From: Sphaerolaimus hirsutus
Lineage: Eukaryota; Nematoda; Chromadorea; Monhysterida; Sphaerolaimidae
DNA: 64,000 bases
NCBI GenBank assembly: GCA_964036195.1
Contig: OZ038457.1
Span: 6,475,147-6,539,146, forward strand
Direction: 5' to 3'
Position numbers and translations under genes: made by a program. Position 1 is the stretch's first letter. The number at the start of each line of letters is the position of its first letter. The notes under the pieces were generated by a model that did not search any database, was not told the origin of the DNA, and saw nothing but the letters and a program-made list of their open reading frames with translations. Shown here piece after piece: positions 1-64,000 of the stretch.

Positions 1-360
1 AATTGATTTTAACAAGGTTTACAATGGTCAGAATGAGAAAATCGAAGAAAAAACATGACGAATCAAATTGTATCAGACAAACAAAAATTGGTAGATATTA
101 CAATTCATACTTATAACCCAATTGTTTAAGGGCATGTTGCAAAAAAGCAGCATATCAGCATTTTCTGGCTTCAAATTTGAGGTAGGTGGTTCAGTAGGTA
201 TGTGGCCAAACCAAATACAAGAAATGTGGAGTAAGCACTCCAACAAAGATGACATTAAATACTTTACTTTTACTCATCAACTTAGATACTATAAGCAAAT
301 CAAATAAATCACAAATATCTCAAAACAAAAATAATAACTTAATTAGGGAATTATACAGGT

Positions 361-525
361 TCGATATATCGAAAATATGGTCGATATTCGATATCGATAT
401 TCGATATTTTTTCAAAATTTTCGATATCGATATTCGATATTCGATATTTTTTCAAAATTTTCGATATCGATATTCGATATTAAAAAACGGTCGATATCCG
501 ATATTCGATATTCGATACGATATAT
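361..525. repeat. TCGATATCGATATTCGATAT simple satellite
   Basis: Short tandem array built on TCGATATCGATATTCGATAT, with interspersed TTTTTTCAAAATT spacers. It is AT-rich with no coding potential; open frames across it are artefacts of the repeat. The 360 bases before it hold nothing I recognise. Confidence 0.85.
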
Positions 526-540
526 CGTTTGAACCCTACT

Positions 541-930
541 TTCCCCTGAACCCCCCTCCCAAATCGGCCAGCTACCTATCTATCTGGAGCAACTTTAAAG
601 AAATATTGCTCCAATTTTCGCTCAAAATCGCTAGTTTTCGTACTTTTTTATAGTTTTTCACCTTCAAAATTCTAATTCATGTTCCGTATTGCCTGTTTTC
701 AGCTATTTTTTGTACTATATGTACTTATATACCTATTTTTAGCTGTTTTTCTCCTACTTTAAGCGATTTTTTCCCTTTACTTCCTTCTATAGCTCGGAAA
801 AGCCTATATATATTGAACCCCCGCGAACTCCCCCAAGCCCCCCCCCCAAAAAAAAAAATTTTTTTCCAGCTATCTATCCCTCCGGAGGAGCTATTTACTA
901 TCTATATGAACCCCCGCGGCGATTCAAATC
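541..930 (+). repeat. Dispersed repeat with poly-C tracts and CTATCTATC motif
   Basis: Contains GCCAGCTACCTATCTATC, a run of short CAATTTTCGCTCAAAATCGC-like units and poly-C tracts. An inverted relative lies at about 4305-4802, and shorter relatives lie at about 6480-6680 and 38750-38940. No open reading frame of note. The shared end motif plus internal similarity indicates a dispersed, probably non-autonomous element. Family unknown. Confidence 0.6.
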
Positions 931-949
931 TACAAAACCCCTGATCCTG

Positions 950-1190
950 ATGTATACTCTACCACTTTTTATCATGAATAGCATTGAAAAAAACAACCAA
1001 TTTTGAGAAAATATAATTAAATATTATCTCAGAAAATCTCTCAAGAAAAAAATATAATTAAATCTCTTGGGTCATTTTCGAAAATATAATTAAATCTCTG
1101 AGAAAATCTCTTGCAGTCCAAAAAAATCTCATAAAATCTCTCAACTTAAAGTATGATTTCATCAATATTTCAAGGTGTTTGAACCATTGA
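950..1190. repeat. AGAGATTTTCTCAGAAAATATAATTAAAT repeat, left arm
   Basis: Repeats of AATATAATTAAATCTC and GAGAAAATCTC. An inverted relative is at about 3240-3400, so this stretch and that one bracket the elements at 1263-2960. It may be the two arms of one larger composite insertion. Confidence 0.5.
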
Positions 1191-1262
1191 GAGTAGATAT
1201 TAAGCACATTATGTGTTGTTTAACCTTTTCATTCACAAATCCATATGACAACATGTCTACAG

Positions 1263-1455
1263 GTGGCAGTCCCAAGCCCTGTAAAGTGTAAAGTAAAGTG
1301 TCAAATGTAACGTCAAATGCAAAGTAAACTGTCAATTGTCATGCAAAGTTCAGTAATAAAATCATTTCTTTTTTGTTTTGATTGACACTTTTGTTTGCAT
1401 TTGACTTTACATTTGACACTTTACTTTTCACTTTACAGGGCTTGGGACTGCCCCC
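1263..1455 (+). mobile_element. Introner-family element (subfamily with CCCAAGCCCTG ends)
   Basis: Starts GTGGCAGTCCCAAGCCCTG directly after CAG and ends CAGGGCTTGGGACTGCCCC. The ends are inverted repeats, and the interior holds inverted arms of TAAAGTGTCAAATGTAAAG type around an AATAAAATCATTTC loop. Same subfamily as 36784-36975 and 40975-41151. The right flank is CAA rather than CAG, so a splice acceptor is not preserved. No convincing exons flank it. Confidence 0.8.
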
Positions 1456-1789
1456 CAATGGCACACTGTACTATACCATGTATTTAGTATCTGAATAATG
1501 AACAAAAATGTGGTTTAGGCACATTTTCCCTCATAGTAGAATACATTACTTTCACATGTGATGATCCCCACAGAATTTATCAGATGGCTTTTTCACCAAA
1601 ATTTGGTTAAAAAAATAATATTTCCAAAGCATGCTGTCAACTCTTTAGTTGTTAAAACAGCTAGAACCCAGTGCATAAGTTTACCCAATGCACAAGTAGC
1701 AACATCCAGTGCCAATGTATACCTGGTGCTTAGCAATACAGCAATTCTGAAGGGGTTCAGTATGGTTCAGGGGTTAAAACATAATTACG

Positions 1790-2960
1790 TTTACTCAAAA
1801 ATACATGTAAACACCTTCCCGGTCACGTCCGGCAGGCATTTTTAGATTTTACTTCTTATATCCTATCCCCAGTTCTAGGGTGCCCCCGAGGCTGAAACTT
1901 GGGGGAGATATTGGCGCAACCCCCCTCTACTTCGCATGAATTGGGGGGGTCGCGGCGACCCCTCTCAGGGTGCGTCGCCCTAAGTGCAAATTTTTTTGTG
2001 GCTTTTTTGGTGTCCCACAGTAAGTTCGGCACCCGCTGATTTCTGAGCTGTGGGAGGGGTATAAATCTAAAATTTTGGGGATGTGTTACCAACACCACTC
2101 CCCTACTATACACTATTCGATAATGTCAGATTAATGTGACAAATTTTACAAAAATTTGCTTATTCCCTGAAAAAACACCACTCCCCAATAGATGGATGAC
2201 AAAAAATTCACTTTTTGGAACTTTTTTATTAGACACTTGAAAAGCTGGTTTACGATACTTTAAAGGGAAGGGTTTAATGTTTAAAGTTATGTAAAGAATC
2301 ATACCTCTAAAATGCCTGCATTGCAAAATTTACTTGGGGGGAATTTCAAAGTGTAAATTTTATGAATTTTTGTTCCTGCGATGATGTCATTATGATGTCA
2401 TGAAATTCGCCCTAAGTAAATTTTGCAATGCAGGCATTTTAGAGGTATGATTCTTTACATAACTTTAAACATCAAACCATTCCCTTTAAAGTATTGTAAA
2501 CCAGCTCTTCAAGTGTCTAATAAAAAAGTTCCAAAAAGTGAATTGTTTGTCATCCATCTATTGGGGAGTGGTGTTTTTTAGAGAATAGGCAAATTTTTGA
2601 GAAATTTTTCACACAAATCTCACATTATTGAATAGTGTATAGTTGGGGAGTGGTGTTGGTAACACATCCCCAAAATTTTAGATTTATACCCCTCCCACAG
2701 GTCAGAAATCAGCGGGTGCCGGACCTGCTGTGGGACACCAAAAAAAGCCACAAAAAAATTTGCACTTAAGCCAACCCACCCTGAGAGGGGTCGCCGCGAC
2801 CCCCCCAATTCATGCGAGGTAGAGGGGGGTTGCGCCAATATACCCCCCGAGTTTCAGCCTCGGGGGCGCCGTAGAACTGGGGATAGGATATAAGAAGTAA
2901 AATCAAAAAATGACTGCTGGACGTGACCGGGAAGGTGTTTACTTGAGTACTAAGTAAATA
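1790..2960. mobile_element. 1.17-kb foldback (palindromic) element
   Basis: The left arm (about 1790-2370) reappears as the reverse complement in the right arm (about 2375-2960). Both arms carry ACCTTCCCGGTCACGTCC, GGGGTCGCGGCGACCCC-like segments, CACCCGCTGATTTCTGA and CACCACTCCCC. The spacer at the centre is small. Peptides predicted from each arm mirror one another, which shows they are not genes. The related foldback at 7080-8450 shares the GTCGCxGCGACCCC segment and the same order of blocks. Confidence 0.85.
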
Positions 2961-3537
2961 CATCTAAATTTCCTCTGAAAAAGTACAAGTACTCTATTTT
3001 TATGTATACTTCTTGAAAGTACTTGAGTACAGAAAATGTTGTTTTTTTACTAACTTTTTAGATTACTTTTTTTATTGGCTCTTTCATGCCATAGAATAGA
3101 AAAAGGGGAGGAAAAACTACAAATAGGGTGAAAATAGCCAAAAATGGGTATATAAGCAAATATATAGTAAAAAAAAGATGAAAATTGGTAAAAAAGCACA
3201 TGAACTAGTGAATTTGAAGGTGAAAATGGGTCAATATAGAGAGATTTTCCCGAGAGATTTTCTCAATCAGGAGAAAATATAATTAAATCTCTCTGGAAAA
3301 TCATGGAAAAAATATAAATCTCAGAAAATCTTATATTTTCTGAGATTTTCTGAGATTTTTTAAATATAAATCTCCCAGAGATTTTTTCAATGCTAATCAT
3401 GAATATGAAACTTTTCACTCAACTTATTGAATTTTTCAACTTTTCTCAGAGTGATCACCAAAAAAATGTTAAAAAGGCCTCACACCAACCAGAAATGTTA
3501 CTTCTCCAACATACTCCCAACTCTCACAACCCCGCAG

Positions 3538-3960
3538 TAACCGCAGCGTGCCAACCGAGTTGCAATCCGAGGCTCGAACTCAGCGCGTCGCGGCCGCTTG
3601 GAACGAAGCCAACGAACGCCACCAGGCCCAGTACAGAGTGCTGCAGGTTTGGAATGTCGTGATGTTTGAATTGAATGAGACAAAATGAATGAGACCACTG
3701 TTTTGCAGAACACCAGTGGAGACCTGGCGTCGCAGGTGTGCAAGTACAAAGAGTGCAGACGGTGTCACAGAGCCATTAAGACTTTCAATAATGTGAGTGT
3801 TGTTTTTTGTGCCCTTAGATGTGCACAGTGTGCAAAAACACAGCCGACTATTTTCATATCGCTAATAATGTGTTCTCAGATGCCAATTCAGGGAGATGGG
3901 AATACTGGCAGGGTTTCGGTTAACGAGACGAGTCGCAGTGTGCTGTCGCGCCACCTCTGA
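3538..3960 (+). CDS. 3' end of an unknown gene (three terminal exons)
   Basis: Three plus-strand exons with matching phases: 3538-3646 (acceptor CCCGCAG, one base completing a codon, donor CTGCAG/GTTTGG), 3709-3792 (acceptor TTTTGCAG, donor AATAAT/GTGAGT) and 3892-3960, ending in TGA. The first encodes a hydrophilic, helix-prone stretch rich in Glu, Gln, Arg and Ala (NRSVPTELQSEARTQ, then AAWNEANERHQAQYR). The second carries a Cys cluster, CKYKECRRCH. The last is Ser/Thr/Arg-rich and ends LSRHL. The composition suggests a coiled-coil C-terminus, but I do not recognise the family. Upstream exons are not identifiable; they are probably to the left of the window or interrupted by the 1.2-3.4 kb repeats. 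Confidence 0.65.
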
Positions 3961-4304
3961 TCTAAAGCTGTTTTTTATTTTTCATATCTCCAAATATTAT
4001 TTTCTAAAAAAAACTTTTTTCATATTTCCCTGCATTCATATAGATATGCATCAATATTTAGATAATAATAAGGCAATAGATAATAAGATCAACATTATAA
4101 GATAGCCAAGACATTTAAAAAGTGTCTCATTAAAACGATATTACTTTTCTCCTCGAAATAAATTGTTGTGTTGTAACGTTGTGAATAGTTTTTAGAGTGC
4201 GCACCATTCAGTTATACCGGTGTCATGAGTTGACCATCAATTAGTTATTATTTACGTCAGTTTTGAATCACGCGCCATGTAAAATAGCACAAGGCGTCAC
4301 AGCA

Positions 4305-4802
4305 GGGGTCTCCAAGATTTTGGCCCTCGCGGGGGCTGTATACATAGCAAATCGTTCTCCGGAGGGATAGATAGCTGAAAAAAATTTCTGGGGGGGGGGG
4401 CTTGGGGGGGGGGCTCGCGGGGACAAAATATGTAGGCTTTTTCAGTGCATAGAAGGCCGAAAAGGGGAAAAATCGCTAATAATCGGTTAAAAGTGGCCAA
4501 AAGTAGGTTAAAATGGCTAAAAACAGGCATATAACCATGCATATAGCCGGAGAGCACGATTTTGAAGGTGAAAAACTATAAAAAGGTGCGAAGATTGGTT
4601 ATTTTTAGCGAAAGTTGGGGCAAAATTTCTCAAAAACCACTCCAGATAGATAGCTGAGCGATTTGGGGGGGGGGTCTTTGGGGGTAGTAGCCAAAAATTT
4701 TGCTTCGGGATCGATAGATAGCTGAGCGGCCTCGGGGATAGATAGATAGCTGGCGGATTTGGGGGGGGGGGCAGCCCCCCGCCAGCCCCCCCCCCCCCCC
4801 CT
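4305..4802 (-). repeat. Inverted copy of the 541-930 repeat
   Basis: Reads GGGATAGATAGCTG repeatedly with long poly-G runs, the reverse complement of the CTATCTATC/poly-C block at 541-930. The gene-free stretch 3961-4304 before it is AT-rich with no recognisable content. Confidence 0.6.
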
Positions 4803-4992
4803 AGGAGACACCTACGTCACAGATAAACAGTCTTTCAGACACAGCGCCAATCAACGGCAAATAAACAAAAACGTGAGAACTAACACTTTTTTCCATTGGT
4901 GAAGGCATACATCTTTTAAGCGCAATTATCAGAACCATAACTTTCTTAGCTTTTCCGGCCACCGGGCTAGGTTTTTGTCGTCATCCCTAAAT

Positions 4993-5219
4993 GGCGTTGC
5001 ACATACTAGTTTACTGCCAGTAAAATAAAAATTTGGTAAACACATCATCAACTTTGAATGCCATTTGAGTTTCCTGGAATTGAAAGCTCGTCAACTACAT
5101 TCTACTAATGAACGTTCACTACACTAATAACTCATTCCAGTAAACTCAAATGCATTCAAGGTTGAGTCACGTTTTACTAAATTTGAAAAAAATTGATTGG
5201 TAAACTAGTGTGTGAAGCT
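4993..5219. mobile_element. MITE with GCACATACTAGTTTAC ends
   Basis: Ends TTGCACATACTAGTTTAC and GTAAACTAGTGTGTGAAGC are inverted repeats. Internal arms (CCAGTAAAATAAAAATTTG, and TTTACTAAATTTGAAAAA) are roughly complementary. It belongs to the CACACACTAGTT-ended group seen again at 15526-15752, 37498-37742 and 43784-44028, each with a different interior. Confidence 0.7.
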
Positions 5220-6679
5220 AAAATACGCAGCGTTTCACCCGTAATTACGCACACAACACCGAACCAAAACATATCCACCACGCTACAGGAACTACAAAAA
5301 CCAACCCGTAAAAATTTGACGTTGTCGAGTAATATGATGATCGGAATTGACCAGTTTGGAGTGAAACTTCCGCGCATCACGATTATTATTTCAAATTTTT
5401 ATTTTTTGAAATACTGACATGAAATGGATACGTTGTTCCCATTCCCAAACAATTAACAAGTTTTAACATGAGAATGAAAGATGTTCAAACGGTCCACCCA
5501 AAGTTTGACTTTTTAACGACTACCGTTTGGTTTGCTTTACGACATAAACATATACTCAAATAAACAACTTTATTCGCACGACCCACCTCAAACGCCATAA
5601 AAAATTAGAAATGTTCCAACTGAACATTCGAATTGAAGAGACATTTAATTTCATCAATCACCGGGTGGGTCTGAAAAACCAGACTCGACCCGTGGCTAGA
5701 GCGGATGGTCAGCGGCACGCGAACCATACCGAAACGGTATGAGTCAATTTTATCACATACGGAAACATATTGCGCCAAAACGTATGGCGCGGCACACACT
5801 GGATGTCAACTGTTTCAGTGTCAACTCGATTTTATGACACTGTAGATCGCAGGACAATTTTCGAGGGCACATGGTGCAATCTCGAAGAGGAGTTATATTG
5901 CCATGTGCATCTGAACACGGTTTCGCAACCCGTCAACTAAAATCCTAATGAAAACCAGTCGGCAGTTGACATTCAGTATGTGTGGCACCATTGTGGCCGC
6001 GCCGTTTTGCGCGCCGAGCCATTAAAGTCCGCGGACACGAAGGTCGCAAGCCCATTGTGGCCGCCGTTTCAATTTCCTCCAATATTCAACTAATCGAGTT
6101 CCATTCGCCTCGATTTTGATAATGCACATGGATCGGGATAGAACAGCGCTACCCAGATATGCGCGCATGATTTTCCATTCACGCGCCATTGTGTCGCCGG
6201 CCGCCGCCGCAGGTAGTGAACTCAATTGACGTCCACGTTGTAAAACTCACTGAGACGAACACAATGTGTCATTGAGGGCCGTCCGACCGGGGTAAATACG
6301 ACTATCGCTGTGTGTGTCTGCGAGTAGTGTTGGAAAGACGCCACTGCGATGGCGCCATGAGCCATGGATCATGGCGCCAACAAATTCTTTGGCAGCTGCG
6401 ATGACGTAGGCTCCCTAGGCATGTAAACCCGCTCGGCATGTAGACTCATTGTAGGTGTCTCCAATGATGGGGCTACCCTCCCCCCACAATACGCCAGCTA
6501 TCTATCTATCCCGAGGCAAATTTTGGGCAATTTCCCCCTGAGCCGCCACCCCCACAAAATGTTCATTTGCGTGGAGCAAAATTTTGAGCGATTTCTCCCA
6601 AATTTTCACTCAAAATTGTTAATTATTGTTCCATTTTGTCAATTTTCACCTTAAAATCGCTATTTTGGAAAATACACAG
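5220..6679. other. Gene-poor stretch with a possible start exon
   Basis: No repeat or gene is clear in 5220-6120. From 6122 a plus-strand ATG opens a 30-codon frame that ends GCCGCCGCCGCAG/GTAGTG, a good donor in phase 1. This could be a first exon, but its phase does not match the exon at 6680. At 6330-6400 there is a short GGCGCCATGG-word repeat related to the 14141-14317 element. At 6480-6650 there is a degraded relative of the 541-930 repeat. Confidence 0.3.
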
Positions 6680-6814
6680 GCGCCGTGTCGTCGTTTTTGG
6701 AGCTGTTCCATCACTAGTTCCCGTCGCCAGTGGCATCTTTGCACCCGAGTTGCATGCAGCAATGCAAACAGTTGTTGTTGTTGCTCAGTTGCCCGCCGCG
6801 AGTGTCCCCGTGAG
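6680..6814 (+). CDS. Orphan coding exon, unknown gene
   Basis: Acceptor ATACACAG precedes an open frame that runs to GTGAG/GTGAAC, entering and leaving in phase 2. The 44 codons give a hydrophobic, plausible protein segment (FGAVPSLVPVASGIFAPELH, then AAMQTVVVVAQLPAASVPVR). It is GC-richer than its surroundings, as the real exons here are. Neither neighbouring exon could be fixed, so gene identity and extent are unknown. A chance open frame is possible. Confidence 0.4.
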
Positions 6815-6959
6815 GTGAACTCGCTCGGTGGATTGATAATTTTGATTGCTATTTATTTTGGTCGGTTCAGCTTCAAATATTTGCTTAGGTACACTTTGAC
6901 CCAAATCATTATGATGAGTTCATCGATGTGATGTAACGGCGGTAAAATATCTTTTCCCG

Positions 6960-8460
6960 ACTACTGTATTACCTCGAATTATCCTCCCTTGAATTAACCC
7001 CCCCCCAATTAACCCCCTTTCAAAATGAAATGGGGAAATAATAAACCCCCCTCGAAATATCCCCCCGGAATGATGTACATCATGTATGCAATGTAAACTG
7101 CGTCCGGATCAGGTCCGGCAGTCAGTTTCTGACCTGACTGCTGACGCCATAACTCTCGCTATGGGGGAATTAAGAGATGACATTCGGGTGGGACGTAGCC
7201 GACATTCCCCTCCTACTATACTCCAACGCGGGGGCCACAGCGACCCCCCTAATTGTGGGTCGCCGTATACTCGAAATTATTTTTAAAGAATTTCGCTGTC
7301 CGCATCAAGTCCGGCACCCAGTGGATTACTACCACTTTGATTGCCTTAACTCTAGAAACGCGGACCTAGACAACTGAAATTTTGGGGAGATATCGCCAAC
7401 ATCCTGTGGCACCATAGACCCACCAAAAGTGTTGCTCACTGCGTATATGGTGGGGTCTTTTTACAGATGCGGTGTACGCATCAGGTTCAGCACCCACTTG
7501 CGTTTAACCCAGCAAAATTCACTTTAAATATATTTTTTTGTTAGACACTTTAAAAGTTGGTTTAGGGTGCCCTCTAGGGGAGGGTTCAAGGTATAAAATT
7601 GCATAAAAACCTTACCTAAATGGGTGTGAATGTTCTGAAATCGCCTATGACATCATTGCGGTACAAATTTGTATGGTGATGATGTCATAAGTGACTTCAT
7701 CACATTCACCCCCATTGAAATTCCTTGGTTGTGCATTTTTTGGGTAAGGTCTTTCACATAACTTTTTACCTTGAACCCTCCCCCAGCAAGCATCCTTAAC
7801 CAAGTTTTAATGTGTCTAACAAAAAATTGATTTAAAGTGAATTTTTAGGATGCAACTCTAGGGGCGTTGCAAAGTTCCTGTTAAACATTGCTTAACAGGT
7901 AATTTCACTGCATCCCACAGTATGATATGGGTCTGTAAAATTGTAAAACTGCATTATATGACTACATAGAAGCCCATTGAGCATTTTTTATATAAAAGTT
8001 ATCAGGTGCCGGACCGGATGCGGCCATTAACATGCGGGAATGCGGACATCCATTAAAAAACGCGTTGTACCCGTGAGCGGCACTTTTGGTGGGTCGCTGG
8101 CACCCGCCGTTTAGTATACAGTAAGGGGGAGGCGTCGGCTATATCCTCCCAGTGTCAGCTTGGTCTTGTTCGCGTTTCTGGAATGACGGCACCCGAAGTG
8201 GTGAAAAAAACACAAGGACTGCACAAACTGCACAATTTTTTTGCGTGTTTCGACGACACACACTGAGGGGGGTCGCCGTGGCCCCCGCGTTGGAGTATAG
8301 TAGGAGGGGAATGTCGGCTACGTCCCACCCGAATTTCATCTCTTAATTCCCCCTATTAATAGCGAGAGTTATGGGGTCAGCAGTCCTGTCAGAAACTGAC
8401 TGCCGGACCTGATCCGAACGCAGTTTACATGATGTATTTATTACTGCTAATTTGCATTGC
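6960..8460. mobile_element. Second large foldback (7080-8450) inside a TATTACCTCGAATT-ended element
   Basis: 6960-7080 is the left part of an ACCTCGAA-type element with poly-C blocks. From 7080, AACTGCGTCCGGATCAGGTCCGG through GGGTGGGACGTAGCCGACATTCC is repeated inverted at about 8270-8450, making a foldback of about 1.36 kb centred near 7765. The arms are more diverged near the centre. Block order matches the 1790-2960 foldback. The pair ATGCAATGTAAACTG / CAGTTTACATGATG marks the outer ends. Confidence 0.75.
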
Positions 8461-8630
8461 AGCTACACATAGACATAGTTTGTGTTTTTTTTACGTCTAC
8501 GTTTATTTTACGTCTACGTTTTTTTTACGTCTACGTTTTTTTTGTCCAAATATATTCTGTTTGAACACATTTATTACCTGGTCCCAGTTCCGCTAAATGA
8601 GAAGTGAGAAAACTGAAAAGTACTTTACAT

Positions 8631-9070
8631 ACCGTATATCCTTGAAAAAGTCCCCAGGGGGGTTATTTTTTCGTCAAGGTTTTTGAGGGGGGAGTTATTC
8701 AAGGGGGAGGAGTTAATCAAGGGGGGGGGGATTATTTTTTCCTCAGAAAACTTGACTTAATTCATTGTATGAAGGCATTCTGTCAACTCATGTAATCCAG
8801 GTATTTAACAGTTCAATAACAACAAAACAGTGTGTATACACTGCATATACGTTATGTATCTGCTGTCGCTGCTGTATAATTATTATCATTCTTTTGTATT
8901 TTTATCGATCATTTTTATAAATTTTGTAGCATATTTTTCACGGAGAGGGGGAGTTATTCAAGAGGGGGGAGTTATTCGAGGGGGGAGTTATTTTTTCGTC
9001 ATTGTTTTTGAGGGGGAGCTATTCAAGGGGGAGGAGTTATTCGAGGGGGTCTTATTCGAGGATATACGGT
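8631..9070. mobile_element. ACCGTATATCCTTGAA-ended element with poly-G core
   Basis: Terminal inverted repeats ACCGTATATCCTTGAA and TTATTCGAGGATATACGGT, flanked by ACAT and ATGT. The interior is repeats of GGGGGAGTTATTCAAGGGGG. Just upstream, 8581-8625 carries CCCAGTTCCGCTAAATGAGAAG, one end of the second introner family, apparently split from other material by this insertion. Confidence 0.8.
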
Positions 9071-9659
9071 ATGTAAACCCTCCATTAAGAACTGATCCTT
9101 GAAAGGCTTTTTTACATAACCGCCGTCGCGTGATTATAATGATCGCCCTAATGTCATTGTAAAATATCAATCAGTCATTTAAACATGTCGCCTCATGGGG
9201 CGTTTGTTTTTGCAATTTTGAACTAAGCCATAACATATTAGGTATTATTATTGGATAACAGTTGCGCGTATGTACACATCCTGCATTACACAGCTGGCAG
9301 TAAACTTGTGCTGTGACGTAACTCATTGGCTGAAAGTAAAACCGTAATGTGAATATTTACCAAAATAGTAACAATGAATAAGTCATTCAACTAATCCCTG
9401 AACACATCCCAGTAGAATAATTCACCCCTTGAAAAGCAGAGTTGTTAGTGTGTATATTTACTCGACGGACTAAATACTCTACCTACACTCCCACATAGGT
9501 ATTTAAATATCACGTTGGGAGCGTGCCATTGATAATCAATGATGCGATTTTTGGAAAAAAATGAAAAAATTCGTCGTTGTGAGCACGTTTAACGTTTTAA
9601 CAGCTGTGCATTTTTCCAATTTTTTTTTATAATTGCATGTGTTAAGTATCGTTGGCACG

Positions 9660-11460
9660 CTTCCAGCGTGAACCACGTGTGTAAGGAGGCCAGACCACTT
9701 AGGATGCTAGCCGTTTGGTATGCTGCGCAAAGGCTCACTTAGGATGCTGTATTTAAGACATCGCTTGACATGACAACTAGCTACACGTTGTATGCCACCA
9801 TTTAATCATCTCATGCTTGCTCATCAAATGCGACACTTAAGATGGATTTCATGAGCATAATAAGTGAATTGAATTGGTTGAATATTTTTTAAGCATTTTC
9901 TTCTCACTTGCCATGTGTTCTTTACTTTTTTACTTTTCAATTCACTTCTCATTTTATTTCTCAATTCACCTCTAGCACAGTAGCACTTGAAATAAGGCAC
10001 TACAGCGAGAGTGTTCCACTTTTCATCCCTAACGGTTTACATGCTCACGGTTTTCATCTAAAATGCTCTGTTTTACTAGCTGAAACGTACGGTTTTCAAG
10101 CCCCAGACAAATTTTTACATGCCAAATTGATGTGACACTTTTCATCCCAGAGTATAACAGTTTACATGCCAAAGTATTACAGTTTATAGCCACAGACATG
10201 TCAAATAAATACCGTATTTCTCCTACGTAGTTCTATTTTTTTCATCAACGTTTTTACCCACCCTTCTATTTCGAGTCTGCCTTTCTATTTTTTCGCCATT
10301 TTTTCAGACATTTTTTTCAAGTTCAGCTAACATTTTACAGGGTATACTCAACAGTCATTTTTAAGCATCATTTGGAACAAATCATAGGATTCAATATATC
10401 TTAAATAACAACAATAACAACCATCTCAAAATTTTGACTACCTAATTTCGATCATGTCTGACATCCGTGCTTCCAGCAGGTAGGTACCTTCTATTGGAGA
10501 CACCATTTTATTGGAGACCTGCCCCTATATTAGAAGAAATACGGTATGCCACATTTTGTGTAAAAGAGTAAATTTGCGCAAAACACACAACTTTCGCTTG
10601 AAAAGTGGCATATTTATGGCAAGTAAAGTGACATACTTAGGATGAAAACTGGCACATTAGAGTAGCAAGTAAAGTGTCACACTTAGCTAGTAAAGTGACA
10701 CAGAATGACATGTAAACCGTGAGCATTAGGGTGTCAAATTTCCGTTTTCCGTTTTCCGTTTCCGTTTTCCGCAGGCAAATTTTTTCCGTTTTCCGTTCCG
10801 TTTTCCGGCTGCTGAAATTTTTTTTCCGTTTTCCGGCAACTTTTTTTTCCGTTTCCATTTTTCCGGCTCAGTTTCCGTTTTCTGGCAAATTTTTTAGTTT
10901 TTCCGCCTTTTTTCCATTTTCCGCCTCAATTTCCAGTTTTTCCGCATTTTTTCATTTTCCACCTCAATTTTCCATTTTTCCGCCTAATTTTACTTTTTTC
11001 TGGCTCAAATTTCTGTTTTCTGATCTGCCAAACTGGTAAAAATTCATGCAGATTGTCAATGATGTAAAAATTTTCCTGTTTCCAGCAAAATTACTGCAAA
11101 TTTTTTCCACTTCCAGCAAAATTTCAGCAAATTTTATCCGTTTTCCGGCAAAATTTCAGCAAGTTTTTCCATTTCCGTGCAAATTTGATTTTTCTGTTTC
11201 CGTTTTTCCGGCCTCTTTTTCCGTTTTCCGGCCACTTGAAAATTTTTTTCCGTTTCCGTTTCCGTTTTCCGCCAAGTCAAAATTTTTTTCCGTTTTCCGT
11301 TCCGTTTTCCGGCTGCTGAAAAATTTTTTCCGTTTCCGTTTTCCGTAAAAAAATTTTTTTGACACCCTAGTGAGCATGTAAACCGTACGGGATGAAAAGT
11401 GGAAATCGCTCACTACAGCATACTAACTGTGCATTTATGCGTCATACTAAGTGACCAGCA
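9660..11460. mobile_element. Composite inverted insertion with nested elements
   Basis: TTTCATCCCTAACGGTTTACATGCTCACGG at about 10021-10050 is matched inverted at about 11370-11400 (GAGCATGTAAACCGTACGGGATGAAAAGTGG), so the region is a large, imperfect foldback. Inside lie an ACCGTATTTCTCCTA-ended element (10211-10545) and the TTCCGTTTTCC-word element (10729-11367). Between 9071 and 9660 I see nothing identifiable. Confidence 0.55.
10729..11367 (+). mobile_element. TA-flanked element made of TTTTCCGTTTCCG words
   Basis: Ends GGGTGTCAAA and TTTGACACCC lie between TA dinucleotides. Almost the entire interior is TTCCGTTTTCCG-type words with GGCAAATTT and CAGCAAAATTT blocks. An inverted copy lies at 34109-34743 inside an intron of the oxygenase gene. 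The Phe/Ser-rich open frames across it are repeat artefacts. Confidence 0.85.
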
Positions 11461-12071
11461 TACTAAATGATACACCCCCGCGTGTAAGGTTTAAAGTCAC
11501 TGGAGTATATTTACATCCACTCGAAACTATACGAAACACAGCATACAAAGTGCGTAAATGCGCATGGGTACAATACTTAAGTTGTACCAGTACCCATCCG
11601 TACGCGTACTTTTTCATGATTACTGGCCACTGGGTACTTCAGCGTATTCCAGCAAATTCCACGGATGCAGACAAAAGCAAAAAAGTGACTGTGCCTGCAT
11701 TCATATTTACGCCTTCGTTTTTTTCAAGATTTACAGCATGATTCAAGATTTCCTTGAAACCACCATGGGGGTTTATTTTTTACTCCCAGCACTCAATTTT
11801 GTTTCGATCGCGAATTTTCAACAAAAAACTTCACGAAAAAAGCACGAATATAATAATTTTAATGACCTTTTATTTTACGTTTCACCTTCAACTTTTCGTG
11901 AACCTTTAATTGCAGTTTAAATATTTAGCATATCAAAATATTTTGGATAAAACACTCTGTTTATAGCGCTTGATCCTTGAGTGTAAAATAACCGATATCT
12001 ATCAAAATATTGACGAAACACGTCACGGCGCCAAGACAATTGGCATCTGCCATTCATTCGATAGTGGAATG

Positions 12072-12887
12072 CAGAGTTGTGCAAATATTGGTATTTTTGG
12101 AAAACGTAAACGTCAACGTAAATACCTTTTCCAAATCAAAAGTATAAATACTAAAGCGTAAGGTATTTTTAAAATACCAAGGAATACGTTAAAAAAAACG
12201 TAAACGTAATTTTTTTACACACAGTGTTTGATGATGGAAAATACCATTATATTCACATTTAGATGGGTCAATCGCTCCATCTGCACCACTTTCTGATGTA
12301 AGTGTGGCCAAATCCAACTACGCTGGTGATTCTGGGGGAGTCCCATACCCTGTAAAATGCCTTGTAAAATGTCAAATGGCATGCACAGTGTCTAAAGTCA
12401 TGCAAAATGCCCTGGAAGGTGGCAAATCTTTGCCATTTTGCTGGGCATTTTACATGAGTTTTGACATTTGCATGAAATTTTACATTTTACAGGGTGTCCT
12501 ACAGAGTCTGGGATTGGCACCAGAGCTTGCACTCGCCTTACTAGTTTCAAAACGTGTACTACTCACAGTTGTTGCACGTGCGTCATCCGAACTCATCACA
12601 CAAAAATTTATAAACGCAATTTATTTTTATACATTTTTACTTATATGTTACTTTTATGCAAAAACATGAGAATATTGTTGGCTGCAGGTGGTGCAGCCCA
12701 TTTGAATATGTGCGCGTGTGAACGATCACAAGTTTTTTTTTACGTTTTCCCTAGTACCCGGGTATTTTGGTCAGGAAAACGTAACAAAACGTAATGGTAT
12801 TTTTGGAAAACGTAAACGTAAACGTAAGTATAAATACCCGAATAACCGGGTATTTCGGGTAAACGTAAATACGTTTTTCCAACTCTG
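12072..12887. mobile_element. CAGAGTTG-ended word element (AACGTA version) carrying an introner copy
   Basis: Ends CAGAGTTG and CAACTCTG. Next to each end are runs of AAACGTAAACGTAAAT and the frame GGTATTTTTGGAAA. An introner-family copy is inserted at about 12335-12527, with a right end reading TCTGGGATTGGCACCAG. The same skeleton with different words is found at 28590-29096, 37782-38568 and 62427-63570. Confidence 0.75.
12335..12527 (-). mobile_element. Introner-family element, diverged
   Basis: Left end GGGGAGTCCCATACCCTGTAAA follows CTG. Right end GGGTGTCCTACAGAGTCTGGGATTGGCAC precedes CAG. Inner arms contain AAAATGTCAAATGGCATGC and GCATGAAATTTTACATTTTAC. The GTGCC donor end is on the minus strand. 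It sits inside another transposon and not in a gene, which shows that family members move outside genes as well. Confidence 0.7.
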
Positions 12888-13267
12888 GTGGAATGTGCGT
12901 GTGGTCGTGGTTAGGGTTGGCAAACTCCCAGAAAAGAATGAAAATAAAATTAAAATAAAATGGAAAATTTTAGAATAAAATAAAAAAAATAAAATGGAAC
13001 AAGAATAAAATTAAAATAAAATACAATTTTTATACAATTTTCATACGATTTTTATGCAATTTGTATACAAATAATTTTTATAAAACCAACCCTGGTCGTG
13101 GTGAACAAACACTTTTTGTGCAGCGCGCGCTCCAGAGATAGCATCAGTGACCAGTGTGGAATCACGCACCAACTACACACGTCGTCCGCCCACTAACAAA
13201 CAGACCGATATAGACGAATTGTTCTACACGTATTTTAAGTATGTTACGCCTAATTTTCATTGTTGTT

Positions 13268-14141
13268 AGTAGGGTTGGAAAAAATCTATTTTTTTTCTTT
13301 CAAACGTCTTGATAAAAGAATCAATCTAAAAAATTTCTTTAAAAAAATCATATTTTTTCAAAATGGGGATATACCGTATTTCCTCGAAATACCCCCCCCC
13401 CCCTCGAAATACCCCCCCCCCCTCGAAATACCCCCCCTCAAAATGGACACTATGAACTTATAAACCCCCCCCTCGAAATACCCCCCCCCAAATTTAGTGT
13501 ATAGAGAACGTAAATGACAAAGGCTGCGGTTTGTCATCTGGGTAATGCAAGAAACACGTTAAAAACGATGACTCTGTTATGTGAGAACAGTGATTATACG
13601 TCTACACACTTATACAAGTCTTTAGAGTCTTATAAATGGCGATTTTTGTTGCATTTTCGACGTCTGCGTACGTTTCAGACGACAATTTAGTACTCGGTTT
13701 TCAAAAAATTTCTGGCGAAATAATTAACCCCCCCCCTCGAAATACCCCCCCCCCTCGTTTAACCCCCCTCAAAATTCTCACTATGAAACAATAAACCCCC
13801 CGGGGGTATTTCGAGGAAATACGGTAGATAGAAAATATGTGTATGTCAAGTGTCAGACAATGTATTGTTATGTCCATTGTGGTCATATTATGACTGTGGA
13901 ATCATGGGATAGCATTATAAGCAGTGATTCCTTTAAAAAAGATCCACTTTTATGTCAACTTTTTAGGTAGGTATATCGCTTTTTGTCGAACATTCACGAC
14001 TTCAAAATTGCAAAATACTTGGTGCATGTAAATATACCAGAAATTGCGCTTTTCGATTTTTTTAAATAAAAGCAGTTTTCACTCTGTGAATTCAAAAACA
14101 AACAGATTGTTTATTTAAAAAATCTGGTACCATCCCTAGTA
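13268..14141. mobile_element. TAGGGTTGGAAAAA-ended element with a nested ACCGTATTTCC element
   Basis: Starts TAGTAGGGTTGGAAAAAATC and ends near ACCATCCCTAGTA. It shares the internal stretch CATTGTGGTCATATTATGAC and GGATAGCATTATAAGCAGTG with the intact relative at 41632-42267. Into it is inserted 13373-13825, with ACCGTATTTCCTCGAAATAC and GTATTTCGAGGAAATACGGT ends around a poly-C core. The 12888-13267 stretch before it holds only a small GTTGGCAAACTC...AACCAACCC repeat. Confidence 0.75.
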
Positions 14142-14317
14142 GTGAGGAAAAAGCTCCAGGACTTTGGCGCCAAGCGCCAAAAGCGCCATGGCGCTTTTTA
14201 TGGGCGTGGCGCGAAGCGCCAATGGCGCCACAGCAAAAACGCGCCAAGCGCCAAAAGCGCCATGGCGCTTTTTCCTTTGGCGCTAGCGCCATGGCACTTT
14301 TCCATCACTGATCCCTA
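14137..14317. mobile_element. Small element made of GGCGCCAAGCGCC words
   Basis: CTAGTAGTGAGGAAAAAGC at the left pairs with CTTTTCCATCACTGATCCCTAG at the right. The interior is GGCGCCAAGCGCCAAAAGCGCCATGGCGC repeats. It is a relative of the nested word elements in the carboxypeptidase intron at 54152-55237, which have the same TAGTGATG ends but GGCACC words. Confidence 0.7.
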
Positions 14318-14897
14318 GTTGTCAGCCGCCTGAATTTATAATTTCAGTAAAGAACCTAAAAATGGCGCCAGATATTGATGGTTCCAGTTCCAGTGACAGA
14401 TAAATACAGGCAAGGTCATATGAATGGTGATCAATCACTGACCAGACTATAAATGGAAACGTTGCGCGATCAATTCAGCTCTGTAGCTCGATATCGATAG
14501 AGTATTTCTATTTACCTAATTATCGAGTATCCTCCATGGATAATATGGTATTATTATTAGGTATTCTGCCGTGATTGAAAATGTACATTTTCCCTTCCCG
14601 TAAACACATGTCTAAATATAGTTGAAAAAGTTCAGGTGACGTTGCCAGATTCAATTTACTTCAGAAGTCAAAAGTCGAAGATAATAAACGTCATATTTGA
14701 CTGAAGAAATAAAAACGTCATCGAAGATTTTTACCATAAATTTTTAACCGCATCAACAAATTGACAACAGTTGACGCGAAGGTTGCAAAAAGTTGCTCAA
14801 ATAATAAAATTGCTCAAATTGCTCAAACTCCCTTCTTCATTCCCAGCTTATTTTTATCGACTTGTATGGACTAACCGCTAAACCTCAGTTTGCTGGA

Positions 14898-17800
14898 ATG
14901 TCTTCAATCAGCTTGGCGGCGGTGGTGTTCAGCTTCTTCACTGTTCAAGTGAGTGCAATGAAAATCACAAAATCATGAAAATATAGGCGCTGCGCACAAT
15001 AGTTCACACGTGTGTCCACTTGCCTTTGTCAACTCAGATTTCAGCTTCACGTGTCACGGAGGCTGTATGGCCCGATGCAACTCCCCCCGAAATAACAATG
15101 TTGCGAGTCATCAAAATTTGTTGCATCGCTCCACATTGAAAAAATATTTAGTTGATTCAGGGCACATTGTGTTGCATCGCTCCACATGAGATATTTCCGG
15201 TGCTCGCACGCATTGCGCAATAGCGCGTGCGGCAAAAAAACTAACATCAAAGTGGTCAATAGATCAATTGGGGTCACAAAAGCAAAACATAAGTGAATGG
15301 CTAATGGGGCATTGGATTTGACACACCTGACCCTGGTTCTGGCAGCAGACTAAAGCAAATATGTCCAGCTAATCCATGATTTGTTTGCCAATATTGAAAA
15401 TCGTTTTTTTTTGCTGGAGTGAAACTTGAGTCCTATTTTTCATCAGATTTCTCTTCAGATAAATGGATGAAGCTAGAAGCTATTCCAAATGACTGCCAGT
15501 AATAGCCATTTTCAGCACATAAGTGGCCCAACACATACTAGTTGACAACTGAAAATTCCTAAGCTGATGAATCTGTTTTAAACAAATTTCACTTTGCTAG
15601 AATAAATAAGTTGATGGAGATTAAAGATCTAATATTGACTAATACTGTTGACAAAAATTTAAAATCATTCATTATTGTGAACTCAAATGTGTTCAAAACA
15701 GATTTAAAAGTTTTGGAAATTTCAGTTGTCAACTAGTGTGTGCAGGCACAATCACACATATTTACTAGCACCTGTTTGCACAGACACATTCACCTCAATA
15801 CTTTTTGCCATTTTAAATGCCATTTTTACTTAGGTATATTCCATAAACAATGGGACTACCGCGGTGTTATTTCGGGACACAACGCGGGTGCGCGAGTCAA
15901 CTCCACGTCTGGGTTGATTCAGGCACATTGGGTTGTTGATTCGCAACACATGGCACTAGGGGGGTCAACATAGATGTTGGTTGCATCGGGACATATAGAA
16001 TGAGTTGATTCGGGCGGAGTTGACTCAAGCGCCCGTGCCGTCACGGAGCTATCTTCCAATGCACTTGTCGTAATGTGCCTGCGCACACTTATTTTCACAC
16101 GAAATTTCGAAAACTCACAAATCAGCTTAGAACGCATTTGAGTTTTCTACAATGAGGTGGCCGTCAACTACAGTTGACGGAGATTGAAAATGACTAATTG
16201 TCGAAAACTCAAACACGTTCAAAGCTTATTTATGAAGTTTCGAAATTTCGTGTGCGCAGGGCCAATATTTATTTTTCAACATTTCCGCATGTGCATTCGG
16301 AGATCGTTCAGCGACGCGTGAAGCCGAAATCTGATTTAACACTGACCAGTTGACACACAGGTGTCAAGTGTCAGCTAGTATGTGGGCCGCCTTTACATTC
16401 AAAACGACTTAAAACGACGATTCAAAATGCCAGGTTCTGGGCTGCGACGAATCTGACCTCAACTGCCGCTTTCATCAGTTCCGGCAGCAGCAAACAGGAG
16501 AGACAAGCAGACAAAGCAGACAGTTCGGCACCACCGCACCGCCCAGACGGAACTCTGACCATTGCGACTATCCTGAGTTATGGCTGATCACTGGCAGCGC
16601 AGATATCACCTGCAGTCGGTTTTATTGGACTGATTGAGTTTGAGCGGGTTTCGTTCGGTTTGAAAGTAGCCTGGGGACACACCCAGACCCTGTAAAAGAC
16701 CCTGTGCAGTGTAAAAGATGCTGTAAAATGTCATGTAAAATGCTGTGTAAGGTGTGAAATGTCATGTAAAAGACCCTGTAAAGTGTTATGTGTATCCAAA
16801 TCTTATTTTATTGTATCCAAATCTTATGTTTTTTGTATCAAAATTTTACTTTTTACATAAGATTTGGATACGATAAAAATGTTTGGATACACTTGGCACT
16901 TTACAGGGTCTTTTACAGGACATTTGACAGTCTCTTTCACATAACACATGATACTTTACAGGGTCTTTTACACTTTACAGGGTCTTTACACTTTACAGGG
17001 TCTTTTACACTTTACAGGGTCTTTTACGGGGTCTGGGAGTGGCACCTGGTTGACGGATGTAAGTAATGGAGTGATTACAGCTTGGATTACATCAATACCT
17101 TCAATGTGACCAAAAGTCATCGTCCACAGTCACTGCCATTTGATTGAGGAAATTCAAAAAATTTCTATTTTACGTTGAAATTTTACGCCAGCTGAAGAAA
17201 AATCAATTCTACGCTATGTCATTGCATGCAATCACCTGGCATAGAATTGACTTTTCTTCAGCTGGCGTAAAATTTCAACGTAAAATCGTAATTTTTGAAT
17301 TTTCACAATCAAATAGCGGTGACCGTGGACGATGACTCTGGGACACAATGAAGGTATTGATAAGCATATTGTCCATGAAAAAATGCAGACCTGTAAAATA
17401 TCATCATCCACTTTCATGTGATCAATTTTGCGATGAAATTTTACGCTGTAATTTTACGTCGAGCTGTAATCGTAGCATAAATGTGAAATGGATACGTGGC
17501 CGCATAGATTTGATTTTTCATTTCTTGTGTATGGTTGGAGATTGCAAAAGAGCATCCATTACCAATTGAATATGTTATCACTGGTGCTGTCAATTACCAA
17601 TTGAATCTACGGCACTGGCGCAGTTTTTCGCAAGCTAATTTCATCACTAAAGCATCACTAATGAGTAGATAATGAGTAACGACCACTCAATCACCACCAA
17701 ACTCAATTTCAGCTCGGCCACAAGTTGTAGGGCGCTACATGAAAGTTGACACTCGATCAATCACGATCACCCCCGATGTGATCAGACTACCCGGCTGTTT

Positions 17801-20800
17801 CAACGTCGAGTTCATTTTTGAGGTCACACAAGAAATGAGTCAATTACCGAGCAGCTTTTTTGGCCATGTCAATTATCAGTGGTGGAATTTCGACCAGTTT
17901 AGCAATCTCAAGTGCCAAAATGCATCTGCCAATGGATGTGGGGGATTTGGTAACAATTGGTTTGTTTTTGTGCATGCACATAAATCTGGTTTAAGATGTT
18001 TAGGTGTATAATTATTTGAAAAACCCATCTTTTCACAGTTACTACTGCGATATCTGCAATGGCTTGAAGCAGTTGCCAAGTAAAGTGAGAACTAACGAAA
18101 ATCTCAATGAACACCAGAAGGAGACATTGCAACAATTCACCAACATTAACTGCCCAACAGATGTGTGTGATAGAACACTCAATTTTCTTGTTTCTTTAAC
18201 TTTGAAGGTTTATTTTCAAGAATCCATTTGTCCCCCTACAGGTTGGAGTATATCAGTTCTCAAAGGAATTCTGCTTCAATGATTACAAGGCTTTGGATGC
18301 TGATGGTGATTGCAAAATCGACCTAGGTGATATCTTCAAAAACAAGTCCTGGGATACTAACTACAAGGAACTGTTCAGATCTCTGCAGCAAGCTGGCCAG
18401 GTGTGTATAAAATTAAAAATGTAAAAAATATATAGCTCAGTATTTACCAACTACCCACCCAGTGATATCCCATAACAGCACCAAGATTTTGGCAATAAGC
18501 AAAATTGGGAAAATCATGAAATAACGGAAGTGCCCATCACTAATGCCACACAGTGTCTGGACTGTATACTATACAATGAATGTTACCATATTTTGATGAA
18601 TCTAGGTGGTCACGTTAAACATCATGCACCAATTTTACCCATTGTAATTTAACCCATGCTAGTTCAAGAGGAGAAATGTCATGTGAGAAATATAAACTGT
18701 TCCATTTTATATTCAGCCAAAAAATGGTAGACTTCACAACAAACCATAGGCTCATTCGACCATACACCATATCACACCACACTCCAATCACGCCCAGGGC
18801 ACCATCTACGCCAAGTACCAGCTGGCGCACAACGCCACCGGCGACCAGCTGCTCAAGAAGAAGGCCGAGGAGTCGCTGATGCGGCAGAAAGTGGAACGGG
18901 AACTTTCCGCAGCCAGACCGGCCTGGGCGAACAATGAACGCGACTGGAAGGAGTATGTGAATTGGGCGGCGCAGAGCAGAATCGACGCCTGGCATGCGTT
19001 GGTTTTGATCAGCTGCTCAGCTGTGTTCATTTTTGATTAGGTACCCATTTCCCTTTCATGGCGTGTGGTGGTTGACGATGGCAAACGTAAATTCGAATAT
19101 TTTTACAGAACGAGAACGTTTGTTACAGAATTTTTTTTGAAGTTTTCAAATTTCTATTTCACCAATAGAATAAAAATCGATCGAATAAACACTTAAATTT
19201 TTTTTTCTCTTCGAAAGAATATTTTTCGCTGTTTTTGGATAAAAATGCATTAAAAATGCGCTATTCAAAGATTTCAACACTTTTTCCACGGGGTTTGCCA
19301 TCGAACTGCGCCGGGTGCTGTACAACTTGACATCAACCCCTCTTGCCCCATAAACCAGTCCCACACACCGTAAAATGTCAGACAAATTCATCATGCGCAG
19401 TGTAAAATACCAAATGCCCAATAGAAAAAAGAATATATTTTTGAGCACATTTTCACGTGTGAACTGGCCTTAGGCTACGATCAATAAAAAAATACCGCTA
19501 CTTGTATTTACTTGAAGATGTCGTGTACAATCCAACGATGGGTAAGTTCTCCAAAAAAAACACTTTCTGTGTTTTGAGTTTTTCAAAAATGAATACCTGT
19601 GTTTTGAGTTTTTTTCTTGAAAAAAACTTGAGTAACTCTGTTTTTATTTCTGTGTTTTTTGTAAAAACTCGAGTTTTTTTATTTTTTTCTAAAAAAAACT
19701 CGAGTTTTTTCCAAAAAAAATTCGAGTTTTCCCCTAAAAAAATTTGATTTACAGCATTTCAATCTGGAAACAGTGGTTTTCTTATAAAATATCGGTTTTG
19801 CACATGTTTTAACCACACATAACATTTGTGTATTCATTCAAGTGTCAAAAAAGTCCTTAAAAATGTCCACAATGAGGACATCAACATCACAACACCAGCA
19901 ACAAAATGCCCAGAAATGACAATTTACGCAGTACTCCAAAATTCTTCAATGGATGTGCACTGTATGGAAGACTACGGAATTGATTTGAACTACAACTATC
20001 ATATTACCTCGAAATACCCCCATGGGCATTATTATTTCGTCAGAAAGTTTTGTAAGGATCATAGAAAATAGTAGGCATTTACGTACCCAAAACAGGTTAT
20101 AAATGCGGACAAACAGGATATATTTGAAATAAACATGTAGTCAGCTACACAACCTAGTACAGTCTTTGTGTAGCTGCGATGCAAATTAGCAGTAATAAAT
20201 ACATCATGTACATTGGATACATGATGTACATCATCCCGGAGGGGGGTATTTCGAGGGGGGCGGGGCTTATTATTTCACCAGTCCATTTTGAGGGGAGTTA
20301 ACTCAAGGGGGGTTTATTCAAGGTAATAAGGTATACTTAAATGTCGAAACTTAAATTGTCAAATCCACCATGAGATGTGCATGCCATCTTGTTTTTCTTT
20401 TTTGTACCATTATAAAATATGAATACATTATGTACATATTTACATACTATAGATGCTTATCTTATCTTGTTTAGTTTAACTGAATTAATGTGCATTCAAC
20501 CACTTCGCTGAAAAAGACACAAAAACTCAAAAAACTTTTCTGTGTTTCCGTGTTTCTGTGTTTCTGTGTTCTCCTAAAAAAAACTCATTTGAGTTTTGAG
20601 TTTTTCAAAATTTATGAGTTTCCGTGTTTCTGTGTAAAACAAAAACACAGAAACTCAATCAGTTTCTGTGTTCAATTTCTGTGTTTTTTTCCATCGTTGG
20701 TACAATCATCCCAACAAAGATAGGTACGTACAGTTTTTACGCAATTAATGCACTAATGTTCAGGATGATTTTGTCTTCCCAAAGTCTAGTCGAAAGTCCA

Positions 20801-21731
20801 ACATCTAGTCGAAAAAATCGCAGTTCAATGCACTTTTTGTGCTACATCATTGGATTGGGATTAAAAAAATTGTGTTCTCTCAGCAGCACGCGCAATTTTT
20901 ACACAAAAATTTGCGCGAAGAGTAACACGACAACACTTTTTCATCGCCGCCAATGCCACACCCTGTCAAATTAACTCCCCCCACATCCTTCAATAATTTG
21001 TTTACGATTTTCGCTAAGGTCATTTAAATATTAAACCTGCACACTTTGCATGGAAAATTACATATCCATTCTGAATACTGCACCAAAATGAAAACCGTAT
21101 TCTTCTAATAGAACGGTATACCTCCAATAGAACGGCACCTCTAATAGAACGGCAGGTAAAAACGTTGACGAAAAAAATAGAACGGCGCTCTTCTATTAGA
21201 TTTGAAGTTATACGGTACATTGGTTTCACAGGGGAACTGTAGTGCAGAATATCTCACGCCACTTGATTCATCAAATTATGGTAACATCAGTGGCCAGTTC
21301 CGCAAATTGAGAAGTGAGAAGTGAAGTGGCAAATGCGAAGTGAATTGAGAAGAAAATTGGCAAAAGCGAAGTGAAATGGCAAGTAAATTGGCAAAAGCGA
21401 AGTAAAAATTTAAAAAATAAAAAGCGATTTCCCTTCGCTTTTGCCAATTTCCTTCTCAATTCACTTCTCATTTCACTTCGCATTTGCCACTTCACTTCTC
21501 ACTTCTCAATTTGTGGAACTGGCACCTGCAAAGCACTCGACCCAATTCTCACTCTATTACAGGGGACCCTACCTGGAATGGCTTTTGTATGAAAATCAAC
21601 TGGCGTGCATCAAATTCTCGTTCGATGTTTGCGACCAAGAACCGAAACTCCGCGAGCCGGTACCAGTGAACCCTTTCGGTTTCTCGCAATTTAACAAGGC
21701 CCAACCAAAGTACAAGTGTCCGACGTCGTAA
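14898..21731 (+). CDS. Secreted Cys-rich protein of unknown family (7 exons, 361 aa)
   Basis: Exons: 14898-14948, 16434-16614, 17713-17959, 18039-18162, 18242-18400, 18798-18952 and 21563-21731 (TAA stop). All have GT-AG boundaries and closing phases (0,1,2,0,0,2), for 362 codons including the stop. Exon 1 encodes MSSISLAAVVFSFFTVQ, a secretion signal, so the product is probably extracellular. After it come CDESDLNC, a Gln/Arg-rich linker, a beta-rich part (around MKVDTRSITITPDVIRLPGC) and a Cys cluster NNCYYCDICNG spanning the exon 3/4 junction. There is also one EF-hand-like loop, DADGDCKIDLGD, whose sixth position is Cys rather than Gly. A charged helix around LLKKKAEESLMRQKVERE and a C-terminal segment with three Cys ending KYKCPTS follow. 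I do not recognise the family; calcium binding is only suggested. Introns 2 and 6 contain antisense introner-family copies. Confidence 0.8.
15526..15752. mobile_element. MITE with CACATACTAGTTGACAAC ends, in intron 1 of the secreted-protein gene
   Basis: Ends CCAACACATACTAGTTGACAAC and GTTGTCAACTAGTGTGTGCAGGC are inverted repeats, with inner arms AACTGAAAATT / AATTTCAGTTG. Member of the CACACACTAGTT-ended group. A variant with CCTGCGCACACTT...GTGTGCGCAGG ends lies at about 16078-16262. Confidence 0.75.
16674..17045 (-). mobile_element. Introner-family element, antisense in intron 2
   Basis: Flanked by CTG on both sides, which is CAG on the minus strand. The right end reads GGGTCTGGGAGTGGCAC and the left end GGGGACACACCCAGACCCTG. 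The interior holds tandem TTTTACACTTTACAGGGTC units and arms containing ATCCAAATCTTAT / ATAAGATTTGGAT. The donor-like GTGCC end faces the minus strand, so it cannot act as an intron for this plus-strand gene. It lies wholly within a normal large intron. Confidence 0.85.
17116..17336. mobile_element. Palindromic MITE, GTCATCGTCCACAGTCA ends
   Basis: Near-complete palindrome: GTCATCGTCCACAGTCACTG pairs with GGTGACCGTGGACGATGAC, and TTTTACGTTGAAATTTTACG with CGTAAAATTTCAACGTAAAA. No flanking duplication was resolved. It lies in intron 2 of the secreted-protein gene. Confidence 0.8.
19531..20703. mobile_element. CCAACGATGG-ended element of GTGTTTTGAGTTTTT words, with nested insertion
   Basis: CCAACGATGG at the left and CCATCGTTGG at the right. 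Adjacent inner parts are long runs of TTTCTGTGTTTTGAGTTTTTC-type words. An ATTACCTCGAAATACCCC...GGTAATAAGGTAT element is inserted at 20004-20335. It occupies much of intron 6 of the secreted-protein gene. A plausible plus-strand frame at 19843-20000 (containing TTPATKCPEMTIYAVLQN) fits no splice phase of that gene and is not annotated as an exon. Confidence 0.65.
21291..21525 (-). mobile_element. Second introner family (GTGCCAGTTCCGCAAATTG ends), antisense in intron 6
   Basis: Left end TGGCCAGTTCCGCAAATTGAG and right end CTCAATTTGTGGAACTGGCAC. The arms consist of GAAGTGAGAAGTGAAGTGGC and AAAAGCGAAGTGAAATGGC words. On the minus strand the right end reads CAG/GTGCCAGTTCC, the same GTGCC start as family one. 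The splice-competent relative is at 30684-30843. Confidence 0.75.
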
Positions 21732-22081
21732 AAATGGATTCGATCGTGATTCTAATGTCAAAATTAGTTCGCCCACGGCGCTTATTTTACGTTCTCAGTT
21801 TGTGTATTTATTTAACATCGACCATTGGTTCGTGAAAAATCAGCTGTAAATATGTGACGATGTATAAAAGCGCGCGTGATCGTAAAAATTGCATTGGTCC
21901 TCGTAAAATCCAAGGTGATGTGCTCAAAAACGTTCCCCGTTGAGTTTGCGTGGAATAAAAAAATTCCAATTTTATTTGCGCACGTTGCAATTTACGTCAC
22001 GATGCAAGAAGACAACCACAACCGATGGAAACGTCAGAACAAAACGTCACAATAACCGCAAAAATATAAACTTGTGCGATT

Positions 22082-25000
22082 CTACAGTTTGCCAGCCGCG
22101 CGAGCATCCCATAGCCTGGAAAGGGTATCATAGCCACGCTGGCGCTGTGCATCTGTTGGGCCATAATTGTTGCCATTTCTGCCATTGTTACCATTTTGAG
22201 GCCCATTGTAATTTTCTTGTTGGGTGCCTGTGGGGTGGGCCGGTTTGTTTGTGAAGGACATGGGTGAATTTTGGTCAGATGTAGGGCCCTGGGGGAGGGG
22301 GTTCCTGAAGTTCCTCAAGGGGGTGGGGGGGTTTCCTCAAGGAGGGTCCTGAATACTAAACATTCATCACACAGGAGCGTTTAATTATACTTTTTAACTC
22401 ATTTGACTCAAAAAGCATTTTATTATAGGCAACAATGAAAATACCTGGCCACTGCTGCTGTCCCTGGTCATATTGTCCTTGATTTTGACTCTGATTAGAC
22501 CCTTGATACTGTTGTTGTTGTTGCTGATTCTGACCACCATCCTGATACTGTTGTTGTTGCTGATTCTGACCACCATCCTGATACTGTTGTTGTTGCTGAT
22601 TCTGACCACCATCCTGATACTGTTGTTGCTGTTGATTCTGACCTGCCTGATTTTGATACTGGTCCTGATTTTGCGCCGCATCTCCACCCGCATACTGCTG
22701 TTGCTGGGGCAGGGGCAGCACTGGTGCTGGTGCACGGGCATATGGGTCGTCCACGATGGATATAGGCCTGTTGCTGGCGTTGTCTGCATATGGGTCCTGT
22801 TTGGCAGTGTTGCTGGCGTATGGATCCTGTTCCACTGGAGCTGGCAGGCGGGCATACTGATCTACTGGAGGTGGCTGCACGTAGCTGTCGGTTTGTGTTT
22901 CCTGTTGCTGGCCGGCATAGCTGTCGGTTTGTGTTTCCTGTTGCTGGCCGGCATAGCTGTCGGTTTGTGTTTCCTGTTGTTGGCCGGCGTAGCTGTCTGT
23001 TTGTGTTTCCACTTGGCCGCCATAGCTGAAATGGTGATTTTACTGAATTTTGAATTTTTTGATCCACACATTTTGATGAAAGCATTTACATTTGTGTAAA
23101 AAAGGCCATTGTTTGTGCCATTATTTGTTAGTTTGTGGTAGGGTTGGGAATTAAAAATTGTTGGTTCCGGTTGAGGTTCAAAAAAAAACTGGTTCGGGTC
23201 GGTTCCGGTTCTCAGCCCTAGTGTGTGGAATGAATACTGCAATGTAAACGAGTAAATATCTTCAAAAACCACATGAGCTAACCTGGGCACAGCCTGTGAT
23301 GTCTGGACTACTGGCGGATCTATGTCAGATCGTGGTGGACATTCGCAGTACAGACCGTCCTTGCCTTGTGGACCAGGGCGACCCTGTTCACCTGGGTAGC
23401 CTTGGATGCCGTAACGGCCCTGAAAGATGAAAATACTTGATAGGTATGTTGAATACCCCCACACCAAAGCAAGTTGGGCAAATTGGGAAAATTCAGAAAA
23501 ATATATTTAGCAAATAATAAAGCTTTGCTTGGTGCACATTTTGAATCCCTACATAGCATTCAGATTTAGCAACTCCACGCAGAAGTCACAGAGAAAATAT
23601 TTGCAGCAAATTGTTAAAGTTTTACAATCTATGGACAATTGAAATTTATCACTTTACGGAGTTTTTTTCTCAACTGTAAAAAAAATACAAGGCGTACCTC
23701 CCCTCCGCGTTCGCCATCGGTGCCGGGCTCGCCATAGAGGCCGGGCAGTCCGCTCATGCCCGGCTTGCCCATCATGCCCTGAAAATTTGAGGTTTGGATG
23801 ACCAAAAAAGACAACGACATAAATGTGAGCTAATGCTACAGATCAGGGACCAGGGGTCTACAACATTAAAGGTGGGATTTGTAGGTTGAGGGCTACTAGT
23901 CTAAATACTGTATGCTACTTGACTCCATATTTTAACATGAATTTTGTGTTATATTGTTTTCTCGAGGGTTGAGGAAGGAATGATTGGATCGAAAAGTGGG
24001 CATCAGTGTCTTCAGTTGACTTTTTCGAGAGTCTTAGACATAGGTGTGGGTAGTGTAGGGTTAATGTTGTGTTGTTACCTCATTGCCTCTGTTTCCCGCA
24101 GTCTGCAGCAATAAAATACAATTTAATGCAATTCAGGTGCAAGATTTTCCCATAAAACAGTTTGCAATATCAATGTTTGGCCCCCTAGAAGCTTTTTATC
24201 TATGTCAATGTGAAAATCGTACAGTTATCAAACTTTCTGAGCAACTTTAAACTCATTTTGCCCAAAGATTTTATCAAAGTTTATAAATTGTATAAATAAA
24301 CTAGGTATATATATACCGTAAATCCTCGAATAAGTCCCCCCCCCTCGAAAAACTACCCCCTCGAATAACTCCCCGCTCTAAGCAGGCTGAGGAAAAAAAT
24401 AACTCCCCCCCCCTCGAATAACTCCCCCCTATTTTATGGGTGGGAAAGTAGTCCACGTATAAAAAAAACATATTTATGTATACATTCATTTAAAGTATGC
24501 ATTATTTTGTATTTGATGCACACTAACATTGATTTCATTCCATGAATAATGGGATTTCTATACTGGCTTAGACCTTTATGCAAGTAACTTAACCCCATTC
24601 GGATGATATATTGATCATGCTTTTTACTCAAAATTCCGACAAAAAAATAACTCCCCCCTCGAATAACTCCCCCCCTCGAATGAGTCCCCCCTCAAAAAAT
24701 TCTGAGGAAAAAATAACTCCCCCGGGGACTTATTCGAGGATTTACGGTAATTCGATAAAAATATTATGTGCTACTAAAACGCGATTTTTGTCCCAAAAAC
24801 GAACTTTTTCAAAACAAATAATAAGCACGCTACATATTCAACACCCGCCAAATTCGACCACCCCAAGTTAATATTGTCATAACCTTCAGAATAGAAATTT
24901 GTCACTTAAACGAAACCCGACCTTGCCAAAAACAGCACTGCATCTATGTTAATGGCAAACTCACGATCATGCCAGGCACCCCGGAGAAACCCTTTGGTCC

Positions 25001-27930
25001 CTTGGGACCGGGCAGTGACTTCCTTCCAGGCAAACCAGGGTATCCAGCTTGTCCTGGCTGGCCATATGCGCCATCGTGGCCAGGATTACCCTGCGATCAA
25101 TTATTAGTTTCATTGTGCTTTTAATTTATATTTCAGGAATTTCAACTGTCATGTATACAGGAGTAAGTTCGAAAATGTTCTCTAGTTGGAGAAGTTCGAC
25201 GTGGGGCTTATTCAAGGGGGAGGGGGCGGTTGGGAGGGGGCCAGATTACCTGCTCCACAACTTTTAAAGAATGAAAAACGGCAAATGTGAACGATGCACA
25301 AACCAGTTCGCCAACGCCGCCGTATTCGCCCGACTTGCCGGGTGAGCCGGGCATGCCGGAGGTGCCGCTGTCGCCGCGCCAGCCCGGCTTGCCGCGCTTG
25401 CCCGGCGCGCCCTTCGGCCCGGCTGGGCACGGCCCACCGCAGTCCTGCGAGTAGCGTGAGATTCAAGTTGAAATTGATACGAAATCAATGCACTCGTCAA
25501 TTGAGAGATATTTTGACCTACTTAACGGGTTACTTAGCTATACTCTGGTTACTTTACACCTTGCCCGCGTGGTTCCCGCTGGATGTGTGCCAACGATGGT
25601 TAACGCGTGCGAGTTTCATAAAAGGATGACAAAATTTATTGCAGTTATTATGTTATTCATTAACATATTCACATCGATGAATTTTTTCATCTTTTTACGG
25701 AAATCGCATGATTTAATAATCATTGGCACGCAACCAAAACGAGACATAAATCAGTGCGATGGCAGAGTATCATGTCCGCCGAGTATAATAGCTTCATTAC
25801 TTGAAAGTTTTCTTATCACTCTACAAGATGCGCAATAGCCTCAACAATGGAGATTTGAATAACTGTAATTTACATGTATCCATAAAAAGTAAACTTCGAA
25901 CAATGACAATCAATAGCTTAGACGTGACGTACAAAAATACAAGTGAACGTGGAAGCGCCGGCCGACCAACCACATTGCCGTAGGGGTTCCTCTCGGGTCC
26001 GCAGGGTATATACTCCTCGCCGGGCTTGCCCTCGTCGCCGGGAAAGCCGGGCATGCCGTCCATGCCGGGCGGGCCCGGGGGTCCGGGGGGGCCGGGCGGG
26101 CACTTTTCCATTTCGGCGCAGCACGCTGAGTTTGGGGTGGTTGGGTGTGAGTTGAGTGGGTTTGTGCACTTTGAATGTGATTGTGCAATATCAGCGTGAA
26201 AACTGACGGCATTCGCTGGTCGGCCTCGGCGTGGACTGTTCCACGAACGGCGATTCGGTGCTGGGGCGGCCTTGATCCGGCGGCGTTTGCCCTGGGTGTA
26301 AAAATGAGTTGACAAGATCAAAACCGTCAACTAAAAAAGCCATCTCGAAACAAATAACTCGGCAAAGTACAAACTGTTTGGCGGCCAAGTGCGCTGTCCA
26401 TTGGGCGGCGTGGCCCCATTTGGCGGCGGCGTGCGTCTGGACGGCTGCGGCGGCGAGGTCTGCCTGAACGGCGGCGTCTGCCTGATTGGCGGTTGCGTTT
26501 GGTAGCCGTTGCCGTTGCCATTGGGCGGCGGTCGCCCAAAGTTTCCACCATTGGGAGGCGGCCGGCCAAAATTGCCGCCGTTTGGAGGCGGGCGGCCAAA
26601 ATTGCCGCCGTTGGGAGGCGGGCGGCCAAAATTGCCGCCGTTTGGAGGCGGGCGGCCAAAGTTTCCACCGTTGGGCGGCGGGCGTCCGAAATTTCCGCCA
26701 TTGGGCGGCACCTGGCCGCCGTAGTTGCCGTTCGGTTGCGCGCCGGGCGTGGTGGGTCTGTTGGCGTTGTTTTCGCTGTAAGCATTGTCGTTATCAGTGT
26801 TGGTTGTATCTGAGTTGTCTTGCCTGGCGCCCTGGTCGTATTGGTTCTGGTTCTGGTTCTGGTCGACATTCTGGTTGGGGTTGTACGCGTTGCTCGCTTG
26901 CCAGCCGTCGTTGTAGCGCTCATTCTGTGATGGACATTTTAAATATGGGTATTCATATCGAGTTCTCAAATAAGCACCCCGTTGAGGTATAAACTGCTCC
27001 ACGGCTAGAATAACAGCTTGGTAAACAATCTGACGTCACAATAAATTGCCGGTGAATTCATTCAGCCTTTTCACATCATATTTCCCCTTAAAAAGTGAAA
27101 AATACGCCTCAAACACGCTTCCCACCTGTCCACTCCACACGTTGCGTGAATTCCTCTCCACACTCCTCCGATCGGCGCCGGCCAGCGTGAAGGGCACGCC
27201 GAACAGGAAGCGGGGAATGTCGCTGAGCGCGGCCGCTCTGGCGGCGCGGCGGGCGCCCGTGGTGCGCAGTTTGGCCCGCTGAAGGGCGATCACGTCCTCC
27301 CACAGCGTGTCCGTGATGGTCTGCGGGGTGGATTGGTTGGATTATACGCATACGGGATATTTTTTTGCGTTATATACCGCATTTGCTTCCCACAAATAAT
27401 TTCGAGGCATTTTATTATCAAACCATTCAGCAAACTATGCTTTATTGACACAATAACACGCTATCTTTGTTCAAAGTGGACATTACAAACTGATAATATG
27501 CCTTAAAGGGGATTATACAAGGGGGGATTTATTTTTCCACACTCGCCTTACCGGGGGGGGGGGGGAATTTTTTTCAAGATGGGGAATTATTCAAGCGGAA
27601 ATATTCAAGCAAAAACGGTATATACCTAGACTACCTAGATTTCGTTTGGAGCTATGTTGAAGTGTTTTTACTCATAGAATATTGAATTGACATACCCCGA
27701 AAGCACAAAGCACAAAATTTCACCACGAATCATCAAGTCACAAAAGCCCAAACCCCCAAAAACCCACCCACCTTCACATCCTGCATCTCCAAGTCGAACT
27801 CGACCTGCATCTGGTTGACGGTGAAGCCGACCAGGGGCAACAGCAACGCGACGCCGGCCACGGCGGCCACGCTGCACGCGACCGCCGACGACACAACCAG
27901 ACGGGCTAGACGCTCGTCGCCCGCTCCCAT
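22082..27930 (-). CDS. Cuticle collagen with Asn/Pro/Gln-rich repeats (12 exons, 827 aa)
   Basis: Exons (high to low): 27930-27772, 27320-27126, 26924-26375, 26291-26208, 26125-25974, 25444-25304, 25090-24965, 24102-24079, 23778-23698, 23419-23283, 23025-22445, 22335-22082. All are GT-AG and phases close to 828 codons. The first exon gives a short cytoplasmic head, a hydrophobic segment (about residues 12-38) and VNQMQVEFDLEMQDVK, as in nematode Col_cuticle_N domains. Exon 2 has RTTGARRAARAAAL, a possible basic processing site. Exon 3 is Asn/Gln-rich, then has seven PPNGGNFGR-like units. The triple-helix blocks start at CCAEMEKCPPGPPGPPG, continue through exons 5-10 with interruptions and end near YCEC. 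Then come QETQTDSYAGQQ units, QNQQQQQYQDGG units and a C-terminal tail ending DARAAGKL. Expected role: a secreted, Cys-crosslinked extracellular cuticle component. It is far longer than the usual cuticle collagens of about 300 residues, and has many more introns. Confidence 0.9.
22500..22640 (-). repeat. Tandem coding repeat, YQDGGQNQQQQQ units
   Basis: Tandem units of about 39 bp encode QNQQQQQYQDGG in the collagen tail. High DNA identity and CAA/CAG runs make this a likely length-polymorphic site. Confidence 0.9.
22870..23005 (-). repeat. Tandem coding repeat, QETQTDSYAGQQ units
   Basis: About four tandem copies of a 39-bp unit containing TAGCTGTCGGTTTGTGTTTC on the plus strand. They encode QETQTDSYAGQQ units in the collagen C-terminal region. 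The copies are almost identical at DNA level, implying recent expansion or homogenisation. Confidence 0.9.
23141..23218. mobile_element. 78-bp TA-flanked micro-MITE
   Basis: GGGTTGGGAATTAAAAATTG at one end and CCGGTTCTCAGCCC at the other, lying between TA dinucleotides inside the intron between the last two large collagen exons. Same GGGTTGG terminus as 41632-42267. Confidence 0.55.
24315..24748. mobile_element. ACCGTAAATCCTCGAATAAG-ended element, collagen intron
   Basis: Ends ACCGTAAATCCTCGAATAAG and CTTATTCGAGGATTTACGGT. The core blocks are CCCCCCTCGAATAACTCCCCC. The sequence just outside the left end is TATATAT. It lies in the intron between collagen exons 24965 and 24102. Confidence 0.85.
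26530..26715 (-). repeat. 27-bp tandem coding repeat, PPNGGNFGR units
   Basis: Seven consecutive 27-bp units, plus-strand core CGGCCAAAATTGCCGCCGTT, encoding PPNGGNFGR in collagen exon 3. Units differ at only a few bases. Antisense and shifted open frames through this block are by-products of the repeat. Confidence 0.9.
27376..27619. mobile_element. ACCGCATTTGCTTCC-ended element, collagen intron 1
   Basis: ACCGCATTTGCTTCC at the left and TATTCAAGCAAAAACGGT at the right, with a GGGGGGATTTATT/poly-G core. A diverged member of the ACCGTATTTCC group. Confidence 0.6.
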
Positions 27931-28589
27931 GGCTGCGGATTCGATTGCAGTCCGACTGCACGAAGTGGTGAGACGATGGACTTTGGACGCTGTGGGGTTG
28001 AGTAACTAGTGATTTTTGAAGTGAAGTCTGAAAGTGTGATGGTTGGCTTTGAGTGAGAATGAAGTGAGAGTTTTGTCGCCCTGCCGGCGCGCTTACATTT
28101 TCGAATTTTATCGCCGCCCGCCCATCGAACAGAACGGAAGCGCGCCGCGCCGCGCAAACCGGATTGCCGCCGCGCAAATGACCAAGTGTTTTGTTATCTG
28201 TGTCGCGCGATCGGTCACTCTCGCCGCGGATTACATGTTTGGTGACGCGCGCGCGGCGCAGAAAAACTTCGCGCCAGTGTCGATTCAGTGTCAGCTGGGT
28301 AAATTTGTCGCCGAAAGTGTGTAAACTGCCGGTTTATCGCCGCCCAACTAGCATCGGCAGTGGTTCACCAATTAGCCCGTGTAAATCTCGTTGTGTGTTC
28401 AGTGCGACGGCGGAATGTCATTTTGCGTGTTTTTACATTTTTTACGTCATTCTAGTGCCGCGGAGTGTATTGACGTGTCGGGAAATGTGAAACATGAGTG
28501 ATTCAATCTGAAGTTTGCGCTTAAATCTTGTTTGCGATTTTTGTTGCGATTTTGAATATCGCTTTTGACAAGCGAAGACGCGTTTACAT
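27931..28589. promoter_or_regulatory. GC-rich upstream region of the collagen gene
   Basis: CpG-rich, without repeats, and directly upstream of the collagen start codon. It contains GCCGCCCGCCCATCG and GCGCGCCGCGCCGCGC stretches. I see no clear TATA box. It probably holds the collagen promoter and 5' UTR. The Arg/Ser-rich frames it contains show no domain and are not annotated as genes. Confidence 0.35.
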
Positions 28590-29096
28590 CAGAGTTGTTA
28601 AAAGTACCGAACTTTTTTCAAGGTATACGTAAACGTAAAGTATTTATTTTTTACTCACCCTTTGAGTACAGAAAACGTAAAGTAAAATTTTTTACTTTTA
28701 CTCATGAGTAAACGTGAGTAAACGTACTTTTCCGTGCAGAAAACGTGAGTACTTTTGAGAAATGTTGCCACAATTTTTGAGAAATGTCGCTCAAACTCAG
28801 TCATTTTCATAACTTTTTGCTTATTTTACGCAATTTTTGACTATCTTTTTGGTTCTTTACCCATTTTTAACTAGTTTCCCATATTTTTAGCTCATTTTCT
28901 CCCTTTTTTCCTTCTATGCCTTTAAACACCCATATAAAAGATGATCTAAAAGACGTTTTCTGTACTCGAGTACTTTCAAAAAGTATATGTAAAAGCGACT
29001 ACCAGAATATTTTTCAGAGGAAACGTAAACGTATTTACACTGTACTCGAGTATACGTATTTATCGAGTAAAAGTAAATACGTTTTAACAACTATGG
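28590..29096. mobile_element. CAGAGTTG-ended word element (GTAAACGT / GAGTA version)
   Basis: Starts CAGAGTTGTTAAAAGTACC and ends TTTTAACAACTATGG. The interior alternates AACGTAAAGTATTT, GAGTAAACGTGAGTAAACGT and a middle block of TTTTTAGCTATTTT type. The stretch 29097-29774 after it has a minus-strand open frame (29415-29690) that starts like a signal peptide (MFLLFTLLCQVALTI), with no further support. Confidence 0.7.
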
Positions 29097-29774
29097 TTTA
29101 CATTCACTTTTGGGATTTGGGAAGTGAAGTTGTTATTGTGCAAGTGAATTTACCATTGGTGCAAATGTTAAATTTAATTTACAAATTCCTCAAAATAATA
29201 ATAGTGGACGACTGTTGCCGTTACCATGAAGTTCCAAAAAACAAGCCGTTTTCATGGCGATCACTCGTCAACAGAATTATGCTACTGAATTGTCTCATGA
29301 TTTTACGAAACTAGAAGATCCCTAAGAAAGAATATACCTATTATACCTACATATTTACTAAGAAATTCACGTCGGTTGCCCAGTGTGGTTATTATGTAAG
29401 AATCAATATGAAAGTTATTTACTCACAAATCTCAAACGTGATAGTGAACGAAAGCCACACTTCAAACCACCAATAAATGTAATATTTCGTCGTTCGCATC
29501 GTACAAATTGGCCAGTGACGCGCGTCGAACGAAATTGCGGCCTGTGGCTGCGGGGTGCACTGGGCGCGGATCCACAAATGTGAAAGTTCAGTTTGGTGGC
29601 AGTTATAAATTTACTGCCAAAGGTAAACATATGTTTACCCCATTTTATCGTAAGAGCAACTTGGCAAAGAAGAGTAAACAATAAGAACACAAGATGCGTG
29701 CCGAAAACAAATACATTTTGTTCCCACTTTTCAACTATTTAGTGACAAACAGCTTGCTAATACAAAATCGATAT

Positions 29775-30159
29775 ACCGTATTTGTTTGAATAATCCCCCT
29801 GGAGGATAATTTTTGCCAGACATTTTTGAGGGGGAACTATTCGAGGAGGGAATTATTCGAGGGAATTATTGTTTCGTCAAATTTGTCAAGCATGTTTCTT
29901 TCTACTAATTTCACAAAATATGTATTATTAACACAATAACGTCTATTTTTTGTAAAAATTTATCAAATGGCACAACAAATTTATCAAATCTCTTGATGAG
30001 GGTGGATTATTCAAGGACTTATTATTTCCTCACTCGTCTTACAGGGGGATTATTCGAGGGGGGGTTTTCAAAGGGGGGTTATTATTTCCTCACTTGTCTT
30101 ATAGGGGGGGAGTATTCGAGGGGGAGTTATTCAAGGGGAACTATTCAAGCAAACACGGT
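29775..30159. mobile_element. ACCGTATTTGTTTGAATAAT-ended element
   Basis: Ends ACCGTATTTGTTTGAATAAT and CTATTCAAGCAAACACGGT with a GGGGGATTATTCGAGGG core. It lies 150 bp upstream of the oxygenase start codon. Confidence 0.85.
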
Positions 30160-30309
30160 ATTTATACATTTTTAATGTGGTTCCTGCGCTCGCACCTGTT
30201 TTCGGCACATCATTTTGGGCACACGTCGCAGCCGTGACACGCGGCCGACAGATTTATTCAACCGCAGAGACAATTTTCATACAATTTTTGTATACAATTT
30301 GCATACAAA

Positions 30310-33300
30310 ATGAGTGTTGATCTCAAAGCCCTGTTGGAACCGTATCAAGAGATATTGGAACCGATTGAACTGAAAGTTCAAGGTGTGTTATTAAATTTTC
30401 ACCCTCTCGCACCGCCAAACGGCGCAAAAAAAACAAAAAATAAAAGTTTCTGTGCAGTGCACGATACTGCTACGCACTGCAACACTCTGAGTCACAGTCA
30501 GGGACCTATTCCGCAGGTGTACAGATAATTGAGTAAAGTCAAGACAAAAAAACCCAAAGTATACCTATGAATGACAAGCAAAATACTTGCTACTTCACTT
30601 TTCCTGCGTTTTGATACTGCATCTACAACTTCTTGTAACTTACCATTTTTCTCACCACTGGTCCTCCCCACACTCGGAAAGAGGTGCCAGTTCCGCAAGT
30701 GCCATTTTACTTTTCAATTCACTTCCCGCTTCTCATTTTAGTTAGCTTTTGCCATTTTACTTGCAATATCACTTTTCACTTCTCATTTTACTTCGATATT
30801 GCCATTTTACTTATCACTTCTCTATTTGCGGAACTGGCCCCAGGTTCCCCGCACATAGGCACAATCCCGCAGTGGCTGCGCGGCAGTCTGCTGCGCAACG
30901 GGCCGGGCAGGCACGCCGTCGGCTCGCACACCTACAGGCACCTGTTCGACGGGCCCGCCTACCTGCAGCGGTGGAAAATTACACAGGTGCCAGTTCCAGA
31001 CAGTGTAAAAGATCATGTGTGGTGTAAAAGACCCTGTAAAGTGTCAAGTGTATCCAAACTTTATTGTATCGTATACAAATTTTTAAGTTTTTGTATCCAA
31101 ATCTTACTTTTGAACGTTTTTGTATCCAAATCAAGATTTGGATACGATACAAAAAATACACCGACACTTGACAGGGTCCTTCACATGACATTTGACACTT
31201 TACAGGACCTTTTACAGGACACATGACATTTTACAGGGTCTTTGACAATCTACAGGGTTTTTTTACAGTGTCTGGGACTGCCCCCAGGGCAAAGTGTGGC
31301 TGCAGGCGCGCTATTTGCGCTCGCGCACGGCCATTGTCAATGAGAGGAGCGGCGGCATAGCCCTGCCCGAATTTGGTACGCCAGCAGCGGCGGGAAATTT
31401 CATCCAGAGGTTTTTTGTCGACCCCACCGCTGGTGATAATGGCCTGATAAATGTACTCGATTCTAGCGGACGGATTTTCGCGTTGACTGAGACGCCTAGG
31501 GCTTGTCAAGTCGATGGAAGGACATTGGAAACTATTCGGAACGTGAGTTGTAACTGAGTGGGTGAAAATGGGAACTGAGAAGGGATAAGTAAAAAAATTA
31601 AAAATTATGTGAGACGGGTGAAACTCAGTATCGACTGAATTTAGACTGACTCGAATTGGAACATCAAATGGATTCTGGTCGATTGAACGTTACAAATTCC
31701 GCCATTTATTCACGCTTAAATTCCACAGAGCATCAACACATCACGTATACAAGAAGACAGTGCAATGAGTTGGCTGCCCTGGAAGACAACAAGAGTTTTC
31801 AGTCACACTGCACATCCGCATTTGCTCAAGAGCTCTAATGATAGAGAGCCTACAATTATCAACATTGGCACTGGCTACACACACTACCACATTATCTCTA
31901 CCACAATGTCAGAATATGGCACATTTAACCATGAATGGAAACTGCTGGGGTCATTACCATTCAGATCATTGAATCCATCTTACTACCACAGTTTTGCCGT
32001 GACTGATAATTTCGTGGTATTTTTCGAGTTACCACTGCAGTTAGACCTTTTTCGGTTGGCAACCAGCCAAGTTAGAGGCAAACCCATCATGGACGCACTG
32101 ATATGGAAACAGCAGCCGGTACAGTGATTTGTTGAATGTAAACATGCATTTTAATACGATGCGTTTTATATTTTCTCACATGTTTCCAGATAAAGGTGCA
32201 TTTATTCCCGATCAATTCAGATAAAACCCCAAATAGTTTGGAACTATGGGATATCGTGAGGGAGGCACCTGCGGCAATGGTATTTCACCATGTGAACGCG
32301 TACGAAGTGACATGCTCTCACGGTAAACTTGGCAAGCAGACACAAAGTTAAACAGACACACACATTTAAAGACGCAGATTTAACATTCATCATATGCGAC
32401 TACTGCGCATTGAATGACGCGGCATTAATAAACGAACTGCTAATTGACCAACTACTCGGTGACAAACTTCCACGTGACGAATCGCACCTGCACAGAATGG
32501 TAATCCCGGTCACACGCGCGCATGAACTACATGATGGTAACAGTCTGCTGTGCGAGCATATGGATACCTACACTCGTGGTGCGAGCGGGCATTGCAGCAC
32601 AATTTACAGGGTTCGAAGTGGCATAGGGGGAATATTGTGCACGCCTACGATAATGTGCGATATCCGTTGGTTTACAACAGTGATATTTTTGACGACTGGT
32701 TTGTTGGGTGTAAGTAAAATAACAACCATTTCTAAGTGCAGCATTCGACTTTCCACGCATCAATTATGACGGGCACAATGGTAAACGATATCGCCATTGC
32801 TATGGATGTTCACTGTTCGAGTCGGCAGGAGACGTTGGGGTATGTTTATCAGAGTTCAGGTCTATTGACTGTCCATTTTGCACTCAAATCAACGGTTTTA
32901 CATCAGTCAAAATACCGCATCAAAAATGATGTTTCCTAAAGACAGACTGCTTCCTAAAGAGAAACTGTTGGAAACAATGTGTTTTCTTGTTCAATGTTGG
33001 AGACGATGAACAGTTCAATGAATGAAGTTGATTAATTCATTCAATGAATCCACTTCCACGTGGCTGTATTCATCAGAATGTGGTAGCATTCAGTGCAGTT
33101 TAAATATAAATACCGTATTTCCTCATGACCCCAGGGTGTTTTCTATTTCGCCAGCAAATTTTGAGTGGGGGTGGGGTGATTCGAGGAAAGGGCTTATTCG
33201 AGGGCAGGATGTATTATGTCGCCAAAAACTTACGAAATTAGATTACTTATCCATTGTTTCTTTTTGCAGTCAGTTCACTCTTTACAGTCACATTGGGTGG

Positions 33301-34921
33301 GGGTATTTTAATGAGGTAAGGTTCTATTATTTCCCCAGCTCTTTTTTTTCGCCGAAACCTAGAATTATTTCGACGGAGGGGGGGGGGGGGGGTAATTCAA
33401 GGGGGAAATCGATGAAACACGGTACGTAGATCCAATCACCTGAAAGAATATTTGGAAGAACAATACATACTACTCAGTTGATCAAAGTGGACGTGAATCC
33501 GACCAGTGCTGGGCTCGCAGAACAGACTGTAAAAGTGTGGAGACGAGAACACAGGACGCAATTCTGCGGGGAGCCAGTATTCGTTGCCAGGCCAGGCGCC
33601 ACGCAGGGCGCTAATTTCACAACTTGTAAAGTGTCCTGTCAAGTGACAAGATTCACCAATTTCGGTAAATCATTTACTGGTTATCCGACACCTTCGCCAC
33701 TTGGTGTTGCTTACACATTTGAACATAAATCTACTTTCCAAGGAACTGAAATTTTCGCGTGAATAATGTCACTTCTCGGGACACTTTATAGGGTTCGTGA
33801 TTGGCCCTCTAGGAAGATGATGGTAAGTGAATCATCCAGTCCCATGTGAGCGATACAAAGTATTTCCTGATCCTGATCGGCAGGCGTGCTGATTTCGGCG
33901 GTGTGCAGCGCCGACGTGAACTCGGCGCCGGCGTTTTTGCTCATCGTGGACGCGCGCAGCATGAACGAATTGGCCAGGTGCCAATTGCGCAGCTTGTCAA
34001 TTGACGTGACAACTGTCAGAAATCGAGAAAAGTTGTAAATTTCGTGTGATATTTTTCGATCGCAATTGGACCATTTTCTCCACGACGGTAAAATGTATAC
34101 AACGACTAGGGTGTCAAAAAAATTTTCTTACGGAAAACGGAAACGGAAAAAAATTTCAGGGGTCGGAAAACGGAAAGGAAAACGGAAAAAAAATTGCACT
34201 TGGCGGAAAACGGAAATGGAAATGGGTAAAAAATTTTCAGTGGCCGGAAAACGGAAAAAGGGGCTGGAAAAACGGAAACGGAAAAATGAAATTTGCATGG
34301 AAACCGAAAAATTTGCTGAACATTTGCCAGAAAACGGATAAAATTTGCTGAAATCTTGCTGGAAGTGGAAAAAATTTGCAGAAATTTTGCTGGGAACAGT
34401 AAAAATTTACATAATTGACAATCTGCATGAATTTTTTTCCCAGTTTGGCTGGAACAGAAAACAGAAAGTTGAGCAAAAAAGGTAAAATGAGGCGGAAAAA
34501 CAGGAAATTGAGGCGGAAAACGGGAAAAAGGTGAAAAAACTGAAAATTGAGCCGGAAAACGGAAAAAAGGTGGAAAAACTGAAAATTTAGCTGGAAAACA
34601 GAAAATGAGCCAGAAAAACGGAAACAGAAAAAAGTGGCCAGAAAACGGAACGGAAAACAGAAAAAAAATTTCAGCAGCCTGAAAACGGAACGGAATACTG
34701 AAAAAATTTGCTTGCGGAAAACGGAAAACGGATTTTGACACCCTAACAACGACTGAATTTTGACAATAGTTTGACACTGCATGCAATCTGTCACTTTAGC
34801 TCGATTTTTGACAATTTTGTGCCGATGCCCGAGAAGCTGCGCAAATGCAACCAGAGCGATCGTACCCGGACGGATCCCATTTGCGCTGCACTGTCAATTT
34901 ATTCGCGATTTGTGTGATTGA
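30310..34921 (+). CDS. Carotenoid cleavage oxygenase, BCO1/NinaB family
   Basis: Exons: 30310-30382, 30844-30986, 31288-31542, 31729-32118, 32190-32322, 32372-32536, about 32610-32709, 32742-32839, 33478-33606, about 33813-33822, about 33892-33977 and 34855-34921 (TGA). Matches to the family in order: IPQWLRGSLLRNGPG, FDGPAYLQRW, VWLQARYLRS, SLNPSYYHSFAVTDN, FHHVNAYE, FDFPRINYDGHNGKRYRH, VKVWRRE, EPVFVARPGA, GVLISAV, LLIVDARSMNELAR and a terminal IPFALHCQF. All four iron-ligand His are visible (in SHTAHPH, YYHSF, FHHVN, FALHC). It should be a non-haem Fe(II) dioxygenase cleaving carotenoids to retinal-type products. The joint between the exons ending 32536 (phase 1) and starting 32610 (phase 0) does not close, so there may be an indel or an unseen boundary. 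Three introns are wholly or partly introner-like. Confidence 0.88.
30684..30843 (+). mobile_element. Second-family introner supplying the acceptor of oxygenase intron 1
   Basis: GTGCCAGTTCCGCAAGTGCC at the left and ATTTGCGGAACTGGCCC plus CAG at the right, with arms of CACTTCTCATTTTAC words. The right end is exactly the 3' splice site of intron 1: the downstream exon begins GTTCCCCGCAC and its phase matches exon 1, whose donor is upstream at 30383. The element therefore provides the acceptor and sits at the end of a longer intron. Confidence 0.8.
30987..31287 (+). mobile_element. Introner forming the whole of oxygenase intron 2 (301 bp)
   Basis: The exon ends AAAATTACACAG. The next base begins GTGCCAGTTCCAGACAGTG, and the element ends GTGTCTGGGACTGCCCC followed by CAG and then exon GGCAAAGTGTGG. 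The ends are inverted repeats; the 3-bp CAG occurs on both sides. Removing exactly this segment joins KIT-Q to GKVWLQARYL in phase 0, as family homology requires. Internal arms contain TATCCAAATCTT / AAGATTTGGATAC. Confidence 0.92.
33112..33422. mobile_element. ACCGTATTTCCTCATG-ended element in an oxygenase intron
   Basis: ACCGTATTTCCTCATGACC at the left and AATCGATGAAACACGGT at the right, with a GGGGGTAATTCAAGGGGG core. It lies in the intron between exons ending 32839 and starting 33478. Confidence 0.75.
33607..33812 (+). mobile_element. Diverged introner-like intron with non-canonical donor
   Basis: After exon ...CCACGCAG comes GGCGCTAATTTCACAACTTGTAAAGTGTCC. The distal end is GGACACTTTATAGGGTTCGTGATTGGCCCTCTAG, its approximate inverted repeat. 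The next exon carries the conserved EDDG/DDG of the family. No GT occurs at the expected donor: the intron would start GG, or GC if one base is moved. In that second case the acceptor may be GGAAG, giving phase-compatible D-D-G. Confidence 0.5.
33978..34854 (+). mobile_element. Introner-like last oxygenase intron hosting a nested element
   Basis: The exon ends GAATTGGCCAG, the intron starts GTGCCAATTGCGCAGCTTGTC and ends GAAGCTGCGCAAATGCAACCAG. The ends are inverted repeats and CAG flanks both. Splicing gives ELAR-AIVPGRIPFALHC, matching the family's C-terminus with its last iron His. At 34109-34743 a TA-flanked GGAAAACGGAAACGG-word element has inserted (GGGTGTCAAA...TTTGACACCC, inverted relative to 10729-11367), expanding the intron to 877 bp. 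Confidence 0.8.
34109..34743 (-). mobile_element. TA-flanked GGAAAACGG-word element nested in the last oxygenase intron
   Basis: Ends GGGTGTCAAAAAAATTTTC and GGATTTTGACACCC between TA dinucleotides. The host sequence is CAACGAC on the left and ACAACGAC on the right. The interior is nearly pure GGAAAACGGAAACGG words with AATTTGCTGAAAT blocks. It is the reverse-complement counterpart of 10729-11367. Confidence 0.88.
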
Positions 34922-35669
34922 TCTGATATGCGAAGAATTTGAATGTGCTTTTGTTAGTGAATGAAGAGTCTGAGAAATTTTATAAACATCTAATCAAGGT
35001 AGAAATGTATTTAATCATTCATTGACGTAAACGTGTGATCCACGACGATTGATTGATTTTGATGTAACATGATTTTTCATTTTCAAATTTGTCCCTGCTG
35101 TCTTCTGTGCGCAATTGTCGCACCGCACACTGAAAATTGGCGATACAAAATTTTAACGTTTTTTTTGCGAAGTCATAACTCAAAGTTGTAATTAAAAAAC
35201 GATCATACTGATCTTTAATCGTCTGAACCGCATGAAATTTCTGCAGTTTTTCCGTCCTGTCCTAACTAAAATCGTTCGAACCGACTTGTTTAGAGTTGCC
35301 CTTAAACTGAAACGTTCGAATTCATATTCCCACATTCCCGTATGCCGTACGGCAATGTGCACATCTTTGTGGTTGGTATTTATTGAGCACAAGCGTCAAA
35401 AACCTGAAGATATGTATGAATAGTTTACCGTATTTCCCCGAAATACCCCCCGGGGTGATTGTTTCAGAGTGAGAATTTGCAGGGGGTTTAACAAAGGGGG
35501 GGGGGTATTTCGAGAGGGGTATTATGTCGCCAGAAGAGCTACCAAAATGAGCTACAAAACTTTTTGTCCATAGTTTTAAAGGTTGATGGAGATTAGTTTT
35601 TACCTCTCCATTTTACTTAAGCTGAAAACTCCTACAGTTTTTTCGGTTATTTAATTTTTGTTACCCAGT
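34922..35669. other. Downstream region of the oxygenase gene
   Basis: AT-rich. A truncated ACCGTATTTCCCCGAAATAC element occupies about 35427-35530, with no clear right terminus. No gene seen; frames at 35192-35423 on both strands overlap one another and carry no motif. Confidence 0.5.
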
Positions 35670-35845
35670 TGGCAGTATCAGACACTGTAAAGTAAAGTGT
35701 CAAACGTCATGAAGTGTCATTTGTCATGACAAATGTAAAGTGTCAATTGTCATGCAAAGTTCAGTAATAAAATATTTTGGTTTTGTTTTGTTTGACATTC
35801 GTTGACGCTTCACTTTACAGTTTCAGGGTCTGGGATTTGTGGCAC
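35670..35845 (-). mobile_element. Introner-family element
   Basis: Left end TGGCAGTATCAGACACTGTAAAG and right end TTTCAGGGTCTGGGATTTGTGGCAC followed by CTG. The middle holds AATGTAAAGTGTCAATTGTC and a GTTTTGTTTTGTTTGAC loop. It lies between genes with its donor end on the minus strand. Confidence 0.7.
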
Positions 35846-35980
35846 CTGTGCCATTCTGCGCAATATAAAAGACTAGATGCAACTTCTCAACATTCGAATA
35901 GTTGAATCAACGTAAAAGGTCACATTTTAACAATCCGCTTCAATAGACAGACACCCAAAGAAGTTCGGAATCGTTTTCGA

Positions 35981-36407
35981 TCAATCTCTGATGTGCGTCG
36001 GATCGGGCAGCAATATAAGAAAGCGTCGCTTGTCCACGCGGCTGCGATAGTTTTGCACTGTGTGCGGCACGGCCAGGGGGCAGTCCCAGACCCTAAAAAG
36101 TGTCAAATGTCATGCAGTGTCGAAAGTCCTGGAAAATGCCCCGCAAAATGCCAACCGAGATCCCATTTTGCAGGGCATTTTCCATGAATTTTGACACTTT
36201 GCATGACATTTGACATTTTACAGGGTCTGTGATTTGCACCAGGCGATACAAGCCGTGCCCCGTCGGCTTGGCGGGCATCAACGCGTTTCCGGTCACCTGC
36301 GACGAACCCCACGCCGTTGGCACGCTGCCGTATGAGAGCAGCGACAATAGCAATAACAGTGTTAGACGAGATGAACCCATAGCGATCAATATGTTTACGG
36401 TGTGCAA
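35981..36407 (-). CDS. Small secreted peptide-precursor-like protein interrupted by an introner
   Basis: Minus-strand exon 36407-36240 encodes a signal peptide (MGSSRLTLLLLLSLLSYGSV after an optional 9-residue lead) and continues to PTGHGLYRL. An introner-family element follows (36239-36074), and beyond it 36073-35981 continues in phase: AVPHTVQNYRSRV, DKRRFLILLP, then DPTHIRD and TGA. The total is 86 aa. The DKRR would be a typical prohormone convertase site, so a neuropeptide or hormone precursor is possible; no family recognised. The intron would have GT at the donor but TG at the acceptor, because the flanking duplication is CTG rather than CAG. If instead the next AG (CACACAG) is used, a different Cys-containing C-terminus results. 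Confidence 0.45.
36074..36239 (-). mobile_element. Introner-family element with CTG duplication in a small secreted gene
   Basis: On the minus strand: CTG, then GTGCAAATCACAGACCCTGTAAA, arms with CAAATGTCATGCAAAGTG and AAATGCCCTGCAAAATG, then TTTAGGGTCTGGGACTGCCCC, then CTG. The acceptor AG is missing because the 3-bp duplication reads CTG. Confidence 0.85.
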
Positions 36408-36783
36408 GGAAGATGTGTGAGGAGAGAATTGTTAGAAAATGTGACACTGAAGTTTTTTTAAATGGAATATTTTTTTCTGGACATTTCAGAACTTAAACAA
36501 ACATGGAAACTCAACATTTGTTATATAAACGGACACTAAAATGAGTTTTTTTGTAGAACACGGAAACACAGAAAGACAGACATGTCTTTTGAGTTTTTTC
36601 AGGCACATGATTTGAACTGAACAATGTGAGTGTGTGAATGCATAAGGTAACTATGCTTTTATGTATTTAGGTATGTCTCTTGTAAACTTCTATTGAAATA
36701 ATAAATCCCCTTGAGTCTTATTTAAGTATATAAATGTTTTTCGACACATAAAAGTCAGTCAAAATTATAGAATACATGACCTG

Positions 36784-36975
36784 GTGCCAATCCCAAGCCC
36801 TGTAAAGTGTAAAGTAAAGTGTCAAATGTAAAGTCAAATGCAAAGTAAAGTGTCAATTGTCATGCAAAGTTCAGTAATAAAATCTTTTCTTTTTTGGTTT
36901 GATTGACACTTGACTTTGCATTTGACTTTACACTTGACACTTTACTTTACACTTTACAGGGCTTGGGACTGCCCC
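36784..36975 (+). mobile_element. Introner-family element, CTG-flanked, intergenic
   Basis: CTG / GTGCCAATCCCAAGCCCTG ... CAGGGCTTGGGACTGCCCC / CTG. Same CCCAAGCCC subfamily as 1263-1455, with AGTTCAGTAATAAAATC in the loop. No exon evidence on either side. Confidence 0.9.
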
Positions 36976-37140
36976 CTGAGTGATGTATTACATTTGCGCA
37001 GTTTCATTGGGAGGCATATTAGATGGCTGCTGTTAGATCATATTAGATGCATATTAGATCCTGTCAGCGAAACACATCTTGCTGACATGGTCGAAAACAC
37101 GGCATGCGAGCATGAAGTTATTTGAAAAACAGGGTGAAAA

Positions 37141-37332
37141 ATGTCCCTGTACGGTTCCGCACATGAACTCAAACCTGACCAAAATGCACTGGCTGACTTC
37201 GGATTCGCGATGTCACAGTCATCGCGACGCGATCTCAAATCTGATAGCAAAGCGAATCAAACACTGAATGGCAGTGTATACGCCGAGCAAACGGCGCAAT
37301 TGCCACGATATAATTGGCACGTGGTATTCTAG
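37141..37332 (+). CDS. Possible small ORF, 63 aa, unknown
   Basis: ATG-initiated frame with protein-like composition (MSLYGSAHELKPDQNALADF at the start, ending PRYNWHVVF). It has no in-frame upstream extension, no motif, and no splice evidence. It could be a chance open frame in a repeat-free gap between 36976 and 37498. Confidence 0.2.
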   Translation: MSLYGSAHELKPDQNALADFGFAMSQSSRRDLKSDSKANQTLNGSVYAEQTAQLPRYNWHVVF

Positions 37333-37497
37333 CTACCGTATAAGCTAGTTTTTCTTCACTTCTTCTAACCGCACCGGCTGCCTAACAACTACTGACACTC
37401 CTCACGGGAAATGGTCGACACCGGTCCCAAGAACAATTGTGATAAAACGTTTCGCATTGTGATTGATATTTGACGCTTATTTAGTTCCTCTCGCATT

Positions 37498-37742
37498 GGC
37501 CCTACACACACTAGTTTTTACCGTGACTTGTGTGAAAACTGAAATGGCGGCATGGCGACATTCAGCCTACTCTTATTGTATGCTATATGTGTTTTAGTTT
37601 TCAAATTTTCAATTTGTAACTTTTATTAAATTCTATTCAAATTTAATTTTAATTAAATCATCCAACCGGGTTCATTTAATCACATTTTAAAAAAATTCAG
37701 TTTTCACACGAAGTCATGGTGAAAACTAGTGTGTGTAGGCAC
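37498..37742. mobile_element. MITE with CACACACTAGTTTT ends
   Basis: GGCCCTACACACACTAGTTTTTACCG and GGTGAAAACTAGTGTGTGTAGGC are inverted repeats. Inner arms: ACTTGTGTGAAAACTGAAA / TTCAGTTTTCACACGAAGT. The interior is AT-rich. Confidence 0.85.
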
Positions 37743-37781
37743 AATAGGACAACCGATGGGACTCAGTGATATAGTGATCAC

Positions 37782-38568
37782 CAGAGTTGTTAAAATACCG
37801 GTATTTTTGGAAAGTGTAAGTGTAAGTGTAAATACACTTTCCAAATTTTGAGTATGGATACCAAAAGTGTAAGGTATTTTAAAAATACCTAGGAAAGTGT
37901 AAAAAAAAGTGTAAGTGTAAAAATTTTTATAGAAAGAGCTCTCACTGTTGAGCATTAGAATACACCACTGTTTTCACCTTTAGATCACTATATTTGTCAT
38001 TTTTATGCATCATGTCACATTTTACTGCCTTTTATGAAACATTTCAGACTCTAGCAAATACTGTAGTGGTATGAAGTTCACTAATAATGGCACTTTTTCA
38101 GTGTTGATATTTACTGATTAAGTAATGCGATACACACTGCTTAAATGCAAGATTGGACATGCAGAAAATGTCAATGCAAAAGCCAGTTGACTTTGTGTCC
38201 AGCTGGTGAATTTCCATTGATCTTGTCCTTTTTACAAAAGTATGATGAAACTGTAGAATACCATGAGTACTGATCAAAGGTTGGAGATCAAAGGCCAGTT
38301 TGTACATTTGCCATATTTTCTACATTCAATGCATAACTGCATGTGTGCAGTGTGCAGTTATCTTTTGTACATGACCCTATTGTATGCTTTCTCAAAAGCA
38401 TAAAACAGGGCCATCTGAAAGAAAAAAATACACTTTCTGTACCCGGGTATTTTGCTCAGGAAAGTGTAAAAAAGTGTATGGGTATTTTATGAAAGTGTAA
38501 GTGTAAGTGTAAATATACCCATTTACCCGTGTATTTCGGGTAAGTGTAAATACACTTTTGCAACTCTG
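37782..38568. mobile_element. CAGAGTTG-ended word element (AAGTGT version)
   Basis: CAGAGTTG...CAACTCTG flanked by GTGATCAC on both sides, so the perfect inverted end extends to 16 bp. Near the left end, GGTATTTTTGGAAA is followed by AGTGTAAGTGTAAGTGTAA. Near the right end are TACCCGGGTATTTTGCTCAGG and TATTTCGGGTAAGTGTAAAT. Each position that reads AACGTA in the 12-kb copy reads AGTGTA here. Confidence 0.85.
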
Positions 38569-39605
38569 GTGATCACATTCATTAGTAGTCCTGATCACAA
38601 AATCGGAAAAACAATGAATACATGAATGAATATGCGGATGGCATGTGGGGGCCATGTGCCATTACGCAAGTAAACCCATCACACATGTCAAACTGGCACA
38701 CATTTCACTTTACCCAGCATGCTGAAAATATGCAATAAAACACATGACCTAGTGATTTTAAAGGTGAAAATCTATCAAAAGTAGGAAAATAAGCAACTTT
38801 GGGTGAAAATTAGGGTAAAATTGCTCAACAGCGTGCAATGTGCAGGGGGGCTGTTCAGGATAAAGTAACCAAAAATTTTGCTTCTGGTAAAGATAGATAG
38901 CTGGGCAGTTTGGGGTGGGGTTACCCGCCCCCTTTCCTACCCCAATGGGTAAAATGTGTCTAATATGGGTCTACATGTGTAATGGGTATAGGCCAGACCC
39001 TTATGTGGGGTCTAAACATGTGCAAAAGCTATAGGTATATGATAAGAAAACCACTGTTTCCACATCAAATGCGGTAAAATGCAACTTTTTGGAGCAAAAA
39101 AAACCTTTACAAAAACACAGAAAACACGGAAATTAGAGTTTTTTCATGAAAGAGACTCAACACATAACTATTCATTTTTCAAAAATTCAAAATGCAGAAA
39201 CTGTTTTATTTTGAGAACTTACCCATCATTGCATATCAGATGGTGAATTGGCAAATATTTATGTACAGAGAACCACGTGGATTTACAATAGGGGCTACCT
39301 TACACGAAGCCGTAATAAATGAATCGCGCGGAAAAATAATTCAATGAATAATTAACTTAGTAACATATCGTTTCCGCCAGCTGCGACCGTGTCCCCCTGA
39401 AAAAATACAATCAGCAGAATCCAATTTCTACCTAGACTCGGCAGATATAACAGTTAGTATGGACACCTACCATAACCCATCTGAATAATGAATAAAAAAT
39501 TAGACAGTTTTTTCATCATTTCATTATTACTATGGAAATTTTTTATTAAAATTTTATTCATTAAATTATGGTACGATTCTGCGAATACTTTGCGGTCCGC
39601 GGGAA
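38569..39605. other. Gene-free repeat-derived stretch
   Basis: 38750-38940 is a degraded GATAGATAGCTG/poly-G repeat related to 4305-4802. 39110-39200 has ACACAGAAAACACGG words. No gene seen. 39430-39600 is repeated with variation at 45460-45600 (ACCTACCATAACCCATCTGAAT, ATTTTATTCATTAAATTATGGTA), so it is a dispersed repeat. Confidence 0.5.
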
Positions 39606-39765
39606 TGAGCCCACACACGCTAGTTGACATCGACACCAAATGTCAACTGGTGCCGATCCCGATTGAGCCGAGCCGACGAATGACGTTCAAACGCAAGCTT
39701 TGAATTGGGAACGGAACCAGTTGATATTTGGTGTCGATGTAAACTAGCGTGGGTGAGGCCATTGC
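39606..39765. mobile_element. Palindromic MITE, CACACACGCTAGTTGACATCG ends
   Basis: CACACACGCTAGTTGACATCG / CGATGTAAACTAGCGTGGGTG, inner arms ACACCAAATGTCAACTGGTG / ACCAGTTGATATTTGGTGT, short centre. A second copy lies at 42586-42740. Confidence 0.85.
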
Positions 39766-39986
39766 AGGTGATTTGCGAAAATATTATTCGCGTAGAAATA
39801 GGAATTAGAGAAGGGCGTAGCAGGTGTAAAATATATTATTAAACCTGGCGTTTTCAGCAGCTTTGAAAGTAACATTAATTTATTTAGTTTAACCAACGCA
39901 AGAAGACGATTTTCTAAAAAAGACAGCCAAATTTTTTTGTACTTATTATACTTATTCCATGGTTTACCTCAACATCCAATACAATT

Positions 39987-40621
39987 GAGGCGTCTACTTT
40001 TAAAAGTCGACAAGTCCAAAATATGAAAATTTCGAGTTAGACCCGGAAACGTCATCTGGGGCTACTTCCGCACATTTTTTATAATTTTCCATAAATTTTT
40101 TGACCTCACATGCTCATATGGCAAAGTGCCAAATTTGACATTTTTTAGGAAAAATGCAAAAATTTCGGGCAAGAAGTCGACAAGTCCACTTAGTTTCGGT
40201 CTAAAAGTCGACAAGTCCACCCTTTGCCTTCGTTTTTTATGGGAAAAAATAGCAAGAAATGTGATAAGTCCATCATGGACACCGATTTCTAAAAGTCGAC
40301 AAGTCCATAAATAGCCCATAAGGCAGCGTCGCCTTCGCCGGGAATAAAAATGTTCTCGAGTGCAAGAAGTCGACAAGTCCATTTCCCTCCCCAAAACAGT
40401 TTTGCTCTGACCGAATGGAAATTTATAGACACCCTATTTTTCACATATAGGTTGAGAACAGGGGCTGAAAATCTGACACTTTATTGTCAACATATGGAAC
40501 TTGATGGAAAGCATGAGAGAGCCAGATTGGACACGCACCACGGGCCTGGAATTGGATCGGAAACTCAAAATGCGATTTACTCAAAATCACATTTTGTGGA
40601 CTTTTAGAAGTAGAGGCCTCA
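39987..40621. mobile_element. AAAAGTCGACAAGTCCA-word element
   Basis: GAGGCGTCTACTTTTAAAAG at the left, TTTTAGAAGTAGAGGCCTC at the right. AAGTCGACAAGTCCA recurs six or more times inside. The inverted copy is 45828-46459, in GMPPB. Then 40682-40742 is a solo right end of an introner copy (ATTTTACAGGGTCTG) with no partner. Confidence 0.8.
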
Positions 40622-40947
40622 ATAGTGGAATTTTCCAGCAAAAGCATGGAATTTTCTAGTAGAAACTCGGTTGCCATTTTGCAGGGCATTTCACATGACT
40701 TTTGACACTTTGCATTACATTTGGCATTTTACAGGGTCTGATGTAAGGCGTGATGACGACGAAGTGATGACGTCATGAAGACGACGTGATGGCGAGAGGT
40801 GATGATGGCGACGAAAGTGATCACGTCATGATGGAGCGTTTCCTCCGGAAAAATATAAGGCGCAATGTCATCCGAGTATACTCATTTGCCTGATTCAGAT
40901 TAGATTTATGATAAATTTTTAGTCAATGAATACCGTATCGGCGGCCC

Positions 40948-41326
40948 GCACAGTTGACACACGTGTGTCAACAGGTGGCAGTCCCAAGCCCTGTAAAGTG
41001 TAAAGTAAAGTGTCAATTGTAAACTCAAATGCAAGGTAAACTGTCGCGCAAAGTTCAGTAATAAGATCTTTTCTTTTTTGTTTTCATTGACACTTTACTT
41101 CCATTTGACTTTACATTTGACACATTACTTTACAGGGCTTGGGACTGCCCCCTGGAATCTGTCAACTCAAGATTTTGGTATTTCGTGTTCTCCAAATGCA
41201 TTAGCGGCAATGTTGGAAAAAAATTGCAGTAAGTGCATTGGAAGATCGCTCTGCGACACGGGAAGTCGAAATCTGTGTTGGCACAGACGAGTTGACACAC
41301 ATGTGTCAACTAGTGTGTGGGACGTC
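40948..41326. mobile_element. CACACGTGTGTCAAC-ended MITE interrupted by an introner
   Basis: Left arm GTTGACACACGTGTGTCAAC, right arm GTTGACACACATGTGTCAAC, with TAGTGTGTGGGAC outside. The introner element 40975-41151 (GTGGCAGTCCCAAGCCC...GGGCTTGGGACTGCCCC) lies inside. Its flanks are CAG on the left and CTG on the right. Confidence 0.75.
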
Positions 41327-41631
41327 ACTGTTGCTGCAGAAACAGTAGTTTACTAACACCAGTGAACACAAATCTGAGTACTCATACATCAGTTATGAAC
41401 GTATTTTCGTTTTATATGAGTTTACAATGTAATTGCCGTCAACTAAGATTACAAGGTATACTCAAAGGTCAAATATGTTCAAAGCTGATTTATGATAACT
41501 CAATCTTGGGTTTACCGTGGTTAGTAAGCTTTTTAGCGTGCGCAGTGTCATTGTGAACAACAGGTTTAAATTCTTGTTCATTCATGAACATAATTATGGC
41601 TTGAAAGAGATAATGTACCTTCTAGGGTTGG

Positions 41632-42267
41632 AAAAAAAATCAAGTTATTTTAAATGCCTTGATTTAAAAAAAATCGATTTTTTTTTAAATCGCCCAAAAT
41701 AGGTATAGAGAAAAAATGTGTAAAATATGTTGTTTCATACAATGTATTGTTATGTCTATTGTGGTCATATTATGACTGTGGAGTCATGGGATAGCATTAT
41801 AAGCAGTGATTTCGTTCAAAAATATCCATTTTTACATCGACTTATTACGTATATCACCTTTTGTCGAAAATTTGTGACTTCAAGTGAAGTGCACATGGAA
41901 TATTGTTTAAATAAGGTTGTAAGAAAAGGCTCACACATTGACAGTGATGTTACACACTGTAGAAGTATATGGGGGCACATCGGTTAAATATTATATACTA
42001 CACTAGCATATCACGGCTTATTTTTACATTGTAGCATGAATAAATGGAAGTTTTTACACTAAAAATGCCCCAAAACCCATGAAAACACCACCAATGGTAA
42101 TGTGCATGTGAAATTGCGCGCTTGCACACAAAAAATTGCAAAATACCTATTGCAAGTCTACCAAAAAAATTTCCTTTTGATTTTTTAAAATTAAAATCAG
42201 TTTCCACCCTGTGAAAAAAAAATCAGATTTAAAAAAATCAGTTAAAAAAATCAAGTGCCAACCCTAG
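41632..42267. mobile_element. CTAGGGTTGG-ended MITE of AAATCGATTTTTT words
   Basis: CTAGGGTTGGAAAAAAAATC and AGTGCCAACCCTAG with TACCTT on both outer sides, a good target duplication candidate. Interior arms are poly-A/T-rich AATCAAG / CTTGATTT. Intact counterpart of the interrupted element at 13268-14141. Confidence 0.8.
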
Positions 42268-42585
42268 TACCTTCTTTGAGCAATTAATTAGAAACTTCTT
42301 TGTCTCATAAAAAAGCTGTAAAAACCTATAAACATCTTACGGTGTTTTCTAAAGCTCAGTTTCCTTTTTTCATTTCGTAATAACCGTTTTTATCTCTTTC
42401 TGCAAGGCGACGCCACATATTTCTTCATAGTTCCACATTAACTATTTATATGCATAATCAATTTATTTAGCTCGAGTTAGGGATGTGCCGCGTTTTTTAC
42501 CGTTTTTTAAACGCAAGCATCAAAACGTTTTTTAAAAACGGGATCACTAAAAAGTTGTGTTCCATCCCTAGTTCGAGTCACAATG

Positions 42586-42740
42586 GCGCCACACACGCTA
42601 GTTGACATCGACACCAAATATCAACTGTTCCGTTCCCAATTCAAAGCTTGCGTTTAAACGGATCGTCAGCAAGCTTTGAATGTTCGATGGCACCAGTTGA
42701 CATTTGGTGTCGATGTCAACTAGCGTGTGTGGGGCCATTA
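42586..42740. mobile_element. Palindromic MITE, second CACACACGCTAGTTGACATCG copy
   Basis: CACACACGCTAGTTGACATCG and CGATGTCAACTAGCGTGTGTG with arms ACACCAAATATCAACTG / CAGTTGACATTTGGTGT. The centre contains a short local inversion of AAGCTTTGAAT / ATTCAAAGCTT. Confidence 0.88.
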
Positions 42741-44387
42741 CCGTGGAATGCATATTCAAATCAGTGACACATGGACAAGCGCAACACAGAAATGACGCAA
42801 CAACGCTGAACCAAGGTTCGCAGATAAAAAATAAATAAATAAAAAGGCACAAAATAATTACGGCCAACAATTTGAGCGGGCACAAAGCCGCTATGACAAT
42901 TTAAAGTAAGGCACGAGCGAGTGAGGCACCCACGTGATGGAATTACTAGCCTTCTCATATACTCACAATAGCACAGGATTGTTAGAGAATAAGCCGCACA
43001 ATTAAATATCGGCGGCAAATATATAATTACTAACATACCTAGATAATAAAATACCTAGATTCAATGGGATACTTATCCGGAATGAATATGTCGCACTAAT
43101 TATATGTGATACGTCAACGCCTTTGAAGTATCATATAATTAGACAAAAAGTATCCTATAATTAGGAGGAATAATAAAATTGACGCCAGAAAAATGCTATA
43201 CAACGTGCTACGCACTTGCAGAGCAACCGACAACAGCTAAATACATAAGCCGCAGTTGTAAAGAACTTGTATCAAAGCTTAAAGTTTACTGACCGCGCAC
43301 TTTAGTGAGAATGTTATCAAAGTATATTATTTGGATAAAGGATAGCAAAACTTTCTTTAACTTTTGACAAATCTGGCGCATAATTTATCACGTGACTCTA
43401 TTCATCAAAACATGGTGGCATTCTAAGTAAAATATGCGGTCTGGTACATAAAAATACTAAAACACGGAAGGGGGAAATTAAAAAAAATATTGTATACAGA
43501 ATGCATCACAGCGCGGATAAGAAAGCTTTGAGGAGCAGAAAAAATGGAAGGTAAAAATTGTAGAAAAGCTTCAATCTGAAAATATTTCTTCCAATAGAAG
43601 GGCGCCATTAGATTTTTCTGTTGAAACGTATACTCAGCTAACCACAGCTAGGTATACAGTTTTCTGAATGAAACACTCGAGCATGAAGTGATCGTTCATA
43701 AAATAAAAATTGTTAAAACATAAAAACAAAAACTTTTCATGCATTTCAAAAATGCTTTTTCGTTGTTTTTAATGTATCTACGCACACTAGTTCGAACCGC
43801 GACCTCAGTGAAAACTGATATTTTTTCGAATGCAAAAAATGAATCAACTCAGTTGAATGATTGAATTTTATTTGAAATGGACCGACTTAACTTCACTTAA
43901 TGAAAGCTTAACTTTGAAAATTTGATAACTAAAACACATAAGATATACAATACGTGTACACTGGATGTAACCATGTCGTTGAAGTTTTCACCTCGTCACG
44001 GTGTAAACTAGTGTGTGTAGTCGCAATATTACTCTTATGTGAAGCTGATATTGTGAAAGTGGTTACATATTTAAGTGTTGTGTTGGCTCGTTGTTTTGTT
44101 GCTTAGGACATAAGTATTTATGTGCATATAGTAAACACATTTGAGTGGCAACATTAAGTTGTCATGTTTAAGATAAAAATTTTAATGACTAATGTGATGC
44201 CTGGCGGCGTTTCTGAAGCACCCTCAGAGAAAGGTAATGCCTTTAAGTGTATTCTTCAGGGGAAAACAGAGTGTTTTCAATTCAAACGTCACTTGTGTCT
44301 TTGCACGTTGGACGCGCCCACTTACTAAACTCTCTAAATTCCCTTCTTTTAGAAGAAACCCAGCACAGGTAATTAAATAAATCACCC
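42741..44387. other. AT-rich gene-free stretch with one MITE
   Basis: No gene identified. 43784-44028 is a MITE with CGCACACTAGTTCGAACC and TAAACTAGTGTGTGTAGTCGC ends. 43420-43610 includes a short inverted pair. The remainder holds nothing I can name. Confidence 0.5.
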
Positions 44388-47300
44388 TCACATAATGATA
44401 TCCGGCTCGGGCACATTGGCCGAGATGCACTTGTGTGGCAAAATACGCGCGCCGTTCAAGTACAGCTCGTCGCGGACGAGCACGTCCTCGCCCAACACGC
44501 ACACGTTCTCCATGCGCACCCACCTGCCCACGTCGCAGCGCCAGCCCACCAGACACGAGTCTAGCCACGCGTGCGATCTGCGGGGAGTCGAATATTTGGA
44601 ACGTAAATTTGAACTTGGCAATAGGGTTACAACGGGAACCGTTGATTTTCGGAAGTTGGCGGTCCCGATCACCAAAATTGAAGAAAAAAACAATCCTAAT
44701 CGCGAATCGCGATCCCGAATATTTTAGAATCCCGATCCCGATAAAATTGGCCTAATGGCGAAAATTTGTTGGGAGGGGCGTGTATATCGCTGAATGTTTA
44801 CGGTCAACTTCAATTTTCCATTCTTCTTTACCGTCTCAAAAAGTTTCGCTTTCATTTCAGAATCGTTTCAAAATCCCGCTCCAGGCTCAAAAGACTCAAC
44901 ATTCGTGAACACAACTTCAAGCGGCGGCACACAGTGACTTAAAGTGCCACACGCAACCGAATTAGTCACCTGATCACGGTGCGCGCGAGCACGGAGCAGT
45001 TTCGCAGGCGCACGCCGGACTCGACCACCACGTCGGGCCCGATGACCACGTTGGGGCCCACGCGGCAGTCCGCGCCCACTGTTGCTGTGGAGTCCTGAGA
45101 ATTGGGGGGGGGGGGCATTTTTTTTGGGGGGGGGGGGTGGGGGGTTGAGATTTTTTGTCAAAATGTTTGGGGGGTTGATAGCCTGATCCACGGCACAAAA
45201 AAACTAATAATAATAACCAAACCACAGTCGGGCACTCCCTGACACTAAATGACATCAAACAATTTCCAATTGGTACAGTTGTACAGAAAGGCAAATAGGT
45301 TGACCCCCCACTACGGAAAGTGAAAGCAGAGTATGAAACAAACAGTAAATATTCTTCAAGAAAGTAACTATTTGAATCTTAAATATTTCACTTAACAAGC
45401 TGCTTCAAGTCAGCGTTTAAATGGAAATTCAAGTGACAATTGACGTGTGTATACTCGGCGGACATCACACTTAGTATGAAGACCTACCATAACCCATCTG
45501 AATTATGAACCAAAATTATACAGTTTTTCATCATAATATTTCGGCTTAACCATGGAATAATCTATCATAGGATTTTATTCATCAAATTATGGTAAGATTC
45601 CGCGCAAGTGTGCCCTCCACTCGGTGTAACTAACAATAAGCACGTTTCCGTGTATGGCGTCGCTGTTCGGCTGCAGCAGCTCGGGCGCGGTCTCGCGCAC
45701 GTGCTGCAGGTACAGCCGCGTGCCGCTTAGAAAATCTCGCGGCTGACCAACGTCCATCCAGAAGCCTGGGAATGACATCAGAATAATTATTATATATTAT
45801 GATCATGATAAATAAATACATATATTTGAGGCGTCTAATTCTAAAAGTCGACAAGTCCACAAAATGCGATTTTGAGTAAATCGCATTTTAGGTTTCAGAC
45901 CCAATTCCAGGCCCGTGGTGCGTGTCCAATTGGGCTCCCTCATGTTTTCCATTAAGTTCCATATTATGACTATAAAGTTTTCAGCCCCTAATCTCAACGT
46001 GTATGTGAGAAATGGGGTGTCTATAAAATTCCATTTGGTCAGAGCAAAACTGTTTCAGGAAGGGAAATGGACTTGTCGACATCTTGCACGCGAGAACATT
46101 GTTGTTCCCGGGGAAGCAGGGGCTGCCTTATGGGAAAATTATGGACTTGTCGCTTTTTAGAAATCGGTGTCCACACAGGACTTATCACATTTCTTGCTAT
46201 TTTTTCCCATAAAAAAGGATGCGGAGGATGGACTTGTCGACTTTTAGCCCAAAACTAAGTGGACTTGTCGACTTCTTGCCCAGACTTTTTGCATTTTTCC
46301 CCAAAAATGTCAAAATTGGCACTTTGCCATATGGGCATGTGAGGTCAAAAAATTTATGGAAATGATGACAAATGTGCAGAAATAGCCCCAGATGACGTTT
46401 CCGGGCCTAACTCGAAATTTTCATGTTGGACTTGTCGACTTTTAGAATTGGACGCCTCATTTACATCAGGGTTTTTTACCTCTTTAAAGCGAATGCTAAA
46501 TCACTTCACAACTGAAATGAATCGAACCTGGCAACACCATTGCGTACAGGTCGCCATCTGCCGCCATCGCGGGAAACACCTCCTTTTCTATCGATGTCGG
46601 TCTCAACTGAATGTGGAAATTGACCGATTAAATCAATGGCGCTTTATTGGGAGACGTTTCCAAAAGTGACCGGAATGCGTTTCAGAATGGACGGATTGAA
46701 GATGTACAAGCCAGCGTTGATTTTGTTCCCGACGTATTCTTGCGGCTTTTCAACGAATCTCTCGATGCATCCGTTGCTGGGCTCGAAAACCACAACACCG
46801 TACTTTGAAGGTTCTTCAACGCGTGTCACCTGGAATTTGATGAAGTAAAAATTAAGCGATTGATCTCTCAAATACCGTATTACGTCGAATTATCCTCCCT
46901 CGAAATACCCCCAGGTTTGAGAGCTGAGGAAAAAGTGGACCCCTATTCGAAAAAATCCCCGTCTGAAATATTGCACATCATGTATACAATGTACGGGCGT
47001 GCACTGATACGCACACGTGCCCGATACGCACATATGCCTGTTTTTTTCGTTTGACACTTTTTCAAGTGATTTTCAGATATGAGTAAAGTGAAAAAAAGTT
47101 GCGCAATGACATTAGTAAACTTTTTCACTTCACTCATATCTGAAAATCACTTGAAAATGTGTCAAATAAAAAACAGTGAAAAATGGCTATTTTTCACTGT
47201 TTTTTTTTCACTTGACACATTTTCAAGTGATTTTCTGATATGAGTGAAGTGAAAAAAGTTCACTCATGTCATTGCGCAACTTTTTTCACTTTACTCATAT

Positions 47301-48561
47301 CTGAAAATCACTTGAAAAAGTGTCAAGTGAAAAAAACAGGCATATGTGCGTATCGGGCACGTGTGCGTATCAGGCCTGCCCCACAATGTACATCATGTAT
47401 TAATTGCTGAAAATTAGCATCGCAGCTACAAATAGACTACTTGATGTAGATATATGCGTATTGTTACCAGTTTTGGGTATGTAAAAGCCTAATATTCAGT
47501 ATTGTCCTTCGCGAAAAAATCCCCCCCCCCCGAGTGCAATTCGACATTACCGCGATCAACTTTTCACGACAGAAAACCCTTCACGAAAAACCACACCTCA
47601 CCACAATCGTTCCTTCCCTGCTGTGTGCTCTGTGAAATTTGAGCATCTGTTCGAACGGAAAGTCGCACACCACGTCCGAGTTCAGCACGAAGAACGGCTC
47701 CGGCGTGGACGCCAACAGCGAAGATGCCAAAGCCAATGGGCCAGCTGCGGGAACAAAAAAAAACTTGTTGGAATTGAGCTGTGAACATGACTAGGTTTTG
47801 TAATTGCGTACATAGTTGACACTTGTAAGTGGCTTTATATCGATTATCATATTTTTCCAATTGTCCACAATAGTGGAGTGGAACACTTTCATGCAAAAAA
47901 GTCAAAGCGCTTCATCGGAATCGAACCAGTGCCGAGGGGCTCATCCTCCAAAGAAATCGTGATCGTTATACCCAACTTGGCCTCCTCAGCTTTCATTTCC
48001 TGTTCAAGCAGCTCGGCTCTGTAGCTGACGGCTAACACGACTTCAGTCACGCCGGCCGCGGCTAAAGCCTCCACCTGCGACCAGATTCAATTGAAACGAA
48101 AGGTGCCCAACTCGCGGTAAGTATTTATGTATTATACTGTATGTGAAATTGCGCGCTTGCGTGCAAAACAATTCAAAATACCCAGCAAAGTACTAAAAAT
48201 TTGGCTGAGGGTTTTTTTAATGGTTTCATTGCGCTCGTCTTTTGAAGAAAAGTTTTTGGAAAAAAACACACGAAAAAACCGCTATACCCAACATTAATTT
48301 TCAGATTTTAGATACACCCGCATTTAATAAAAATAATTTATAAATAATGGCTGTCAAATATGTACATGTGGATGTCAAATCCACTAGCGCTTATGCACTT
48401 TTGAAATAAAACTCGTCAATTAAACTCCTCACCTGGTGCAGCAGCATGGGCTTGTTGGCGAATTCGACCAACGGCTTGGGTCGGGTCAATGTGAGTGGAC
48501 GTAGCCGTGTCCCGTAACCGCCCACAAGGATTAGGGCCTTTAATTCGCTCTTGGGCGCCAT
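44388..48561 (-). CDS. GMPPB: GDP-mannose pyrophosphorylase B (mannose-1-phosphate guanylyltransferase), 8 exons, 367 aa
   Basis: Exons: 48561-48433, 48074-47927, 47744-47602, 46829-46671, 46606-46528, 45765-45635, 45094-44970, 44577-44388. Phases close to 368 codons with stop (human protein 360 aa). It makes GDP-mannose from mannose-1-phosphate and GTP in the cytosol, for N-glycosylation, O-mannosylation and GPI anchors. Visible: nucleotide-binding [20 protein letters not shown] at residues 12-31, [73 protein letters not shown]. The left-handed beta-helix follows ([52 protein letters not shown]) and ends [16 protein letters not shown]. Complete and apparently functional. Its introns are not introner-type; they hold other MITEs. 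Confidence 0.96.
45828..46459. mobile_element. AAAAGTCGACAAGTCCA-word element in a GMPPB intron
   Basis: GAGGCGTCTAATTCTAAAAG and CTTTTAGAATTGGACGCCTC ends, an inverted-orientation copy of 39987-40621, within the intron between exons 46528 and 45765. GGACTTGTCGACTT recurs. Confidence 0.82.
46873..47540. mobile_element. ACCGTATTACGTCGAATTAT-ended element with a nested palindrome
   Basis: ACCGTATTACGTCGAATTAT at the left; the right end is truncated near GCGAAAAAATCCCCCCC. Inside, 46990-47390 is a palindrome with GATACGCACACGTGCCCGAT and ATCGGGCACGTGTGCGTATC ends. Its arms are TCAAGTGATTTTCAGATATG and centre near 47190. It lies in the GMPPB intron between exons 47602 and 46829. Confidence 0.75.
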
Positions 48562-49753
48562 TTTGGACAGCGGATTGACTATGCTAACGTCACCATGACA
48601 CCGTGGAAGATCGGGATACTTATGTGAAGTTGGCTTATGTCCAAGTTAGTATTTGGATACTGTAGAGAATTGTAGAACGAGCGTAAAAGACAGGATTGTC
48701 ATCCGAGTAAGCGATTCTTGCCGCAGAATGCGACCAAAGTCGCTAATTGCGGCGCACGCACTGGAATTCCGCATCGGTTCGCCATCGTTATACGCTGGTA
48801 TTTTTACGCGTGTATCAATAATCTGTTTTGGACAGCTGCCAACATCAGGGCCCTCCCCGCACAGTGGATGGTATTTGGATACATGAGTAAATTTATACAT
48901 TTAATGGTACAAAATTATACGGAGATTGATGATGATGTGTTTTGTTGGGGCTAATTACAAGTGGATATGCTGGAAGAAATACTACGCAAGTTTTGAGGCA
49001 TGTAACTTTTTCCTGACTTGTTTTTGTATTTGGTGCTGGGCAGTGTTCGTTAAGTTTTTCATCGAAAAAAATTTGCTCGCTGATTATAGTTTTCGTTTGC
49101 GATTTCTTTGGTCGTTTAATATTTCGTAAATTCTTTCGCAATATGCGACGTCTCTGGGCGAATCGACTGTGCGCGATTTTAGCGAATTTTTTGTTCGGTT
49201 CGGTTTGACTTTTTTTCGTAGTTTGAGTGGCGGACTGCATTTTTTTCTTTTCCCCTGTGCAGTTAGCTCTTTCAGTGCTGTGCACGCTCTGTTTGAACGA
49301 TGTAGACTTATCGGCATAGAAAAACGTATTTCTTCTAATAGAAGAGCGCCGTTCTATTTTTTTTTTAAATGGGTGAAACTAGTGCCAAAACCTGCCGTTC
49401 TATTCGAGGTGTCCTTCTATTGGAGGCATGCGTTCAATTAGAAGAAATACGGTATCCACTGAGACTTACTGTTATATCGAAAATCGATATCGAACATTTG
49501 GAGAAGAGATCCGATCAGCGAATATCGTGCGTTTCTCCGTAACTCAGTCCTTTATCGATCCATAAATCATTCTATTTCATTCTCCCTCGATGTTAGCCAT
49601 CACACGGATTTCCATTATGCAAATTTGACCATAACAGCATGCCATCACATGTGTTAAAAGACCCTACATTCATTTTTTGTTGTTGATTGATTAACATATT
49701 TACACCCACAGAAGCCATTCAATATCGTCTCATTTCTAAAATCTAAATCTAAA
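48562..49753. other. Intergenic region between GMPPB and the zinc-finger gene
   Basis: Divergent spacer of about 1.2 kb that must contain the 5' ends of both genes. At 49322-49453 lies an ACGTATTTCTTCTAATAGAA...TTAGAAGAAATACGGT element, related to those at 10211-10545 and 21093-21216. No other gene seen; the Phe-rich frame at 48926-49129 looks random. Confidence 0.5.
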
Positions 49754-51148
49754 ATGTCATTGAAGTGTGAAATGTGCAGTTTCCATGCATCGGATGCTTT
49801 GATTATGGATTTGCATTGCAGCATTTATCACACAATTGAGCATTATCATACGCTTTTTAAACAGGAGAAGCATCATGATGTCAAGAATAAAACCAGGGAC
49901 GAAATTAAATTAGCCCGAGACGTTTTTTTCGGGTAGCCCGATTTATCGTATCTGAGAGGGTATTTTCGTTGCTCGATTTAATGTGTTTCTGACAGGGGCA
50001 GTCCGAGGCACTGTAAAATCTCATGGCATGTAAAATACCCTGTAAAATGTCATGGCATGTAAAATATCCTTTGAAATGTAAAATGTCATGTAAAAGACCA
50101 TGTAAGGTATCATGTATGCAAATGTTCTTGTATCCAAATCTTACGTTTGGACATTTCGTTTGGGTTTCGATACAAGAACATAAGATTTGGATACTAGGAT
50201 AATATTTGGATACACATGACACTTTACAGGTGTTTTTGCATGGCACATGACATTTCACAGGGTCCGGGACTGTCACTTGGTATCCAGCGTGCACTGTACT
50301 CATGTAGACTGTCAGAAATACAGTAAATACGGCGGTCTGAAAGAAACATTGTTGGGCTAATTGAATTTTGTACCAGAAATGATGCATGCAGAGAATCCCA
50401 ATCTAGAGAAAATGAGCCTGCTAATGAGCTGAAAATTAGTGGGAAAAGTTTTCAGAGAAAGAGATCATCAGTTTGCACATTGTGCGACAAAGCATTTTTC
50501 ACGAAATATTTGCTGGAGCAACATATGAATGACAGGTCATTTTGGTGTTCATTTTGACAAATGTCTGAACAAAGCACCCTTTTGACCCGTTCCGAAAATT
50601 TGTTTGATGATTTTGAGTTTTAAAATGCAAAAACTTTTAAATTTGTAGTGCGATTATTCGACTTTTTGTGCCCCATCTCTAAATTTAAATACAGGCATGT
50701 TGCCAATTCATTCACACTGGATTCATCTGACAACCATATCAATTTACTTCTACATATCGACATATAAAACACCCCATGCAGGCACACGAGACTGAAACAA
50801 TTTCCATGCGATAAATGTACCTTCGTCGCTAGCCAAGCGGGCAACCTGCAAACGCACATGCTCACAAAACACAGTGACAAGCGTCACAGGTCACACGTCT
50901 GCTCACATTGCGATAGAGCATTCTTCACAAAGGGGCACCTCAAAGCCCACGTTGATTCAAGGCATTCTGTGTTCAGGATAGCGCACACCTGTGACGTCTG
51001 TGGCAAGGATTTTGCAACGAAAGGCATTCTCAAGACCCATGTCACACGTCATGGTGACACGTTAGTGTGTGCAGTTTTCCTAGTTTTTTTGACTATGACT
51101 TTAAAATGGTTGTTTGATAAATTTGATCACCAATCACGAAGGAAGTAG
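49754..51148 (+). CDS. C2H2 zinc-finger protein (about five fingers, model partly uncertain)
   Basis: Three coding pieces. 49754-about 49936 starts MSLKCEMCSFHASDALI with a C-x2-C-x12-H-x4-H finger. 50377-50535 has a basic/acidic linker, then CTLCDKAFFTKYLLEQ and HMNDR. 50782-51148 follows with three fingers: CDKCTFVASQAGNLQTH, CSHCDRAFFTKGHLKAH, CDVCGKDFATKGILKTH. The second and third pieces splice in phase (AG/GTCATT ... GCAG/G), completing the H-x4-H. The junction between pieces one and two does not close in phase and contains a reverse-oriented introner copy (49996-50276). The real first exon may therefore end elsewhere, for example at CATGAT/GTCAAG. The end may be a further splice at GACAC/GTTAGT. 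Expected nuclear DNA-binding factor; target unknown. Confidence 0.7.
49996..50276 (-). mobile_element. Introner-family element in the zinc-finger gene, antisense
   Basis: CAG/GGGGCAGTCCGAGGCACTG at the left, AGGGTCCGGGACTGTCAC/TTG at the right, arms with ATCCAAATCTTACG / TAAGATTTGGATAC. The donor-like end is on the minus strand, opposite to the host gene, so it should not itself define an intron here. Confidence 0.75.
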
Positions 51149-51187
51149 CTGCCGTAGCCGTTTGGATGATTGGTGCGAGAACCGCAG

Positions 51188-51258
51188 CCTGGTGGCAATC
51201 CCAAACTTTTGACACTTCGCATGACATAAGACATTTTACAGGGCCTGGAACTGTCGAA
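51188..51258 (+). mobile_element. Deleted introner remnant
   Basis: CTG/GTGGCAATCCCAAACTTTTG followed almost at once by the other end, CATTTTACAGGGCCTGGAACTGTC. The internal arms are gone. Confidence 0.6.
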
Positions 51259-51310
51259 GGTGTACCTGTGCTCATGTTTGCCCGGTGTTCATCGTGGCGG
51301 TGCCCGGCAA

Positions 51311-51735
51311 GGACGTATCCAGGGGGGGGGGCGGGGGGGGGGGGGCTGCAGCCCCCCCCCCGTTCCCGGGGTGAGACCAAAAAAATCGCGGGAAATGCGA
51401 CTTCTATACATTTTTCACGTTTTGTGCAAAATTTTTGCGCGCAAGCGCGCATTCACCCCCGCAAATCTATATTTATCAGTGGATCGGTCCCCTTAGGCAC
51501 AAATCCCTAAAAATTTCTAGCCCGTCGGCGTATATTTACATACATATACAGTGGTTTCAGGCACTGGCGCCAGCGCCAATGACGCCATGGCGTGGCGCCT
51601 ACGAATGACGCCAGCGCCATGGCGCTATTTCGTCACAGTATTGACAAAATTTTAGGGGGGGGGCTGAGCCCCCCCGCTCGCCGGGCTCCGTAAACAAGCA
51701 GCCCCCCCCCCCGCTCAAAAATCCTGGATACGTCC
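51311..51735. mobile_element. GGACGTATCCAGG-ended element with poly-G/C ends
   Basis: GGACGTATCCAGGGGGGGGG and CCTGGATACGTCC terminal inverted repeats, with GGCTGCAGCCCCCCC stem next to the left end. Nested at about 51549-51640 is a GGCGCCAGCGCCAATGACGCC-word block. Flanked by GCCCGGTG sequence. Confidence 0.75.
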
Positions 51736-51737
51736 GT

Positions 51738-52845
51738 GCTGCCCGGTGCTCATCGCACGATGAGCACCGGGCGGGGTGCGTCCATGAGCACCGGGCGGGT
51801 GCGTAGATGAGCAAACATGAGCAGCCAGATGAGCAGATAAATAAAGTGCAGTCGCAATTAACGATGGCAAAAAAAGATTGAAGACATTTTCGATGTTTTT
51901 TGGAATTTTCGAATTTTTATTTCACCTCTGGAAAAACACTTTTTCAAAAGATTCGGAAATTCAAAAATTCAAAAGTTAAATTCGAAAAAAAAATTAGGAA
52001 AAAATTCAAAAATTCATTCTAGAAAAAAACACTTAAAATTTAAAACTTTTTTTCTGGGGGGTTTGCCATCTTTAGTCGCAATGTAATGTGCAGTCGCATG
52101 TGTTGCAATGTACAGGGTGCGGCAATTGAGACCTGCACTCTAGATTTCGAAAAACTTGTCACTGGGTGGTCGGATTAACGTCAAATTGTAGGTCAACATT
52201 AACAACTACATAGGAAAGGATCCCTAAAAATATGGCTGCGATAGCTCCACTCGTTCTCAAGTTATTCATGCAAACGCGTAATTGTCACTTTACCACCACC
52301 CCGTGATAGGTTTCAAATGGGATCCACTTTTCGGGACCTGGATCGGGATTGGGATTGTTTTTTTTCTGTTCGGCAGACGCTTGCATAATTGGTTGTAAAG
52401 CAAGGTTGTAGTAAAGCGACAATTATTGGTATTTGCATGAATAACTTGAGAATGAGTGGAGCTATCGCAGCCATATTTTCAGGGATTCTTTCCTATTTAG
52501 TTGTAAATGTTGACCTAAAATTTGACGTTAATCCGACCACCCAGTGACAAGTTATTTGAAATCTAGGGCGCAGGTCTAAATTGCCGCACCCTGTATGTTG
52601 CCGCAGGGTGTGTGTGTGTATACGGCCATACGGGTGTACACATGTAAATATAATACAACGTGTATTCGTGTAATCGCGGTACTCGTGTATGGGGCGTCCA
52701 TGAGCACTGGGCAGATGCGTCGATGAGCACCGGGCGGGTGCATCAAGCCCGCCCGGTGCTCATGGACACACCCACCCGGTGCTCATCGTATGAGGGCACG
52801 ATGAGCACCGGGCAAAAATGAGCACCGGGCAAACATGAGCATGGG
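51738..52845. mobile_element. GAGCACCGGGC-word region containing a TA-flanked MITE
   Basis: GATGAGCACCGGGCGGG units at 51738-51835 and inverted plus direct units at 52688-52845 bracket an intervening 0.85 kb. Within it, 52113-52593 is a clean 481-bp MITE between TA dinucleotides. Its ends are CAGGGTGCGGCAATTGAGAC and AAATTGCCGCACCCTG, with arms TGTCACTGGGTGGTCGGATT / AATCCGACCACCCAGTGACA, as in Tc1/mariner-derived MITEs. Confidence 0.75.
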
Positions 52846-53553
52846 GTTTCAGCCGAACTGTCCTCTGCAGTCAATTTCAAATCATATGATTCTGATGTAA
52901 GATGAAAGCGTAAAATGATCTATTTACAAGTGTGTTTAGTTGTTTAAACGCATGTTTATTTCACATATTTATGGGGTTCAACTTCAAATTCTTCTTGTGA
53001 TGGTGTGCGAGTAGTAGCACTCAGCATATAAAGTGTAAGGCAGTTTATTATTGATATTGTCGTCATTATCGCTAATGTTGAACACCATTATATGGGATTG
53101 CGAGAATACAATGAAAAGTATCGTACATAATCAACTCCGTTCACGTTATATTCGTGCTGGTCAAATCAGAATCCAATCACTGAATGTTGATGGAAAACTC
53201 AAGCCAGACGGTTGAAATTATCAAAATCAACAAATCTTTTATGGACACATCGCGTTTGACGTTTTGAGTATTGCGTCCGCCACTGTTGACGATTGATTGA
53301 CGCAAATGATTCAGTGTGTTAAAAAACTATTGTATTATCATTATCATTCTTTTATTACAAACTCATGTTTTCATAACAGCTTTATCAGTTTGGGAAAGTT
53401 CGGTATTTAACTAGTGTGCGTCGGGCCTGTGCTTGAATATTATCTAGAAACGGTGTTAAAGTTACAGTTAAATATTCACCTGCAAAAATATTTCAACAAA
53501 TAGGAACATTGCATCACGGGTCTAATGAAATCTCGTGACCCATAGAAATCCAT
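52846..53553. other. Gene-free AT-rich stretch downstream of carboxypeptidase 1
   Basis: No gene or clear repeat boundary. A CTAGTGTGCGTCGGGCC end at 53409-53425 hints at a degraded CACACACTAGTT-type MITE. Confidence 0.4.
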
Positions 53554-56500
53554 CTAAAACGCGGGCACCCTGCCGCCCTTGCTTCTATTCTCAATATCCC
53601 TTAATTTGCCCCACATCGTCACCATCGCGGTGAACACTTCCTTGCCGGCCAGGGGCACCTGGGGGCAGTCCCAGACCTTGTAAAATGTCAAATGCCATGC
53701 AAAGTGTCAAAGGTCATGGAAAATGCCCTGCAAAATGGCAACCGAGTTTCTGGCAACCGAGGCAACCGAGGGCTTTTTCCATGACTTTTGACAATTTGCA
53801 TGACATTTGACATTTTACAGGGTCTGGGAGTGGCACCTGATTGGCGTCCGGCGCGAAGCCGGACAAACTTTGGACGCCATTTGGTCGTAATTCGATTGTG
53901 TAGGCATATGGGATGTTTAGTGTCCCACGAGCCCAATCGTCGCTGGCGCCGGCAGCGGGGTCTGTGCGATACTCTTTGGTTTGGAATTTTGACCGGGATT
54001 TTGTTGTACTGTAAGTCCAAATGCAAATGGAAAATTTATTTTTGCGACACTGGTAGTGCGGAATTTTTTAAAGCTAGCTTTTTCTTGAATTCCTTCCCGT
54101 TTTCATGAACGTTCTATGACTTTGTGGCGTAGAGTGAAAGTGAGTGCCGGCTAGTGATGGAAAAGCCCCAGAAACAGAACGCCAATCGCGCAGTGGCGCC
54201 ATTCAGAAAAAGGGGGCCAGGCGCTATTCGAAAAGGGCGCCAGTAGTGATGTTAAAGGCACCGGGAAAAATGGCACCGCACCGCACCGGCACCTTTGCCA
54301 ACGCATGGAAAGGGCACCTGGCACCCTGGGGCACCGGCCAGAAAATGGCACCACACCGGCACCGGTGCCATTCGGAAAAAATGGCACCGGCACCGGCGGG
54401 TTACCGGTGCTAGCACCGAAAGGCACCGCACCGGGCTGGAATTTCCGAAGTAAATATCGGGCAGTTACTCAGTGGCCACACCTTCGGAAGTGCATATTTC
54501 CATGAATTTTCAACCGATTTTGATGGTTGATTACTTAAAATGATCAGAATGATGTGGCGATCACTTTTATGAAGCAATTACAATGATTACAAATGAAAGA
54601 TAAGATTTTTAATTCACTAGAAAGCCCATGGCCACTATTGTCTACTGATCAGGAGTCGTTGCTGTACAGGGAATGGGACTATCTCTGTCATAAACTGACA
54701 ACAATTTTTGAGCAAAATGTAAGAGAAATCTAAAATCTAAAAATGATTTAAAATTCAACAAAATTTTAGATTCGCTCATCAGATCACATATCGAGTATAA
54801 TGGATTTCACAGTAGGTATATTTATTTGATGGGATATTTACAAAATAGGCAAAAAAATGGTTGGGTAATTATATCGCTGTTTTTTGAAATATGAAAAAGC
54901 ACATACTATGGACAGCATTGCACAGCACATGAAGCCTTGGCCGGTGCCTTTCCCGGTGCCTTTTACTTTGGCGCTGGTGCTAGCATTTTTGGCACCGGCA
55001 AAAAAATGGCACCGCACCGGCACCGGTGCTATTCTGAAAAAAATAGCACCGGCACCGGCATGGCACCCCTGAAGATTGCAATTGCTCCGCACCAGCACCG
55101 GTACTGGTGCCCTTCGGTGCCCAGCACCAGGGCACCGGTGCCCCGGTGCCTTTACATCACTAGGCGCCAGACGCCGCGGAAAGAGGGAGCCATGGCACCA
55201 CAGAAAAAATGTGTCGATGGCGCCATTACACCACTAGTGCCCTCCCATTTAAAAACAACCTCCCACTCACACAGATCAGTAGAGTCCATGGCATCATACT
55301 GAGCACCATCAACCGCAGTCATAGCGGCGGCGGCGGCCTCTGCCACCTCCATCATGTCGTCGTAGTTGGAGGGGCGCGCGTTGTACGCGTACCCGTACGG
55401 CACCAGCACCATCTGCCCGAACGAGTGGATGGTCAGGTAGAGGTCCACTTGGCCTGTGGGTGGGGTGGGAAAAGGGGTTTAAGTTGATGTGTTGTTGTTT
55501 TTTGCAAGGACTTTATTTTAATTTTTCTGGTTAATTTTGGATAAATCCTTATGTTTTTCGGGCTGTACAGTTTTATCATTTTCGGCTGTTTTTTACAACA
55601 ATGAAATTTAAGTGTAGCATTGTTGCATTTAACGTGCATTTTCAACCAAAAAATTTCGAATATACACGACAGAGTCTTGTTTCTCATGGTGGGATAAAAA
55701 TCCGAAAACTCAAAAAAAGAAAACTAGTAAAAACATTTTTAAATTTCTGATTGCCATCCTTACCTGCGATCGGCTGCAGCGCATTTTCCAGTGCCTTGGA
55801 TTCCGGTTCGGACATGGCGCTCGTCCCTCTGTAGTTCTCGGTACATGGATACGGCGACGCGCCCGCAACTACGATTTTGAACTCAGATTTATGGTAAATT
55901 TAGAGAGCGAAGTTAAGTTACCTATTGGGCAATCGTGCGCAAGGAAATACGGCACGCACCTACGTGCGTATGTTTGCCATTTTACCAGGCATTTTCCATG
56001 ACTTTGACACTTTGCATGACAGTTGACATTTTACAGGGTCTGGGACTGCCCCCAGACTGCAAAAGAACAAACAAAAGAAAAGTTTGCAAAAATCTCACCC
56101 CCATAGTGGAATCCGAAATTGCGGTTCAGATCGACGCCTTCCGCGCAACATATATAGCACCTAGTTGGCGCTCGATTCTTGCGCCAATAGCGATTCTGCA
56201 ATTTCACAATGGGCTTTAATGAAGTCTCATTTCATGTTGCAACATTGAAAAGTAGTCCACCCGACCCCAGTGCCCCAGGAGTAGACATATCCGTCTGGAT
56301 TGAGCGACGGCACGACGTACACGTCTGCGGTGTCGAGCAGCTCGTTGACGCGGCTGTCCTGCCGGGTGAGCAGCATCCACAGCACGTGCAGCACGGCGCC
56401 TGCGGTCACTCTTGGTGTAACTTTAAAATGTGTTTTTTTGCCGCTCCAGTTTCTGACCAGACTTTAGTGAGTGTGCGTTATTTGGACAAAAGTGCATTCG

Positions 56501-58496
56501 TACAACAGTAGCTATTGTACAAAAAAAGTGCTCATTAGTACAAAACGTGCTTTTGTACAATACTCATCCCGATTGTACAACACCTGTTGCATTTGTACAA
56601 CACATGTTGCATTCATACAACAAATGTCGCTTTTGTACAAATAATTGATGTTAGAGGTCATAGATCTTACAGGTAATAGATATGGCTTAGCGGATTATGA
56701 AGATGAAATTATTTTGAGTGAAAGTTCTTGATTTCCAGTATGGATGCAACTGTGGTAGAATAGTACTCGATGCTTCTGGCATTTAGAAATGCCAGCGTTG
56801 AAGTCAATTTCAATTGCGCTAAAATCAGCCACACTAAACCTGTGATGTGAAGAAATAGTGAAAAAAATTAAAATTTACAGTAGCACCATTTAAATGGTTA
56901 TTTATCAAGAAAGATTACACATAAAATATGGAACATTACTCACTTATTATATATAAGTATTCCACACAAACACAGTGTGAAAGTGACCTCTGGTGCTCCT
57001 ATCGGCACTCATAAAGGCATCAAAGTTCATGGGTGATCCCATGCTGCTTTGGCAATATAGTCTTTGCTTTTACAGGATCTGGCCGCTTCAAATTTTTTGA
57101 TCTTGATCAAAGCTATGATGTTCCGCCTTAAATTTGTTCTTTGTCTAACATTACATTTATATGATGGCATTATATTTATGATGGATGCATTCTTATGTTG
57201 TACAAAAGCGACATTTGTTGTACAAATGCAACATGTGTTGTACGAATGCGACAGGTGTTGTACACACGGGATGAGTGTTGTACGAAAGCACGTTTTGCAC
57301 TAATGAGCACTTTTGTTGTACAATAGCTACTGTTGTACGAATGCACTTTTGTCCTAATGGGATATCCCCCACTTTAGTTTCCGGTTACGTCGGAAATAAC
57401 GCGCTGTATTTATGTGAATACTGTCTATATACGGTCTTGATTCGCAAGCATGCCTAAATGAACAATAAAACTTCCACCCAAAACGAATCTGACCAACCGG
57501 GGGCGATCCACTCGCGCGCGTGTATGTTTCCGTCCAGGAATATTGCCCTTTTGTCTGCTCTATTACAACCGCCCGATGTTATCTGCGTATCAAGGTCGCT
57601 ATATTTTATTGATGATTAAGGTAATTCATCGTGTTGCAATCAAAAAAGTTGTCTGTAAAAAAACAGACCTTTAACATGTAAATATCCCTGCCTTCATGTG
57701 ATTTGCCAATCACCTGTTTGGTAACCTGACCTCCAAATTGTAAAGTGGCCTGGCTGATAAAATTCTCAATCTAAAAATAAAAAATATTCATTCAATTTTT
57801 GCTTTGTGCCGAATAAAAATAGTAGTCTGGCAAATTTTACAAACCTCGTCATATTTGTAGTATTTCGCAGTGTTAAAATCATTCAAATCATCACCCGGCA
57901 GAAATTTTCCAGTGGATTTAGTCAGAGATAAGCGCATGCGGCGATTAGAAAGTAGGCGGTCCTTTCTAATTGTAAAGGTGTCAATTTCCGCCTCTCTCAA
58001 CTTGATTGCAATTGCTGACAGGTCCTTCAAGTCAGCGTGCACAGCGATGCTATTTTTGGCCGTGTGAAAGATGTCCAGTAACTGTGTGGCGTGTGACTTT
58101 TTTCAAAAGTTACATATACCGCATTTCCTCTAAATAACGCCCCCCCCCGGTTAGCGTCAATACTTGTCAATAATTTTCATGTAGTCATTAACTTTAAAAT
58201 TTCTGTAGCCAAAATTTGTTAGATGGTTTCAGCTTTAGGACAAAAAATCTGACCGAAATATCGGACTATTTCACTCACACTTTCGTAAGCGTCTAGTATC
58301 TGATGTACAGCTTCCTTCTGTGTAGGCTGCACGTTGATAACCATCGTTCCAGCGCTGAATTTGTGAAATTTTTAGGTTCCTCTATTTGATATGAGATGCT
58401 CAATAAGAAAAGGACTTACTTGACGGTTTGATTGGAGGCGATAATGCACTGCGCTAACGCGCCGAACAGCACCAACAGCAGAGCGGACATATTCAT
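53554..58496 (-). CDS. M14A zinc carboxypeptidase (pro-carboxypeptidase A/B type), 11 exons, 441 aa
   Basis: Exons: 58496-58420, 58354-58279, 58081-57845, 57770-57669, 57582-57498, 56399-56266, 56195-56099, 55868-55764, 55453-55271, 53961-53837, 53658-53554. Phases close to 442 codons with stop. MNMSALLLVLFGALAQCIIA is a signal peptide. An activation segment follows (VHADLKDLSAIAIKLREAEI, SNRRMRL), then the catalytic domain: VIGKSHEGRDIYML, zinc ligands in GNIHAREW, VVPSLNPDGYVYS, NRYWRKNRAP, GVDLNRNFGFHYG, zinc His in YLTIHSFGQ, catalytic Tyr region YPAAGASDDWARG and catalytic Glu in YTIELRP. It is a secreted zymogen removing C-terminal residues; residue preference not assigned. Intron 10 is exactly one introner. 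A paralogue lies just upstream in the same orientation. Confidence 0.94.
53659..53836 (-). mobile_element. Introner forming the whole of carboxypeptidase-1 intron 10 (178 bp)
   Basis: On the minus strand: exon GACGCCAATCAG / GTGCCACTCCCAGACCCTGTAAA ... CAAGGTCTGGGACTGCCCC CAG / exon GTGCCCCTGGCC. CAG is duplicated. Arms hold ATGTCAAATGTCATGCAAA and GCATGGCATTTGACA. Splicing joins FAPDANQ to VPLAGKEVF. Confidence 0.93.
54152..55237. mobile_element. Nested word elements (GGCGCC outside, GGCACC inside) in carboxypeptidase intron 9
   Basis: Outer ends CTAGTGATGGAAAAGCCCC and CCACTAGTG with GGCGCC words. Inner element 54244-55162 has ends TAGTGATGTTAAAGGCACC and GGTGCCTTTACATCACTA, with GGCACCGCACCGGCACC words in both arms. 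Between the arms (54450-54930) is AT-rich sequence. The two layers share end sequence and layout but use different words. Confidence 0.7.
55975..56055 (+). mobile_element. Truncated introner copy in carboxypeptidase intron 7
   Basis: Only the right half is present: ATTTTACCAGGCATTTTCC through CATTTTACAGGGTCTGGGACTGCCCCCAG. It lies antisense to the gene, inside an otherwise normal intron. Confidence 0.65.
56472..57362. mobile_element. TTGTACAA-word element in carboxypeptidase intron 5
   Basis: GGACAAAAGTGCATTCGTAC at the left and GTACGAATGCACTTTTGTCC at the right. Inner arms of about 150 bp repeat GTACAACACxTGTTGCATT words in inverted orientation. The interior is AT-rich without a transposase-like frame. 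Confidence 0.85.
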
Positions 58497-59658
58497 GGTG
58501 TTCAAGGGGTTTTTCACGTGAAAATGAAAGTTAAGTGTTTTCATAAGTGATGCATTGATGTCAAAATTGTCTAATCAATTCATTCATTGCTTCTGTTTGC
58601 TTTGACGCCAGGTGGCGATTTGTGTGAATCACATCGTTAACACGTTATGCGCAGTTCTCATGTGCTTTCTAGATGGATTTCTGGACATTTGACATGTACG
58701 CTTCATGTTATGATATAAATGATAACTGATAATTGAACTTGTCAGTGTAACAAGTGACAAGTCATGTGATTGTCATGTGTCGGTCTCAGTACTTTTCGCT
58801 AACAAGTTTTTTTCTGTGTTGACTTTTCACTTAGAAGTTAACATAATTATCAGTGAAAAAGACAAGTATCACTTGACATATGCAGTATTTGTACCTACCG
58901 CAAATTCTCTATTGACGTGACTGTGGAATGATTGTTTTCAGCACATTTAGGGGTCACACTATTGGAGGGGTCGCATGACGAGGGAGGGTCGAATTTTATA
59001 TTGCCTTAACTCAACGACTCAGCTGTCGACATACATAACTCAAGTGTGAGCATGACATTGGGAATTCTTTTTTGCAAGGTGTAGGAGGAAGAAAAGGGCA
59101 ACAAATGGCCAAAAGTAGGTGAAAAATAGCTCAAAATATGTAAATACCTATAAGATATACCTCGTACTAAAACTAGCTGACAAATAGGCAGTAGGCAATA
59201 GGCAGTTACACACATGAATTAGAGATTTTGGAGGTCGGGGTCACATTATTGGAGGGGGTCGCATTATACTCATATAACGTGCCGAAAGGGGTCGCACTAT
59301 TGGAGGGGGGATCACAATAAAAGAGAATTTACTGTAATCAATGCTAAACTAGATTTCTCCTTAATGTGGCGCTTATACCGAGTGGAGCGCAGAATTCTAC
59401 CTTAATTTGACGAAATAATTTTGTGATAAATTTCGTAATCAATTATTCCATGATAAAAACTAAATATTATCATAAAAACTGTAAAAAAAATTGTTTCATT
59501 ATTCAGATGGTAAGTTCCCATACCGTGCGAGTCCGCCGAGTATATGCACTTTAAAAAGGCAACTCTTCACTTGACAAATGGGAACAAATGCGGATAGAAA
59601 CTCGAATATTTTCTAAACACAGCCGATATCGCGCGTGAATTGGTTGAAAAGGGGTCTG
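58497..59658. other. Upstream region of carboxypeptidase 1 with one repeat
   Basis: 58904-59335 is an ACCGCAAATTCTCTATTG...AATAAAAGAGAATTTACTGT element with GGGGTCGCACTATTGGAGGGG units. The 400 bp before it is likely promoter but shows no clear motif. 59336-59658 holds nothing identified. Confidence 0.5.
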
Positions 59659-61175
59659 TGCCATCCCACATCTTAACCCATCCCACATCCTGGCCAGGAA
59701 ATTGGATGCCTGTCATATTTGATGCGTATTCCTTGCATTTTTGGTGGATAATGGATGCCAAAGAATGTTGATGATGAAAAAGTGCTCCATTAAGAGCCAC
59801 TTTCTATGACTCGGTGATTTCCCAGGTCAAAGTTTACACAATAACACTGACTGCACTCAGGTTGGTGTATGAATTGCCACAAGAAAACTTGACACTGGAC
59901 ACTTTGACACAGCCATTTTGACACAAGAGACATCCTGACACAGGGATGACTGGACACATGTCCAGAAAGACACACATTATAATTGGTCACATATACCAAC
60001 TCGTCACAGAAGGATTACCGCTTCTGCACACGCATGTGTACCGCCAAGTGCAAACAGATGCAGGCACGCATGGCAAATTGCCCAGTTTTCGGCTTGGGTA
60101 TAGTTTTTACATTTGCAGTGCAGAAATTATACGGCGGCATACATCAAAAGCGAAATGAAAAACGATTAGTGAGTGCAAATGATATTTGACATATTTCCAT
60201 ATTTTGTGTTTTGATGAATTTGTAATTGTGCGGTAGTGCATTAGTGCGTCTGTCAGTAAATAAAATCAATAGTCAGTCAACAAAGTTGGGAAAAGCAAGT
60301 GTTTCAAATTATTTATGTGTACCTAAATTAATATGTGATAGTTAAACAAATTTGAATATAGATTTTAACAAATTAATTAACAAAATTATATCTAATTTTG
60401 CCACAATAGGCTGTCCAAAGACATTGTGGAATATTATTATCTACCTGCCAGACATGTGTGTGAATAAATTAGTCTGGCACCAATGAATCGTTTTACACAC
60501 TGCGGCATTAAATGCAATTGCATTGTATATTCTGTTAATGTCCATTTTTAATTATGCAAAAGCCCCACAATCCAATGCACTCATATAAATACACACGGAA
60601 AGTTTTCTGTACACACCTACTTAATTCATCAATGAACGTTTCTGCTGCTAATCCCCCCAACTGAGACGGACAGAAATACCCTTTGTGCGTACCGTACACG
60701 TTGCGTTGACGCAACACACTGGAAAATGCATTGTGCAAAACATGTTTTTCACATTATTTACAGTTTAAAGCGCAATAAAATATGAAATGATGACAAGATT
60801 ACTTTTAACAGAAAAACGATGCAAGATAAATGAAGTACACGATGTGCTGTGTGACAAGTTGGTCAAGTGACAAAATTGTGCCTGTGTCAAAATGGACATG
60901 TGTCAAATTGTGCTTGTGTCAAAGTGGGTCCTGTGACGATTCATCTGTGGCAACATGTGCTGTGTCAAAAAAACCTGTGTCAAAATGTCCTGATGCCCTG
61001 CACTCAATAGTTGTCAACTGTCATGTTTTAACACATATGGTGTCAAATTGCCTACAAACACTCTAGCATGTTATATTAGATTGATTTTTTTTAAATTCTT
61101 TTAATTCAATACAGTCTATTTGAGAGACAAAGTAGATTTAAGAGGTGGGATGGGTTTAGATGTGGGATTAGCCTA
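59659..61175. mobile_element. Composite inverted-repeat region with exon-like pieces
   Basis: CCCACATCTTAACCCATCCC near 59670 and GGGATGGGTTTAGATGTGGG near 61150 are inverted. Further in, TTTGACACAGCCATTTTGAC-type words at 59887-59960 and CTGTGTCAAAATGGACATGTG words at 60838-60990 are also inverted. Two exon-like pieces lie inside. The first is plus 60010-60084 (acceptor TCACAG, 25 codons with DYRFCTRMCTAKCKQM). The second is minus 60718-60617 (acceptor TTTTCCAG, donor AGTAG/GTGTGT, containing VYGTHKGYFCPSQLGGLAAE). Whether these are captured gene fragments or part of a mobile-element gene cannot be told. Confidence 0.4.
60617..60718 (-). CDS. Isolated exon-like segment, unknown gene
   Basis: Flanked by CCAG and AG/GTGTGT on the minus strand, open in phase 2 to phase 2, 33 codons with ordinary protein composition and one Cys. 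No neighbouring exon was identified. It lies between the inverted word clusters of the 59.7-61.2 kb region. Confidence 0.3.
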
Positions 61176-61232
61176 CCCCGTTGAAAAGCAATCCCACAGT
61201 CACCACAATCCATAAGTTTTTTTATCAAAGTT

Positions 61233-63861
61233 TCACCAAGTTCCAGGCGGGGGCTGGTGCGCGGGCGGCATGGGAGACCACCGCGGCGGCAGGGGCTCGG
61301 GCGGCTTGGGCGACCACCGCGGCGGCAGGGGCTCGGGCGGCATGGGCGACCACCGCGGCGGCTGTCCGCGTTTGCTTCTGCTCTCAATATCTCTTATTTT
61401 GTGCCACATTGCAAATATGGCATTGAACACTTCGTTGCCAGCCACGGGCACCTGGATGCATTCCCAGACCCTGTAAAAGACCGTGTAAAGCGTAAAAAAA
61501 CTGTAAAACGTCATGTGTCATGTAAAAGACCGTGCTAAATGTTATGTGTCATGTAAAAAAAACTTTCATGGTCTTTTACATGACACATGACTAGGGTTGG
61601 CCGATGCTTTTTAACGTTTTTTCAAAAAAAAGAAAAGTTTTTGTTTTTTTAAACATGACGTCCGAAATGTTTTTTTCAAACATTGGCCAAAATTTTTAGT
61701 ACTAAGCACTAGGTATTTTGCAAAATTTGATACACATTATTATTGACCACATAATTATACACTTATTCAACTCTTGTCCAAGAGTAAGATTTGGATACAA
61801 AAACATTGGATTTGAATATACGTTACAGTTCACATGGTCTTTTACATGATATTTGACATTTTGCCAAGCCTTTTACACTTTCAGAGTCTTTTACAGGGTC
61901 TGGGACTGGCACCTGATCGGCATTTGGTGCGAATCTCATACGACTCCAGGTACTGTCGTTATTTTTGTCAAAGGTAGGTCCCAGTTCGATTGTGTACGAG
62001 TATCGAATATTCATTGTGCCACGTGCCCAATCCATGCTGGAGCCAGTTCCGGGGTCTGAAATACGTTACTAGCGAGATTCTATCTGAACCTTTGGTCCGG
62101 TTTCGCAGTATTCATCACTTTCACAAATACTATCTGATATTAACCTGAATTATCAACCCCCCCCCCCTCAAAAAATACGGTAGTTGTGAACTGACTGGGG
62201 CTCAGCGTCACTGGGACCGGGGCTCACACTTTACTAATGTGTACCTCGAGAAAACATACACAACTCATCCAGATGTATGGCATCATACTGAACACCATTG
62301 ACTGCAGCCATTGCCGCGGCGGCAGCCTCGGCCACCTCCATCATGTCGTCGAAGTTGGGGGCGGGCTGAGAGCACTCACAGACCATGTAAAGTGTGAAGT
62401 TAAGTGTCAAATGTCATGTAAAATGCACAGTTGCGAAAGCGTATTCACGCTTACCCGAAATACCCGGGTAAATGGGTATTTATACTTATGCTTACACTTA
62501 AGCTTTCGTAAAATACCCTTATGCTTTATTACGCTTTCCTGGCCAAATTACCCACATACCAAAAGTGTAAAAAAGCTTTCACATGGCGCAGTAAAACTAT
62601 AAAAAGAAAATGAAAAAATACAAAAAATAGAGACTGTGTGTGTGCAGTATTGCACTGGAAATAGCGGCACATGCATATAAATCATGTCGCAATATGAATG
62701 TCTGATCAATATTGTGTCGTCAAGCAATATCGTGGCGTTAGATTAATTCAATGTACCGTATTACCTCGAATTATCCCCCCCCCTTGAATACCCCCCCCCC
62801 TCGAAATACCCCCCCCCCCTAAATTTCGGCTGAGGAAATAATAAACCCCCCCCCCCCTCGAAATACCCCCCTAAATTTCGGCTGAGGAAATAATAAACCC
62901 CCCTTCTCGAAATACCCCCCCCCCCTAAAATTGAGTGTAACGTGAACGTACATGACAAATACCGCAGTTTGTGATCTGTACTATGCAGAACACACGTTAA
63001 AACTGATGATTAAGTGACGTAAGGAAGGGTTTTTGTGTATATACAGTAATATATGCCTATAAACACATAAATCTATGTGATTGTTCGATTTTTCTACGTC
63101 TGCGTATGGGGAATTTCCGAAAATTTCTGGCGAAATAATAGACCCCCCTCGAATAAACCCCCCCTCGAATTATCCCCCTCAAATTTTGCTGGCGACATAA
63201 TGAACCCCCTGGGGGTATTTCGAGGTAATACGGTACGTAATTTTGGGACCGAAAATGGATTCCGATGACTATGTTGTTTCCGATGACCATGTGTTGCTGT
63301 CGACAGCACCGTCAGCACGAAATCCAAGTTAGAAGATGATATAAGTATCACTGCCGATGAATTGCTTTGAGGGCAGACTGCCAAATGGACATCCGAAAAA
63401 TGTCACCGAGAGCTAGATTTGAAAAAAATCAAATGAGCTTACGCTTTTTTACGTTTTCTTAGGTATTTTCAAAATACCTTACACTTACAGTATCCATATT
63501 CAAAATTTGGAAAGTGTATTTATGCTTACGCTTACGCTTTCCAAAAATACCAGTATTTTAACAACTCTGGTAAAATGTCAATCAAAACAAAACAAAAAAT
63601 ATTGTTTTATTGAACTTTGCATTACAATTGACACTTTGCATGACATTTGACACTTTACTGACCACTTTACAGGGTCTGGGATTGGCACCTGGTTGGCGTA
63701 GGGCACCAGCACCATTTGCCCGAACGAGTGTATAGCCAGGTACAGGTCCACTGTACTTGCGATTGGCTGCAGCCCCTTCTGCAGTGCCTTGGATTCGGGT
63801 TCGGACATGGCTCCCGTGCCGCGGTAGGTTAAATCACATGGCTGGTCTGATGAATCTGATC
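61233..63861 (-). CDS. Second M14A zinc carboxypeptidase, 3' part only (paralogue)
   Basis: Exons in the window: 63861-63689, 62365-62260, 62055-61913, 61451-61233 (TGA); the 5' exons lie beyond the right edge. Closely similar to the 53.6-58.5 kb gene: MSEPESKALQKGLQPIA, YLAIHSFGQMVLVPYANQ, NFDDMMEVAEAAAAAM, SSMDWARGTMNIRYSYTIEL, RMRFAPNADQ, VPVAGNEVFNAIF. Zinc His and catalytic Glu are kept. Differences: the exon 8/9 intron of the first copy is absent here, and an introner (62366-63688) interrupts a position that is continuous in the first copy. The C-terminus adds about three RWSPMPPEPLPP repeats. Same secreted exopeptidase role expected. Confidence 0.88.
61452..61912 (-). mobile_element. 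Introner forming the last intron of carboxypeptidase 2 (461 bp)
   Basis: Minus strand: GCCGATCAG / GTGCCAGTCCCAGACCCTG ... CAGGGTCTGGGAATGCATC CAG / GTGCCCGTGGC. CAG is duplicated. Same gene position as the 53659-53836 introner. The middle is enlarged by an insertion with a TAGGGTTGGCCGATGC end at about 61593. Confidence 0.9.
62427..63570. mobile_element. CAGAGTTG-ended word element (AAGCGTA version), nested
   Basis: CACAGTTGCGAAAGCGTATT at the left and ACCAGTATTTTAACAACTCTGG at the right. It has the same skeleton as 37782-38568 (GGTATTTTTGGAAA, ACCCGGGTA, TTTCGGGTAA), but the repeated word is AGCGTA with some AGTGTA. 62755-63234 is inserted inside it. Confidence 0.82.
62755..63234. mobile_element. 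ACCGTATTACCTCGAATTAT-ended element, innermost nested layer
   Basis: ACCGTATTACCTCGAATTAT and GTATTTCGAGGTAATACGGT ends with CCCCCCCCTCGAAATACCCCC blocks and one GAACGTACATGACAAATACCG segment. The outer flanks read ATGT and ACGT. Confidence 0.88.
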
Positions 63862-64000
63862 CTGCAATTTCAAAGCATGTTGTATACTTTGGAGGTCACA
63901 ACAAAGGCGAGGGGTTGGAGGGTGACCCCTCAAATACACCAACTATGTATTTGTGTAGAAGTTACTCAGTTACTAATTTACCGTATTTCTTACAATAAAA

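Follow-up and report, generated by a model that had tools for sequence, protein, structure and literature searches.

Intron gain is among the oldest open questions in genome evolution, and the locus considered here raises it in a concrete form: whether an intron of a protein-coding gene was made by a mobile element whose own ends define the splice boundaries. An earlier note on the window (the whole stretch of 64,000 nucleotides that was analysed) had described the second intron of an oxygenase gene as an inverted-repeat element running from the donor GT up to the acceptor CAG, with end sequences recurring across the window, and had taken this as evidence of intron creation by transposition. 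Gozashti et al. (2022, PMC9860276) surveyed elements of this kind, known as introners, across a wide range of eukaryotes and placed them in only two animal groups, with copepods named and the word "nematode" absent from the main text. In the account of a comparison of 104 nematode genomes, no source sequences were identified for intron gains in Caenorhabditis (PMC9169325). We describe below the element, its family and its target, the evidence that its copies lie in genes as introns, and the way in which it may generate them.

An intron coextensive with a foldback element

The gene belongs to the RPE65 family of carotenoid oxygenases, and its relevant features, in positions of the window, are:

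30310..30382, + strand: exon 1 of the oxygenase gene (tblastn of the joined protein; Pfam RPE65)
30383..30843, + strand: intron 1, GT..AG (sequence; frame continuity)
30684..30840, + strand: sister-family element that has the outer 11 nt GTGCCAGTTCC but another interior and makes up the 3' part of intron 1 up to its end (inverted repeat 30676-30698/30826-30848)
30844..30986, + strand: exon 2 (tblastn of the joined protein; Pfam RPE65)
30984..30986, + strand: upstream CAG of the target duplication, giving the donor context CAG followed by GT (sequence)
30987..31284, + strand: introner, a long-subfamily foldback element whose 5' tip is the GT donor (profile match, E 2.8e-52; sense coding flanks)
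31262..31266, + strand: TTTAC of the terminal repeat, a candidate branch motif 22 nt upstream of the acceptor (putative function)
31285..31287, + strand: downstream CAG of the target duplication, which is the acceptor of intron 2 (sequence)
31288..31542, + strand: exon 3 (tblastn of the joined protein; Pfam RPE65)

Intron 2 extends for 301 bp from a donor GT at 30987-30988 to an acceptor AG at 31286-31287, and the element within it has inverted-repeat arms that are 83% complementary over 54 nt, with further pairs besides. Excision of the element together with one CAG restores the RPE65-family frame, joining exons 2 and 3 as ...RWKITQ/GKVWLQARYL... (the slash marks the junction), and residues 28-285 of the resulting protein match Pfam RPE65 with E 6.3e-43, a span that crosses the junction after residue 72. 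Foldback arms, flanking CAG duplication and restored frame together bear out the earlier description of this intron, with an amendment as to the origin of the acceptor, which that description overlooked: 3 bp of the target are duplicated and the closing CAG is the downstream copy, so that the element itself measures 298 bp (30987-31284) and the acceptor is part of the target and not of the element. The sister-family element in intron 1 has flanks GAG/CAG, by eye without a clean duplication. A further sequence resembling an element end, GTGCCAATTGCGC at 33978, reads by eye as ordinary coding sequence close to where the oxygenase gene ends.

Copy number, subfamilies and copies in the window

The recurrence of the end sequences across the window holds on counting, the end 15-mer GTGCCANTCCCAGAC occurring 14 times with up to two mismatches (two of these being the oxygenase element's own ends; shuffled sequences gave a mean of 0.22 and a maximum of 2) and a profile search giving 18 hits that cover 3,465 of the 64,000 bases. 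The exact 15-mer is present 5,904 times in the 348-Mb assembly (2,975 + 2,929), compared with 0 for the reversed-pattern control, and extrapolation from the window, if it is typical, would put the family at about 1e5 copies genome-wide.

A short subfamily has a consensus of 190 bp (27 sequences aligned; foldback recognised by eye) and a long one a consensus of 319 bp (8 sequences) that folds end to end. Three copies in the window, J, K and L, form by eye a third subfamily with TCCCAAGC ends, and the sister family with GTGCCAGTTCC ends has, also by eye, only the outer 11 nt in common with the introner family. Copies are close to consensus, with a median identity among short copies of 91.1% for 39 flanked by CAG and 92.6% for 21 flanked by CTG, and those in the window that are readable at both ends have by eye GT at one end and usually GG at the other. 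Besides the oxygenase element, the window contains the following:

1263..1454, + strand: copy L, third subfamily, flanks CAG/CCA (flanks; profile hit)
12334..12520, - strand: copy A, short subfamily, flanks CTG/AGA (flanks; profile hit)
16674..17045, - strand: copy B, long subfamily, CAG/CAG (flanks; profile hit)
21293..21525, - strand: copy O2, sister family (profile E 6.8e-8)
35671..35845, - strand: copy P, diverged member (profile E 7.9e-13)
36077..36239, - strand: copy D, CTG/CTG (flanks; profile hit)
36784..36975, + strand: copy J, third subfamily, CTG/CTG (flanks; profile hit)
40975..41151, + strand: copy K, third subfamily, CAG/CTG (flanks; profile hit)
49995..50276, - strand: copy E, long subfamily, diverged ends CAA/TGT (profile match 49995-50264)
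53662..53836, - strand: introner F, short subfamily, flanks CAG/CAG, present as an intron in a zinc carboxypeptidase gene (Pfam Peptidase_M14 across the junction, E 1.3e-7)
55970..56052, + strand: partial copy G, 3' end only (profile hit)
61455..61912, - strand: introner H, long subfamily with additional sequence, flanks CAG/CAG, in a paralogous carboxypeptidase gene at the same site as F (Peptidase_M14 across the junction, E 6.1e-4, below the family cut-off)
63613..63688, - strand: partial copy I, 5' end only, preceded by CAG (profile hit)

Introners F and H thus belong to different subfamilies and occupy an identical site in paralogues, and a comparable pair on contig C1 (L041 and L042) consists of elements of 149 and 315 bp at an identical site in similar genes; a swap of elements, gene conversion and repeated insertion at a hot target are alternative accounts of such differing elements at a shared site.

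Target site and duplication

Target preference was assessed on the first-listed 100 exact 15-mer sites, which lie on contig C1 and represent 95 loci with 99 distinct anchors. The triplet upstream of the element is CAG at 48 of the 99 anchors, CTG at 34 and another triplet at 17, and the 84 sites with a clear 3' end divide into CAG/CAG (26), CTG/CTG (19), mixed CAG and CTG (10) and other combinations (29). Flanking triplets are identical at 46 of these 84 sites, against a mean of 26.6 and a maximum of 39 in 2,000 shuffles. Since a C precedes the triplet at 61 of 99 anchors and a G follows it at 47 of 84 sites, the target is the palindromic CCWGG and the duplication is CWG. Throughout the genome, CAG stands before the exact 15-mer 2,504 times and CTG 2,351 times, and this presence of CTG instead of CAG at nearly half of the CWG-flanked copies is a second feature that the earlier note overlooked. 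In the larger C1 sample used below, which is enriched for CAG sites, CAG/CAG accounts for 47 of 129 copies with a clear 3' end and CTG/CTG for 24 of 129, the CTG/CTG end not being AG. The family has three of the attributes by which introners are recognised: it is a dispersed repeat family with introns as members, it has target duplications and terminal repeats, and its limits of similarity are the splice boundaries, the 5' tip being GT and the 3' boundary, in CAG/CAG copies, the duplicated CAG.

Junction peptides and coding orientation

Peptides joined across the copies were compared with Pfam for 41 joins from 40 copies, picked for long joined frames and including 6 antisense readings. A match at E<=1e-3 crosses the junction in 9 of the 41: RPE65, Peptidase_M14 twice, EF-hand, LRR (whose best stretch extends 3 residues beyond the junction), Neur_chan_LBD (the ligand-binding domain of nicotinic-receptor type, in copy L040 with flanks CTG/CCG), Oscp1 (E 6.8e-19), PAN_1 and zf-C2H2. 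A tenth junction, that of L063, is cadherin by comparison with PDB chains, the best of which matches with 1.4e-22 as a complete chain; its Pfam match has E 0.052. Weaker junction matches were obtained for VWD in L104 (0.0087) and cadherin in L131 (0.28), and in L132, which is FAT4-like cadherin, two domain matches end on either side of the junction. For the remaining 32 of the 41, Pfam showed no match spanning the junction at 1e-3, a set of ten among them yielding nothing, and PDB searches with L098 and L051 gave nothing useful. L131 and L132 (C1 7358502-7360465) are two introners about 1.3 kb apart, seemingly in one cadherin gene. Elsewhere on C1, at about 3.68-3.99 Mb, the pairs L070/L080, L071/L079 and L072/L078 have similar flanking peptides in opposite orientation, which suggests a large inverted duplication.

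The orientation of copies relative to coding sequence was called from 60 nt per side by a codon model whose training set was confined to genes of the window, the threshold being the 95% level of random positions, at which about 6 coding calls are expected by chance among 129. The coincidence of elements with exon junctions, which the earlier note had proposed to count throughout the genome, has in this way been examined in part, in a sample from one contig: among C1 loci (157 anchors, of which 129 have a clear 3' end) the flanks are sense-coding at 28, antisense at 2 and ambiguous at 5, with 94 not callable. The excess of sense over antisense (P=8.7e-7) favours RNA splicing. The 28 sense calls comprise CAG/CAG (15), CTG/CTG (7) and other flanks (6); the oxygenase element is also called sense, its gene being itself in the training set of the model. 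As for the antisense cases, L009 has GTGCCA at both ends, and hence a donor in either orientation, and L151 is barely above threshold. The sample is non-uniform, L104-L143 having been picked as CAG sites (40 of 52 new) and L146-L165 as CTG sites (20). Taken separately, the CAG replicate of 38 distinct anchors gave 11 sense (two of them, L114 and L115, near-copies), 0 antisense, 19 without a call and 8 without a clear 3' end, and the CTG replicate of 20 anchors gave 5 sense, 1 antisense, 10 without a call and 4 without a clear end. In these GC-rich flanks, counts of open frames and lengths of runs are too weak as measures: joined frames are open over 180 nt in the sense direction in 12 of 21 CAG/CAG and 9 of 12 CTG/CTG copies (antisense, 10 and 6), random 180-mers are open in 971 of 5,000 cases, and run lengths are nearly alike for exact and shifted joins.

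Creation of introns by transposition, as first proposed for the oxygenase gene, is supported by the ten junctions with domain matches and by the bias in coding orientation, and we consider it very probable that the introner is a non-autonomous foldback DNA transposon whose cut-and-paste insertion gives rise to introns. Ordinary transposons might instead have landed in pre-existing introns, their edges coinciding with the splice sites by chance or through later trimming. Such a history would suit the sister element confined to the 3' part of oxygenase intron 1, as well as the different subfamilies of F and H and the unequal lengths of L041 and L042 at shared sites, yet insertion inside an intron would not place a target duplication at both splice sites, and of the ten junctions with domain matches all but that of L040 have CAG on both sides, the duplicated CAG itself being the splice triplet; we regard it as highly improbable. 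Still harder to credit is excision at the DNA level, resembling that of ciliates, by which exonic elements would be lost precisely from somatic DNA and the spliceosome would never be involved: exact restoration of a single CWG suits CAG and CTG copies alike, including L083 (CTG/CTG, with an end lacking AG), but the 28:2 orientation bias is expected under RNA splicing and not under excision by a transposase, and the GT tip is present at one end, like a splice donor.

Copies flanked by CTG

Insertion of a transposon that yields introns accounts directly for CAG copies and leaves the CTG class to be explained. CTG/CTG and CAG/CAG copies are alike in the frequency of sense-coding calls (7 of 24 and 15 of 47), and exonic copies of both classes have a median identity to consensus of 92.1% (11 CTG and 23 CAG copies, in lists made partly by eye). 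In four of the seven sense CTG/CTG copies an AG lies nine bases short of the point where the duplication ends, as GGRAG in L075, L103 and L161 and as GGCAG in L146, and would give an in-frame acceptor with nine added bases. Neither GGRAG nor GGCAG occurs near the tip of the other three, L024, L057 and L083, which either need a TG acceptor or are unspliced. L083, whose tip lacks AG, has a joined frame resembling a class B GPCR (CTG/CTG) that aligns without gaps at the junction to VIP receptor 2, a weak match (E 0.016). Among copies with mixed flanks, 2 of 8 CTG/CAG (L147 and L149) and 0 of 5 CAG/CTG are sense-coding, and in L147 and L149 a right triplet that looks as if it had mutated would yield a canonical AG acceptor.

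The chances are about even that exonic CTG copies are simply unspliced, as disruptive insertions on one haplotype or in dying gene copies, and that introns derive from the CAG class only. The CTG triplet contains no AG, and L024, L057 and L083 have none near the tip either, as this explanation would have it; against it, CTG copies lean towards sense as well (7:1, P=0.07), their exonic copies are no less diverged than exonic CAG copies, and the in-frame AG acceptor is on offer in four of seven. It is rather unlikely, on our estimate, that one family makes two kinds of intron, CAG copies giving GT-AG introns and CTG copies giving introns that end in TG, or at the tip AG (e.g., GGGAG) with three extra codons. 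Were it so, the spliceosome of this organism would use TG as an acceptor throughout the genome, some 22 nt away from a strong TTTAC branch site. TG can act as a 3' splice site in human U2 introns (PMC2374985), and the human cases, as reported there, involve 36 genes and alternative sites and no transposon class. In larvaceans, introner transposons with weak splice sites are put forward as a possible source of diverged sites among non-canonical introns (PMC13326754); in contrast to what is described in that source, the evidence here is mainly for canonical GT-AG introns, GT-TG being only a possibility for the CTG class.

Relation to known introners and transposases

Like the introners described by Gozashti et al. 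(2022, PMC9860276), the present element is a non-autonomous DNA element with terminal repeats and a target duplication whose boundaries are those of the intron, and like the Chrysochromulina introner of that survey it carries the 5' splice site and obtains the 3' site from the insertion site. As far as the survey's text goes, it differs from those introners in its 3-bp CWG duplication, its palindromic CCWGG target and its apparently nematode host. Our search of the open-licence literature found no published nematode introner or Harbinger introner.

A CWG duplication, found here, is a feature of the NuwaI group of the PHIS (PIF/Harbinger-ISL2EU-Spy) superfamily described by Han et al. (2015, PMC4482050), in which the tip is usually GGG and whose hosts are given as bony fish, a beetle, a crustacean, a mollusc and an anthozoan. 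The introner resembles NuwaI, as characterised in that report, in the duplication and in having an animal host, and may resemble it in the tip: the 3' tip read inward is GGG in 55 of 72 copies, while the 5' tip, by which the 72 copies were chosen, is GTG. Matches to DDE_Tnp_4 in the genome number 163, with 150 of 306 candidates scored. A search for a transposase that mobilises the introner did not find one in the one abundant Harbinger family compared, represented by two copies, L144 and L145 (C1 20512000-20516500 and 24533697-24538197), with the left end outside the stretch compared: this family is probably not the mobiliser, its right end being GGGGCC followed by AAT or TAT and not by CWG. 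Over 3.9 kb the two share 99.1% identity, and they have two short ordinary transposase introns; an excess of 192 nt in the Harbinger transposase matches was considered as a possible introner, but the copy inspected shows by eye two such introns instead and has no convincing element hit.

Host and neighbouring sequences

The impression of a nematode-like host is supported by one gene tree, in which the GMPPB protein of the window groups with six nematodes among 23 rows (support 100/99; nematomorphs not included). Its top identity is to Romanomermis (72%), and the first match by E-value is a copepod-type protein (61%). The host may on this protein safely be called a nematode or nematomorph. The GMPPB gene itself (44391-48561, - strand) has no family profile hit inside, and its introns are ordinary by eye. 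Elsewhere in the window, open frames with short G-X-Y blocks like those of nematode cuticle collagens lie next to Q-rich repeats (22356-28000), and degenerate arrays of TTTTCCG or AAAACGG occur in opposite orientation at 10739-11346 and 34130-34660.

A proposed mechanism and its implications

Splicing itself, the branch point and the class of transposase are here predicted from sequence. A transposase, probably of the CWG-duplicating, Harbinger-like NuwaI group, would make a staggered cut in the palindromic CCWGG target and duplicate CWG; the 5' tip of the element would provide GT, and the 3' tip, read inward, would usually keep GGG. Insertion into CAG in coding-strand orientation would then produce a pre-mRNA of the form ...CAG/GTGCCA...TTTAC..22 nt..CAG/... 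(slashes marking the splice points), with the tip serving as donor, the TTTAC of the terminal repeat as likely branch point and the duplicated CAG as acceptor, and removal by splicing would restore the original exon exactly. TTTAC is a good branch motif, and of the 72 C1 copies that have the same CWG triplet on both sides, 59 have it 22 nt ahead of where the duplicated triplet ends; the AG within TTTACAG would be too near the branch for use. The lone difference between the tips, GT versus GG, would suffice to make such a transposon an introner, and an order of these two tip states may be proposed by analogy because the NuwaI tip is GGG.

A high-copy family near its consensus in a nematode-looking animal makes the birth of introns directly testable, and the combination of a one-base asymmetry of the tips, a palindromic target and CAG and CTG classes amounts to a natural experiment on the requirements of a 3' splice site. 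If the link to NuwaI is true, introners would be tied to a Harbinger-like group of transposons.
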